64,000 nt of DNA. Source: Closterium sp. NIES-65. Lineage: Eukaryota > Streptophyta > Zygnematophyceae > Desmidiales > Closteriaceae. The notes below the pieces were generated by a model. It worked only from the letters and a program-made list of their open reading frames with translations. It searched no databases and was not told the origin of the DNA. The stretch is taken from NCBI GenBank assembly GCA_948144175.1, contig CANXME010001469.1:124001-188000 (forward strand), read 5' to 3'. Shown here piece by piece: positions 1-64,000 of the stretch; the stretch's first letter is position 1; each line of letters starts with the position of its first letter. A program made the translations under genes and the position numbers.

Positions 1-1004
1 CCGTGACCCCCGACGTCGTCCCTGTAAGTTCGATAGACATAACTACCCAGTTACTATGAGTATTGCATGTGTTCTGTTTCTTGCTGGAATCGCTACAACC
101 TTTGACATGGCTATATGTCGATTATTCTTGAAAAATTCTTGCAGTTGTATAAGAATAGGTGCATCGTGCTGCGGATGGACAACACTCGTCTCGCCCGCAG
201 CGGCTACCTCAACAGCGGTGATACCCGCATGAGATTCCCTGAGGTACGTGGCACTAGAGAATGGCAGCTCTACTAGTCCGTTCATGTGAGCTGTCTGAAA
301 AGTAGACGTCAATCAGCACGCTTGCCCGAGTATAAAGTCCCACTAACCCAAGTCATTTACTGTTTCCGTCTGATTTTCTCCCGTGCTGTCATTTTCATTC
401 ACTCCCAGCAACGCCGCTGCATTGTTTTCAAGACCGCGTAAGTAGAGCGTGCGGCGCTGGCGAGTGCATGGTAACCATACACTGTAGGAGTATCAAATAA
501 GTGGCAGCATCTGGTTCCGATCAGTTGGGAAACTCACACTTTCTGCAGGACGGCTTCGCGTGTCGTATCTGCATGCAGCTTTGATACGCAACTTAGACTG
601 GCATACACTTGAATGTCCTAGGACCTAGCTTGTAGCCTTGGTTTGAATGTTCTTTAATCCGTGCTTCCAAGGATCATATTACGACATCGTTGGGCAATAG
701 CGGAGCGGTTTGTGGCACGATATAAGGTTTCACGGATCACAAGGCAATGGCAGAAAGCTGCGCTTGAATGCAACGGTAGAGTAGAGGAGAATAGTAGAGA
801 AGACCTTGTGAAACCATGGGCACGCGTCTATTTTTGTGGGTCGTTGGTGGGCTCATAACGTGCAAGAATGCGCTAGTTTTCCAGTCCGTGAGACACAAAC
901 GTGCTTCATGAACGGAAAACGCAGCAGGATAAATGAAAGATCCAATCCAGGATGGCAATTTATATGCGTAATTGCATTGCAACAATGCATGACACCTCAG
1001 AAGT
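1..1004. other. Left flank, no gene recognised
   Basis: I see no conserved protein, RNA gene or repeat family here. Several short open frames exist on both strands, the longest about 90 codons on the minus strand between 43 and 312, but none resembles a family I know and none has clear coding character. The base composition is more AT-rich than the nest to the right, consistent with intergenic host sequence. Confidence 0.5.
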
Positions 1005-1671
1005 TGAACAAAACAAAATTGCTCTGTGGGGGCAAAACTTGTACGGTATACTGAAAGAGATACCGTCATACCCCGGATATAAGCGCCACCCTCGGATAAG
1101 CGCCTGGCGCTTTTAATTGGCGTGTGGCGCTTATATCCCCTGCTCGATTATAAGCGCACCCCCTGAAAAAACTTGTTTTATTATAAGCGCACGTAAACTT
1201 ATTTTTTTGAAATGTGTTCAAAACACTTTAACGATTTCTACTTTAGCAGGCAGATGTTTTGCAGATTCGGTTCCCTTCACATTCGGACCCTGCACTGGAT
1301 TCGGGTCCAGTCAGCAGGAGCTGTCATGAGTTGTCAGGAGCTGGATGTGAGGCAGATTGGGTGTACCTCCCTGCGCGCGCGAGAATTTCACAGACGACCC
1401 CATGTAACTTCGTCTCGATTGAAAAGGCAAGCACGAGATCTACAGCATGGTGTTCAAAAATATACAAAAACATATATTTCGTTTTATAAACGCCGGCGCT
1501 TATAAATTTACTCGATTATAAGCCCACCCCCCTAAAAAACCTGCTTTATTATTGCCCCCCATGGGGGTATATCCGGGGTATGACGGGTATTATGAGCCAT
1601 ACGAAAACAAGACGTACTTTATATTGCAATCATTCTGTTTTATAAGCCATTTTGCAAAAGGTGCTATGAAC
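1005..1671 (+). repeat. Tandem duplication, copy 1 (carries the MITE)
   Basis: After the 525-bp MITE and its duplicated TA are removed, this stretch is about 135 bp and matches 45342-45473 with only a few differences. It begins with TGAACAAAACAAAATTG and ends GGTGCTA followed by TGAAC. Element B lies between the two copies, so the target of B was probably a head-to-tail duplication of a 130-135 bp host unit. Copy 1 has a small extra insertion near 1043. Confidence 0.8.
1063..1587. mobile_element. MITE, Tc1/mariner type (TA target duplication)
   Basis: The 525-bp element has terminal inverted repeats: the left end reads CCGTCATACCCCGGATATA and the right end is its reverse complement with one extra C. 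It is flanked by TA at 1061-1062 and 1588-1589. The second copy of the duplicated host unit (near 45390) has the same flanks with a single TA and no insert, so it is a natural empty site. No transposase is encoded, so this is a non-autonomous element. Inside, the motif ATAAGCGC recurs in both orientations, and a block of about 43 bp at 1143 is repeated directly at 1511. The TATAAGCGC-rich ends recall pogo-like members, but that assignment is only inference. Confidence 0.85.
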
Positions 1672-1851
1672 TGTTACGATGTGAAGTTTTATGAGAAGGC
1701 ATTCCTGTATGCTGCAGGAGCCGACTCTACCGAGTACGAAGTTGAGGAGTCAGAAGAGCCGAAGCGACACAGCAACTGTCAGACCAAGACCGATGCAGGC
1801 AAAAACAGTTACAGTGAAAAGAGCGGGAACAGGTTGTAAACGGGTTCCCGC
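1672..1851 (+). repeat. Element B 5' LTR, first part
   Basis: This is the left 180 bp of the B 5' LTR, up to the insertion point of element A. It ends in an inverted repeat GCGGGAAC (1823-1830) / GTTCCCGC (1844-1851). The last five bases CCCGC are the target site that A duplicated. Confidence 0.9.
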
Positions 1852-2285
1852 TGTTGGGAACACTAAGTCCTAAGCGCCTCTGTCGTGTCGAAACTCAGGA
1901 CACTAGCGAAGCAGTCCGAATCGAAGCATCGCGAGTCAACCCTCGGAGGTTAGGGTAACCGCCTGGAGGTTACGGGAAAGTCAAAGGTCAGCGACCTTTG
2001 ACTCGACAATTACAGCGCGACAGCAAGGACACACAACTGACTCGACATTGAGCAGTTGCCTGAGTCGCACTGTATCGAATCGCAACAGTAAAACTGTTTA
2101 AACTTATCTATTCGTATTCTTTGTACTCTTATATAAACCTTTGTATTTGCTTGTTTAATCAACTCACTTTACCCTCACATACTAGCGCAAGGTGGTTCAA
2201 TCACTCTTTATTTCAACGCTTCCGCTATTACAATCCTACTCAGACCTTAAGCTCTACAAACATCCTAGGGCTTCTCAGCCCAACA
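1852..2285 (+). repeat. Element A 5' LTR
   Basis: The 434-bp LTR has a TATA box (TATATAAAC) at about 2130-2138, the likely promoter of the element. A perfect 10-bp inverted repeat with a 3-bp loop, GTCAAAGGTC-AGC-GACCTTTGAC, lies at 1980-2002. Confidence 0.92.
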
Positions 2286-2299
2286 TGGTATGAGAGCAG
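2286..2299 (+). promoter_or_regulatory. Element A primer binding site
   Basis: TGGTATGAGAGCAG begins at the first base after the LTR. It is close to the TGGTATCAGAGC of elements primed by initiator tRNA-Met. Confidence 0.8.
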
Positions 2300-2352
2300 T
2301 TAGAGTTTAAAGGTTATTTTTTCTCTCAACACTCAATACAAAGAAATTAGAC

Positions 2353-5300
2353 ATGTCTGCAAGGAAGGAGAGGAGCTCCTCCAACGGCTCTCCAGGCACT
2401 ACTCCTACTCCACCTCCTGCCTCTGGCCTACAGACAGAGGAAGGTACTACCGCGAGACCAGCAGTTGGGTCCACGGAAACACCCGCAGGCTTCGATCCAA
2501 ACATGAAGGAGAAAATTTTCCCCTTCATGCCCTTCTACGAGCAACACCAACAAGGAGTGCCTGCGCAATCAAACAACAGCAACAACAACAACGTTATTCC
2601 GATGAGCCTCGACGGCTCATCCTACGCACGCGGGATTCAACAACAACAACAGCAGCCTACCTTTGCGCCGTACGAGCCCCAACGTGGCTCCGTCAGCTTC
2701 ATGCCGCAACCGCAACCTGCATCGGGACAAGAAAGGACATTGGATGCGTTACAAGTCCAATCGCAATTCGCGCATGTCCTAAAACTACAAACGACAAAGC
2801 CTTTCGACGGCAAAGATTTCTTCACCTGGTCGTTCGAGTTTGAACTGATGATGGAAGGAGCACAGATTCTCGGCTTCTTCGACGGATCCCTGCCATATCC
2901 AACAAACGGGACACAATCTGAGAAGCAGCAATATTCATATAAATCGATGATGGCGTACACGATTCTGCTGAGGAACATCACCCCATGTGAAAGAAAGAAC
3001 GAGAATGAGTGAACTATGAATGAAGTGAGTACAAATATGAAACCCTAATTGGGTTGTACCCCCTCTGGGATACCCCACTATAGCCTACACAAATAAGTAA
3101 GCTATAATGTTCTGACACACCCCCATAGGCAAAGTGGGGGAGAACAAGGGGTCACAAGACCAGTCAAGCAAAGCAAAGCAAAGCTCAGGGTAGATCACAA
3201 AGTCACCACACATTCCGAGCACAAGTTCAAGGGCCACAAGGCCAGTTCACATGCAAGATCATATATAGAGATATACAAGAGTCAAGCAAACAAGAGCAAG
3301 AGTAAATATAGGTCAAGGTACAAGCAAGGTCAAGAAGTGAGCAAGTGAGGCAAGACAGGCACAAGACCTAGCTGCGTGCAGCAACGCTGATGATCACAAG
3401 GCGCAAGTGCCTTGGTGAAGACATCAGCAGTGTTGGCCTCAGAGGCCACGTACGCAAGTCGCAACTGTCCACGCTGCTGTAGCTCACGAGCAAGAAAGTA
3501 GCGGAGAGCAATGTGCTTTGTCCTGTGCTCCAGTCGCTGCTCTCGACACAAGGCCAGCATGGCCTTGTTGTCTACGTACAGGACTGGAGGAGAACGAGGC
3601 GGCTCTCCAAGGTCGGTCAGCAGGTAGGTGAGCCAGCGAAGCTCCTAAGCAGCCATAGCCCCGGCGTAGATCTCAGCCTCACAACTGGAGCCGAGAACAG
3701 AAGACGAGCGGGTAGCCCGCCACGAAACAGAGCCGGAACCAAGGCCGAAGGTGTAACCCTGTGACAACCGCTGCGTAGCCTGGTCGTCAGCCCAAGAAGC
3801 GTCCGCGTGCCCAGTGAGGACCACTGGACTCCGCCCTCCAAGCACTAGCCCCATGCCCGACGTACTGCACAAGTAGCGCAACACCCTCTTCGCTGCAGCC
3901 ATGTGCTCTGGTCGGTGTCTCCCAGGAGCAACATAGCGTGCGAGAATGCTGAGAGGGTATGCAAGGTCAGGTCGTGTGCAGGTCATCAGGTACATGAGGC
4001 AGCCAACAAGCTCTGCATACGGGCCACTCGACTCTACGGACTCATCCGAAGGCAGAGCTGAGAGCGAGTGGCGAGTAGGCAGAGGAGTGGCCTGAGGCGA
4101 GGAGTACGTGAAGCCGAAGCGCTGAAGGACCTGCTGCACCATGTGTGACTGAGTCAGGGTAATGGTGCGGCGTGCTCTGTCCCGGGTGATCTGCAAGCCA
4201 AGGTAGCTGCGCAGTTCACCAAGGTCAGTGCACGTGTGTCTCTTCTGCAGCTCGGACTTCACGTAGGCGAGTCCAGCAGTGTCAGCTGTGGCAAAGACCA
4301 AGTCGTCGACTTACACGAGGATGTAGAACGGCGGCAGAGAGGTGTCGGTGCGCAGAAACAGCGACGGGTCGGCAGTAGAAGGAGCAAACCCAAGTGCCGC
4401 AAGCGTAGTCCTCAGTGTGTCGTGCCACTCACGTGGCGCCTGGCGGAGACCGTAGACTGGACGCCGGAGACTCCACTGGGTACCAGGAGGGAAAGACCCA
4501 GTGAAGCCAGGTGGGCGACACAGCCAGATCTCCTCGTGCAGGCTGCCCTGCAAGAAAGCAGTGCTGAAGTCGAGAGAGTGCAGCTCATAGTCACGGTGAG
4601 CAGCAACGTGCAGCAGTACCCGAAGAGTGGTCATCTTCGGGGTGGGGGAGAAGGTCTGAAAGTAGTCAACTCCCTGCCGCTGACTGAAGCCACGAGCCAC
4701 GTAACGCGCCTTGAAGACAGGCGGAGAACCCGGCGGCCGCTTCACCCTGAAGATCCACATGCCACTGAGGATGTTCGCCCCAGGAGGGGGAACAGCGTCA
4801 ACGTAGGTGCCTGTGGACTTCCAGGAAGCCATCTCTGCATCCATAGCTGCCTGCCACTAAGAGGAGTAGGGACCCTCTATCGCCTCCGCGTAAGAGCGCG
4901 GAGTCGGGATGTCTAGTGCATCCGGGTCTCCCTCAGGGGCGAGCAGTACAGACGCGAGATGAGGTGAAGCGGCGGCCAGACACTGGAACTCCTCCTGCCT
5001 GTCCTCAAGGACGTCCGTGCCTAGGGCACACTCACCCCCGACGGACGGAGGACAGGCAGACTCAGACTCAACGACAAGACTAGCAGCGTAGTCTAGACGA
5101 CAGCGCGCAGCAAAGTCGACAAGCTCAGTGACAAGGGCAGACGCAGCAGAAGACTCGAAGGAAGGGTCAGTGACAGCAGTAGCAAGGAGACGCGTGACAG
5201 TGGGACTGGCAGCACAAAGAGAGTCCGACTCCGGGTCAGGAAGAGCAGGAAGAGAGGACTCAGGAGGAGAAGGCAAAGGGGCACGCAGAGGAGCAGTGGA

Positions 5301-8300
5301 CGGACGCAGAGACATCCGTGGGTCACCACAAGAGGCCCCTACAGCGACTATGCTCTTCTCGGCCGCTAGCAGGGACTTCTCAAGGAGGTCGACAGTGAGG
5401 GTGGTGGGACAGACAGAGAGAAACTGGTCCCTAACAGCACGAAGGGACTCAGGGAGACGGGTGACTAGAAAGTAGAGGGTGATGTACATGGGAGGGGGGT
5501 TTTCGGCAAGGAAGGCAGCAGGAAGCGCAGCTCGGTAGCGAGTGTCACTAGCGCGAAGGTGGGTAAAGAGGTCAGTGACTGTGGGAAGAGGTACGGTAGC
5601 ATGAGGCGACTCAGTGTAGCAGTGGAAGGGGAGGAGTAGCGCGCAACTACAGCGTCGTACAAGGCCTGAGCGGTCTTGCACTGACTAAAGTGTGCACGCT
5701 CAGAAGAAGGGAGGTGGCGACGCACAGCAAGACGTGCAGCAGCATCGCGTGTAACCCACTTGGAGCGAACAGTGGGGTCAGCATCAGCAGGAGGGGTAGG
5801 GACAGCGCCAGAGACAAAGTCAAAGAGAGAAACCTCATCGATCGCATCGCACAGTAAGTACAGCTGCAGGTCCTCAATCCAGACCGCAAAGTCAATGGCG
5901 CGACCCTCAGCGTCAAAAGTCAGGACACTGGGGGTGGCCATTGTAGCAACTGACAGTCTCACCGGGCAGGAAGAGTCGGGTAGCACAGCGACACAGCAAC
6001 ACGGCAGCACATCAGCTGTGCCGGCCCAGGAGCAGTAGGAGCCCCACAGGAGCAGAAGATCGGCTCCTCGGGCGGCTCGGGCGGCTCCGGCGGCTCGGGC
6101 GGCTCGGGCGGCTCGGGCGGCTCGGGTGGCTCGGGCGGCTCGGGCGGCTCGGGCGGCTCGGGCGGCTCGGGCGGCTCGGGCGGCTCGGGCGTCTCGCGGG
6201 CGGCTCGGGCGGCTCGGGCGGCGTGGGCGTCTCGCGGGCGGCTCGGGCGGCTTGGGCGGCGCGGGCGTCTCGCGGGCGACTCACGGGCGGCCGCACGGGC
6301 GGCTGGGACGGCTCGCGGGCGGCTGCACGGGCGGTTGGGGCGGCTCACGGGCGATGCACGGGCGGATGCACGGGCGGCCGGGGCGGCTCGCAGGGTGCTC
6401 ACGGGCGGCTGCACTGGCGGCCGCACGGGTAGGTGCACGGGCGGGTGCACGGGCAGGTGCACGGGCGACGCGGCGGCGAGGCCGCGTAGCAGAGGGCGGC
6501 GGGGCCGCGTGAGCAAGGCGGCGGGGCCACTTAGTAGAGGGCGGCGGGGCTGCTTAGCAGAGGGCGGCGGGGCCGCGATCGAAGGGCGGCGGGGCCGCGA
6601 TCGAAGGGCGGCGGGGCCGCTAAGGAAGCGCGGCGGAGCCGCGATCGAAGGGCGGCGGGGCCGCTAAGGGAAGGGCGGCGCGACGGGCCGCTGGGGGCGA
6701 CACAACGGGTCGCTAAAAAAAAGGAAATACGCGCCTCGGGGCGCGCTTCGGTGGGCCCTAGAAGCAGTCCCTAGGAGGGAACCTGCTCTGATTCCATGTG
6801 AAAGAAAGAACGAGAATGAGTGAACTATGAATGAAGTGAGTACAAATATGAAACCCTAATTGGGTTGTACCCCCTATGGGATACCCCACTATAGCCTACA
6901 CAAATAAGTAAGCTATAATGTTCTGACACCCCAACCCAGCAGCAGAACATCAGGACTTACCGAGGCTACGGCAACTCCGCGGAGCTCGCGTACAACCACC
7001 TGAAGAACCTGTATCAAGCAATAGACAGCGTAAACCAAAGCAGGTTAATGGCGCAGTTGACAACGATTGAAATGAAACCAGGCGAGAAAGGCATGGCTTA
7101 TATCAGCCGCTGCCGCGAACTGCGCGACAAGCTTCTTCGATGCGGCGGGTCAATTTCAGAAGACGCCTTTGTCACGGTGGTCATCGGCGGTCTCGGCCCC
7201 CACTGGCGCTCCACTCGCGCCATATTACGAGCACACGGGAGGATCTCCGAAGCGGCACTCTGCGCCGAAATTCATGCTGAGCAGCAGGACATGGACCTGC
7301 AAGAAGAAAGACACAAGAAGAAAGCATTAGCACCAGAATTTGCTTTTCACACTCAGCGACGACACAACGGCAACAACAATCGACAACAGCAAGTAAAAAC
7401 GGTACCTCCGTTCTGCCACATCTGCAAGACTTCGGGCCATCCTCGCACGCATTGCCCGTCTCGTCAGACAACACCACAGCGACAACTACGGCCTTCAAGC
7501 TCCCAAGTTACTTCAACGCAAGCAAGTCCGACGACCACAATCCAAGCTTCAACGACTCCAACTGGACAACCTGCACAAGGAGCAAGAAACATAGTCAACT
7601 GCATGGTGAAGATAACCGATTCGTGCACAACCGAATCACCACCGCACTACTCACTGGAAGAAGAGCTCGACAACAGGACGCCTCGCCGCGAATCACTCCA
7701 GCCGAATCCGACGTACGCCGCCATCGCTCAAAGCAAACCGTCCGGCCAAGACACTTGGTTCTTGGATAGTTGCTGCGGACAACACATGTGCTCCTCCGGG
7801 CGCTTCGTACAGCGCGAACATCGACTCCAGCGAGAAGTAGTCATCACGGTCGCCAACAACCAGAACCTGCGCACAAGACGACAAGGAGTCGTTCAGCTTC
7901 AATCAAGAGAGACTAACGTCATACTACACATGTCAAAAGTACTCATCGCAGAAGGACTCGGTTACAACTTACTGAGTGTTAGCCAGCTGATGGCGAAGGG
8001 GATTCACTTGGAAGCCGACAACACCACCCAGGAGTTTAAGTTATACCATGGGAAGGGCGGCCTCTACATCGGGAAAGCAGTGTTGAAGAACAACGTGTTC
8101 GTTCTTGACTTCGTCCCCGAACTGGGCACTGCAGACAGCGACGCCATCGTCAACTTTACCGACTGGACACACCCTCCGGACCTCGATCCCGACTTCAGCC
8201 CAGGAGGCTTCTGGTACTCACACACCATCCCTGAAGCAGAGCGAACACGAGCATTAGCAACAATTCAACAAACGGCAGCAGCAGAGACAACATCGGCAGC

Positions 8301-11300
8301 AGCAGAGACAACATCGGCAACAGCAGAGACAACATCGGCAGCAGCAACAACATCGGCAGCAGCAGGAACAACGACACCAGTCATCGTCGACGAAGCACCA
8401 CCAACACCCGCACAACAGCTGAACCCGACTCAACGAGAAGTCCACCGAAGCGCCAACTTCGTCGCCAGCTTCTACTCCAACTCCGACGCATATCAACGTT
8501 CACCCGGACACCGCGCCTCCGAAGACATCTGGCACGCACGCACAGGACATCCAAGCAATACAGTGTTAAACAACACGATACGAGCAGGAGTTCTAGATAA
8601 AGATTCGCTACAACTACTCGACGGCAGAGAACTTCAACGGGCACGAGGAACTTGCCACATCTGCCCTGAAGCCGACTTACCCCATCGACCGTTTTCTTCT
8701 CACCACAACACGAGCGCACCTGCATACGCACCACTCGAAAAGGTTTACAGCGACATCCTCTACAATCGAGAACCAGGCCAAGTGACCTATAATTACACGA
8801 TCACCTTCATCGACGCCGCCACTCGATACGTCTGGCATCGCAACCTACCCAGCCGCGACATGGCACTCGCAGCGTTCGCCGCCTGGCTACCGATAGCAGA
8901 GAGGGAATCAGGAACGCAGCTGAAAAGCTTCCAGTCAGACGGAGGTGGCGAGTACACCTCTCAGCGCTTCAAGCAGTTTCTGGCGGAAAGGGGGATCAAG
9001 AAACTCCTCTCCCTTCCCTACGCACATCAGCAGCAAGGTGTTGCAGAAAGAATGAACAGGACTCTGCAGAACAGCATGCGCAAACTGCTACGTGGCATGC
9101 GGCTACCCAACCACCAGTGGCCAGCAGCAATGGACCATGGTGTCATGCTGCACAACTTGCTGTCGTCGTCGTCACTCCCGAACAACGCATCACCGCATCT
9201 GCTGTGGATAGGAATGCTGGGCAGCACAAAAATGTTACGAGTCTTCGGATGCATGGTACAGTACCGACCCCCAGAAGCACGAGCGGGAAGATTTTCGCAA
9301 CGAGCACAGTGGGGACTACACCTCGGCATCGAGAAAAATTACAACGCGTGGAGAATCTTCGACGTCCACACAAAAGAAACAGTAGCAGCACGTGATGTGA
9401 TCTTCTACGAACGACTCACCCTTCAGACGTACCTCGCCAACTTGCACGAGAATCGGGATCTCACAGGTGGCTTTCGTGGTGACCGAGCCTTCGCCTCAGC
9501 AGCGGACGAAGCAGACTGGGACGAACAGAACGTCGACAACGCATCGGAAGAAGCCGGACCTCTCCCGTACTGCTCCGTCGACGTGCCCATGGATGAAGAC
9601 AATTCTCGCGACAGTAACAACGCCGAAGTCTTCTACCATTTCGCCGACAACGGTTACGTAACACCTGCGACAGTCAACACCAACGAAGCAGAAAGGATAG
9701 GGCCAAATTTCATACCCGACCCAGATGCGGGAGACGAAGCAGCTTATCCTGAGGATCCAGAACTCCCTTGATACTCACAGACTAGGCTGCAAATCCTCGG
9801 TCTCGTCACCGCAGTCCACGGGAACGCCGGCAACACTCTTCCTAAAGAGCCTGCGACAGTTCAGCAGGCTCTGGGGGGGGAACACTAGGAGAAATGGCGT
9901 GAAGCCATGGACAGGGAATTAAAGGCATTGGAGGAACGCAACACCTGGAAGGTCGTTCCCGCAAGCGTGGCACGGAACAAGACCATTCTCACCGGGAAAT
10001 GGGTCTTCCGCATCAAGACGAAAGCTGACGGCACAATCGAGAAGTTCAAAGCACGCTGGGTCGTGCGTGGATTCGACCAGAAACAAGGACGAGACTTCAC
10101 CGAGACTTTCGCCCCAGTCAGTCGACATACCTCTCTTCGAATTCTCCTCGCCGTCGCCGCCATGAAGAAGAAAAAGCTGCGACAGATCGATGTTGCCAAC
10201 GCATTTCTCTACGCACCCGTCGACGCCGAAATCTTCGTCGAACTCCCACACGGCACTCACGGAAACCCCAACCAAGTCTGTCAACTACTGAAATCGCTCT
10301 ACGGAATCAAACAAGCCCCGCGACTGTGGCAACATCACCTACACACCCGCCTCACCCGCATCGGATTCCGACAACTGCCTCACGACCAAGGAATGTATCG
10401 CCTCACCAAAGGCGCAGACTACATCTTACTGATCGTCTATGTCGACGACTTGCTTTACATCGGCTCCACCGACGCCGTCATCACCTGGTTCGAAGGGGAG
10501 CTGCAGAAGGACCTCACGCTCACCGTCTCCTCCACCGTCACCCAGTATCTCGGGCTCAACATCCGCGAAGAAGAAAATGCTATCTACCTCAACGCCGAGA
10601 AATACGCCGACACTATCGCCAAGCGCTTCTCGCTCACACCTACCGCCATCGCCACGCCATACCGCCACACGACAGGAAGCGGCAAAGGAAATTCCGCTCC
10701 ACTCAAAGCTGCCGGAATACGAGACTACCAGAGGAAGCTGGGCTGCCTCCTCTTTGCAGCCGTCACTTGTCGCCCGGATCTATCCTACTCCGCGAGTCAA
10801 CTCGCCACCTATCTCAAGAAACCCGAAGCAGAGCACATGGCGGAGCTCGATCGCGCACTTCACTACTTCGTGAGCACACCGACGATTGGCCTGACCTACC
10901 ACAAGGGCGAAGCTACGACAACGAAACTGATCGGCTACGTCGATGCTGACCATGCCGGCGATTCCGATAACAGGCGTTCTCGCACTGGCTACGTCTATCG
11001 TCTCGAGCCTATCGGACCTATCTCCTGGCAGTCGAGTAAGCAGGAACTAATCGCTCTCTCTTCAGCTGAAGCAGAATATATCGCCCTCTGCTCAGCCACC
11101 AAGGAAGGACTCTACCTTCGCGAGCTGCTAGAAGAAGCAAAGTTAGCCGAGTTACCCAACTTCACCCTGTTCTGCGACAACCAATCTGCAACTCGCATCG
11201 CCAACAAAAGCGGATTCGCGAACAGAACGAAGCATATCGCTCTGCGATACTTCTTCGTGAAGGACGAGATCGAGAAAGGGAAACTCGAATTATCCTACTG

Positions 11301-11448
11301 TCCCACGTCCAAGATGGCAGCCGATTATTTGACCAAGAAACTCGGAAAACAGAAGTTCGAGTACTGCATGCTGCTGACTGGACAAGGCCACGTCACCATC
11401 AGCGACACTCCAGAAGCGAAGGGGAGTGTTTGGAACAATAAGTCCTAA
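2353..11448 (+). CDS. Element A Gag-Pol coding region (interrupted)
   Basis: Gag begins at 2353 with a Gln/Pro-rich N terminus and carries the Copia-type gag core. Element D lies inside it at 2986-6928. Beyond D come, in order: the rest of gag; a CCHC knuckle (CHICKTSGHPRTHC) near 7415; the aspartic protease motif LDSCCG near 7765; the GAG-preintegrase zinc motif near 8540; the integrase core with DGGGEYTS near 8940; reverse transcriptase with YVDDLLY near 10440; and Ty1/Copia RNase H ending near 11340. Protease to integrase to RT order identifies Copia. A block of 21-bp repeats lies in the linker near 8271-8365. Fossil copy, broken. Confidence 0.9.
2986..3117 (-). repeat. Element D 3' LTR
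   Basis: This 132-bp repeat is the downstream LTR in the orientation of D. It matches 6797-6928 with one difference. Confidence 0.92.
3330..5941 (-). CDS. Element D gag and RT/RNase H remnants
   Basis: Reading on the minus strand from 5941, gag starts MATPSVLTFDAEGRAID, the hallmark of this lineage. It is followed by a linker, reverse transcriptase (SLDFSTAFLQGS) and RNase H (TKHIALRYFLA) near 3480. Protease and integrase were not recognised. Fossil copy, broken. Confidence 0.85.
5942..6796 (-). repeat. Element D leader with GC-rich tandem repeats
   Basis: The leader lies between the primer binding site and gag. It contains a run of the 9-mer CTCGGGCGG at about 6065-6190 and longer CG-rich imperfect repeats up to about 6670. 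Next to the LTR are two inverted repeats (GCGCGCCCCGAGGCGCG and AGCGACCC...GGGTCGC type) seen in sister copies. Short frames in all directions here encode only Gly/Arg/Pro runs. Confidence 0.75.
6797..6928 (-). repeat. Element D 5' LTR
   Basis: This 132-bp LTR is the upstream LTR in the orientation of D and adjoins the primer binding site. Confidence 0.92.
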
Positions 11449-11860
11449 GCGCCTCTGTCGTGTCGAAACTCAGGACACTAGCGAAGCAGTCCGAATCGAA
11501 GGATCGCGAGTCAACCCTCGGAGGTTAGGGTAACCGCCTGGAGGTTACGGGAAAGTCAAAGGTCAGCGACCTTTGACTCGACAATTACAGCGCGACAGCA
11601 AGGACACACAGCTGACTCGACATTGAGCAGTTGCCCGAGTCGCACTGTATCGAATCGCAACAGTAAAACGGTTTAAACTTATCTATTCGTATTCCTTGTA
11701 CTCTTATATAAACCTTTGTATTTGCTTGTTTAATCAACTCACTTTGCCCTCAGATACTAGCGCAAGGTGGTTCAATCACTCTTTATTTCAACGCTTCCGC
11801 TATTACAATCCTACTCAGACCTTAAGCTCTACAAAGATCCTAGGGCTTCTCAACCCAACA
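11427..11860 (+). repeat. Element A 3' LTR
   Basis: The 434-bp LTR is preceded by the purine tract GAAGGGGAG. TATA box at about 11704-11711; the 10-bp inverted repeat recurs at 11555-11577. Confidence 0.93.
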
Positions 11861-11865
11861 CCCGC

Positions 11866-12103
11866 GACGCACAGTTTTTTCTTCGAATTCAGTCACAATA
11901 AGGGAATGTACCCCTTAGAGTACATGGCTAGCCTAGGTCCTTTCGTATTCCCTTGTACTCTTATATAAACCCGATGTATGCATGTTATTATCATCTCAGT
12001 CATTTTACATTCACTCTGACCTGAGGTCTAAACTTCCGCTGCAATACCACTCTGCGATCAACCCTGAGCGATCCTTTGGTAAACCCTACTTGGGATTGTA
12101 ACA
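11866..12103 (+). repeat. Element B 5' LTR, second part
   Basis: This is the right part of the B 5' LTR after the A insertion and its second CCCGC. It contains the promoter-like TTATATAAAC at 11961-11970. The primer binding site TGGTATGAGAGC starts at 12104. Confidence 0.9.
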
Positions 12104-12197
12104 TGGTATGAGAGCTACTCAGGGATTCTTCGCAACCTCACTTCCGTAAAACTCGCCGAATCAAGACCTGGCGAGCGGCACACGCTCCAAGACCAAG

Positions 12198-15100
12198 ATG
12201 GCCGGAGGATCCGGAGGCCAAGCAAATCTGACGGCTGAAGGACAACCCAATCCAGCTGCGACAAGTGAGGCGACAACCACGATCGGCACTGCCGCCCTCG
12301 AGCAACTTTTCGCTCGACTTTCAACTATGGAGAAAGAACTCCAAGAACTGCGCAAAGGCGATGCGGGAATCTCTTCCCAACCAGCACAACCTGGACAATC
12401 GGCTGAGAAAAGCCGTGATACCGCCGCGCACACCTTCTCCCTCGACACAAACAAATCAGCAACAACTGCCCCCCGTCCAAGTGATGAGGCTATCAACTCT
12501 GCGCAAACACGCTTTCTCAGCGTTTCAAAAATTAAGACTACTGCCGCGTTCGACGGCAAGGATTTTTACACATGGAGTTTTGAGCTGGAGCTCCTCCTAC
12601 AAACGGCGCGGATCTACCATTACTTCGACGGCTCTTACTCTAAACCGGTGGAAAACACCGACGTCGCCAGGGCTCAGTACTACAGTGAGTCCCTCATGGC
12701 CTACAGCGTACTACTACGCAACATGACGCCTGCGGAACAACGCAACATACGCTCCTACAAAGAGAGCGACGCTCCAGCAATGGAAGCCTGGAAGCACCTC
12801 GTTGAAGTTTACCAGCCGAAGGATTCGGTCACCTCCAGCAGGCTTCTCCAGCAACTCCTGGAGATAAAGATGGGGCACGGGGAGAAGGCAAATCCATATA
12901 TTAACCGCTGTCGCAACATCCGTGACCAGATCACGAAGCATGGGAGTACGATCTCAGAAGAGATCTTCGTCAATATAGTCCTTCAAGGACTCGGGCTTGA
13001 GTGGAAGCCCTGCAAGGCGTTACTCCGACAACGAGGAACAATTTCAGAAGCCGCGCTATGCGCCGCACTCCTGTCCGAACAACAAGATATGGACTCAAGC
13101 AGAACAAGCTCCGCGCCGCGCCGAGAGCACCTCGCCTTCTACACGGACAACCGAGAAGAGCGATGACAACCAAGGCGCCATTACTGCAAAATATGTAAAG
13201 TTTTCGGACACTCAACGGATCGATGCAAATCCCGATCCAACTACCGCCACCCAAATTCCACTCACCACAACAAATGGGTCGGCCGACAAGACGCTCGTCA
13301 TCCTCAATCTCAGCATCAGCAAGCTCGTCCTCCTGCGCAACACCAACAAAATCAAGGATCACAGTCAGGAGCTCCCAGGAACGTCATCGCAAATATGACA
13401 ACACGACGCCGGCGCACCATTGAACCTGACGAGGAGAACGAAGTCCAAGGAAGATTACTGGAACTAGAAGAGGGATGGAATAATCCCTTCACCGAGGATC
13501 ACTACTACCTGTACGACGAAGACGAGCAGGACTGGAACCTTCCAATCACACTGCGGGAAAGCCCGCCTCACGAAAATCAGCACTACGTACCAGTGGGATG
13601 GAAGAAAAACGAAGATCCTCACTTCCACAAGCGCTTCAAGGCCACCCTGGTAACTCCACGACTGGCGCTGCTGCTGCGCCACAACAACACCGACAACTAC
13701 AACACCTGGTACCTTGACAGCTGCTGCGGTCACCACATGGTGGGGTCCACGCGCTATGTCTCTAACCTAAGTCGCGCCCCTGCAACTTATGTCACCGTCG
13801 CCAACAACGAGCAACTGCGCGCAAACTCGCAAGGACTCGTCGTCCTGCAAGCACGAGACAGCGACACTCACATCTTGTTCAACGGCGTACTCTACGTCCC
13901 GAACCTGCGCTTCAACTTGCTCTCTGCTGGACAACTACGCGATTGCGGCGTCATCATCCACACGGACCTTGCAACGCGCGATCTCATCCTCACCTACGCT
14001 CCCCCGGACACTCCTCCTGAGGCATTCAAGTACCTCGGACGAGCGCGTTCCATCAACGGGATCTATATCCTAGACTTCGACATACCTTCCTGTCAAGCCT
14101 CGTCAGACGAGCTCGTGGACCTTGTCCCCCTCGACTTCGGCTTCATGAACAAGGAGTCTTGGGAGCATCCGGATGGAAGACCGTGGGTTCGCCGAAGTCC
14201 TCACCCGCGTGAAATCAATCTTCACGACACTGACGCTCACGGACTGTGCACCACCTGTCACACGCCAACCGCAAGTCGAACGGAGCAAGTGGAAAAGGAG
14301 CAAGCGGCAATTCAGGAAGCAGAAAGCGCTGAGACACAACCAGCAGGCATGACTACAGAAGAACTCGCCGTATCATGACACCGCATATTCGGCGAGCCAA
14401 ACGAGGAATTTGGCCAAAAAACAGCAGGAGAGACCAAGGCCTTACTCGGACTCCCTACGATTCGTCCTCGAAGCCAACACGCGCACTCTCGACGACGAAG
14501 GACGTCCACGTCCGTACACTCGCGAAGTCTATCGCCGCGAGATTGACCCTGCCTGGAAAGATCATGATGCACCAGAAGAGCTGAGCGTCAAAGAAGAACA
14601 GGAGAAAGCCCAAGCGGAGAAGAGGCAGAAGCTGTATGAGGAGCACATCGCGGCAGGATGGGACCCAGACACTGCGCGCGGAGGATGGGGCAAAGAGCCC
14701 GCTGATCCGGAAGAAGGTGCACTCTGGGGTTCCGCAACTGGAGCATGGGGAACCGGCACGACCACCACCAGAGGATGGGGAGACAATGAGCCTTCCGAAG
14801 GGGAGCTCACGCAAAAGGAATTAGAGGAAGCTGAACAAGAATTGCAAGCTGAGCGCGGCAACGCATCACCTCGAATCACCATTCCCCTCGGTCGACCCCC
14901 CCGCACTGACGAACCACCTCGCTCACCCTATCGCTGGCGTGATCCCCGGTCGGAGATTGAGGAGGGGAATACACCGCCAACACCTCCGCGAGACTCACTC
15001 GGTCCAATCTTCCGCCCAGATCCGTACGCCCGCTTCATCGAAGGCACCACGACCCCACTCACGATCATTCCCGATCGCGAATTTCTCGCCCTGTATCTCT

Positions 15101-18089
15101 CAACGGCACCTGCAGAAGGGGAAGCAACAGCAGAAGCAGAAGCAGAGGAGGCGAACAACGAAGCAGAACCAGGAGAAGCGGAAGAACCCCCGCTCCAGAT
15201 TCCAGAACTCACAGCGGAGGAGGCAGCAGAGTACCACACCCGCTACAAACGCACTTCCGGCATCCGTGCCGAAGATGACCTCTGGCACCAGCGAATGGGA
15301 CACCCCTCGCGCCAGACACTCGCCAATTGCTTCCGTGCAAAGATCTTTCTGCCAGGAGCACTCCTGCGCCCCGATGGGACGGAGTTACAACACACCACCC
15401 CCCACCCAACCACCTGCACAGTTTGCCCCACAGCTGCACTCTCTCACGCTGCCTATCCCTCTCTGGAGCCAAGCACCAACCGCTACAAGAAACTAGAGAA
15501 GGTGTACAGCGATTTCATCGTACTCACCTGTGACGGACTCAACGGCGAAAAGTACACGCTGACCTTCATCGACGCCTACTCACGCCACGTGTGGGTTGCC
15601 AATGTTGACGCCCGCTCCAAAGCACCGGAGGTGTTCCGTGTCTTCCTCGCGCACGCGCAGCGACAGTCCGGAAGGAAACTGAAGATCTGGCAGAGTGATG
15701 GGGCAAAAGAATTTCGCAGCCACGAACTAGAGAGCGTGCTCACCGAGAAGGGGATCAAGCACGAGATTTCCCTTCCCTACGCTCACCAGCAGCAAGGCGT
15801 TGCCGAGCGGGTCAATCAAACCCTCATGACTAAAGTTCGCACCATCATGAACCAGTCCGGCCTGCCTAAGAATTTTTGGCCGTACGTCATGAATCACGCG
15901 GCGCGCCTGCACAACCTTCTCTCAACCACCGCCAACAGGGACAACCTGTCACCCCACATGAAGTGGACCGGTTCAAGGGGAGATCCCTCCATGCTGAGGG
16001 TTTGGGGGTGCATGGTACAATATCGGCCCACTTCAGCCATAATCGGCAAGTTCGTTCATCGTGCGCGCTGGGGAGTTCATCTCGGACTCAGTCTAGAACA
16101 TAAAGGATGGCTCATCCTTGACATGGACAACCAGGAAATTGTCCCTGCGTTCTACGAACGACTCACCTTGACGCAGTGGATCGAGGACGAACGCCGTAAC
16201 CAGGCTCGTAGCTACGCCAACAGCGGCCGCAGCTTCGCGACCCCCGAAGATGAAGCAGTAGCAGCTGTTCTGGACAGCAACGACACCGACGAACATCCCA
16301 ACATCCCCCCTCGCCCGCGCAACAACGATGACAGCGATGAAGACCCCGCGCCAGGACCATCACGGCGCCAGACAGAACCAAGCACCGCCGCACCCGGCTA
16401 CGAGAGCGGAGATGACGACGTGATTGAAGTCCCCACCACTGAAGACACTACCAACGTGTCAGGTCTCCAACTTCTTGGCCTGCACACGTCCGTCTCTACG
16501 CTCGCGCGGACCGTGGAACCTAAGAACCCCCGCCAGGCCCTAACCGGCCCTCACGTCAAGGAGTGGCGTGCTGCAATGGATGCGGAACTAAAAGCACTAG
16601 AATCGCGCGACACTTGGGTCCTAGTCGATCGTGCAGCAGTGAAGGGGAGGAGGGTGCTCAGCGGAAAATGGGTTTTCCGTCTCAAAACTAACGCTGACGG
16701 TACCATTGAGCGCTTCAAAGCACGATGGGTCGTACGCGGGTACGATCAGCGTCACGGCATAGACTTCGACCAAACCTTCGCTCCCGTCAGCCGCCACACC
16801 TCAGTCCGGATTCTACTCGCTATTGCTGCCGCGAAGCACCTACCACTGCGACAGATCGACGTGAAGAACGCGTTTCTATACGCGTTGGTGGATGCCACCA
16901 TCTTTGTGGAACAGCCACACACCTACGGAGAAGGTGACCCCAGGGTCTGCCAACTGAAGAAGTCACTCTACGGAATCAAACAGGCGCCACGACTCTGGCA
17001 GCAGCACCTGCACAAAATCCTCCTCGAAATCGGCTTCAAACAACTCCCACACGACCCGGGAATGTATCGCCTCCACTTCAGCGGCGACTACATCCTCCTG
17101 ACAGTCTACGTCGACGACCTGCTGTATACGGGGACCTGCAACAAACTCCTCGACCAGTTTCAGGAGAACCTGGCGCAACGCGTGGATACCACCATTAACC
17201 TTGAAGTAAAGCAGTTTTTGGGGTTAAACATCACTTACGCGCCAGAGGAAATTCACCTGTCAGCCTCCAAGTACGCAGAGCAGCTGGGGGAGCGCTTCAA
17301 CATTTCACCCGCACCACTCTCAACCCCCTACCGCAGCCCGAGCACCACCTACAAACCGGACAACAAACCTCTGTCGCCTGCAGGACTCCAAATGTACCAG
17401 CAGAAGTTGGGGTGCCTGCTGTTCGCCTCTGTCACCTACCGACCCGACCTTGCCTACATCGCTAGCCAACTGGCGCAGTACTCTCGCAAGCCAGTAGCTG
17501 AGAACCAGCTGGACCTGGAGCGCGCCCTACAGTACTTTATCTCCACACCTGACATCGGACTCTCCTACTCCACGCTGACGACAACCTCCTTCAACCTCAA
17601 CGGCTACGTGGATGCAGACCACGCAGCTGATCCTGCAAATCGATGGTCCCGAACCGGCTTCGTTTTCGCCTGGAACCAACTGGACCAATCTCCTGGAACT
17701 CCAAGAAGCAGGAGCTAGTTGCCCTGTCATCAGCTGAAGCAGAATATATCGCCGCGACAGCAGCAGTCCGCGAAGGCCTGTACCTGCAGGAGCTGCTGCA
17801 GGAGGCGAAAATTCCAACCTCGCCTACCTTTCGTCTCCACTGTGACAACCAGAGCGCCATCAAAATCGCGAACAAGCCAGGATTCGTGAACCGCACGAAG
17901 CACATCGCGCTTCGATATTTTTTCGTCAAAGACGAAATCGACCAAGGCAAAGTGGACCTCGCTTACTGCCCAACCACCGAAATGGCAGCAGATTTCCTCA
18001 CCAAGCGCCTACCACGTCAGCAGTACAAGCACTGCTCTGACCTCACCGGAGTAGTCAAACGAGTCAACTCCACCCGCACCCAGGAATGA
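12198..18089 (+). CDS. Element B Gag-Pol coding region
   Basis: Parts in order: a gag region starting MAGGSGGQAN; a gag core similar to that of A (FDGKDFYTWSFELELL); a protease motif LDSCCG near 13720; a long acidic linker; the GAG-preintegrase motif (HQRMGHPS) near 15290; the integrase core (SDGAKEF) near 15700; reverse transcriptase with YVDDLLYTG near 17110; and RNase H with DADHAAD and TKHIALRYFF near 17900. The order is Copia type. Most of pol is one long open frame. Fossil copy with a few breaks. Confidence 0.9.
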
Positions 18090-18096
18090 AGGGGAG
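18088..18096 (+). promoter_or_regulatory. Element B polypurine tract
   Basis: The purine run GAAGGGGAG lies immediately before the 3' LTR; the same run precedes the element A 3' LTR. Confidence 0.75.
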
Positions 18097-18166
18097 TGTT
18101 ACGATGTGAAGTTTTATGAGAAGGCATTCCTGTATGCTGCAGGAGCCGACTCTACCGAGTACGAAG
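18097..18166 (+). repeat. Element B 3' LTR, first part
   Basis: These are the first 70 bp of the B 3' LTR, up to the target duplication CGAAG used by element C. Confidence 0.92.
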
Positions 18167-18301
18167 TGTCAGAACATTATAGCTTATATATATTTTGTGT
18201 AGGCTATAGTGGGGTATCCCATAGGGGGTACAACCCAATTAGGGTTTCCTATATGTACTCACTTCATTCATAGTTGATTCATTCTCGTTCTCATTTTCAC
18301 A
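18167..18301 (+). repeat. Element C 5' LTR
   Basis: The 135-bp LTR starts TGTCAGAACATTATAGC and ends TTTTCACA. A TATA-like TTATATATATT lies near its start. Confidence 0.93.
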
Positions 18302-19380
18302 TGGAATCAGAGCAGGTCCCCTCCTAGGGACTGTTCCTTGGGCCCACCGAAGCGCGCCTCGAGGCGCGCGCTACCTTTTTTTTTAGCGACCCGTCGGGTC
18401 GCACCTAGCGGCTCGTCGTGCCCCCCCCCTTATGGTCGCGTCGAGCCGCCTTAGCGGCTCCAGCGCGCCGCCCTTCTCCCGGCCCGTCGCCGCCCTTACC
18501 TGCGGCTTCGCGCCGCCCTTACAGACGGCTTCGCGCCGCCCTTACCTGCGACTTCGCGCCGCCCCGGCCCGTCGCCGCCCTTCCCGCGGCCTCGTGCCGT
18601 CCTTACCTGCGGCCTCTCGCCACCCCGGCCCAACGCCGCCCTTTCCTGCGGCCTCACGCCGCCCTTACCTGCGGCCTTACGCCACCCCGGCCCGTCGCCG
18701 CCCTTACCTGCGGCTCTACGCCGCCCTTCCCTGCGGCTTCACGCCGCCCCGGCCCGTCGCCGCCCTTATCTGCGGCTTCGCGCCGCCCTTCACTGCGGCC
18801 CACCAGTCGCCTTACCTGCGACCCACCCGCCGCCCTTCCTTGCGGCCCACCGCCGCCCTACCTGCGGCTCACGTCGTCGTCCCGCCCCCCCCCCCCCCAC
18901 GCCGCCGTCCCGGCCGCACGCCGCAGTCCCGACCGCACGCCGCCCTCTCGGCTGCATGCCGCCGTCCCGACTGCACGCCGCCGCCTCTGCCCCACGCCGC
19001 CCTTACGCCGCTGTGACACCCAGCCGCCCGTGCCATCTGCTCCACCCGAGCCGCCCGTGCCATCTGCTCCACCCGAGCCGCCCGGACCCCTGTGCCGCTG
19101 AGGAGCCGAGCCGCGTGTGCCGCTGAGAAGCCGAGCCGCCTGTGCCGCTTAGGAGCCGAGCCGCCTGTGCCGCTGAGGAACCGAGCCGCCCGAGCCGCCT
19201 TTGCTGCTGAGGAGCCGAGTCGCCCGAGCCGCCCGAGCCGCTGAGTACCCGAGCCGCCCGAGCCGCCCGAGCCGCCTGGTCCCTCGGAGCTGCTGGGCCG
19301 GCCGAGCAGCAGTGATGCCGTGTTGCTGTGCCCCTGAGCTGCCCGACCCACCCTGTCTGGTGAGATCGTCGACTGTTGTC
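18302..19380 (+). repeat. Element C leader: PBS, paired hairpins, GC-rich repeats
   Basis: The primer binding site is at 18302. GGGCCCACCGAAGC is followed by a GCGCGCCTCGAGGCGCGC hairpin near 18353, a T run, and an AGCGACCC-GTC-GGGTCGC hairpin near 18386. Next come imperfect repeats of the type CCGCCCTTACCTGCGGCTTCG to about 18900 and GAGCCGCC repeats to about 19290. No conserved protein is encoded. Confidence 0.75.
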
Positions 19381-22300
19381 ATGGCTACCCCTAGTGTCCT
19401 AGCTTTTGACGCTGAGGGTCGCGCCATTGACTTTGAGGTCTGGGTAGACGACATGCAGCTGTTCTTACAGTGCGATAGGGCAGACGGTCTTTCTCTCTTT
19501 GACCTCACCTCTGGCGCCGTCCCTGCCCCTGCTGCTGATGCTGACCCCACTGTCCGCTCCCAGTGGGCCACACGCGACGCTGCTGCACGTCTTGCTGTGC
19601 GTCGCCACCTGCCTACCGCTGAGCGCGCGCACTTTAGTCAGTACAAGAGTGCTCAGACCTTGTACGACGCTGTAGTTGCGCGCTACTCCTCCCCTGCCAC
19701 TGCTGCACTGAGCCGCCTCATGCTCCCCTTCCTCTTCCCTGACCTTGCCGCCTTTTCCACTGTCGCTGATCTCATTACGCACCTCCGCACTAGTGACACC
19801 CGCTACCGCGCTGCGCTTCCTGCTGACTTCTGCGCCAAGAACCCCCCCCCCCATGTACATCACTCTCTACTTTCTAGTCACTCGCCTCCCTGACTCCCTT
19901 CGTGTAGTCCGGGACCACTTCCTCGCGGTCTGTCCCACCACTCTCATAGTCGACAGCCTCGAGAAGGCCCTCCTAGCGGCGGAGAAGAGCATAGTCGCTG
20001 TAGGAGCCTCTCGAGGTGACCCCCGCGCCCCCATCTTTGAGGGGTGTTCTCCTTCCCCTCTCTTGCCCTCTGTCGCCTCTGCCGCTGCGGCCGACCTCGT
20101 TGGTCTTGAGTCGGTCGGTGCGGCGTCTGCCCCTAGCGGGAGACGCCGCCCTGGCAAGGGCAAGGGGGGCAAGGGAGCGGGTGGGGCCAGCGGGGGCGGT
20201 GGAGGTGGAGGTGGAGGCGGCGGAGGGAGTGGGGGTGGCGGTGGAGGTGGTGGCGGGGGTGGGGGTGCTAATGGCGGCAGTGGAGGCGGGGGTGGCGGCG
20301 GCGGTGGCGGTGGGAGCGGAGGTGGCGGAGGTAGCGGTGGTGGAGGCGGAGGCGGGGGTGGCGGTGGTGGAGGTGGTCGGAGTGGCGCTTCGCAGCGGAG
20401 CAGCACTGGGGGTGGTCAGCGCCAGCAGCAGCAGCAGCGTTCTCGCGACGTCCCCACCCCTCAGCAGCTCCGTGAGTGGTACACGCAGCGTCAGCGTGGT
20501 GGGGGTTTTGGTCCCTGCACCTACGTTCTTCGCATTGGCAACCGCGCTGGAGAGCAGTGTGGGGGTACCCACACCGCCCAGCGCTGCTTTGGCCGCCTGA
20601 CGGATGCTTGGCGCCAGCAGTTCCCGGAGGCCGCGGAGATCCCCCGCTGGGGAGAGCTGTCTAGGGCTGGTGTAGCTATCTTTGATCTTGACTTTGATGC
20701 TATCCTTGCTGCCATGTATGCTGTGACAATTAGTGATGAGGGTGACTGTTACCGATGTTTCCCGCCCGACCTGGGCATTGGTACTACTGCTCTAGGTGCT
20801 TGTGAGGCTACTGCTCTAGGTGCCAGTGCGTCTGTGCTCTCAGGTACTGGTGAGTCTACACTCTCAGGTACTAGTGAGTCCGCGCTCTCAGGTACTGCGT
20901 CGGCTTCGGCCTCCCACACCTTCACCCTTGACTCTGGGGCGTCTCGCTCCTTCTTTCGGGACCGCACCAAACTCACGCCGCTTAGTCGGCCGGTTGCGGT
21001 GTCCCTGGCTGACCCCTCTGGGGGTCCTGTCCTGTCTCGCTTCTCCACAGTCCTCCCGTGTCCGGCGGCTCCCTCTGGCACCCTGTCTGGTCTCTACCTC
21101 CCCTCGTTCTCTACGAACCTGGTGAGTGGTGCTGACCTACAGGATGCGGGTGTCCACCAGTTCACTCCTGCTCGTCAGCGGGTGACGCACTGCACAGAGG
21201 CTAGCACAGGTCGCCACCTGGCTACGTTTACACGTCAGCCAGGGTCGAGCCTGTACACACTGACCACTGCTTCTCCTCCAGTTCCTGAGTCTGGTAGGGT
21301 CCCTTCGTCTGGTCAGGTGTTTGCTGCAGCGTCCAGGTCTGGTCCTGAGTCTGCCCCCTGTTAGTGTCGTCGCCTGTCTCACGAGACTCTCCTCTGGCAC
21401 CACCGCCTTGGTCACCCCTCTCTGCTTCGGCTCAGAGGCATGGCCTCCCGTCTTCTTGTGTCTGGTCTCCCCCGGTCCCTCCCTCCCCTTCCTCAGGGCC
21501 CTGGCCCTTCCTGTGTCCCCTGTGTCGAGGGGCGCCAGCGTGCTGCCCCTCACTCCTCCTAGTTTCCTCCGACAGAGGCTCCGTTGCAGACGCTTCACAT
21601 GGACGTGTGGGGCCCTACCCGCGTCCGTGGACTAGGTCACGAGCGCTACTTCCTGTTGGTGGTTGACGACTACTCGCGTTACACCACAGTCTTCCCCTTG
21701 CGCAGCAAGGGTGATGTCACTGAGGTGCTGATCGACTGGATCCGCGCAGCTCGTCTCCAGCTCAGGCAGAGCTTTGGCTCGGACTTTCCTGTTTTGCGCC
21801 TGCACTTGGACAGAGGCGGAGAGTTCTCCTCAAGCCTTCTGCGTGCCTACTGTCGTGCACGAGGCATCCGTCAGACCTTCACACTTCCGGACTCACCGCA
21901 GCAATATGGGATTGCAGAGCGCCGCATTGGCATGGTCATGGACGTCGCTCGTACGTCTATGATGCATGCGGCTGCCCCCCATTTTCTGTGGCCGTTTGCG
22001 GTCAGGTACGCGGCGCATCAGATCAACCTCCACCCCAGGGTCTCCAGGCCGGAGACCTCCCCAGCCCTGCTGTGGACGGGGAAGGTTGGCGATGCGTCGG
22101 CGTTCCGGGTCTGGGGATCTCGGGCGTTTGTCCGCGACTTGTCTGCGGACAAGCTGTCCCCTCGTGCTGCTCCCTGCGTCTTCCTGGGGTTCCCCCCCGA
22201 CGCCCCTGGGTGGCAGTTCTACCACCCCACCTCTTGCCGTGTTCTGTCCTCCCAGGACGTCACGTTCGACGAGTCGGTATCCTTCTACCGCCTCTTCCCC

Positions 22301-25300
22301 TACCGCACTCCGTCCCTCCCCCCACCCCCACTCTTCTTGGTACCAGGTCCCCCCCCGGTAGACCCCCTCCCCCCTCAGGGTCCTGCCCCTTCAGGTGTGT
22401 CCCAGGTAGACATGGTCGAGCCTGTTGAGGTCACTGGTGACTCTGGTGCTGCTGAGGGTGCTGAGCCTAGGGGTGCTGTGCCTGGGGGTGCTGAGCCTGG
22501 GGGTGCGGAGCCTGGGGGTGCGGAGCCTGCGGGTACGGAGCCTGGGGGTGCTGAGCCTGGGGGTGCTGAGCCTGGGGGTGCTGAGCCTAGGGGTGCTGAG
22601 CCTGGAGGTGCTGAGACTGGAGGTGCTACGCCTGGAGGTGCTTTGCCTGGGGGTGCTGAGCCTGGAGGTTCTTCGCCTTGAGGTTCTCCGAGTGCTTCGT
22701 CTCGCCGAGAGCCACTCTCCCCACAGGAGCTGCGTGAGTGGTTTGCCCGGCGCTGGAGGCGTGCTGCTGGTGCTGGAGGTTCTTCGGCAGCTGAGGGTGC
22801 TGCTGCCGCGGGACCCGGAGGTGCTCGTACTGGGAGTACTGGAGCTGCTGGGCCTGCGGGTTCGACTGGAGCTGGTGCTGCTGAGGGTGTTGGCGCTGAG
22901 ACCACTACTGGCGGTTCGATTGGCGGTGCTCCTGGGGCTACTGGAGGTGATGCTGGGGGTTCTGGAGCTAGTGGAGGTGCTGCTGGGGGTTCTGGAGCTA
23001 CTGGAGGTGCTACTGGCGGTGCTGCTGGAGCGGGTACTCCTGCTGGGGGTTGTCATGCATTAAATTGGATCAGGACGTAGGACTAGCAATATGAATGCAT
23101 AACAGAGCAGAGTAGGAAGGAAGGAAGTAACGAGAATAAAAAGGAAAGAACCGAGGCCACTGTGTACCAAGCGGGAAACTCAGCGGCCTCGCGAATAACT
23201 ACCGTTGCCTCGCAACGGTAACCCCACGGCTCATACTTAAGAAAGCACCAGAAGATGTATCAGTTGCTTGCTTGTATGTTTCCTCTATAAGCAAAAGAGT
23301 TTATCCCTACCCCGCTCAAGAAGCGACAAGTGGAGGAGCCAATCCCAGCAAGTCATCAAAGGGGTTTCTAATCCCTGTCTCGTCATTCAGCCGAGCTGTG
23401 TGCATCTAGGTTGACGAGGCGGGCTGAGAGCTTTCAACATACAAGCAAGGAAGCCTACCGGCCACGGTAGGCCTACTTAGGATGAACGACCGGTTTAGAC
23501 TAAGGTCAGGACATAGCTATAGAAGAGATGACTTTGCAGCAGAACCCAGTTGGCGTGCAGCTGCAGCTACCTCCGCGGACCGGGCGCCGGTGGCGGATAA
23601 CAAGCGCTCAGCCGCCTCGACCCCCAGAATATATCAGACCCCTCACCAAAGAGACAGAGAGCAGCGCGGTGGTATGGAGTCGTCCAGAGCAGTAGCGTCA
23701 GATCCCGGCGGGACGCCATACGATGTACACTGGGCAAGAGAGGCACGCGCTCGATGGGAAAATCGTCCAGCTACCACGTCGCCAGGGAGAATGCCAGGGA
23801 TGGAAACGGACCGTACTCCAGTAACGGCAGCTTGGCTGCGACGCCCGCAGGAAGGAGAAATGCGCACTCCGAGATATCGCGAGCTGATTCCAAGCCAAGC
23901 GACGGGACGGCTTGAGCCAATCAGTGTGCCCGACCGGAGCCCAGACCGTCGGAAGATGTCGGGAGCCCCGCCGAAGCTGGAGGTCGCGTACAGATTTACA
24001 GGGACGCCAGGAGTGGGACCCACGTTGAAGAACTATCTGATGCAGTTAGTGTGAGAATGGATGAACTAGCAGTGAAAAATGAGTACAAGTAGGAAACCCT
24101 AGAATTGTGTACCCCCTATAGGCTAACCCACAGTAGCCTACACAAGCATAACATATATAATGTTTGACACACCCCCATAGGCAAAGTGGGGGAGAACAAG
24201 GGGTCACAAGACCAGTCAAGCAAAGCAAAGCAAGCTCAGGGTGGATCACAAAGTCACCACACAGTCCGAGCACAAGAGCAGGGCCAGAGGCCAGTTCACA
24301 TGCAGGAGTACAGACATATATATAAAACTAGACAAGCAAGAGCAGGTATATATATATGTCACAGTACAAGTGAAGTCAAGAGGAGAGCAAGTGAGGCAAG
24401 ACAGGTACAAGACCCAGCTGGGTGCAAAAGCGCTGATGGTCACAAGGCGCGAGTGCCTTGGTGAACACATCAGCAGTGTTGGCCTCAGAGGCCACGTACG
24501 CAAGTCGCAACTGACCACGCTGCTGCAGCTCACGAGCAAGGAAGTAGCGGAGAGCAATGTGCTTCGTTCTGTGCTCCAAGCGCTGCTCTCGACACAAGGC
24601 CAGCATGGCCTTGTTGTCTACGTACAGCACTGGAGGAGAACGAGGCGGCTCTCCAAGGTCAGTCAGCAGGTAGGTGAGCCAGCGAAGCTCCTGTGCAGCC
24701 ATGGCCCCGGCGTAGATCTCAGCCTCACAGCTGGAGCCGAGAACCGAAGACGAGCGAGTAGACCGCCACGAGACAGAGCCGGAACCAAGGCTGAAGGTGT
24801 AACCCTGTGACGACCGCTGCGTAGCCTGGTCGTCAGCCCAAGAAGCGTCCGCGTGGCCGGTAAGGACCACTGGACTCCGCCCTCCAAGCACAAGCCCCAT
24901 GCCCGACGTACTGCACAGGTAGCGCAATACCCTCTTCGCTGCAGCCATGTGCTCTGGTCTGTGTCTCCCAGGAGCAACATAGCGTGCAAGAATGCTCAGA
25001 GGGTATGCAAGGTTAGGTCGTGTGCAGGTCATCAGGTACATGAGGCAGCCAACAAGCTCTGCATACGGACCACTCGACTCTACGGACTCATCCGAAGGCA
25101 GAGCTGAGAGTGAGTGGCGAGTAGGCAGAGGAGTGGCCTGAGGCGAGGAGTACGTGAAGCGGAAGCGCTGAAGGACCTGCTGCACCATGTGTGACTGAGT
25201 CAAGGTAATGGTGCGGCGTGCTCTGTCCCGAGTGATCTGCAAGCCAAGGTAGCTGCGCAGTTCACCCAGGTCTGTGCACGTGTGTCTCTTCAGCAGTTCG

Positions 25301-28300
25301 GACTTCACGTAGGCGAGTCCAGCAGTGTCCGCTGTGGCAAAGACCAAGTCGTCGACGTACACGAGGATGTAGAACGGCAGCAGTGAAGTGTCGGTGCGCA
25401 GAAACAGCGACGGGTCAGCAGTAGAAGGAGCAAACCCAAGAGCCGCAAGCGTAGTCCTCAGTGTGTCGTGCCACTCACGCGGTGCCTGGCGGAGACCGTA
25501 GACTGGCCGTCGGAGGCTCCACTGGGTGCCAGGAGGGAAAGTCCCAGTGAAGCCAGGTGGACGGCGCAGCCAGATCTCCTCGTGCAGGCTACCCTGCAGG
25601 AACGCAGTGCTGAAGTCGAGAGAGTGAAGCTCGTAGTCGCGCTGAGCGGCTATGTGCAGCAGCACCCGAAGAGTGGTCATCTTCGGGGTGGGAGAGAAGG
25701 TCTGAAAGTAGTCAACTCCCTGCCGCTGACTGAAGCCACGAGCAACGTACCGCGCCTTGAAGACAGGTGGAGAGCCCGGCGGCCGCTTCACCCGGAAGAT
25801 CCAAATGCCACTGACGATGTTCGCCCCAGGAGGGGGAACTGCGTCAACGTAGGTGCCTGTGGACTTCCAAGAAGCCATCTCTGCATCCATAGCTGCCTGC
25901 CACTGAGAGGAGTAGGGACCCTCTACGGCCTCCGCGTAAGAACGCGGAGTCGGGATGTCTAGTGCATCCGGGTCTCCCTCAGGGGCAAGCAGTACAGACG
26001 CGAGATGAGGTGAAGCAGCCGCTAGACACTGTAACTCCTCCTGTCTGTCCTCTAGGACGTCCGTGCCAAGAGCACACTCACCCCCGACGGACGGAGGACA
26101 GACAGACGCAGACTCAGCAACAAGACCAGCAGCGTAGTCGAGACGACAGCGAGCAGCAAAGTCAACGAGCTCAGCGACTAGAGCAGACGCAGCAGTGGAC
26201 TCAAAAGAGGGGTCAGTGACGACAGTAGCAAGCAGACGCGTGATAGTAGGACTGGCAGCGCGAAGAGAGTCCGACTCAGGGTCGGCAAGCGCAGGAAGAG
26301 AGGACTCAGGAGGAGAAGGCAAAGGGGCACGCAGAGGAGCAGTGGACGGACGCAGAGACATCCGGTGCGTGCCAGGGACAGGAGGAGGACGCTGACGCGA
26401 ACCGCGACCACTAGCGCGAGCAGCACGAACAGGCGACGCGGGACGAGACGCAGGCTCACGACGCTCAGCAAGACCTCCAGTAGGACCAGTGTAAGGAGAG
26501 GGAGCAGGCAGAGGAGAGGAAGGCTCCAACAGTGACTGCGACTGGACAGGCTGTGGACACTCTACCGAAGGAGAAAGACCAAGAACCTGCTGTAGGAGCG
26601 GAACGAAGTACGGCCGAGGCCGCGCGGCAGCTCTAGACTCAGCAGGGACAGCACCAGCACCCTCAGCGACAGCACCAGCGCCACCAACACCTCCAGCGGC
26701 AGGACCTCCAGCAGCACCAGCAGTAGAACCACCGCCAGGACAGACAGCAGTAGTCTCAGCACCAACACCCTCAGCAGCTCCAGCTCCAGTAGGACCCGCA
26801 GGCCCAGCAGCTCCGGGACCGGCAGCACCAACACCCTCGACGGTCGACGAAGCTCCAGCTCCAGCAGCACTCCTCCAGCGGCGAGCAAACCACTCGCGCA
26901 GCTCCTGTGGAGAGAGGGGCTCCCGGCGAGACGCAGCAGCAGGAGAAACCCCAGGCTCAGCAGCTCCAGACTCAGCACCCCCAGGCACAGCAGCTCCAGA
27001 CGTAGCACCCCCAGGCTCAGCAACTCCAGACTCAGCACCTCCAGGCTCAGCAGCTCCAGACTCAACACCCCCAGGCTCAGTAGCTCCAGCTCCAGTAGGA
27101 CCTGCAGGCCCAGTAGCTCCGGGACCGGCAGCACCCGCAGCAGGCGAAGAAGCTCCAGCTCCAGCAGCACGCCTCCAGCGGCGAGCAAACCACTCGCGTA
27201 GCTCCTGTGGAGAGAGCGGCTCCCGCCGAGACGGAAGAACCGGAGAGCCGCCAGGTCCAGCAGGCGCAGGCTCCGCACCTCCAGGCCCAGCACCCCCAGG
27301 CTCAGCAGCTCCTGACGTAGCACCCTCCGGCTCAGCACCCCCCGGCTCAGCACCCCCAGACTCAGCACCCCCCGGCCTCGCACCCCCAGGCTCAGCACCC
27401 CCAGGCTCAGCACCCCCAGCAGCAGCACCAGACTCAGCAGCAACCTCGACTGGCTCGACCGTGTCTACCTGGGACACACCCGAAGGGGCAGGAACCTGAG
27501 GGGGGAGGGGGTCTACCGGGGGGGGAACTGGTACCAGGAAGTCCGGTGGGGGGGGAAGGGAAGGAGTACGGTAGGGGAAGAGGCGGTAGAAGGGGACTGA
27601 CTCGTCGAACGTGACGTCCTGGGAGGACAGAACACGACGAGAGGAGGGGTGGTAGAACTGCCACCCTGGAGCGTCAGGGGGGAAGCCAAGGAAGACACAG
27701 GGAGCAGCACGGGGGGACAGCTTGTCCGCAGACAAGTCGCAGACAAACGCCCGAGATCCCCAGACACGGAACGCAGACGCATCGCCGACCTTCCCCCTCC
27801 ACAGTAACACTGGGGACATCGCGGGCCGAGAGACCCTGGGGTGAAGGTTGAGCTGATGCGCCGCGTACCGAACCGCAAACGGCCACAGAAAATGGGGGGC
27901 AGCCGCATGCATCATGGACGTACGAGCGACATCCATGACCATGCCAATGCGGCGCTCAGCAATCCCATTTTGCTGTGGAGAGTCCGGAAGCGTAAAGGTC
28001 TGGCGGATCCCCTGTGCACGACAGTAGTCTCGCAGAAGGCGAGAGGAGAACTCCCCACCTCGGTCAGAGTGCAGACGCAGAACAGGAAAGTCCGAGCCGA
28101 AGCTCCTCCTGAGCTGGAGACGAGCCTCGCGGATCCAGTCGATCAGCACCTCAGTGACAGCACCCTTGCTGCGCAAGGGGAAGACTGAGGTGTAACGCGA
28201 GTAGTCGTTATCCACCAACAGGAAGTAGCGCTCGTGACCCTGCCCACGGACGGGGGCCGGGCCCCACACGTCCATGTGAAGCGTCTGCAGAGGAGCCTCT

Positions 28301-31300
28301 GTCGGGGGAAACTGGGAGGAGTGAGGAGCAGCCCTGAGGCGCCCCTCAACACAGGGGACACAGGAAGGTCCTGGTCCCGAAGGAAGGGGAGGGAGAGACT
28401 GGGGAAGACCAGAGACAAGGACACGGGAAGCCATGCCCCGAAGACGGGGCAAGGAGGGGTGGCCTAGACGGTGGTGCCACAGAAGAGTCTCGTGAGACAG
28501 GAGGCGACACGAACAGGGGGCAGACTCAGGACCAGACCTGGACGCAGCAGCAAACACCTGACCCGACGCTGCTACCTGACCGGACGCGGGGACAGGAGGA
28601 GACTCAGTGGTCAGGGTGTAGAGGCTCGACCCCGGCCGACGCGAGAACGTGGCCAGGTGCCGGCCTGTGCGTGCGTCCGTGCAGTGGGTCACCCGCTGAC
28701 TCGCAGGAGTGAACTGGTGAACCCCCGCATCCTGTAGGTCTGCACCACTCACCAAGTTCGTCGAGAACGAGGGGAGGTACAGGCCAGACAGGGTGCCCGA
28801 GGGGGCAGCCGGACACGGGAGGACAGTGGAGAAGTGAGCGAGGACAGGACCCCCAGAGGGGTCAGCCAGGGAGACTGCAACCGGCCGACCAAGCGGCGTG
28901 AGTGTGGTGCGGTCCCGAAAGAAGGAGCGAGAAGCCCCAGAGTCAAGTGTAAAGGTGAGGGAGGCCGAAGCCAACGCGGTACCTGAGAGCGCAGCCTCAC
29001 CCGCACCTGAGGAAGCAGACTCACTAGCACCTAGAGCAGCAGCCGCACCTGTACCTGGAGCAGGAGACTCACTAGCACCCAGAGCAGCAGCCTCACCAGT
29101 AGCTAGAGCAGCAGGTCCTATACCTGGGTCAGGCGGGACGCACAGGTGACCGGCACGGTCAGCACTAGTAGGCAATGCATACATGGCAGTGAGAATAGCA
29201 TCATAGTCAAGAGCATATATATCTACCCTCTGCCTAAGCAACTCCACCCAGTCGGGAAGCTCAGCCTCGTCGCCAAACACGGTACGCCAGGCATCGCTCA
29301 GACGGGCGAAGCAGCGGGACGGTGTATGACTACGTGTCCCACAAGGCTGACCAGTCCGAGTACCAGTGCGAATCACGTAAGAGCAGCGAACAGCACTGAG
29401 AGACCCTCCACTCTGAGCGTACCACTCACGAAGCTGGCGAGGCGTGAGAGACACGCGAGAGGGTCGCGGGAGCTGCATCTGGCCGCCACCACGAGGAGAA
29501 GCAGCAGGAGTGGTAGTAGGAGTAGCGTCGCCACCCCTACAGCCCCAACCAGCGTACCACTAACGCAGCTGCTGGGGCGTGAGGGACTCACGCAGGCGTC
29601 GCTGGGGCTGCATCTGGCTCCGCAAGTAGAAGCAGGAGCAGGACTAGCAGCAGGAAGGCAGGCAGCCAGGCAAGCCAAAAGGCAGGCAGGCAGGCAAGCA
29701 GGCGACGCGCAGCGTGCTAGCAGGGCAAGAGCTCACCAGTGGTGGGAAGAGTAGGCTCGGCGACTCAGCGGCTCGGCAGCTCGGCGGCTCGGCGGCTCGG
29801 GCGACTCGGGCGGCTCGGCGGCAAGGCGGCTCGGCAGCAACTGCAGCTCAGCAGCTCGGTGACTCGGCGGCTCGGCGGCAGGGCGGCTCGGCTGCTGGGC
29901 GGCTCGGGTGCAGGGCGGCTCGGCGGTGGGGCGGCTCGGCTGCTGCAGTGGGAGATGAAGGAGGAGGAGAAGCAGGGGAGGCCACACACCTGCCACCCCC
30001 CTGCTGGCCTCTCCCGTCGCCTGTCGAGGCGACCTGAGGGGGCCGCTTGCGGCTCGGGGGTGGGGCGGCTCGGCTGCTGCAGGTGAGCGGCTCGGCTGCT
30101 GTAGTGGGAGATAAAGGAGGAGGAGAAGCAGGGGAGGCCACACACCTGCCACCCCTCTGCTGGCCTCTCCCGCAAGCGGCCCCCTCAGGTCGCCTCGACA
30201 GGCGACGGGAAAAGGGGGGGTGGGTGGTGGGGGCCGGTAGGTGCAGCGGCGGGGCCAGCAGGTGCAGTTGCGGGGCCGGTAGAAGGGGACGGCAGGAGCC
30301 GTCAGGAGGGGACGGCGGGGCCGTCAGGAAGGGACGGCGGGGCCGTCACGAAGGGACGGCGGGGCCGTCAGGAGGTGACCGGGCCGCGACGGGGGCAGGC
30401 GGCGGGGCCGCGTAAGGGCCTGGGCGGGGCCGCGACAGAGTCGTCGGCGGGGCCGCGTGAAAGCCGGGGCGGGGCCGCGTAGAAGCCGGGGCGGGGCCGC
30501 GCGAGAGCAGGCGGCGGGGCCGCGAAGGAGCCGGGGCGGGGCCGCGTGAGAGCAGGCGGCGGAGCCGCGTAAGGGCCTGGGCGGGGCCGCGACAAAGCCG
30601 TCGGCGGGGCCGCGTGAAAGCCGGGGCGGGGCCGCGTAGAAGCCGGGGCGGGGCCGCGCGAGAGCAGGCGGCGGGGCCGCGAAGGAGCTGGGGCGGGGCC
30701 GCGTGAGAGCAGGCGGCGGAGCCGCGTAAGGGCCTGGGCGGGGCCGCGACAAAGCCGTCGGCGGGGCCGCGTGAAAGCCGGGGCGGGGCCGCGTAGAAGC
30801 CGGGGCGGGGCCGCGCGAGAGCAGGCGGCGGGGCCGCGAAGGAGCTGGGGCGGGGCCGCGTGAGAGCAGGCGGCGGAGCCGCGTAAGGGCCTGGGCGGGG
30901 CCGCGACAAAGCCGTCGGCGGGGCCGCGTGAAAGCCGGGGCGGGGCCGCGTAGAAGCCGGGGCGGGGCCGCGCGAGAGCAGGCAGCGGGGCCGCGAAGGA
31001 GCCGGGGCGGGGCCGCGTGAGAGCAGGCGGCGGGGCTGCGACAGAGAGGGCGGCGGGGCCGCGTCAGTGAAGGCGGCGGGGCCGCAGGGGAAATGGCGAC
31101 CCGAGGGGTCGCTAAAAAAAGATCGCGCCTCGGGGGGCGCTTCGGTGGGCCCAAAAAAAAAACGGTCCGTAGAAGGACCCGCTCTATACCATGTGAGAAT
31201 GGATGAACTAGCAGTGAAAAATGAGTACAAGTAGGAAATGTCAGATTATTATAGCTGATGCATGTTTGTAGGCTATAGTGGGGTAGCACATATGGGGTAC

Positions 31301-34300
31301 AGTTTGCTAGGGTTGTATTTGTACCCAACTCTGACTTAGTCAATTCATTCCTGTTCAGTTAGTTTCACATGGTATAGAGCGGGTCCCTCCTAAGGACCGT
31401 TCTTTGGGCCCACCCACGATTTTTTTTTTTTTTTTTCCTGCCCGGAGCGCGCCCTATTCTCCCCGAGGCGCGCTCCCCCTAGTGCGCGTCGAGCTGCCCT
31501 TGTGGCGCCCCGAGAGTCGCGCGCGCGACTCATTTTTTTTCGCGCGCGCGGCCCAGGCCCCACTTCGCGCGGCCCTTACAGCCGCGCCGCGCCGCCCTCT
31601 CGGCTCTGCCGCGCCGCGCCGCCCTCAAGACGGCTGCGCGGCCTCTTCGTCGCTGCAGCAGGCCCCCCCCGCTGCACCTCTGTCGGCCCCGCAGCCGCCT
31701 TACCTGACGGCCGCCGCCTCACCTGACGGCCCGCCGCCTCGACTTCTGGCCCGCCACCTCACCAGACGGCCCCCCCGCCTCACCTGACGGCCCACCGTCT
31801 CACCTGCTGGCCCGCCACCTTACCCGACGGCCCCGCCGCCTCACCTGACGGCCCGCCGCCACCTTACCTGACGGCCCCGCCGCCTCACCTGACGGCCCGC
31901 CGCCTCACTTACTGGCCCGCCACCTGACCTGACGGCCCCGCCGCCTCACCTGACGGCCCGCCGCCTCACCTGCTGGCCCGCCACCTCACCTGACGGCCCG
32001 CCGCCTCACCCGCTGGCCCGCCACCTGACCTGACGGCCCCGCCGCCTCACCTGCTGGCCCGCCACCTGACCTGACGGCCCCGCCGCCTCACCTGACGGCT
32101 CGCCACCTCGCCTGCTGGCCCGCCACCTGACGGCTCCGCCGTCCCCTGCCCCGGCCGCGCCGCTGCACCCTGACGGCCCCGCCGTCCCCTGTCCCGGCCC
32201 CGCAGCTGCACCCTGACGGCCCCGCCGAGCCGCCCAGCAGCAGCCGAGCCGCCCAGCCGCAGCCGAGCCGCCCAGCAGCAGCTGAGCCGCCCAGCAGCAG
32301 CTGAGCCGCCCAGCAGCAGCCGAGCCGCCCAGCAGCAGCCGCGCCGCCCAGCAGCAGCCGAGCCGCCCTGCAGCAGCCGAGCCGCCCAGCAGCAGCCGAG
32401 CCGCCCAGCAGCAGCCGAACCGCCCGGTACCCGAGCTACCCGAGCCGCCCGAGCCGCCCGAGCCGCCCGAGCCGCCCGACCCAGCCCGAGCTGCCTGCTG
32501 CTGTCCTACCCGACTCTCCTAGCCCGGTGAGACTTTCAGCTGCTGCCATGGCCACCCCCAATGTTCTTACTTTTGACGCTGAGGGGAGGGCCATTGACTT
32601 TGCCGTCTGGATTGAAGACCTGCAGCTGTACTTACTGTGTGATGCGATAGATGAGGTCTCTCTCTTTGACTTTGTCTCTGGCGCTGTCCCTGCCCCGCCT
32701 GCTGATGCTGACTCTGCTGCTCGCTCCAAGTGGGCGACCCGCGATGCTGCTGCACGTCTTGCTGTGCGTCGCCACCTCCCTTCCTCTGAGCGTGCCCACT
32801 TTATTCAGTGCAAGACCGCTCAGGCCTTGTACGACGCTGTAGTTGCACGCTACTCCTCCCCTTCCTCCGCTACCCTTAGCCGCCTCATGCTACCGTTCCC
32901 CTGGGGGTGCTGAGCCTGGGGGTGCTGAGCCTGGGGGTGCTGTGCCTGGGGGTGCTGAGCCTGGGGGTGCTGAGCCTGGGGGTGCTTCGTCTCGCCGGGA
33001 GCCACTCTCCCCACAGGAGCTGCGTGAGTGGTTTACCAGGCGCTGGAGGCGTGCTGCTGGTGCTGGTGGTTCTTCGCCTGCAGTGGGTACTGCTGCCGCG
33101 CGTCCCGACGGTGCTCGTACTGTGGGTGCTGGAGCTGCTCGGTCTGAGAGTTCTCCTGGAGCTGGTACTGCTGAGGGTGTTGGCGCTGAGCCTGCCGCTG
33201 GTGGTCCGACTCACAGTGCTCCTGGTGCTGCTGCTGGGGGTTCTGGAGCTTCTGGAGGTGCTGCTGGAGGTGCTGCTAGCGTGGGTCCTCCTGACGGGGG
33301 GACTGGTGCTGTTCCTGCTGTTTCTGGTGTCGCCGTGCGGCCTCGACCGTACTTCGTTCCGCTCCTACAGCAGGTTCTTGGTCTTGCACCTCCTCCTGCT
33401 TCCTTAGAGGGTCCACAGCCTGTTCGGTCACAGCCACAGCTACAGCCTGCCTCCCCTTTGCCTGCTCCTTCTCCCTACGCTGGTCCGACTGGAGGTCTTA
33501 CTGAGCGTCGTGAGCCTGCGTCTTGTCCTGCGTCGCCTGTTCGTACTGAGCGCGCTAGTGGTCGCGGGTCGCGTCAGCGTCCTCCTCCTGTCCCTGGCAC
33601 GCACCGGATGTCACTGCGTCCGTCCACTGCTCCTCTGCGTGCCCCTTTGCCTTCTCCTCCTGCTTCCTCTCTTCCTGCTCTTGCCGACCCGGAGTCGGAC
33701 TCTCTTCGTGCTGCCAGTCCTACTGTCACGCGTCTCCTTGCTACTGCTGTCACTGACCCTTCCTTTGAGTCGTCTGCTGCGTCTGCCCTTGTCACTGAGC
33801 TTGTCGACTTTGCTGCGCGCTGTCGTCTAGACTACGCTGCTCGTCTTGTCGCTGAGTCTGAGTCCGCCTGTCCTCCGTCCGTCGGGGGTGAGTGTGCCCT
33901 TGGCACGGACGTCCTAGAGGACAGGCAGGAGGAGTTACAGTGTCTAGCGGCTGCTTCACCTCATCTCGAGTCTGTACTGCTTGCCCCTGAGGGAGACCCG
34001 GATGCACTAGACATCCCGACTCCGCGTTCTTACGCGGAGGCCGTAGAGGGTCCCTACTCCTCTCAGTGGCAGGCAGCTATGGATGCAGAGATGGCTTCCT
34101 GGAAGTCCACAGGCACCTACGTTGACGCGGTTCCCCCTCCTGGGGCGAACATCGTCAGTGGCATGTGGATCTTCAGGGTGAAGCGGCCGCCGGGCTCCCC
34201 GCCTGTCTTCAAGGCGCGTTACGTGGCTCGTGGCTTCAGTCAGCGGCAGGGAGTTGACTACTTTCAGACCTTCTCTCCCACCCCGAAGATGACCACTCTT

Positions 34301-37300
34301 CGGGTGCTGCTGCACATTGCCGCTCAGCGCGACTACGAGCTTCACTCCCTCGACTTCAGCACTGCGTTCCTGCAGGGTAGCCTGCACGAGGAGATCTGGC
34401 TGCGCCGTCCGCCTGGCTTCACTGGGACTTTCCCTCCTGGCACCCAGTGGAGCCTCCGACGGCCAGTCTACGGTCTCCGCCAGGCACCGCGTGAGTGGCA
34501 CGACACACTGAGGACTACGCTTGCGGCTCTTGGGTTTGCTCCTTCTACTGCTGACCCGTCGCTGTTTCTTCGCACCGACACTTCCCTGCCGCCGTTCTAC
34601 ATCCTCGTGTACGTCGACGACTTGGTCTTTGCCACAGCGGACACTGCTGGACTCGCCTACGTAAAGTCCGAGCTGCTGAAGAGACACACGTGCACTGACC
34701 TGGGTGAACTGCGCAGCTACCTTGGCTTGCAGATCACTCGGGACAGAGCACGTCGCACCATTACCCTGACTCAGTCACACATGGTGCAGCAGGTCCTTCA
34801 GCGCTTCGGCTTCACGTACTCCTCGCCTCAGGCCACTCCTCTGCCTACTCGCCACTCACTCTCAGCTCTGCCTTCGGATGAGTCCGTAGAGTCGAGTGGT
34901 CCGTATGCAGAGCTTGTTGGCTGCCTCATGTACCTGATGACCTGCACACGACCTGACCTTGCATACCCTCTGAGCATTCTTGCACGCTATGTTGCTCCTG
35001 GGAGACACAGACCGGAGCACATGGCTGCAGCGAAGAGGGTATTGCGCTACCTGTGCAGTACGTCGGGCATGGGGCTAGTGCTTGGAGGGCGGAGTCCAGT
35101 GGTCCTTACCGGCCACGCGGACGCTTCTTGGGCTGACGACCAGGCTACGCAGCGGTCGTCGCAGGGTTACACCTTCAGCCTTGGTTCCGGTTCTGTCTCG
35201 TGGCGGTCTACTCGCTCGTCTTCGGTTCTTGGCTCCAGTTGTGAGGCTGAGATCTACGCCGGGGCCATGGCTGCACAGGAGCTTCGCTGGCTCACCGACC
35301 TGCTGACCGACCTTGGAGAGCCGCCTCGTTCTCCTCCAGTGCTGTACGTAGACAACAAGGCCATGCTGGCCTTGTGTCGAGAGCAGCGCTTGGAGCACAG
35401 AACGAAGCACATTGCTCTCCGCTACTTCCTTGCTCGTGAGCTGCAGCAGCGTGGTCAGTTGCGACTTGCTTACGTGGCCTCTGAGGCCAACACTGCTGAT
35501 GTGTTCACCAAGGCACTTGCGCCTTGTGACCATCAGCGCTTTTGTACCCAGCTGGGTCTTGTACCTGTCTTGCCTCACTTGCTCTCTTCTTGAATTTACT
35601 TGTACTTTGTCATATATATACCTGCTCCTGCTTGTCTAGTTTTATATATATGTCTGTACTCCTGCATGTGAACTGGCCTCTGGCCCTGCTCTTGTGCTCG
35701 GACTGTGTGGTGACTTTGTGATCCACCCTGAGCTTGCTTTGCTTGACTGGTCTTGTGACCCCTTGTTCTCCCCCACTTTGCCTATGGGGGTGTGTCAGAT
35801 TATTATAGCTGATGCATGTTTGTAGGCTATAGTGGGGTAGCACATATGGGGTACAGTTTGCTAGGGTTGTATTTGTACCCAACTCTGACTTAGTCAATTC
35901 ATTCCTGTTCAGTTAGTTTCACAGGAAACCCTAGAATTGTGTACCCCCTATAGGCTAACCCACTGTAGCCTACACAAGCATAACATATATAATGTTTGAC
36001 AGTTAGAGACCGTGCAGTATTGCTGGGAACGGGATGGACTGGATCCGGCGGAGTTCTTCAGGCGGATGGTGGTTACACTGGCCGGAGAGGCCGAGACATT
36101 TTACCGTATGACGCGTCAAGACGTACTCGATGAGCTGGCCTGCGGAGAAATCGAGAATCCAACGGCGCGGTTCGTCGAACTTTTGAAGAAGGAGTTCCTG
36201 GGGCAAACTAAGGCGCGGGTAGAGGAGTTTCGGGAGTTTCGGCGGGGAAAAGACGAATCTCTGCTCGCATACTACTGCCGGCTAAGGGAACTGGCGGAAG
36301 ATTTAGAAAGCCGAGACGAACGGCTGCTGGTCCGGAAGTTCGTACGGGGTTTGGACGAGGAACTCCGGAGCGTGGTGCGGAACACCGTCTACGGAGTGGG
36401 GGCAGATATCACCCTGAAAGAGGTGTACGGATTAGCGAAGCGCACGGAACACGCACAACGGATGCTAGATTTGGAAGACAGCGACGCACGGCCTAAACCC
36501 AAGTCGGCTTGGGCAGCGGCAGCGATAACGGAGACGCCAACGGGAGGCGCGTCAAGGAGCAACGCTCGCCGCTGTCACGAATGCGGGGAACCCGGTCACC
36601 TGAAGCGCGAATGCCCTAGGTTACCAGCCTGCGAGAATTGCGGGAAGCGGGGACACAAAGAAGACGCGTGTTATAGCCGGCGTCGCCTCGAAGATACGGC
36701 TAGCAAGGAAGAGCTACAGGCGGAGATCAAACGGTTGCAGCTGAGACTAGGGCAGAAGCCGCAGCCGGAGCTGAAGGCTCGGGCCATGCTAGCGTATGAA
36801 GAGGTCGAAGGGGAAGAGGAAGGTGAAGGGGAGTATCTGCGGACGGGCGGATTTATGGCGTTTCCACGAGACAGGGACGATTTGGAGCTCAGAATGAGAG
36901 GGAGTCAATCCTCCGAAAGCCGCACGAGCCGGGTGCGGGAGCCTCGAGGGAATCGGCAGGAAGGGAGTAGTACTTCCGAGCTGAGGCGCCACCCCAACGA
37001 ACGGCAGGTGTGCCAGGCCTCGGTCCTGGTAGCAGAAAAAGGGAGCCTGACGGTGGGAGGGCTTCCAGTGGGGCAGGCGATCGTAGACACAGGTGCTCAC
37101 TATGTGTTGATCGGCAAAGGGTTGGCAAAACAACTGAAGCTAGACTTACCCGGGAGGCTCGTGCAGCGGGGCATTCTTCTCATGACTGCGGAAGGGGGAG
37201 AGCCGAAGTGGATGCCGCGGACAGTGCGGCCCATCGAGATCGTGTTGCTCCCCGGGACGGACAAGGAATGCTGCATCCGCGTGACCTGTGGCGTCTCGGA

Positions 37301-40300
37301 ATCCGAAGACTATGACGCGCTCCTCGGCATGGACCTATTGTATCGGGTGGGGGCCACCATCTGCACTTGGCAAGAGAAAGTACTATACCGAGTCCATTAC
37401 TGGGACCCCGAGAGCTCGGTGGGGACGCTGCCAGCGAAGTTCGTCAAACAAGAGCCGAGAGAAGCGTACGGGGCACGAGCCGCGGACTTGGGGCCGGTCC
37501 TAGACGACTGGAGTTGGGAGCGGTACGCGGAGGAGTACGAACGGCGGGTAGAGAGGAGGCACCAAGGGAGGGAGCCGGTGTCCCTGAAGGAAAGGGTGTC
37601 GCGGTTGTGGACCCTGGATGGAGCTATCTGCATCGTAGAGTTATACGGAGGCATCGGCACGGGACTGGCCGCGGCCCTACGAGCTGGCTGCAGAGTGAGG
37701 AAGTGGATCCACGTCGAGCGGGACCCCGTGGCACGATGCATGGCCCAGCATCATGCACGACTCCTGCTAGCGGAATACCCAGATCAGTTGACGGAGTCGG
37801 CACTACCGGAGGAGGCCGAAGAAGGGGTGGATGACGTGCAGAAGATCACCGAGGCTACCTTAGAGCAGTGGGGGCAAGTAGACCTTATCGTGGCCGGATG
37901 GGAATGCCAAGGATATTCCCGCACGGGAGAAGGCATGGGGATGCAAGACATGCGCGGGGCTTCCTTCAGAGACTTGAGGAGGGTTCTAGAGTTGGTACAG
38001 GCAAGGCAGGGGGAGGTGCTGTACATCCTGGAGAACGTAGACTTCGCCGATGAACGGCGGGAACCAGTGCGGAGAGCGTTCGCGGAAGTGGAAGAAGCGG
38101 TGGGAAGGGGACAGGCAGTAGACGCGGCACAGCTAGGCTCACGGGCACATCGGCCACGCAGGTACTGGCAGAATGGGATCTCCGACGCCAGTCTAAGGCA
38201 CTCCTTGGCCCAGATGCAGAGGCCCGAACCGAGACTAGTCAGTGACATCCTGGGCCCCAACCGCTTGCCAGCCCCAGTCACTGTGCCAGACCATCCGTCC
38301 CAGTACCAGTGCAACACGCCCGGAAAACCGAGGCAGGCGCTGCCGACCCTCGTCTCGTACGTAGATGCATATGGGTTCGTGATGGAAGGGGACCTGCCTG
38401 GGCCGGGGATGATATACGACGTCATTAATAAGCAATGGGAGCAGCCGACAGCCGAAGAGAGGGAGCTAGCCATGGGGCACATGCTAGGAGCTACGGCGCA
38501 CCCAAGAGTCACGGAGGCGCAGAGGCGAGCAGCCTTGGGACGGGCGATGGACCTGAACGTCATGACTTGGCTGGTAGAGACGATTCGCATGCAGCTGAAG
38601 CGGAAAGAGCTCCAGCGGGGAATTGAGATCAGTGAGATATACCAAGAAGAGGAGGAAGGGTCGCACCGGAGGAGGCAGCTGCGATCCCTCGAAGAGCAAC
38701 AAGAGATGCGTATTCTGGAAGGATGGGCGCATATGGCAATGGAAATAGACAGAGAGACAGTGGATTCGAAGGTATTGCCCCCTGATGGGGAGATCGGGGC
38801 TCAGGAGGAGAAGCCGAGTGTGGAGCGCGGACCTGAGGAGGTCTGGCCCGTAGGCTCGGGAATGGGAGCAGTAGAGGCAGCCGCGCTGCAAGAGGTGCTA
38901 AAGGGACACCGCCAGACGTTCGCCTACACGCTGGCCGAGCTGGGGCGCTGCAACTCGCACCAAATGCAAGTGAAGCTGACTACGGAGGTACCGATATACC
39001 AGCGGAAAAGGAGGATGAGCCCGAGGGACCTGGACATTTGTCGGGAGAAGTGCGCTGAGTTGCTAGCAGCAAGACTGATCCAAGCATCGGACAGTGATTA
39101 CGCGGCGGCGACGGTAGTGGCAGCTCGGAAGGACCTGACAGGGGAGGTGTCCGCGCGACGGATGTGCGGAGACTACCGAGGGTTAAACAAAGTGACGATA
39201 GCCGACCGGTATCCCATGCAGTCCGCGGAAGAGATCTTTGACCAGCTGTACGGGGCCGTGGTGTTCAGTACACTGGACCTCAGGCAGGGGTTTAACCAAA
39301 TCCCGATCAAGGAAGAAGATATGAAGAAGACGGCCTTCCACGGACCGGACGGGCTCTACGAATGGAAGTTTATGCCTTTTGGCATGAAAAACGCGCCGGC
39401 ATTGTTCCAGCGAGTGATGGATTCGGTGCTCCGGAAGGTCCCAGCCGCGGCATGCTACATTGACGACGTCATAGTGTTCAGTGCCTCGGCTGAGCAGCAC
39501 GTGAAGGACGTGCGAGACACCCTGGACGCCATCCATGCGGCTGGACTGACCTGTCACCCAAAGAAGTGCAGCTTTGGGAACACAACAGTGAAGTATCTCG
39601 GCTTCGAAGTGCAAGGGGGGCAGCTGAGCATTCAGCAAGCTAAAGTGGAAGTGCTGGACCGGGTCCCCGCCCCGAAAGACCGCAGTACCCTGAGGGCCGT
39701 GTTAGGCTTCCTGAACTATTATAGGAAGTTCGTGCCTAACTTCAGCCGCATCGCCGCCGTCCTGAATCGACTGCTGCGGGAGGACCAGGCGTGGCAATGG
39801 GGAGAAGAGGAGCAGGGAGCGCTCAAGGCCCTCCTCCGAGCCGTAAAGACGGGGACGGTCCTCACCTTGCCCAGCAAGGAGGACCCGTTCGTGCTGTATA
39901 CTGACTGGAGCAGTGCCGGCATGGGAGGCATCTTGTGCCAAGAGCGAGACGGGCAAGAGATGGTTGTGGCGTTCGCGAGCCGGAGCTGTAACCCGGCCGA
40001 AGCTAACTACAGTTCGTACGAGGGAGAGGGACTAGCCGCGGTGTGGGCTATCACACACTTCCGTGTGTACTTGCAAGGGAGACCATTCGAGCTGGTGACA
40101 GACCACCAACCGCTGACGTGGCTGATGACCAACCAGGCTCTGACAGGCCGGAACGCACGATGGGCCATGCGGCTACAGGAATACGAGTTCACGATACGGC
40201 ACCGAGCAGGGAAGACGCTACAACACGTGGACGGGCTCTCCCGTAACCCGCCTCCCGCGAGCCCCGAAGCCTGCCTGGTAGCTCTAGCTCGGGACATCGA

Positions 40301-43300
40301 CGGGGAAGGAGCTAAGAAGAGGGGGCAGAAGGGAGCGGACGACATCTGGGCAGACGAAGAGACTCTGCGCTGGGTGCAGGGTAAAACGTCGGAGTCTGAA
40401 CCAGCCAGCGAGAGAGCCCGCGCCAGAGGTGTACATTACCGGTGGTATCAGGACCAGCTGCAGAAAAACACCAGAGAGGGGTGGAAGCTGGTACCGAGGA
40501 AGCAGGAACGCGAGGGGATCATAGCAAGGGTGCACAGACAGCTGGGGCACTACGGCAGCCTGCGGACGAGCCAGCTGGTAGAGACCGGGTGGTGGTGGGC
40601 AGGGATGCGAGGAGATATCAAGGCATGGGTGGACTCTTGTGAGCTGTGCAGTCGGAACAAAGCCGCGCTGGAGAGGGGGAGAGAAGAGCTGCATTCGCTC
40701 CCCATCAGAGGAATTGGGTTCAGATGGTCACTGGACCTAGCAGGCGAGATGCCGCTGAGCAGGAGAGGAAAGCGATTCATTCTCATCATGATTGAGCATG
40801 GGAGTAAGTGGGTGGAAGTGAGAGCTTTGCCAAGCAAGAACTCGGCTCGAATCGCAGAGGCGTTCGAGGACCAAGTGCTCACGCGGTTTGGGGCATGCGG
40901 CGAGGTCCTGACGGACCAGGGCACCGAGTTCCTGGGGGAGTTCGAGAAACTCTTGAAGGCATGCGGTATCACTCACCGGCGGACCTCCAGGTATCATCCG
41001 CAGAGTGATGGGCTCACTGAGCGATTCGTGCAGACAGTAAAGAAGGGGCTGAGGGCCTACGGAGAGCAGTACAAGCGAGACTGGGATGCACGGCTCCCGT
41101 GGGTGGTAGCCGGGTACCGCTTCAGCAAACAGGCTGCACTCAAGGACTTCTCGCCTTACTATTTGCTGCTGGGACGGGAGCCGATCCTACCAATTGACGC
41201 CCCGCGGGTACTGACAGACGTGGTTACCACCAGCTCAGAGGATGCATGGGTGGGGCTGGCAGAGACGCGGGCACGATATTTGCGGGAGATGCTGCCGGCA
41301 GCACTGGAAAACTTGCAGGTGGCACAGCTCAGAGATGCCCAGCGCTACAGGCAACGAAGGCAGGGGCAGGCCGGACATGCAGGCAGCAACATCAAGGTCG
41401 GAGAAGAAGTGTATGTCAAGCAGGCAAGGAAGGACCTGCTGGACATTGGGCTCAGCACGGAGAGGTGGCGCGTGAAGGAGATCAAGGAGTCTGGCGTGGT
41501 GGTGCTAGTGGGGGAGAAGGGACAAGAAAAAAATGATCACCGGACCAATGTGGCTAAGGCCCGGCCCCAGCGGAGAACTCAGGAGTCAGGGCAGCCAGAG
41601 CAGAGGCACGAGCAGTCTTTCCAGCAGAGAGTCCATCGGCGAGACTGGCCCGTGGCAGAGCCTACGCCGAGGAGGGGGCAAGTGAGAAAGCCTGAGATAG
41701 CAACCACAGGCCTGAGCAGAGAGCTGAAGAACTTGCAAGGGTGAGACACGAACATGTGCACAGACAGAGGATCAGAGGAAGTATGAGTAACCTAGATGTG
41801 GAGTTTTCGACAGCTGTCATGCATTAAATTGGATCAGGACGTTGGACTAGCAATATGAATGCATAACAGAGCAGAGTAGGAAGGAAGGAAGTAACGAGAA
41901 TAAAAAGGAAAGAACCGAGGCCACTGTGTACCAAGCGGGAAACTCAGCGGCCTCGCGAATAACTACCGTTGCCTCGCAACGGTAACCCCACGGCTCATAC
42001 TTAAGCAAGCACCAAAAGATGTATCAGTTGCTTGCTTGTATGTTTCCTCTATAAGCAAAAGAATTTATCCCTACCCCGCTCAAGAAGCGACAAGTGGAGG
42101 AGCCAATCCCAGCAAGTCATCAAAGGGGTTTCTAATCCCTGTCTCGTCAGTCAGCCGAGCTGTGTGCATCTAGGTTGACGAGGCGGGCTGAGAGCTTTCA
42201 AGTGAGAAAGCCTGAGATAGCAACCACAGGCCTGAGCAGAGAGCTGAAGAACTTGCAAGGGTGAGACACGAACATGTGCACAGACAGAGGATCAGAGGAA
42301 GTATGAGTACCCTAGATGTGGAGTTTCCGACAGGGTACTGGTGCTGTCCCTGCTGTTTCTGGCGTCGCCACGCGGCCCCGACCGTACTTCGTTCCACTCC
42401 TGCATCAGGTTCTTGGTCTTACACCTTCTCCTGGTCCTCCTCCTCCTCCCTTAGAGGGTTCACAGCCTGTCTAGTCACAGTCACAGCTACAGCCTGCCTC
42501 CCCTTTGCCTGCTCCTTCTCCCTACACTGGTCCGACTGGAGGTCTTACTGAGCGTCGTGAGCCTGCGTCTCGTCCTGCGTCGCCTGTTCGTACTGCACGC
42601 ACTAGTGGTCGCGGTTCGCGTCAGCGTCCTCCTCCTGTCCCTGGCACGCACCGGATGTCTCTGCGTCCGTCTACTGCTCCTCTGCGTGCCCCTTTACCTT
42701 CTCCTCCTGCTTCCTCTCTTCCTGCTCTTGCCGACCCAGAGTCCGACTCTCTTCGTGCTGCCAGTCCTACTGTCACGCGTCTACTTGCTACTGCCATCAC
42801 TGACCCTTCTTTCGAGTCTACTGCTGCGTCTGCCCTTGTTACTGAGCTCGTTGACTTTGCTGCTCGCTGTCGTCTAGACTACGCTGCTAGTCTTGTCGCT
42901 GAGTCTGAGTCTGCCTGTCCTCCGTCCGTCGGGGGTGAGTGTGCTCTTGGCACGGACGTCCTTGAGGACAGGCAGGAGGAGTTCCAGTGTCTGGCCGCCG
43001 CTTCACCTCATCTCGTGTCCGTACTGCTCACCCCTGAGGGAGACCCGGATGCACTTGACATCCCGACTCCGCGCTCTTACGCGGAGGCGATAGAGGGTCC
43101 CTACTCCTCTCGGTGGCAGGCAACTATGGATGCAGAGATGGCTTCCTGGAAGTCCACAGGCACCTACGTTGACGCTGTCCCCCCTTTTGGGGCGAACATC
43201 GTCAGTGGCATGTGGATCTTCAGGGTGAAGCGGCCGCCGGGTTCTCCGCCTGTCTTCAAGGCGCGTTACGTGGCTCGTGGCTTCAGTCAGCGGCAGGGAG

Positions 43301-44640
43301 TTGACTACTTTCAGACCTTCTCCCCCACCCCGAAGATGACCACTCTTCGGGTACTGCTGCACGTTGCTGCTCACCGTGACTACGAGCTGCACTCTCTCGA
43401 CTTCAGCACTGCTTTCTTGCAGGGCAGCCTGCACGAGGAGATCTGGCTGCGCCGCCCACCTGGCTTCACTGGGTCTTTCCCTCCTGGTACCCAGTGGAGT
43501 CTCCGGCGTCCAGTCTACGGTCTCCGCCAGGCGCCGCGTCAATGGCACGACACACTGAGGACTACGCTGGCGGCACTTGGGTTTGCTCCTTCCACTGCAG
43601 ACCCGTAGCTGTTTCTGCGCACCGACACCTCTTTGCCGCCGTTCTACATCCTCGTGTACGTCGACGACTTGGTCTTTGCCACAGGTGACACTGCTGGACT
43701 CGCCTACGTGAAGTCCGAGCTGCAGAAGAGACACACGTGCACTGACCTGGGTGAACTGCGCAGCTACCTTGGCTTGCAGATCACCCGAGACAGAGCACGC
43801 CGCACCATTACCCTGACTCAGTCACACATGGTGCAGCAGGTCCTTCAGCGCTTCGGCTTCACGTACTCCTCGCCTCAGGCCACTCCTCTGCCTACTCGCC
43901 ACTCGCTCTCAGCTCTGCCTTCGGATGAGTCCGTAGAGTCGAGTGGCCCGTATCCAGAGCTTGTTGGCTGCCTCATGTACCTGATGACCTGCACTCGACC
44001 TGACCTTGCATACCCTCTTAGCATTCTCGCACGCTATGTTGCTCCTGGGAGACACCGACCAGAGCACATGGCTGCAGCGAAGAGGGTGTTGCGCTACTTG
44101 TGCAGTACGTCGGGCATGGGGCTAGTGCTTGGAGGGCGGAGTCCAGTGGTCCTCATTGGGCATGCGGACGCTTCTTGGGTTGACGACCAGGCTACGCAGC
44201 GGTCGTCACAGGGTTACACCTTCAGTCTTGGTTCCGGCTCTGTTTCGTGGCGGGCTACCCGCTCGTCTTCTGTTCTCGGCTCCAGTTGTGAGGCTGAGAT
44301 CTACGCCGGGGCTATGGCTGCCCAGGAGCTTCGCTGGCTCACCTACCTGCTGACCGACCTTGGAGAGCCGCCTCGTTCTCCTCCAGTCCTGTACGTAGAC
44401 AACAAGGCCATGCTGGCCTTGTGTCGGGAGCAGCGACTGGAGCACAGGACAAAGCACATTGCTCTCCGCTACTTTCTTGCTCGTGAGCTACAGCAGCGTG
44501 GACTGTTGCGGCTTGCGTACGTGGCCTCTGAGGCCAACACTGCTGATGTCTTCACCAAGGCACCTGCGCCTTGTGATCATCAGCGCTTCTGCACGCAGCT
44601 TGGTCTTGTGCCTGTCTTGCCTCACTTGCTCACTTCTTGA
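19381..44640 (+). CDS. Element C Gag-Pol coding region (interrupted by E)
   Basis: Gag starts at 19381 (MATPSVLAFDAEGRAID). It is followed by a Gly-rich hinge at about 20190-20380, the REWYTQ region, and a protease with LDSGASRSFF near 20930. Integrase follows, with HMDVWGP near 21600 and the core near 21800, then a 15-bp-repeat linker (GAEPG repeats) at about 22450-22680. Element E occupies 23051-42332. Beyond it lie the rest of the linker, reverse transcriptase (YVDDLVFAT near 43660) and RNase H ending near 44630. Copia order. Fossil copy, broken. Confidence 0.88.
23051..23436 (+). repeat. Element E 5' LTR (repeat A1)
   Basis: TGTCATGCAT...GCTTTCA, 386 bp, matched by 41815-42200. It contains CTTGCTTGTATGTT at 23267-23280, the exact reverse complement of the sequence that starts at the last base of this LTR, and TATAAG at 23286-23291. 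Confidence 0.88.
23436..23449 (+). promoter_or_regulatory. Element E putative self-priming site
   Basis: AACATACAAGCAAG, at the LTR/leader junction, is perfectly complementary over 14 nt to 23267-23280 inside the LTR. No tRNA-like PBS (TGG...) is present here. This is the arrangement of Tf1/sushi-type elements, in which the 5' end of the transcript primes reverse transcription. Downstream, GCCTACCG...CGGTAGGC at about 23453-23472 forms another hairpin. Confidence 0.65.
23482..24049 (+). CDS. Element E gag, N-terminal part
   Basis: The open frame starts with ATG at 23482, about 45 bp after the LTR. It encodes a basic, Arg/Pro/Ser-rich segment with no motif I recognise. Position and continuity identify it as the start of E gag. 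Element F begins at 24050, and the remainder of E coding sequence lies beyond F. Confidence 0.7.
24050..24169 (-). repeat. Element F 3' LTR
   Basis: The 120-bp LTR is among the shortest I know of for an element of this size. On the minus strand it starts TGTCAAACATTATATATG and ends TTCTCACA. Confidence 0.92.
24376..29478 (-). CDS. Element F Pol-type open frame, about 1700 codons
   Basis: On the minus strand, in order: the REWYAQ / Cys-His region; protease with LDSGASRSFF near residue 190; the GAG-preintegrase motif WHHRLGHPS; the integrase core (HMDVWGP, HSDRGGEFSS, PQQNGIAERR); and a linker of GAEPGG repeats. Then come reverse transcriptase (MWIFRVKRP-type start, SLDFSTAFLQGS, YVDDLVFAT) and RNase H (HADASWADD, TKHIALRYFLA). 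This is the longest open frame of this lineage in the window. The first methionine used for the span is arbitrary, since upstream gag is not recognisable. Fossil copy. Confidence 0.88.
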   Translation of the reverse strand: MQLPRPSRVSLTPRQLREWYAQSGGSLSAVRCSYVIRTGTRTGQPCGTRSHTPSRCFARLSDAWRTVFGDEAELPDWVELLRQRVDIYALDYDAILTAMYALPTSADRAGHLCVPPDPGIGPAALATGEAAALGASESPAPGTGAAAALGASESASSGAGEAALSGTALASASLTFTLDSGASRSFFRDRTTLTPLGRPVAVSLADPSGGPVLAHFSTVLPCPAAPSGTLSGLYLPSFSTNLVSGADLQDAGVHQFTPASQRVTHCTDARTGRHLATFSRRPGSSLYTLTTESPPVPASGQVAASGQVFAAASRSGPESAPCSCRLLSHETLLWHHRLGHPSLPRLRGMASRVLVSGLPQSLPPLPSGPGPSCVPCVEGRLRAAPHSSQFPPTEAPLQTLHMDVWGPAPVRGQGHERYFLLVDNDYSRYTSVFPLRSKGAVTEVLIDWIREARLQLRRSFGSDFPVLRLHSDRGGEFSSRLLRDYCRAQGIRQTFTLPDSPQQNGIAERRIGMVMDVARTSMMHAAAPHFLWPFAVRYAAHQLNLHPRVSRPAMSPVLLWRGKVGDASAFRVWGSRAFVCDLSADKLSPRAAPCVFLGFPPDAPGWQFYHPSSRRVLSSQDVTFDESVPFYRLFPYRTPSLPPPPDFLVPVPPPVDPLPPQVPAPSGVSQVDTVEPVEVAAESGAAAGGAEPGGAEPGGARPGGAESGGAEPGGAEPEGATSGAAEPGGAGPGGAEPAPAGPGGSPVLPSRREPLSPQELREWFARRWRRAAGAGASSPAAGAAGPGATGPAGPTGAGATEPGGVESGAAEPGGAESGVAEPGGATSGAAVPGGAESGAAEPGVSPAAASRREPLSPQELREWFARRWRSAAGAGASSTVEGVGAAGPGAAGPAGPTGAGAAEGVGAETTAVCPGGGSTAGAAGGPAAGGVGGAGAVAEGAGAVPAESRAAARPRPYFVPLLQQVLGLSPSVECPQPVQSQSLLEPSSPLPAPSPYTGPTGGLAERREPASRPASPVRAARASGRGSRQRPPPVPGTHRMSLRPSTAPLRAPLPSPPESSLPALADPESDSLRAASPTITRLLATVVTDPSFESTAASALVAELVDFAARCRLDYAAGLVAESASVCPPSVGGECALGTDVLEDRQEELQCLAAASPHLASVLLAPEGDPDALDIPTPRSYAEAVEGPYSSQWQAAMDAEMASWKSTGTYVDAVPPPGANIVSGIWIFRVKRPPGSPPVFKARYVARGFSQRQGVDYFQTFSPTPKMTTLRVLLHIAAQRDYELHSLDFSTAFLQGSLHEEIWLRRPPGFTGTFPPGTQWSLRRPVYGLRQAPREWHDTLRTTLAALGFAPSTADPSLFLRTDTSLLPFYILVYVDDLVFATADTAGLAYVKSELLKRHTCTDLGELRSYLGLQITRDRARRTITLTQSHMVQQVLQRFRFTYSSPQATPLPTRHSLSALPSDESVESSGPYAELVGCLMYLMTCTRPNLAYPLSILARYVAPGRHRPEHMAAAKRVLRYLCSTSGMGLVLGGRSPVVLTGHADASWADDQATQRSSQGYTFSLGSGSVSWRSTRSSSVLGSSCEAEIYAGAMAAQELRWLTYLLTDLGEPPRSPPVLYVDNKAMLALCREQRLEHRTKHIALRYFLARELQQRGQLRLAYVASEANTADVFTKALAPCDHQRFCTQLGLVPVLPHLLSS
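29479..31191 (-). repeat. Element F leader with GC-rich satellites
   Basis: From about 29755 to 30250 there are CGGCTCGG-type repeats, including a duplicated block of roughly 100 bp near 29940 and 30095. From about 30417 a unit of 157 bp repeats (phase points 30417, 30574, 30731 and 30888), itself built of GGCGGGGCCGCG modules. The paired hairpins next to the primer binding site lie near 31095-31140. Long frames through this region encode only Ala/Pro/Arg repeats. Confidence 0.75.
31192..31238 (-). repeat. Element F 5' LTR, part next to its leader
   Basis: 47 bp of the F upstream LTR, ending with the target duplication GGAAA (31234-31238) made by G. The other 73 bp lie at 35929-36001. Confidence 0.9.
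31239..31369 (+). repeat. Element G 5' LTR
   Basis: 131 bp, TGTCAGATTATTATAGC...AGTTTCACA, identical to 35793-35923. Confidence 0.94.
31370..32547 (+). repeat. Element G leader with GC-rich repeats
   Basis: After the primer binding site and a long T run come repeats built on CCGCCTCACCTGACGGCCCG (about 31690-32110). A run of AGCAGCAGCCGAGCCGCCC-type units follows (about 32225-32430), then GAGCCGCCC 9-mers to 32480. No conserved protein. Confidence 0.75.
32548..35593 (+). CDS. Element G gag / RT / RNase H coding region
   Basis: Gag starts at 32548 (MATPNVLTFDAEGRAID). The following frame contains the GGAEPG-repeat linker, the Pro-rich spacer (PVPGTHRMSLRPSTAPL), reverse transcriptase (SLDFSTAFLQGS, YVDDLVFAT near 34610) and RNase H (HADASWADD, TKHIALRYFLA), closing near 35593. 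Protease and integrase are not recognised. Fossil copy, non-autonomous in appearance. Confidence 0.88.
35793..35923 (+). repeat. Element G 3' LTR
   Basis: 131 bp, preceded by GCCTATGGGGGTG, the G-rich tract found before the 3' LTR of the sister copies. Confidence 0.94.
35929..36001 (-). repeat. Element F 5' LTR, remaining part
   Basis: 73 bp completing the 120-bp upstream LTR of F beyond G; followed by the F target duplication GTTAG at 36002-36006. Confidence 0.9.
36012..41744 (+). CDS. Element E Gag-Pol polyprotein with C5-cytosine methyltransferase domain
   Basis: An open frame of 1910 codons. Residues 1-165 are retrotransposon gag. CCHC knuckles lie at 188 and 207. The aspartic protease DTG is at 359-361. 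Residues about 537-860 are a C5 DNA methyltransferase: motif I ELYGGIGTG at 543; motif IV GWECQGYS with catalytic Cys632; motif VI ENV at 674; motif VIII GSRAHRPRRYW at 709; and motif IX/X ending LGRAMDLNV near 843. Reverse transcriptase has YIDD at 1149-1152, then RNase H. The integrase zinc motif is followed by Asp1575, Asp1635 and Glu1670. The first methionine is not the natural start, because element F separates this frame from the gag N terminus at 23482. No premature stop is seen in this frame. Confidence 0.92.
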   Translation: MQYCWERDGLDPAEFFRRMVVTLAGEAETFYRMTRQDVLDELACGEIENPTARFVELLKKEFLGQTKARVEEFREFRRGKDESLLAYYCRLRELAEDLESRDERLLVRKFVRGLDEELRSVVRNTVYGVGADITLKEVYGLAKRTEHAQRMLDLEDSDARPKPKSAWAAAAITETPTGGASRSNARRCHECGEPGHLKRECPRLPACENCGKRGHKEDACYSRRRLEDTASKEELQAEIKRLQLRLGQKPQPELKARAMLAYEEVEGEEEGEGEYLRTGGFMAFPRDRDDLELRMRGSQSSESRTSRVREPRGNRQEGSSTSELRRHPNERQVCQASVLVAEKGSLTVGGLPVGQAIVDTGAHYVLIGKGLAKQLKLDLPGRLVQRGILLMTAEGGEPKWMPRTVRPIEIVLLPGTDKECCIRVTCGVSESEDYDALLGMDLLYRVGATICTWQEKVLYRVHYWDPESSVGTLPAKFVKQEPREAYGARAADLGPVLDDWSWERYAEEYERRVERRHQGREPVSLKERVSRLWTLDGAICIVELYGGIGTGLAAALRAGCRVRKWIHVERDPVARCMAQHHARLLLAEYPDQLTESALPEEAEEGVDDVQKITEATLEQWGQVDLIVAGWECQGYSRTGEGMGMQDMRGASFRDLRRVLELVQARQGEVLYILENVDFADERREPVRRAFAEVEEAVGRGQAVDAAQLGSRAHRPRRYWQNGISDASLRHSLAQMQRPEPRLVSDILGPNRLPAPVTVPDHPSQYQCNTPGKPRQALPTLVSYVDAYGFVMEGDLPGPGMIYDVINKQWEQPTAEERELAMGHMLGATAHPRVTEAQRRAALGRAMDLNVMTWLVETIRMQLKRKELQRGIEISEIYQEEEEGSHRRRQLRSLEEQQEMRILEGWAHMAMEIDRETVDSKVLPPDGEIGAQEEKPSVERGPEEVWPVGSGMGAVEAAALQEVLKGHRQTFAYTLAELGRCNSHQMQVKLTTEVPIYQRKRRMSPRDLDICREKCAELLAARLIQASDSDYAAATVVAARKDLTGEVSARRMCGDYRGLNKVTIADRYPMQSAEEIFDQLYGAVVFSTLDLRQGFNQIPIKEEDMKKTAFHGPDGLYEWKFMPFGMKNAPALFQRVMDSVLRKVPAAACYIDDVIVFSASAEQHVKDVRDTLDAIHAAGLTCHPKKCSFGNTTVKYLGFEVQGGQLSIQQAKVEVLDRVPAPKDRSTLRAVLGFLNYYRKFVPNFSRIAAVLNRLLREDQAWQWGEEEQGALKALLRAVKTGTVLTLPSKEDPFVLYTDWSSAGMGGILCQERDGQEMVVAFASRSCNPAEANYSSYEGEGLAAVWAITHFRVYLQGRPFELVTDHQPLTWLMTNQALTGRNARWAMRLQEYEFTIRHRAGKTLQHVDGLSRNPPPASPEACLVALARDIDGEGAKKRGQKGADDIWADEETLRWVQGKTSESEPASERARARGVHYRWYQDQLQKNTREGWKLVPRKQEREGIIARVHRQLGHYGSLRTSQLVETGWWWAGMRGDIKAWVDSCELCSRNKAALERGREELHSLPIRGIGFRWSLDLAGEMPLSRRGKRFILIMIEHGSKWVEVRALPSKNSARIAEAFEDQVLTRFGACGEVLTDQGTEFLGEFEKLLKACGITHRRTSRYHPQSDGLTERFVQTVKKGLRAYGEQYKRDWDARLPWVVAGYRFSKQAALKDFSPYYLLLGREPILPIDAPRVLTDVVTTSSEDAWVGLAETRARYLREMLPAALENLQVAQLRDAQRYRQRRQGQAGHAGSNIKVGEEVYVKQARKDLLDIGLSTERWRVKEIKESGVVVLVGEKGQEKNDHRTNVAKARPQRRTQESGQPEQRHEQSFQQRVHRRDWPVAEPTPRRGQVRKPEIATTGLSRELKNLQG
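41681..41813 (+). repeat. Element E repeat B1 (end of pol and 3' UTR)
   Basis: 133 bp starting AGTGAGAAAGCCTGAGATAG. It encodes the last residues of the polyprotein and the short 3' untranslated region. A second copy (B2) with two differences follows the right LTR at 42201. Confidence 0.85.
41815..42200 (+). repeat. Element E 3' LTR (repeat A2)
   Basis: 386 bp, matching 23051-23436 with five differences by hand count. The CTTGCTTGTATGTT stretch is conserved at 42031-42044. Confidence 0.88.
42201..42332 (+). repeat. Element E repeat B2, beyond the 3' LTR
   Basis: A second copy of the B1 segment placed to the right of A2. It ends CCGACA and is followed by GGGT and the interrupted sequence of element C. 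The order A1-internal-B1-A2-B2 matches the split direct repeats of PAT/Ngaro elements, although E encodes a DDE integrase and not a tyrosine recombinase. Confidence 0.8.
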
Positions 44641-44853
44641 CCTTGCTTGTACTTTCACATATATATACTCTTGCTCTTGCTTGCTTGGACTCTTGTATAT
44701 CTATATATGTGCTCTTGCATGTGAACTGGCCTTCTGGCCTTTGAACTTGTGCTCGGAATGTGTGGTGACTTTGTGATCCACCCTGAGCTTTGCTTTGCTT
44801 TGCTTGACTGGTCTTGTGACCCCTTGTTCTCCCCCACTTTGCCTATGGGGGTG

Positions 44854-44988
44854 TGTCAGAACATTATAGCTTATATATATTTTGTGTAAGCTATAGTGGG
44901 GTATCCCATAGGGGGTACAACCCAATTTGGGTTTCCTATATGTACTCACTTCATTCATAGTTGATTCATTCTCGTTCTCATTTTCACA
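44854..44988 (+). repeat. Element C 3' LTR
   Basis: 135 bp, two differences from 18167-18301. The stretch between pol and this LTR (44641-44853) is untranslated. It holds TATATATA runs and CTTTG pentamer repeats, and ends in the G-rich tract GCCTATGGGGGTG. Confidence 0.93.
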
Positions 44989-44993
44989 CGAAG

Positions 44994-45341
44994 TTGAGGA
45001 GTCAGAAGAGCCGAAGCGACACAGCAACTGTCAGACCAAGACCGATGTAGGCAGAAACAGTTAAAGTGAAAAGAGCGGGAACATGTTGTAAACGGGTTCC
45101 CGCGACGCACAGTTTTTTCTTTGAATTCAGTCACAAAAAGAGAATGTACCCCTTAGAGTACATGGCTAGCCTAGGTCTTTTCGTATTCCCTTGTACTCTT
45201 ATATAAACCCGATGTATGCATGTTATTATCATCTCAGTCATTTTACATTCACTCTGACCTGAGGTCTAAACTTCCGTTGCAATACCACTCTGCGATCAAC
45301 CCTGAGCGATCCTTTGGTAAACCCTACTTGGGATTGTAACA
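44994..45341 (+). repeat. Element B 3' LTR, second part
   Basis: Right 348 bp of the B 3' LTR after element C and the second CGAAG. It contains the uninterrupted GCGGGAAC...GTTCCCGCGACGC segment in which A is inserted in the 5' LTR, so it shows the empty site of A. TATA box near 45200. Confidence 0.92.
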
Positions 45342-45473
45342 TGAACAAAACAAAATTGCTCTGTGGGGGCAAAACTTGTATACTGAAAGTGATATTATGA
45401 GCCATACGAAAACAAGACGTACTTTATATTGCAATCATTTTGTTTTATAAGCCATTTTGCAAATGGTGCTATG
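45342..45473 (+). repeat. Tandem duplication, copy 2 (empty of MITE)
   Basis: About 130 bp matching 1005-1671 without the MITE. The site CTGAAAGTGATATTATGAG near 45381-45399 has one TA where copy 1 has TA-MITE-TA. The first five bases TGAAC are also the right target duplication of B. Confidence 0.82.
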
Positions 45474-46024
45474 ACACAGAAAAAATAGCTATAACGGAAT
45501 GGGTAAATCAGGAACATCATACGGTTGTAACTTTGGTTACCAGGAAAACCAATGAGGTTCGGAAACTTCGCACAACCCACGCGTCCAGCCACTGTCGGAA
45601 ACTGTCCTCGCAGCTAGTCGTCGGCATCCCTGTGGGCCACGTATGGGTCCAACTCACTGCTCCTTCGACCAGTTCACCATTGCACTGCGCGGCACTGCAC
45701 CGTGCAGAACTGCACTGTACTCCACTGCACGGAACAGTGGAACGAGTACAACCAGAGAGAGGGTGGAAAGCCAGGCACACCTCAATAGTGGCTTCGTGGC
45801 GAAGCGTGGAACGTGGAACATGGATCATCACTCCGTTCCAAGTTCCAACAACCTCCAGCTTTCGTCATTCCTCATACACTCTGGCTTGACTTCATTCCGC
45901 TCGTCCTGAATTTGAATAATTTCGTATGCTCACGTACTTTCACTGACCAACTGATTCGACGCCGACCATTACAGTACATGACGTCTCATTCTTGTGGGTG
46001 AATCACTCATAGCACCGCGGAACC
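45474..46024 (+). other. 5' flank of the host gene
   Basis: No gene is recognised. A cluster of imperfect CACTGCAC / GTGCAG repeats, able to fold, lies at about 45670-45735. I see no convincing TATA box near the start codon at 46025, so the promoter and transcription start are not resolved. Confidence 0.45.
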
Positions 46025-51970
<5,946 letters not shown>

Positions 51971-52300
51971 TCTTCGGTTGTATAGTGCAATGGAGTGCAC
52001 TGGAGTGAGTGAGTACTCCCGTGGATTGCAAGGGTCATTCCACAGTGCTATGGGGAAATTCAGAGGCTGTTCACACGAAAGGAAGACGTCCATTGGCCGT
52101 TGTCAGGTAGAATGCTGTGCCCCCTCCAAACCATACACCCTGTTTTCAGTAATCTGACTAGTATCAGCAATGTTTGCAAATCATGACCATTTCATGAGTG
52201 AATAGTTTTTTCAAGGCAGAAACAAAACCATAATAAAAACGCGCCATAATTCATACCCCCGCGTATTACAATATAGGGTGTATTGATAATAATCCCCAAT
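51971..52300. other. 3' flank of the host gene
   Basis: AT-richer sequence with no gene seen. Several AATAAA-like stretches could serve as polyadenylation signals (for example ATAATAAAAA near 52230). The boundary with element H to the right is not resolved. Confidence 0.4.
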
Positions 52301-52309
52301 GAAGGTGGG

Positions 52310-52699
52310 TGTTGATTTTATGGGTTGCGAAGCAACCCTTAACGATCGATTTTGACAAATGTTATTTTCATATTTATAAAACATGAAAATAAAATTTGTA
52401 AACTACAGTACCGTTCCTGTAAGGAATTTTCCGGATTCCTTACTGGGTCACACTGTACGCGTACAACTCCGACTTTCGGAAAACCAGGCTCGGCCCGCCG
52501 ACCTCGCCTCCCGAGCCACCACCGCATCGTTTTCGGGTTTCCAATCCCGAACCTGCACCCAACCATCTCGCGACCCCGCGACCTCGGCCTAGCTAACCTT
52601 GCTATATTATGCATAGGCCCCGTTGTTCATGCTGCAGACGTTGTAATCACTTCCGCATTATTGAGTTCTGCGCACTCTTTCCTTTCACAACTTATAACA
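52310..52699 (+). repeat. Element H 5' LTR (left end approximate)
   Basis: Inferred from the primer binding site just downstream. It includes a hairpin GGGTTGCGAAGCAACCC near 52321 and a TATA-like GCTATATTATGC near 52601. Confidence 0.5.
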
Positions 52700-52906
52700 C
52701 TTGGTATCAGAGCCTAAAGTCCTAGGTTGCCCTCGCGTTTCCGGGGTCGTTTGTAGAAGGGGAGCGATAGACTTAGTGGGCTGTTAAGCGGTCGGCCCGT
52801 GGAATAGATCTGATTATTCCACTCCGACTACGATAGCATTAACGCCTTCACCGAAGTCAGAAAAATCGCGAACCACCCCCTGCCCGTTCGACGAAGCCTG
52901 AGGCAC

Positions 52907-55900
52907 ATGGAGCAGGCCGAGTTCAACGAGTTCATGCAACAGTTCCGTGCGATGCATGCCAACTTGCAGGGTATGACTGCAGAGATGGAGCGTCTACGGA
53001 AGGAAAACGCCGAACTACACCAAGCGCGTGGTGAAGCGCGCCAGGAGTCGCCTGTCGTGGACGACGCAAGTAGAAGCACTACACCAGATGAGCGGGTCTG
53101 GAGCGAGCTGGAAGGCGAGATGGATGCGGACGAAGCGAGGCAGGCGCAGCAGGAACAGTCGCCACAACAGACGCGTGCAGTACCACCACGTGCAGCAGCG
53201 ATGACGACGGCGACGCCAGCAGCAACGACAACGGCCCCGATGGCAGCAACGGCTTTTGTGAAAATCAAGCCGACGAACCCGCCCCCGTTTAACCCGAGTG
53301 ATAAGTTTGTCACTGTTTCTGCGTGGTTGTTCGGTGTGGAGGTGTTCTTTAATGCTGCTATGATTTATGACGACGCCACCCGCATTAATTTCGCAAATTC
53401 ACTGCTACGAGGACCTGCGCTGGAGTGGTGGAGGCGAACGCTGCAACACGAAGGGACTTCGGCAGGAATAGCACGTGCGAACGACGTGACTTCAACACCT
53501 GTCACTGTCAGAGTATTATAGCTGATGCATGTTTGTAGGCTATAGTGGGGTAGCACACATGGGGTACAGCTTTCTAGGGTTGTATTTGTACCCAATCTTT
53601 CCTTAGTCATTCCATTCCTGTTCACTTGTTTCACATGGTATAGAGCGGGTCCTTCCTTAGGACCGTTTTTTTAGGGCCCACCGAAGCGCGCCCCGAGGCG
53701 CGCCTTTTTTTTAGCGACCCCTCGGGTCGCCATTTCCCTCGCGGCCCCGCTGTCCCTCAGACGCGGCCCCGCCACCCCTCCTGATCGCGGCCCCGCCGCC
53801 AGCTTCGTCGCGGCCCCGCCGCCTGCTTGAGGCGGCCCCGCCGCCTCCACTGACGCGGCCCCGCTCCGCCGGCTCTGACGCGGCCCTGCCGCCCCCCTTC
53901 GACGCGGCCCCGCCGCCTCCCCTGACGCGGCCCCACCGCCGGCTCTGCCGCTGCACCCTACGGCCCGCCGCTGCACCCTACGGCCCGCCGCCTCACCTGA
54001 CGGCCCCGCCGCTGCACCTGCCGGCCCGCCGCTGCACCTGCCGGCCCGCCGCTGCACCTGCCGGCCCGCCGCTGCACCTGCCGGCCCGCCGCTGCACCCA
54101 GCGGCCCGCCGCTTCACCTGACGGCCCCGCCGCTGCACCTGCCGGCCCGCCGCTGCACCCCACGGCCCGCCGCTGCACCCTACGGCCCGCCGCCCCACCT
54201 GGTCGGCCCGCCGCTGCACCCTACGGCCCCGCCACTGCACCTGCCGGCCCGCCTCTGCACCGGTCGACCCGCCGCTGCACCTGACGGCCCCGCCCCTGCT
54301 TCTCCCGGCCGAGCCGCCCCAGCAGCAGAGCCGCCCCAGCAGCCGAACCCCCCGGGACCCGAGCCGCCCTGCTGCCGAGCCGCCCGGGAGCCGAGCCGCC
54401 CTGCACCCGAGCCGCCCTACCGCCAAGCCACCCGGGAGCCGAGCCGCCTTGCGCCCGAGCCGCCCAGCCGCCGAGCCGCCCGGGAGCCGAGCCGCTGTGC
54501 ACCCGAGCCGCCCGGTCGCTGAGCCGCCTTTCTGCATAGCTGCACGACCTGCCCTGCCTGGTGAGCACAGTCCCACTGACACTGCGAGCTCTTTCCCTGC
54601 TGCTTGCACTGCGTCGCTGTCGTCGCCATGGCTACCCCTAGTGTCCTAGCTTTTGACGCTGAGGGTCGCGCCATTGATTTTGAGGTCTGGTTAGACGACC
54701 TGCAGCTGTTCTTACAGTGCGACAGGGCTGACGACCTTTCTCTCTTTGACCTCACCTCTGGCGCCTCTCCTGCTCCTGCTGCTGATGCTGATCCCACTGT
54801 CCGCTCTAAGTGGGCCACCCGCGATGCTGCTGCACGTCTTGCTGTGCGTCGCCACCTCCCTACCTCTGAGCGTGCGCACTTTAGTCAGTACAAGAGTGCT
54901 CAGACCTTGTACGACGCTGTAGTTGCGCGCTACTCCTCCCCTGCCACTGCTGCACTGAGCCGTCTCATGCTTCCCTACCTCTTTCCTGACCTCTCTGCCT
55001 TTCCCACTGTCGCTGACCTCATTACGCACCTCCGCACTAGTGACACTCGCTACCGCGCCGCCCTTCCTGCTGAGTTCTGCGCTAAGAACCCCCCCCCCCA
55101 TGTACATCGCTCTCTACTACGTAGTCGCGCGCCTCCCTGACTCCCTTCGCGTCGTCAGGGACCACTTTCTCGCAGTCTGTCCCACCACCCTCACCGTCGA
55201 CCTCCTCGAGAAGGCCCTCCTTGCAGCGGAGAAGAGCATAGTCGCTGTAGGTGCTTCTCGTGGTGACCCGGGCATTGGTACTGCTGCGCTAGGTGCTTGT
55301 GAGGCTGCTGCTCTAGGTGCCAGTGCGTCTGTACTCTCAGGTACTGGTGAGACTGCGCTCTCAGGTACTGCGTCGTCCTCGTCCTCCCTCACTTTCACAC
55401 TTGACTCCGGGGCTTCTCGCTCCTTCTTTCGAGACCGCACTACCCTTACGCCGCTTGGCCGGCCGGTTGCGGTCTCCCTTGCTGACCCCTCTGGGGGTCC
55501 TGTCCTGTCTCACTTCTCCACTGTCCTCCCGTGTCCGGCTGCCCCTTCGGGCACCCTGTCGGGTCTGTACCTTCCCTCGTTCTCTACGAACTTGGTGAGT
55601 GGAGCGGACCTGCAGGATGTGGGGGTTCACCAGTTCACTCCTGCTAGTCAGCGGGTGACCCACTGCACGGAGGCACGCACAGGCCGACACCTGGCCACGT
55701 TCTCGCGTCGGCCGGGGTCGAGTCTCTACACCCTGACCGTTGAGTCTCCTCCTGTCCCTGCGTCTGGTCAGGTGGCTGCGTCGGGTCAGGTGCTTGCTGC
55801 TGCGTCCCGGTCAGGTCCTGAGTCCGCCCCCTGTTCTTGTCGCCTCCTGTCTCACGAGACTCTCCTGTGGCACCACCGTCTTGGCCACCCCTCCTTGCCC

Positions 55901-58900
55901 CGTCTTCGGAGCATGGCTTCCCGTGTCCTTGTCTCTGGTCTTCCCCAGTCTCTCCCTCCTCTCCCCTCCGGGCCAGGACCTTCCTGTGTCCCCTGTGTCG
56001 AGGGTCGCCTCCGGGCTACTCCCCACTCCTCCCACTTCCCCCCCACAGAGGCTCCCCTGCAGACGCTTCACATGGATGTGTGGGGCCCAGCCCCCGTCCG
56101 TGGGCAGGGTTACGAGCGCTACTTCCTGTTGGTGGTTGACGACTACTCGCGTTACACCACAGTCCTCCCCTTGCGCAGCAAGGGTGCGGTCACTGAGGTG
56201 CTGATCGACTGGATCCGCGAGGCTCGTCTCCAGCTCAGGAAGAGCTTCGGCTCGGACTTTCCTGTTCTGCGTCTGCACTCTGACAGAGGCGGAGAGTTCT
56301 CTTCTCGCCTTCTGCGGGACTACTGTCGTGCACGGGGGATCCGCCAGACCTTCACGCTTCCGGACTCACCACAGCAAAATGGGATTGCTGAGCGCCGCAT
56401 TGGCATGGTCATGGATGTCGCTCGTACGTCCATGATGCATGCGGCTGCCCCCCATTTTCTGTGGCCGTTTGCGGTGAGGTACGCGGCGCATCAGCTCAAC
56501 CTTCACCCCCGGGTCTCTCGGCCTGCGATGTCCCCAGCCTTGCTGTGGACGGGGAAGGTTGGCGATGCGTCTGTGTTCCGTGTCTGGGGATCTCGGGCGT
56601 TTGTCCGCGACTTGTCTGCGGACAAGCTGTCCCCTCGTGCTGCTCCCTGTGTCTTCCTTGGCTTCCCCACTGACGCCCCAGGGTGGCAGTTTTACCACCC
56701 CTCCTCTCGTCGTGTTCTGTCCTCCCAGGACGTCACGTTCGACGAGTCAGTCCCCTTCTACCGTCTCTTCCCCTACCGCACTCCTTCCCTCCCCCCTCCC
56801 CCGGACTTCCTTGTGCCGGTTCCCCCCCCCGGTAGACCCCCTCCCCCCTCAGGTTCCTGCCCCCTCAGGTGTGTCCCAGGTAGACGCCGTTGACCCGGTC
56901 GAGGTTACTGGTGACTCTGGTGCTGCTGCGGGTGCTGAGCCTGGGGGTGCTGACTCTGGGGGTGCTGTGCGCGGGGGTGCTGAGCCTGGGAGTGCTACTG
57001 CTGGGGGTGCTGAGCCTGAGGGTGCTACTGCGGAGGGTGCGGAGCCTGGGGGTGCTGAGCCGGGGGGTGCTGTGCCTGGAGGTGCTGGGTCTGGGGGTGC
57101 TGGGTCGAGAGCTGCTGAGCCTGGGGGTGCTGAGCTGGGAGCTGCTGAGCCTGGGGGTGCTGCGTCTAGAGCTGCTGAGCCTGGGGTTTCTCCTGCTGCT
57201 GCGTCTCGCCGGGAGCCCCTCTCTCCACAGGAGCTGCGCGAGTGGTTCGCTCGCCGCTGGAGGCGTGCTGCTGAGTCTGGAGGTGCTGCTGGAGCTGGAG
57301 CTGGAGCTTCTTCGACCGTCGAGGGTGCGGGTGCTGCCGGTCCCGGAGCTGCTGGACCTGCGGGTCCTCCTGGAGCTGGAGCTGCTGAGGGCGTTGGTGC
57401 TGAGCCTACTGCTGTTGGTCCTGCCGCTGGAGGTGTGGGTGGCGCTGGTGCTGTCGCTGAGGGTGCTGGTGCTGTCCCTGCTGAGTCTGGAGCTGCCGCG
57501 CGGCCTCGGCCGTACTTCGTTCCGCTCCTACAGCAGGTTCTTGGTCTTTCTCCTCTAGTAGAGGGTCCACCGCCTGTCCAGTCGCAGTCCCTGCTGGAGC
57601 CTTCCTCTCCACTGCCTGCTCCCTCTCCTTACACTGGTCCTAGTGGAGGTCTTGCTGAGCGTCGTGAGCCTGCGTCTCGTCCCGCGTCGCCTGTTCGTGC
57701 TGCTCGCGCTAGTGGTCGCAGTTCGCGTCAGCGTCCTCCTCCTGTCCCTGGCACGCACCGGATGTCTTTGCGTCCGTCCATTGCTCCTCTGCGTGCCCCT
57801 TTGCCTTCTCCTCCTGAGTCCTCTCTTCCTGCGCTTGCCGACCCTGAGTCGGACTCTCTTCGTGCTGCCAGTCCTACTGTCACGCGTCTGCTTGCTACTG
57901 TCGTCACTGACCCCTCGTTTGAGTCCACTGCTGCGTCTGCTCTAGTCGCTGAGCTCGTCGACTTTGCTGCTCGCTGTCGTCTCGACTACGCTGCTAGTCT
58001 TGTTGCTGAGTCTGCGTCTGTCTGTCCTCCGTCCGTCGGGGGTGAGTGTGCTCTTGGCACGGACGTCCTAGAGGACAGGCAGGAGGAGTTACAGTGTCTA
58101 GCGGCTGCTTCACCTCATCTCGCGTCTGTACTGCTTGCCCCTGAGGGAGACCCGGATGCACTAGACATCCCGACTCCGCGTTCTTACGCAGAGGCCGTAG
58201 AGGGTCCCTACTCCTCTCAGTGGCAGACAGCTATGGATGCAGAGATGGCTTCCTGGAAGTCCACAGGCACCTACGTTGACGCGGTTCCCCCTCCTGGGGC
58301 GAACATCGTCAGTGGCATGTGGATCTTCAGGGTGAAGCGGCCGCCGGGCTCTCCACCTGTCTTCAAGGCACGGTACGTTGCTCGTGGCTTCAGTCAGCGG
58401 CAGGGAGTTGACTACTTTCAGACCTTCTCTCCCACCCCGAAGATGACTACTCTTCGGGTGCTGCTGCACATAGCCGCTCAGCGCGACTACGAGCTTCACT
58501 CACTCGACTTCAGCACTGCGTTCCTGCAGGGTAGCCTGCACGAAGAGATCTGGCTTCGCCGTCCACCTGGCTTCACTGGGACTTTCCCTCCTGGCACCCA
58601 GTGGAGCCTCCGACGGCCAGTCTACGGTCTCCGCCAGGCACCGCGTGAGTGGCACGACACACTGAGGACTACGCTTGCGGCTCTTGGGTTTGCTCCTTCT
58701 TCTGCTGACCCGTCGCTGTTTCTTCGCACCGACACTTCCCTGCCGCCGTTCTACATCCTCGTGTACGTCGACGACTTGGTCTTTGCCACAGCGGACACTG
58801 CTGGACTCGCCTACGTGAAGTCCGAGCTGCTGAAGAGACACACGTGCACAGACCTGGGTGAACTGCGCAGCTACCTTGGCTTGCAGATCACTCGGGACAG

Positions 58901-61900
58901 AGCACGCCGCACCATTACCTTGACTCAGTCACACATGGTGCAGCAGGTCCTTCAGCGCTTCGGCTTCACGTACTCCTCGCCTCAGGCCACTCCTCTGCCT
59001 ACTCGCCACTCACTCTCAGCTCTGCCTTCGGATGAGTCCGTAGAGTCGAGTGGTCCGTATGCAGAGCTTGTTGGCTGCCTCATGTACCTGATGACCTGCA
59101 CACGACCTAACCTTGCATACCCTCTGAGCATTCTTGCACGCTATGTTGCTCCTGGGAGACACAGACCGGAGCACATGGCTGCAGCGAAGAGGGTATTGCG
59201 CTACCTGTGCAGTATGTCGGGCATGGGGCTAGTGCTTGGAGGGCGGAGTCCAGTGGTCCTTACCGGCCACTCGGACGCTTCTTGGGCGGACGACCAGGCT
59301 ACGCAGCGGTCGTCAGAGGGTTACACCTTCAGCCTTGGTTCCGGCTCTGTCTCGTGGCGGTCTACTCGCTCGTCTTCGGTTCTCGGCTCCAGTTGTGAGG
59401 CTGAGATCTACGCCGGGGCCATGGCTGCACAGGAGCTTCGCTGGCTCACCTACCTGCTGACTGACCTTGGAGAGCCGCCTCGTTCTCCTCCAGTGCTGTA
59501 CGTAGACAACAAGGCCATGCTGGCCTTGTGTCGAGAGCAGCGCTTGGAGCACAGAACGAAGCACATTGCTCTCCGCTACTTCCTTGCTCGTGAGCTGCAG
59601 CAGCGTGGTCAGTTGCGACTTGCGTACGTGGCCTCTGAGGCCAACACTGCTGATGTGTTCACCAAGGCACTCGCGCCTTGTGACCATCAGCGCTTTTGCA
59701 CCCAGCTGGGTCTTGTACCTGTCTTGCCTCACTTGCTCTCCTCTTGACTTCACTTGTACTGTGACATATATATATATACCTGCTCTTGCTTGTCTAGTTT
59801 TATATATATGTCTGTACTCCTGCATGTGAACTGGCCTCTGGCCCTGCTCTTGTGCTCGGACTGTATGGTGACTTTGTGATCCACCCTGAGCTTGCTTTGC
59901 TTTGCTTTGCTTGACTGGTCTTGTGACCCCTTGTTCTCCCCCACTTAGCCTATGGGGGTGTGTCAGAGTATTATAGCTGATGCATGTTTGTAGGCTATAG
60001 TGGGGTAGCACATATGGGGTACCGCTTTCTAGGGTTGTATTTGTACCCAATCTTTCCTTAGTCATTCCATTCCTGTTCACTTGTTTCACAGTCACGCATC
60101 AGGCAACATCGATTTTCGGGACGGCCATGATACGCACATGGAAGGAGTGGGGCGCCGCCTTGCGAACCAGATTCGAGCACGTATCCGCCTCGGATTCTGC
60201 TCGCATGCAGCTGCGTAGATGGAAGCAGCTGACTTCAGTCCAAGACTACACCAGCAAATTCTGCAACTTGGCGGACCAAGTGGACGACATGAGCGACGCA
60301 GAGCGGTTGGATCGCTACGTGGCGGGCTTGAAATACGAGATACAGTACGAGGTCCGACGAACCCGACCACGCAGCTTCAACGATGCCGTCCGGGAAGCCG
60401 AGTCAACGGATGCGCTGATGCAGTGGGCGAGATCGAGCTCCCGGGAGGGCCCTCGATTTCGTGGACAGACTCAGCAGCCCACGATCAACGGCGTGGATGC
60501 ACCTAGCCGAGCCCTTGGGCCTTGCTTTTTATGCAACCAGCTGGGCCACCTGAAAAAAGACTGCCCGAGGCTTAAGCAGGGGAAGAAGAACGACGGAGAA
60601 GGGTCGGGAAAAGTTACGAGTCAGTAGCAGACGGGCCACCTACTGACGAGACCCTGTCGCCCGACAATCACCATCCACACCGGGTCGTGGTACCGATCAG
60701 CGCTATCGGCCAGAACCGGACGAATAACGTGGGTGAACACGTGGACTACCCTGTGTTGGTGGTAGGGAGGGTTAACGGTTATAAAATTAAACTCTTCGTT
60801 GACGGTGGGGCGAGCCACAGCCTCGTCAACCTGGCAACGGCAAAAAAAATGGGGGTGAAGCTGACCAGGTGTCTACCAGAGATCGATGCAAGGTTGGTGG
60901 ACGGAACACCGCTGGCCATCCGAGATGAGGCGAGAAAAATTCAGATACAGTGCGGCGACAAATTCGGGTTTGGCATGAGAATGTTGGCGACGACGTTGGA
61001 CGGCTGCGATGTGCTGCTGGGGAGGGATTGGCTACAGCGCTTCAATCCGACGATCGACTGGACGACTGGGGCGTGCGTCGTGCGAGGATATGGAGGGAAG
61101 ACAACGCTTCCGAAATGGAAGAAGCCGGAGCCGGTGACGACACGTGTCAATGCGATCAACATGCAACGTGCGATGAACAGCGGAGCTCAGGCCTTCTTAG
61201 TGCACCTGTACGAAGTGGCAGCTTCCGAAAAAATCGCGGACATCGACACCCTCTGCGCGGCAATCCCCGAGGAACTGGCGAGCATTATTCGGAAGTATCC
61301 CGGAATTTTCGCGAATGACCTCCCGAATGGTTTGCCCCCAACGACCTGAGGATCATCGGATCCAGCTGGAGCCCGGCGCGCAACCTACTGTGCGGACACA
61401 GTGGCGGCTCAGTCAACCAGAACTCGGCGAGTTGCGCGCCCAGCTGGATTACCTACTCGCCAAAGGATTTATCCGGCCCAGCACGTCGCCGTATGCAGCA
61501 CCAATACTGTTCACGCCGAAGAAGGACGGTGGCCTACGCATGTGCATCGATTATCGGGCGCTGAATCGGGTCACGATAAAGTCGCGTTACCCGATCCCGC
61601 GAACCGACGATCTGCTGGATCAACTTCGCGGAGCTCGGTATTTTTCGAAAATCGACCTGCGAGGAGGCTACCACCAAATTCGCGTATTCGCCGACGACTG
61701 CCCGAAGACCGCTTTTCGCACACGCTACGGCAGTTACGAGTTCACAGTGATGCCGTTCGGCCTGACAAACGCGCCCTCGACGTTCCAGCTCACCATGAAT
61801 GGAATTTTTCGGGACATGCTGGACAAGAAGGTCATCGTGTACCTGGACGATATCCTGGTGTACAGCGCGACAAAAGAGGACCATCTGCGGGATTTAGGGG

Positions 61901-63809
61901 TGGTGTTCCGGCGTTTACAGGGGCATCGGCTAATCACAAAGGGGTCTAAATGTGAGTTCCTGAAGCCGGAATTAGAGTTTCTGGGGCATGTGGTTTCTGG
62001 CGAAGGGATTAAAATCGACCCGCGTAAGGTGGACGCCATCGTTAAGTTTTCTGGGGTTTGTTAACTACGTTCGTCGTTTTGTACCCAATATGGCAGGGAT
62101 AACCAAGCCGCTGACCGACCTGCTGCACCACGACAGTGATTTTAGGTGGGGGGAGAGGGAGCAATCCGCCTTCGACGCTCTCAAAAACATTTTGGGTTCA
62201 CCCCCGGTACTCCGCCTCGCCGATCCATCCCGACCGTTCGAAGTCGTCACGGACGCCAGCGATTTCGCCGTCGGCGCCGTCCTGCTACAGGACTTCGGCC
62301 AAGGGCTGCAACCCATCGCCTACGAGTCACGGAAGATGCAGCCACCTGAGCGCAACTACCCAGTCCACGACAAAGAAATGCTGGCCATCGTCCATGCATT
62401 CCGCGTCTGGCAATGCTACCTCACAGGAGCCGACATGACGATTCGGACTGATCATAAATCGCTACAGTACATGAGCACGCAACCGACACTCAACCCGAGA
62501 CAAATCCGGTGGTTGGACTTCCTCGAATCCAATTTCCGGTACACCATCACGTACAAAAAGGGCGCCAACAACATCGCCGACGCCCTTACCCGACCATCCA
62601 TGCAAAACGTGGCGGTACTAATCGCCCACACCAACCCGATGCTAACAGGACTATTCACCCACGGCTATAAGATCGACAGGTTTTTTCGGAACCCGCAACA
62701 ACAGGCTGCTACACCACGGCAAATACTACCTAAAAGCCGGTACGAACCGGATTTGGGTACCAGCATACCAGCCTTTACGGGAGCTGCTGACGCAGGAGGT
62801 TCACGACTCCAACCTCTCCGGGCATTTCGGCACCGACAAGACACTGAAGCTGTTGCAGCGGAATTACTTCTGGCCGGACATGCAGACCGATGTGCAGCGC
62901 TACGTGTCAACTTGCCCGACCTGCCAAGCAATGAAGTCGTCGCGACAAAGGCCAGCCGGTCTGCTGCAACCCCTCGCGCCACCCGAACGACCGTGGCAAC
63001 AGGTGACGATGGATTTCGTCACGGGGCTCCCAGCTGGCACAAGTGGCAACGACTCGGTATTGGTCGTCGTCGATTGCCTAACGAAGATGGCGCATTTTGC
63101 CCCATGCCGAACGACGATCACAGCCAAAGATACAGCCAAACTGTTCATCTCCACCGTCGTACGCCTACACGGGTTACCTTTGGCGATCATCAGCGATCGT
63201 GATCCGAAATTTACGTCGAAGTTCTGGCAGGAAACGTGGGCACAGTACGGTACCCGCCTGCAGTTTTTGTCGTCATACCACCCGCAAACCGACGGACAGA
63301 CGGAACGGACAAATCAGACCATGGAACAGCTGATTCGCACCAATTGCCCCGACATTCGCAAGTGGGAAGATTCGTTACCGATGCTGGAATTCGCATACAA
63401 CAACGCCCCGTCGGCCACGACTAAACAATCACCTTTCTTCCTAAATTACGGGATAGATCCCGTGGTACCCTCTTCAACGACTGTGGACAACCCAGTACCA
63501 AGATCGCAGCAGTTTGTCACGGAACTGCAAACCGCCCGAACAAAAGCAGCCGATTTCATTCCCAAAGCTAATACCACGGCCAGTCGCCAGGCGGATAAAC
63601 ACCGACGAAACTTACCCTTCCGCATAGGGCAGGTTGTGCTTCTGGACACCAAGAACCTTCGGCTACCGCAACCCGCGAAATTACGGCCCCGATACGTGGG
63701 ACCATTCCGTATCATCCAGATGGTGACACCTGTCACCGCGAAGCTGCTGCTGCCCGACGATTGGAAAATCCATGACGCCTTCCACGTCAGCCTGTTGCGT
63801 CATTACGAC
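52907..63809 (+). CDS. Element H Gag-Pol coding region (interrupted by I)
   Basis: Gag starts at 52907 (MEQAEFNEFMQQFRAM) with a predicted coiled coil. Element I occupies 53506-60090. Then come the rest of gag with a CCHC knuckle (CFLCNQLGHLKKDCP) near 60520 and a protease (VDGGASHSLVNLA) near 60800. Reverse transcriptase follows (RYPIPRTDDLLDQL, YLDDILVYS near 61840), then RNase H (VTDASDFAVGAVL, IRTDHKSLQYM). Integrase has its zinc motif (CPTCQAMK near 62920) and core, ending DAFHVSLLRHYD next to J. The typical chromovirus-like C terminus would lie beyond. Fossil copy, broken. Confidence 0.85.
53506..53635 (+). repeat. Element I 5' LTR
   Basis: 130 bp, TGTCAGAGTATTATAGC...TTGTTTCACA. Confidence 0.93.
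53636..54627 (+). repeat. Element I leader with GC-rich repeats
   Basis: Primer binding site, then GGGCCCACCGAAGCGCGCCC with its hairpin, a T run and the AGCGACCCCTCGGGTCGC hairpin near 53712. Then GCGGCCCCGCC repeats and, at about 53996-54110, units of GCCGGCCCGCCGCTGCACCT, followed by GAGCCGCC-type repeats. No conserved protein. Confidence 0.78.
54628..59747 (+). CDS. Element I Gag-Pol coding region
   Basis: Gag starts at 54628 (MATPSVLAFDAEGRAID). Protease with LDSGASRSFF near 55400, GAG-preintegrase WHHRLGHPS, and the integrase core (HSDRGGEFSS, PQQNGIAERR) follow. After a linker of GAEPGG / GAAEPG repeats (about 56930-57190) come reverse transcriptase (YVDDLVFAT near 58760) and RNase H (TKHIALRYFLA) ending at 59747. 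Copia order. Fossil copy, broken. Confidence 0.9.
59961..60090 (+). repeat. Element I 3' LTR
   Basis: 130 bp, two differences from the 5' LTR, preceded by GCCTATGGGGGTG. The 3' untranslated stretch before it holds TATATATA and CTTTG pentamer repeats. Confidence 0.93.
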
Positions 63810-64000
63810 TGTCAAACATTATATATGTTGTTGTAGTTGTTTAGGCTACAGTGGGTTAGCCTATAGGGGGTACACATTTCTAGGTTTTCATACTTGTACT
63901 CATTTCACTGTTAGTTCATTCATTCTTGTTCAACATGGTATAGAGCAGGTCCTTCCTAGGACCGGTTTTTTCTAAGGGCCCACCACTACCTACCTGCCTA
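63810..64000 (+). mobile_element. Element J: short-LTR Copia element, 5' end only
   Basis: A 126-bp LTR (63810-63935) starts TGTCAAACATTATATATG and ends GTTCAACA. It is followed by primer binding site TGGTATAGAGCAGGT and the start of the leader (GGGCCCACC). It interrupts the end of the element H pol region. The LTR groups with that of F. The rest lies outside the window. Confidence 0.85.

Follow-up and report, generated by a model that had tools for sequence, protein, structure and literature searches.

An interrupted Ty3/gypsy element, probably of a Closterium-like alga, encoding a DNMT3-type cytosine methyltransferase between protease and reverse transcriptase

The interrupted element and its terminal repeats

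The window, by which the whole analysed stretch of 64,000 nucleotides is meant, harbors a gypsy element that is laid out as A1–coding–B1–A2–B2, starts with TGTC and ends with GACA. The element is itself nested within a copia copy, and copia copies occupy much of the window. Its parts are as follows.

23047..23050, no strand: 5' target duplication GGGT (4 bp), read directly from the sequence
23051..23437, plus strand: repeat A1, 387 bp, opening the element with TGTC, 98.7% identical to 41815-42201; likewise present in L039 and L040
23482..24049, plus strand: gag-pol frame, 5' part, roughly 190 codons, within the open frame 23428-24054
24050..36001, no strand: nested retroelement insertion (11,952 bp, TG...CA), with GTTAG duplicated at 24045-24049 and 36002-36006
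36000..41744, plus strand: remainder of the frame, stop-free over 1914 codons (open-frame reading)
41679..41812, plus strand: repeat B1, ending in GACA and overlapping the frame end, 98.5% identical to B2
41813-41814: 2-nt spacer GC between B1 and A2, from the sequence
41815..42201, plus strand: repeat A2, beginning with TGTC, recognized by its identity to A1
42199..42332, plus strand: repeat B2, element end GACA, from repeat comparison
42333..42336, no strand: 3' target duplication GGGT, from the sequence

The 5' part of the frame is opened by an ATG at 23482, downstream of the end of A1 at 23437, and reaches 24049, where the insertion at 24050-36001, which contains further copia sequence, splits it. 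In the uninterrupted copies L039 and L040, the stretches matching both frame parts adjoin in a single frame of 2119 codons. The earlier note's remark that no premature stop is seen holds for the 1914-codon 3' part, but with its frame split by the 11,952-bp insertion the window copy in its present state would not yield a normal Gag-Pol. The insertion seems to be nested too, as a further copia-type insertion apparently interrupts its second terminal repeat, of which 31192-31238 and 35923-36001 are the two pieces.

The A–coding–B–A–B arrangement is found in the window and in four of the five copies fetched from the genome, the exception being L042, which has only A1 and B1. The B1/A2 junction, GACA-GC-TGTC, has the same form in L039, L040, and L041, with AC as the spacer in L043, and 4-bp target duplications flank these copies as well (CTTC in L039, CAGG in L040, and ACTT in L041, all exact; CAGG versus CAGC, three of four positions, in L043). 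The A1 and A2 repeats of L041 are 100% identical over 371 bp, so its insertion is probably recent. The form of the B1|A2 junction, together with the GACA and TGTC outer ends, suggests that the integrase inserts a molecule ended by the two sides of the inner B|A junction; the RNA would lose its termini, which the inner junction would supply again, and integration would be retroviral in style. Such a supply of lost termini by an inner junction is the scheme proposed for DIRS elements. L042, with its single A and B, has the same 236-bp piece of flanking sequence at either side where the other copies have 4-bp duplications, possibly reflecting a different integration or repair route. A short hairpin lies at 23453-23472, between A1 and the ATG; a hairpin of differing sequence also occurs in L039–L042, across two families, and none was seen at this position in L043. 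It could have a role in priming or translation.

Domains of the polyprotein

The larger part of the frame encodes the following domains, all on the plus strand.

36570..36617, plus strand: CCHC zinc knuckle (PF00098), with a second CCHC next to it by sequence
37050..37343, plus strand: aspartic protease (PF13975, E=2.6e-5, 25.1 bits, below the cut-off of 28.2), its DTG read directly
37590..38624, plus strand: DNMT3-type C5-cytosine methyltransferase domain, from profile match, sequence, and predicted fold
37905..37907, plus strand: codon of the catalytic Cys in motif IV (GWECQG), with the Glu codon at 37902-37904 directly before it
39159..39611, plus strand: reverse transcriptase with YIDD (PF00078, E=2.3e-32)
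39879..40184, plus strand: RNase H (PF17917, E=3.3e-34)
40500..41000, plus strand: integrase, zinc-binding part and DDE core (PF17921, E=2e-14; PF00665, E=1.2e-9)

The order of protease, reverse transcriptase (RT), RNase H, and integrase, the DDE integrase, and the short target duplication of fixed length are those of Ty3/gypsy elements. The repeat layout is DIRS/PAT-like despite the gypsy domains, but elements of that class have a tyrosine recombinase and make no target duplication; here a Pfam search of the polyprotein found no recombinase domain, and an rve integrase and 4-bp duplications occur instead. The same search found no PHD finger in the window element. In all five fetched copies the methyltransferase lies between the protease and the RT.

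Motifs I, IV (with its Cys), VI (ENV), VIII, and X are present in order, and the PF00145 match of the single window sequence is significant, standing barely above the cut-off. A full DNMT3-like fold is predicted, at about 20% identity to DNMT3A/DNMT3B; DNMT3 is the closest known class by both sequence and predicted fold, and the motifs lack the DRM-type rearrangement. In a 40-row tree with few references and a long-branch warning, the domain groups with DNMT3A and P0078 (100/100), and the phage enzymes stand separately. The earlier note's reading of a complete C5-methyltransferase within a gypsy polyprotein is thus borne out by profile, motif order, and predicted fold.

To our knowledge, a proline before the catalytic cysteine is near-universal in C5-methyltransferases; the window element has glutamate there. 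Among 108 related domains, 18 of which were unreadable at motif IV, this residue is Glu in 59, Pro in 26, Ser in four, and Asp in one, with Pro in the Klebsormidium nitens and Marchantia rows. At least 11 changes of the residue on the methyltransferase tree, together with these mixed residues, mark the change from Pro to Glu as labile and recurrent, which questions how strict the proline need is in these enzymes. The catalytic Cys is invariant in 11 of 11 aligned rows, and Cys and ENV are conserved in all 30 copies picked by methyltransferase score. Since the Cys and the remaining motifs are retained and the PF00145 score passes its threshold, the missing Pro is not decisive against the C5-methyltransferase class. 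A rival reading has the domain altered in its catalysis, so that it would work within Pol as a structural component, bind DNA or RNA, or act as an RNA methyltransferase. The frequency of Glu and its repeated replacement indicate that Pro is not needed for persistence, and the related KnitGypsy domain showed no methylation in yeast, a result given as inconclusive in PMC5890265. Binding alone, however, would not demand the Cys, the ENV Glu, the motif VIII Arg, and motif I, all of which are kept in the alignments, nor does it sit well with the full DNMT3-like fold predicted, and an altered domain seems improbable.

Copy number, retention, and selection

In the 874-Mb assembly of 2400 contigs, the profile PF00145 marks at least 123 places (123 of 901 candidates scored) and the window's own methyltransferase domain at least 116 (116 of 1516 candidates scored). 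With 11 places common to the two lists, at least 228 are found altogether, in several families, so that the domain is indeed multi-copy; these places are not equivalent to proven independent insertions, as some contigs are perhaps allelic or duplicated. No stop interrupts 51 of the 116 own-domain places. Some PF00145 places follow one another at even steps of about 7.06–7.09 kb, or about one element length (G000:C995:460522, 467586, and 474650; G000:C382:36104 and 43192), and may be tandem head-to-tail copies. At G000:C430:2964722 and 2974020, a 99% RT copy has a methyltransferase piece (96%) about 9 kb farther upstream, which suggests that this copy is likewise split by a nested insertion.

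Retention was checked in copies picked by RT, which avoids a choice based on the domain itself, at no fewer than 116 places (116 of 13,146 candidates scored). Where RT identity is at least 88%, 65 of 71 copies have the own-domain methyltransferase just upstream at the expected distance, and two more have a PF00145 place (67/71). Among the matches listed at lower RT identity, the domain accompanies 17 of 31 at 79–87% and 0 of 14 at 73–77%, plus one and three by PF00145, absence at these identities meaning little. In the 65 RT-chosen copies, the methyltransferase is stop-free in 39 and the RT in 41, and the methyltransferase alone is broken in 13 and the RT alone in 11 (p=0.84); the methyltransferase domain decays no faster than the RT. 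The outcomes that the earlier note had named as fatal to its claim, namely an insignificant match or a domain seen in one copy and decaying faster than its neighbors, did not materialize, given the significant match, the presence of the domain beside the RT in nearly all close copies, and its RT-like decay.

For the larger family, compared in 210 pairs of 21 loci, dN/dS is 0.066 for the methyltransferase, 0.071 for RT, 0.074 for gag-PR, and 0.152 for the linker. In the young family (21 pairs, 7 loci), the values are 0.233, 0.152, 0.129, and 0.257, respectively, the methyltransferase standing above RT and gag-PR and near the linker. The sample comprises 28 of 30 loci selected by methyltransferase score (L013 and L017 were dropped, each with one segment out of frame), and the pairs are not independent; between families dS is saturated, with 56 to 143 of 147 pairs kept, depending on the segment. 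The low dN/dS in the larger family and the RT-like decay support the earlier suggestion that the domain is kept by selection. The CpG observed/expected ratio is 0.79–0.87 in the elements, compared with 0.72 and 0.75 in the copia stretches of the window, 0.78 at window positions 46000-64000, and 0.97 at 1-20000, so that, against copia and other window parts, no clear deamination footprint of self-methylation is seen.

Relatives, domain orders, and trees

Three protein searches returned 31 matches, 56 matches, and the best 120 of 768. Related polyproteins occur in Closterium sp. NIES-53, 54, 65, 68, and Naga37s-1, in Klebsormidium nitens, Haematococcus lacustris, and Marchantia polymorpha, and in many metagenomes; the RT of the window element is 75% identical to that of Closterium NIES-53. 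This likeness among elements, as distinct from any comparison of host genes, points to Closterium or a close kin as the probable host. The single-sequence PF00145 score, just over its cut-off, might be put down to chance similarity, to an error of assembly, or to a passenger domain in decay, but the homologues in other algae, Marchantia, and metagenomes, the many genomic places with their stop-free share, the full predicted fold match, and the low dN/dS leave such explanations a negligible probability. It is practically certain that the interrupted element in the window is one copy among many of a Ty3/gypsy retrotransposon, probably of a Closterium-like alga, whose Gag-Pol includes a complete DNMT3-type C5-methyltransferase between protease and RT.

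Both domains could be located in 108 proteins, with the methyltransferase before the RT in 49 (order I) and after it in 59 (order II). The window element belongs to order I (PR-MTase-RT-RH-INT), and order II reads RT-RH-MTase-INT-PHD. Of the rows whose tail is long enough, all 52 order-II rows and 4 of the 19 order-I rows show a PHD-like pattern there, a count that uses a simple pattern, leaves out 36 too-short rows, and misses at least P0110, in which Pfam detects a PHD. In a 129-row RT tree of rows with at least 330 RT query positions matched, the methyltransferase-bearing rows fall in one set of 102 (SH-aLRT 99). In a careful tree of 68 chosen rows, with P0172 and two rows from the same genome added, 51 rows form one clade (100/99), which includes Klebsormidium P0034, Marchantia, Haematococcus, and metagenome elements, with order II nested within it (100/99); similarity to the window governed the choice of rows, in many cases via the methyltransferase itself. 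No methyltransferase was detected at E 1e-3 in P0129, P0140, and P0142, which belong to this clade and have integrase and PHD, so the domain is not indispensable everywhere in the clade; other rows are too short to judge. P0094, a EukProt entry with RT-RH-INT-PHD of the same clade, is named as a Trinity transcript, implying that some member of the clade is transcribed. P0073, a gypsy-type polyprotein from a metagenome, carries PF00692, which we take to be a dUTPase.

The methyltransferase tree of 88 rows (those with at least 255 model positions, plus DNMT3A) separates orders I and II, and in the 40-row tree one branch (98/97) splits 23 retroelement methyltransferases from DNMT3A, the eukaryotic P0078, and phage enzymes. 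These trees, with DNMT3A, P0078, and phage enzymes as the outside references, seem to favor a single capture followed by a single move, whereas PMC5890265 proposed that the K. nitens lineage acquired the domain independently; repeated capture keeps some probability. The odds are about balanced that a gypsy lineage captured DNMT3 once, very early in green-plant history (or that it spread horizontally among algae), and that the domain has been selected from chlorophytes to a liverwort, with one move within Pol, pairing with PHD, and repeated replacement of Pro by Glu. If so, these retrotransposons would form a lineage that brings along a writer of DNA methylation, joined by a histone reader in the largest of the sampled branches, and would not be an accident peculiar to Klebsormidium.

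A possible role in marking new cDNA

DNA methylation is a main weapon of hosts against transposons, and it must therefore be asked what an element gains by keeping, under strong selection, a de novo methyltransferase of its own. Being made as part of Gag-Pol, the methyltransferase would enter the particle together with RT and integrase. It may then methylate the double-stranded cDNA de novo as soon as this has formed, before integration, and the new copy would be marked as host-like, or protected, by the time it reaches the genome. Whereas the domain with its predicted fold, motifs, and position, the repeats, the 4-bp duplications, the many copies, and purifying selection are observed, co-packaging, catalysis, the element's own cDNA as substrate, and a benefit are inferred. 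A precedent for activity is given by the SymbioDIRS-Dnmt3 domains, which methylate CG in yeast according to PMC5890265. The motif IV Glu, the negative yeast result for KnitGypsy, called inconclusive in that source, the lack of a clear CpG footprint, the dN/dS of the young family, and the three relatives without the domain count against it, and methylation of cDNA by a packaged enzyme is given an even chance.

The methyltransferase may instead act on the host genome, brought to chromatin by the integrase or, in relatives, by the PHD, where it would silence the landing site and keep down the number of the element's own copies or the damage that the host suffers. Chromatin is where DNMT3 relatives act, and the PHD-like pattern that is so regular in order-II tails is typical of a chromatin reader; the large number of methyltransferase places would also fit. 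The window element, however, has no PHD, and self-restraint should not select the domain as strongly as the RT in a multiplying family, which makes action on the host genome unlikely for this element, if slightly less so than a catalytically altered domain; in the PHD-bearing relatives, marking of the landing site is favored a little. Taken together, the identity of the element, its lineage, and methylation of its cDNA form the best explanation, with a probability of roughly 60%. With several families, partly young, in a Closterium-like alga and with the relative found in Marchantia polymorpha, a genetically tractable land plant, the question of the element's gain would become accessible to experiment.

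Comparison with known systems

The precedent that the earlier note mentioned for dinoflagellates and a charophyte alga is found in PMC5890265 (2018), the available portions of which describe these host groups, and PMC12344493 (2025) states, in the part available, that some DNMT3s lie within retrotransposons, as reported in streptophytes and dinoflagellates. KnitGypsy-Dnmt3 of Klebsormidium nitens, as portrayed in the available portions of PMC5890265, has a DNMT3-related domain in gypsy Pol before the RT, A–coding–B–A–B repeats (the legend of Fig. 4c gives a DIRS repeat structure with gypsy domains), purifying selection on the domain, and multiple copies in a streptophyte alga, all of which it shares with the window element; the two very probably belong to the same lineage. 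They differ in host, in copies (fewer in K. nitens than in Symbiodinium according to these portions, compared with at least 228 places in several families here), and in the 4-bp target duplications documented here. The K. nitens protein P0034 (KFL_009030040, partial), which is not equated with a published copy, has the same MTase-RT-RH-INT order, with identities of 40% over 264 residues for the methyltransferase and 42% for RT; the stretch from motif I to motif IV of its methyltransferase falls 46 residues short of that in the window element, and motif IV reads GWPCQG, where the window element has Glu.

SymbioDIRS-Dnmt3 and SymbioLINE-Dnmt of Symbiodinium, in the same portions of PMC5890265, are likewise retrotransposons with a captured C5-methyltransferase, and the former has the domain in Pol and the same repeat layout; these are tyrosine-recombinase or LINE elements, whereas the window element is a gypsy element with a DDE integrase. 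The DNMT3A/DNMT3B catalytic domain differs from that of the window in the motif IV Glu and the setting within Gag-Pol, in addition to its low identity. The PHD-bearing order-II gypsy elements of metagenomes and Haematococcus lacustris (P0026) have homologous methyltransferase and RT domains within one RT clade, but place the methyltransferase between RNase H and integrase and add the PHD, neither of which applies to the window element.

The element type is thus already known from the available portions of PMC5890265, and so is the combination with the end structure that the earlier note had thought new; the present elements look like members of a green-lineage family that is much wider. The novelty proposed for the host holds to the extent that titles and abstract openings, from few subscription journals, yielded no report of such elements in Closterium, Marchantia, or chlorophytes, or of the PHD type. 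New here are a Closterium-like host with several families, an RT clade spanning Klebsormidium, Marchantia, Haematococcus, and metagenomes, two domain orders, one of them with PHD, and the recurrent change from Pro to Glu.
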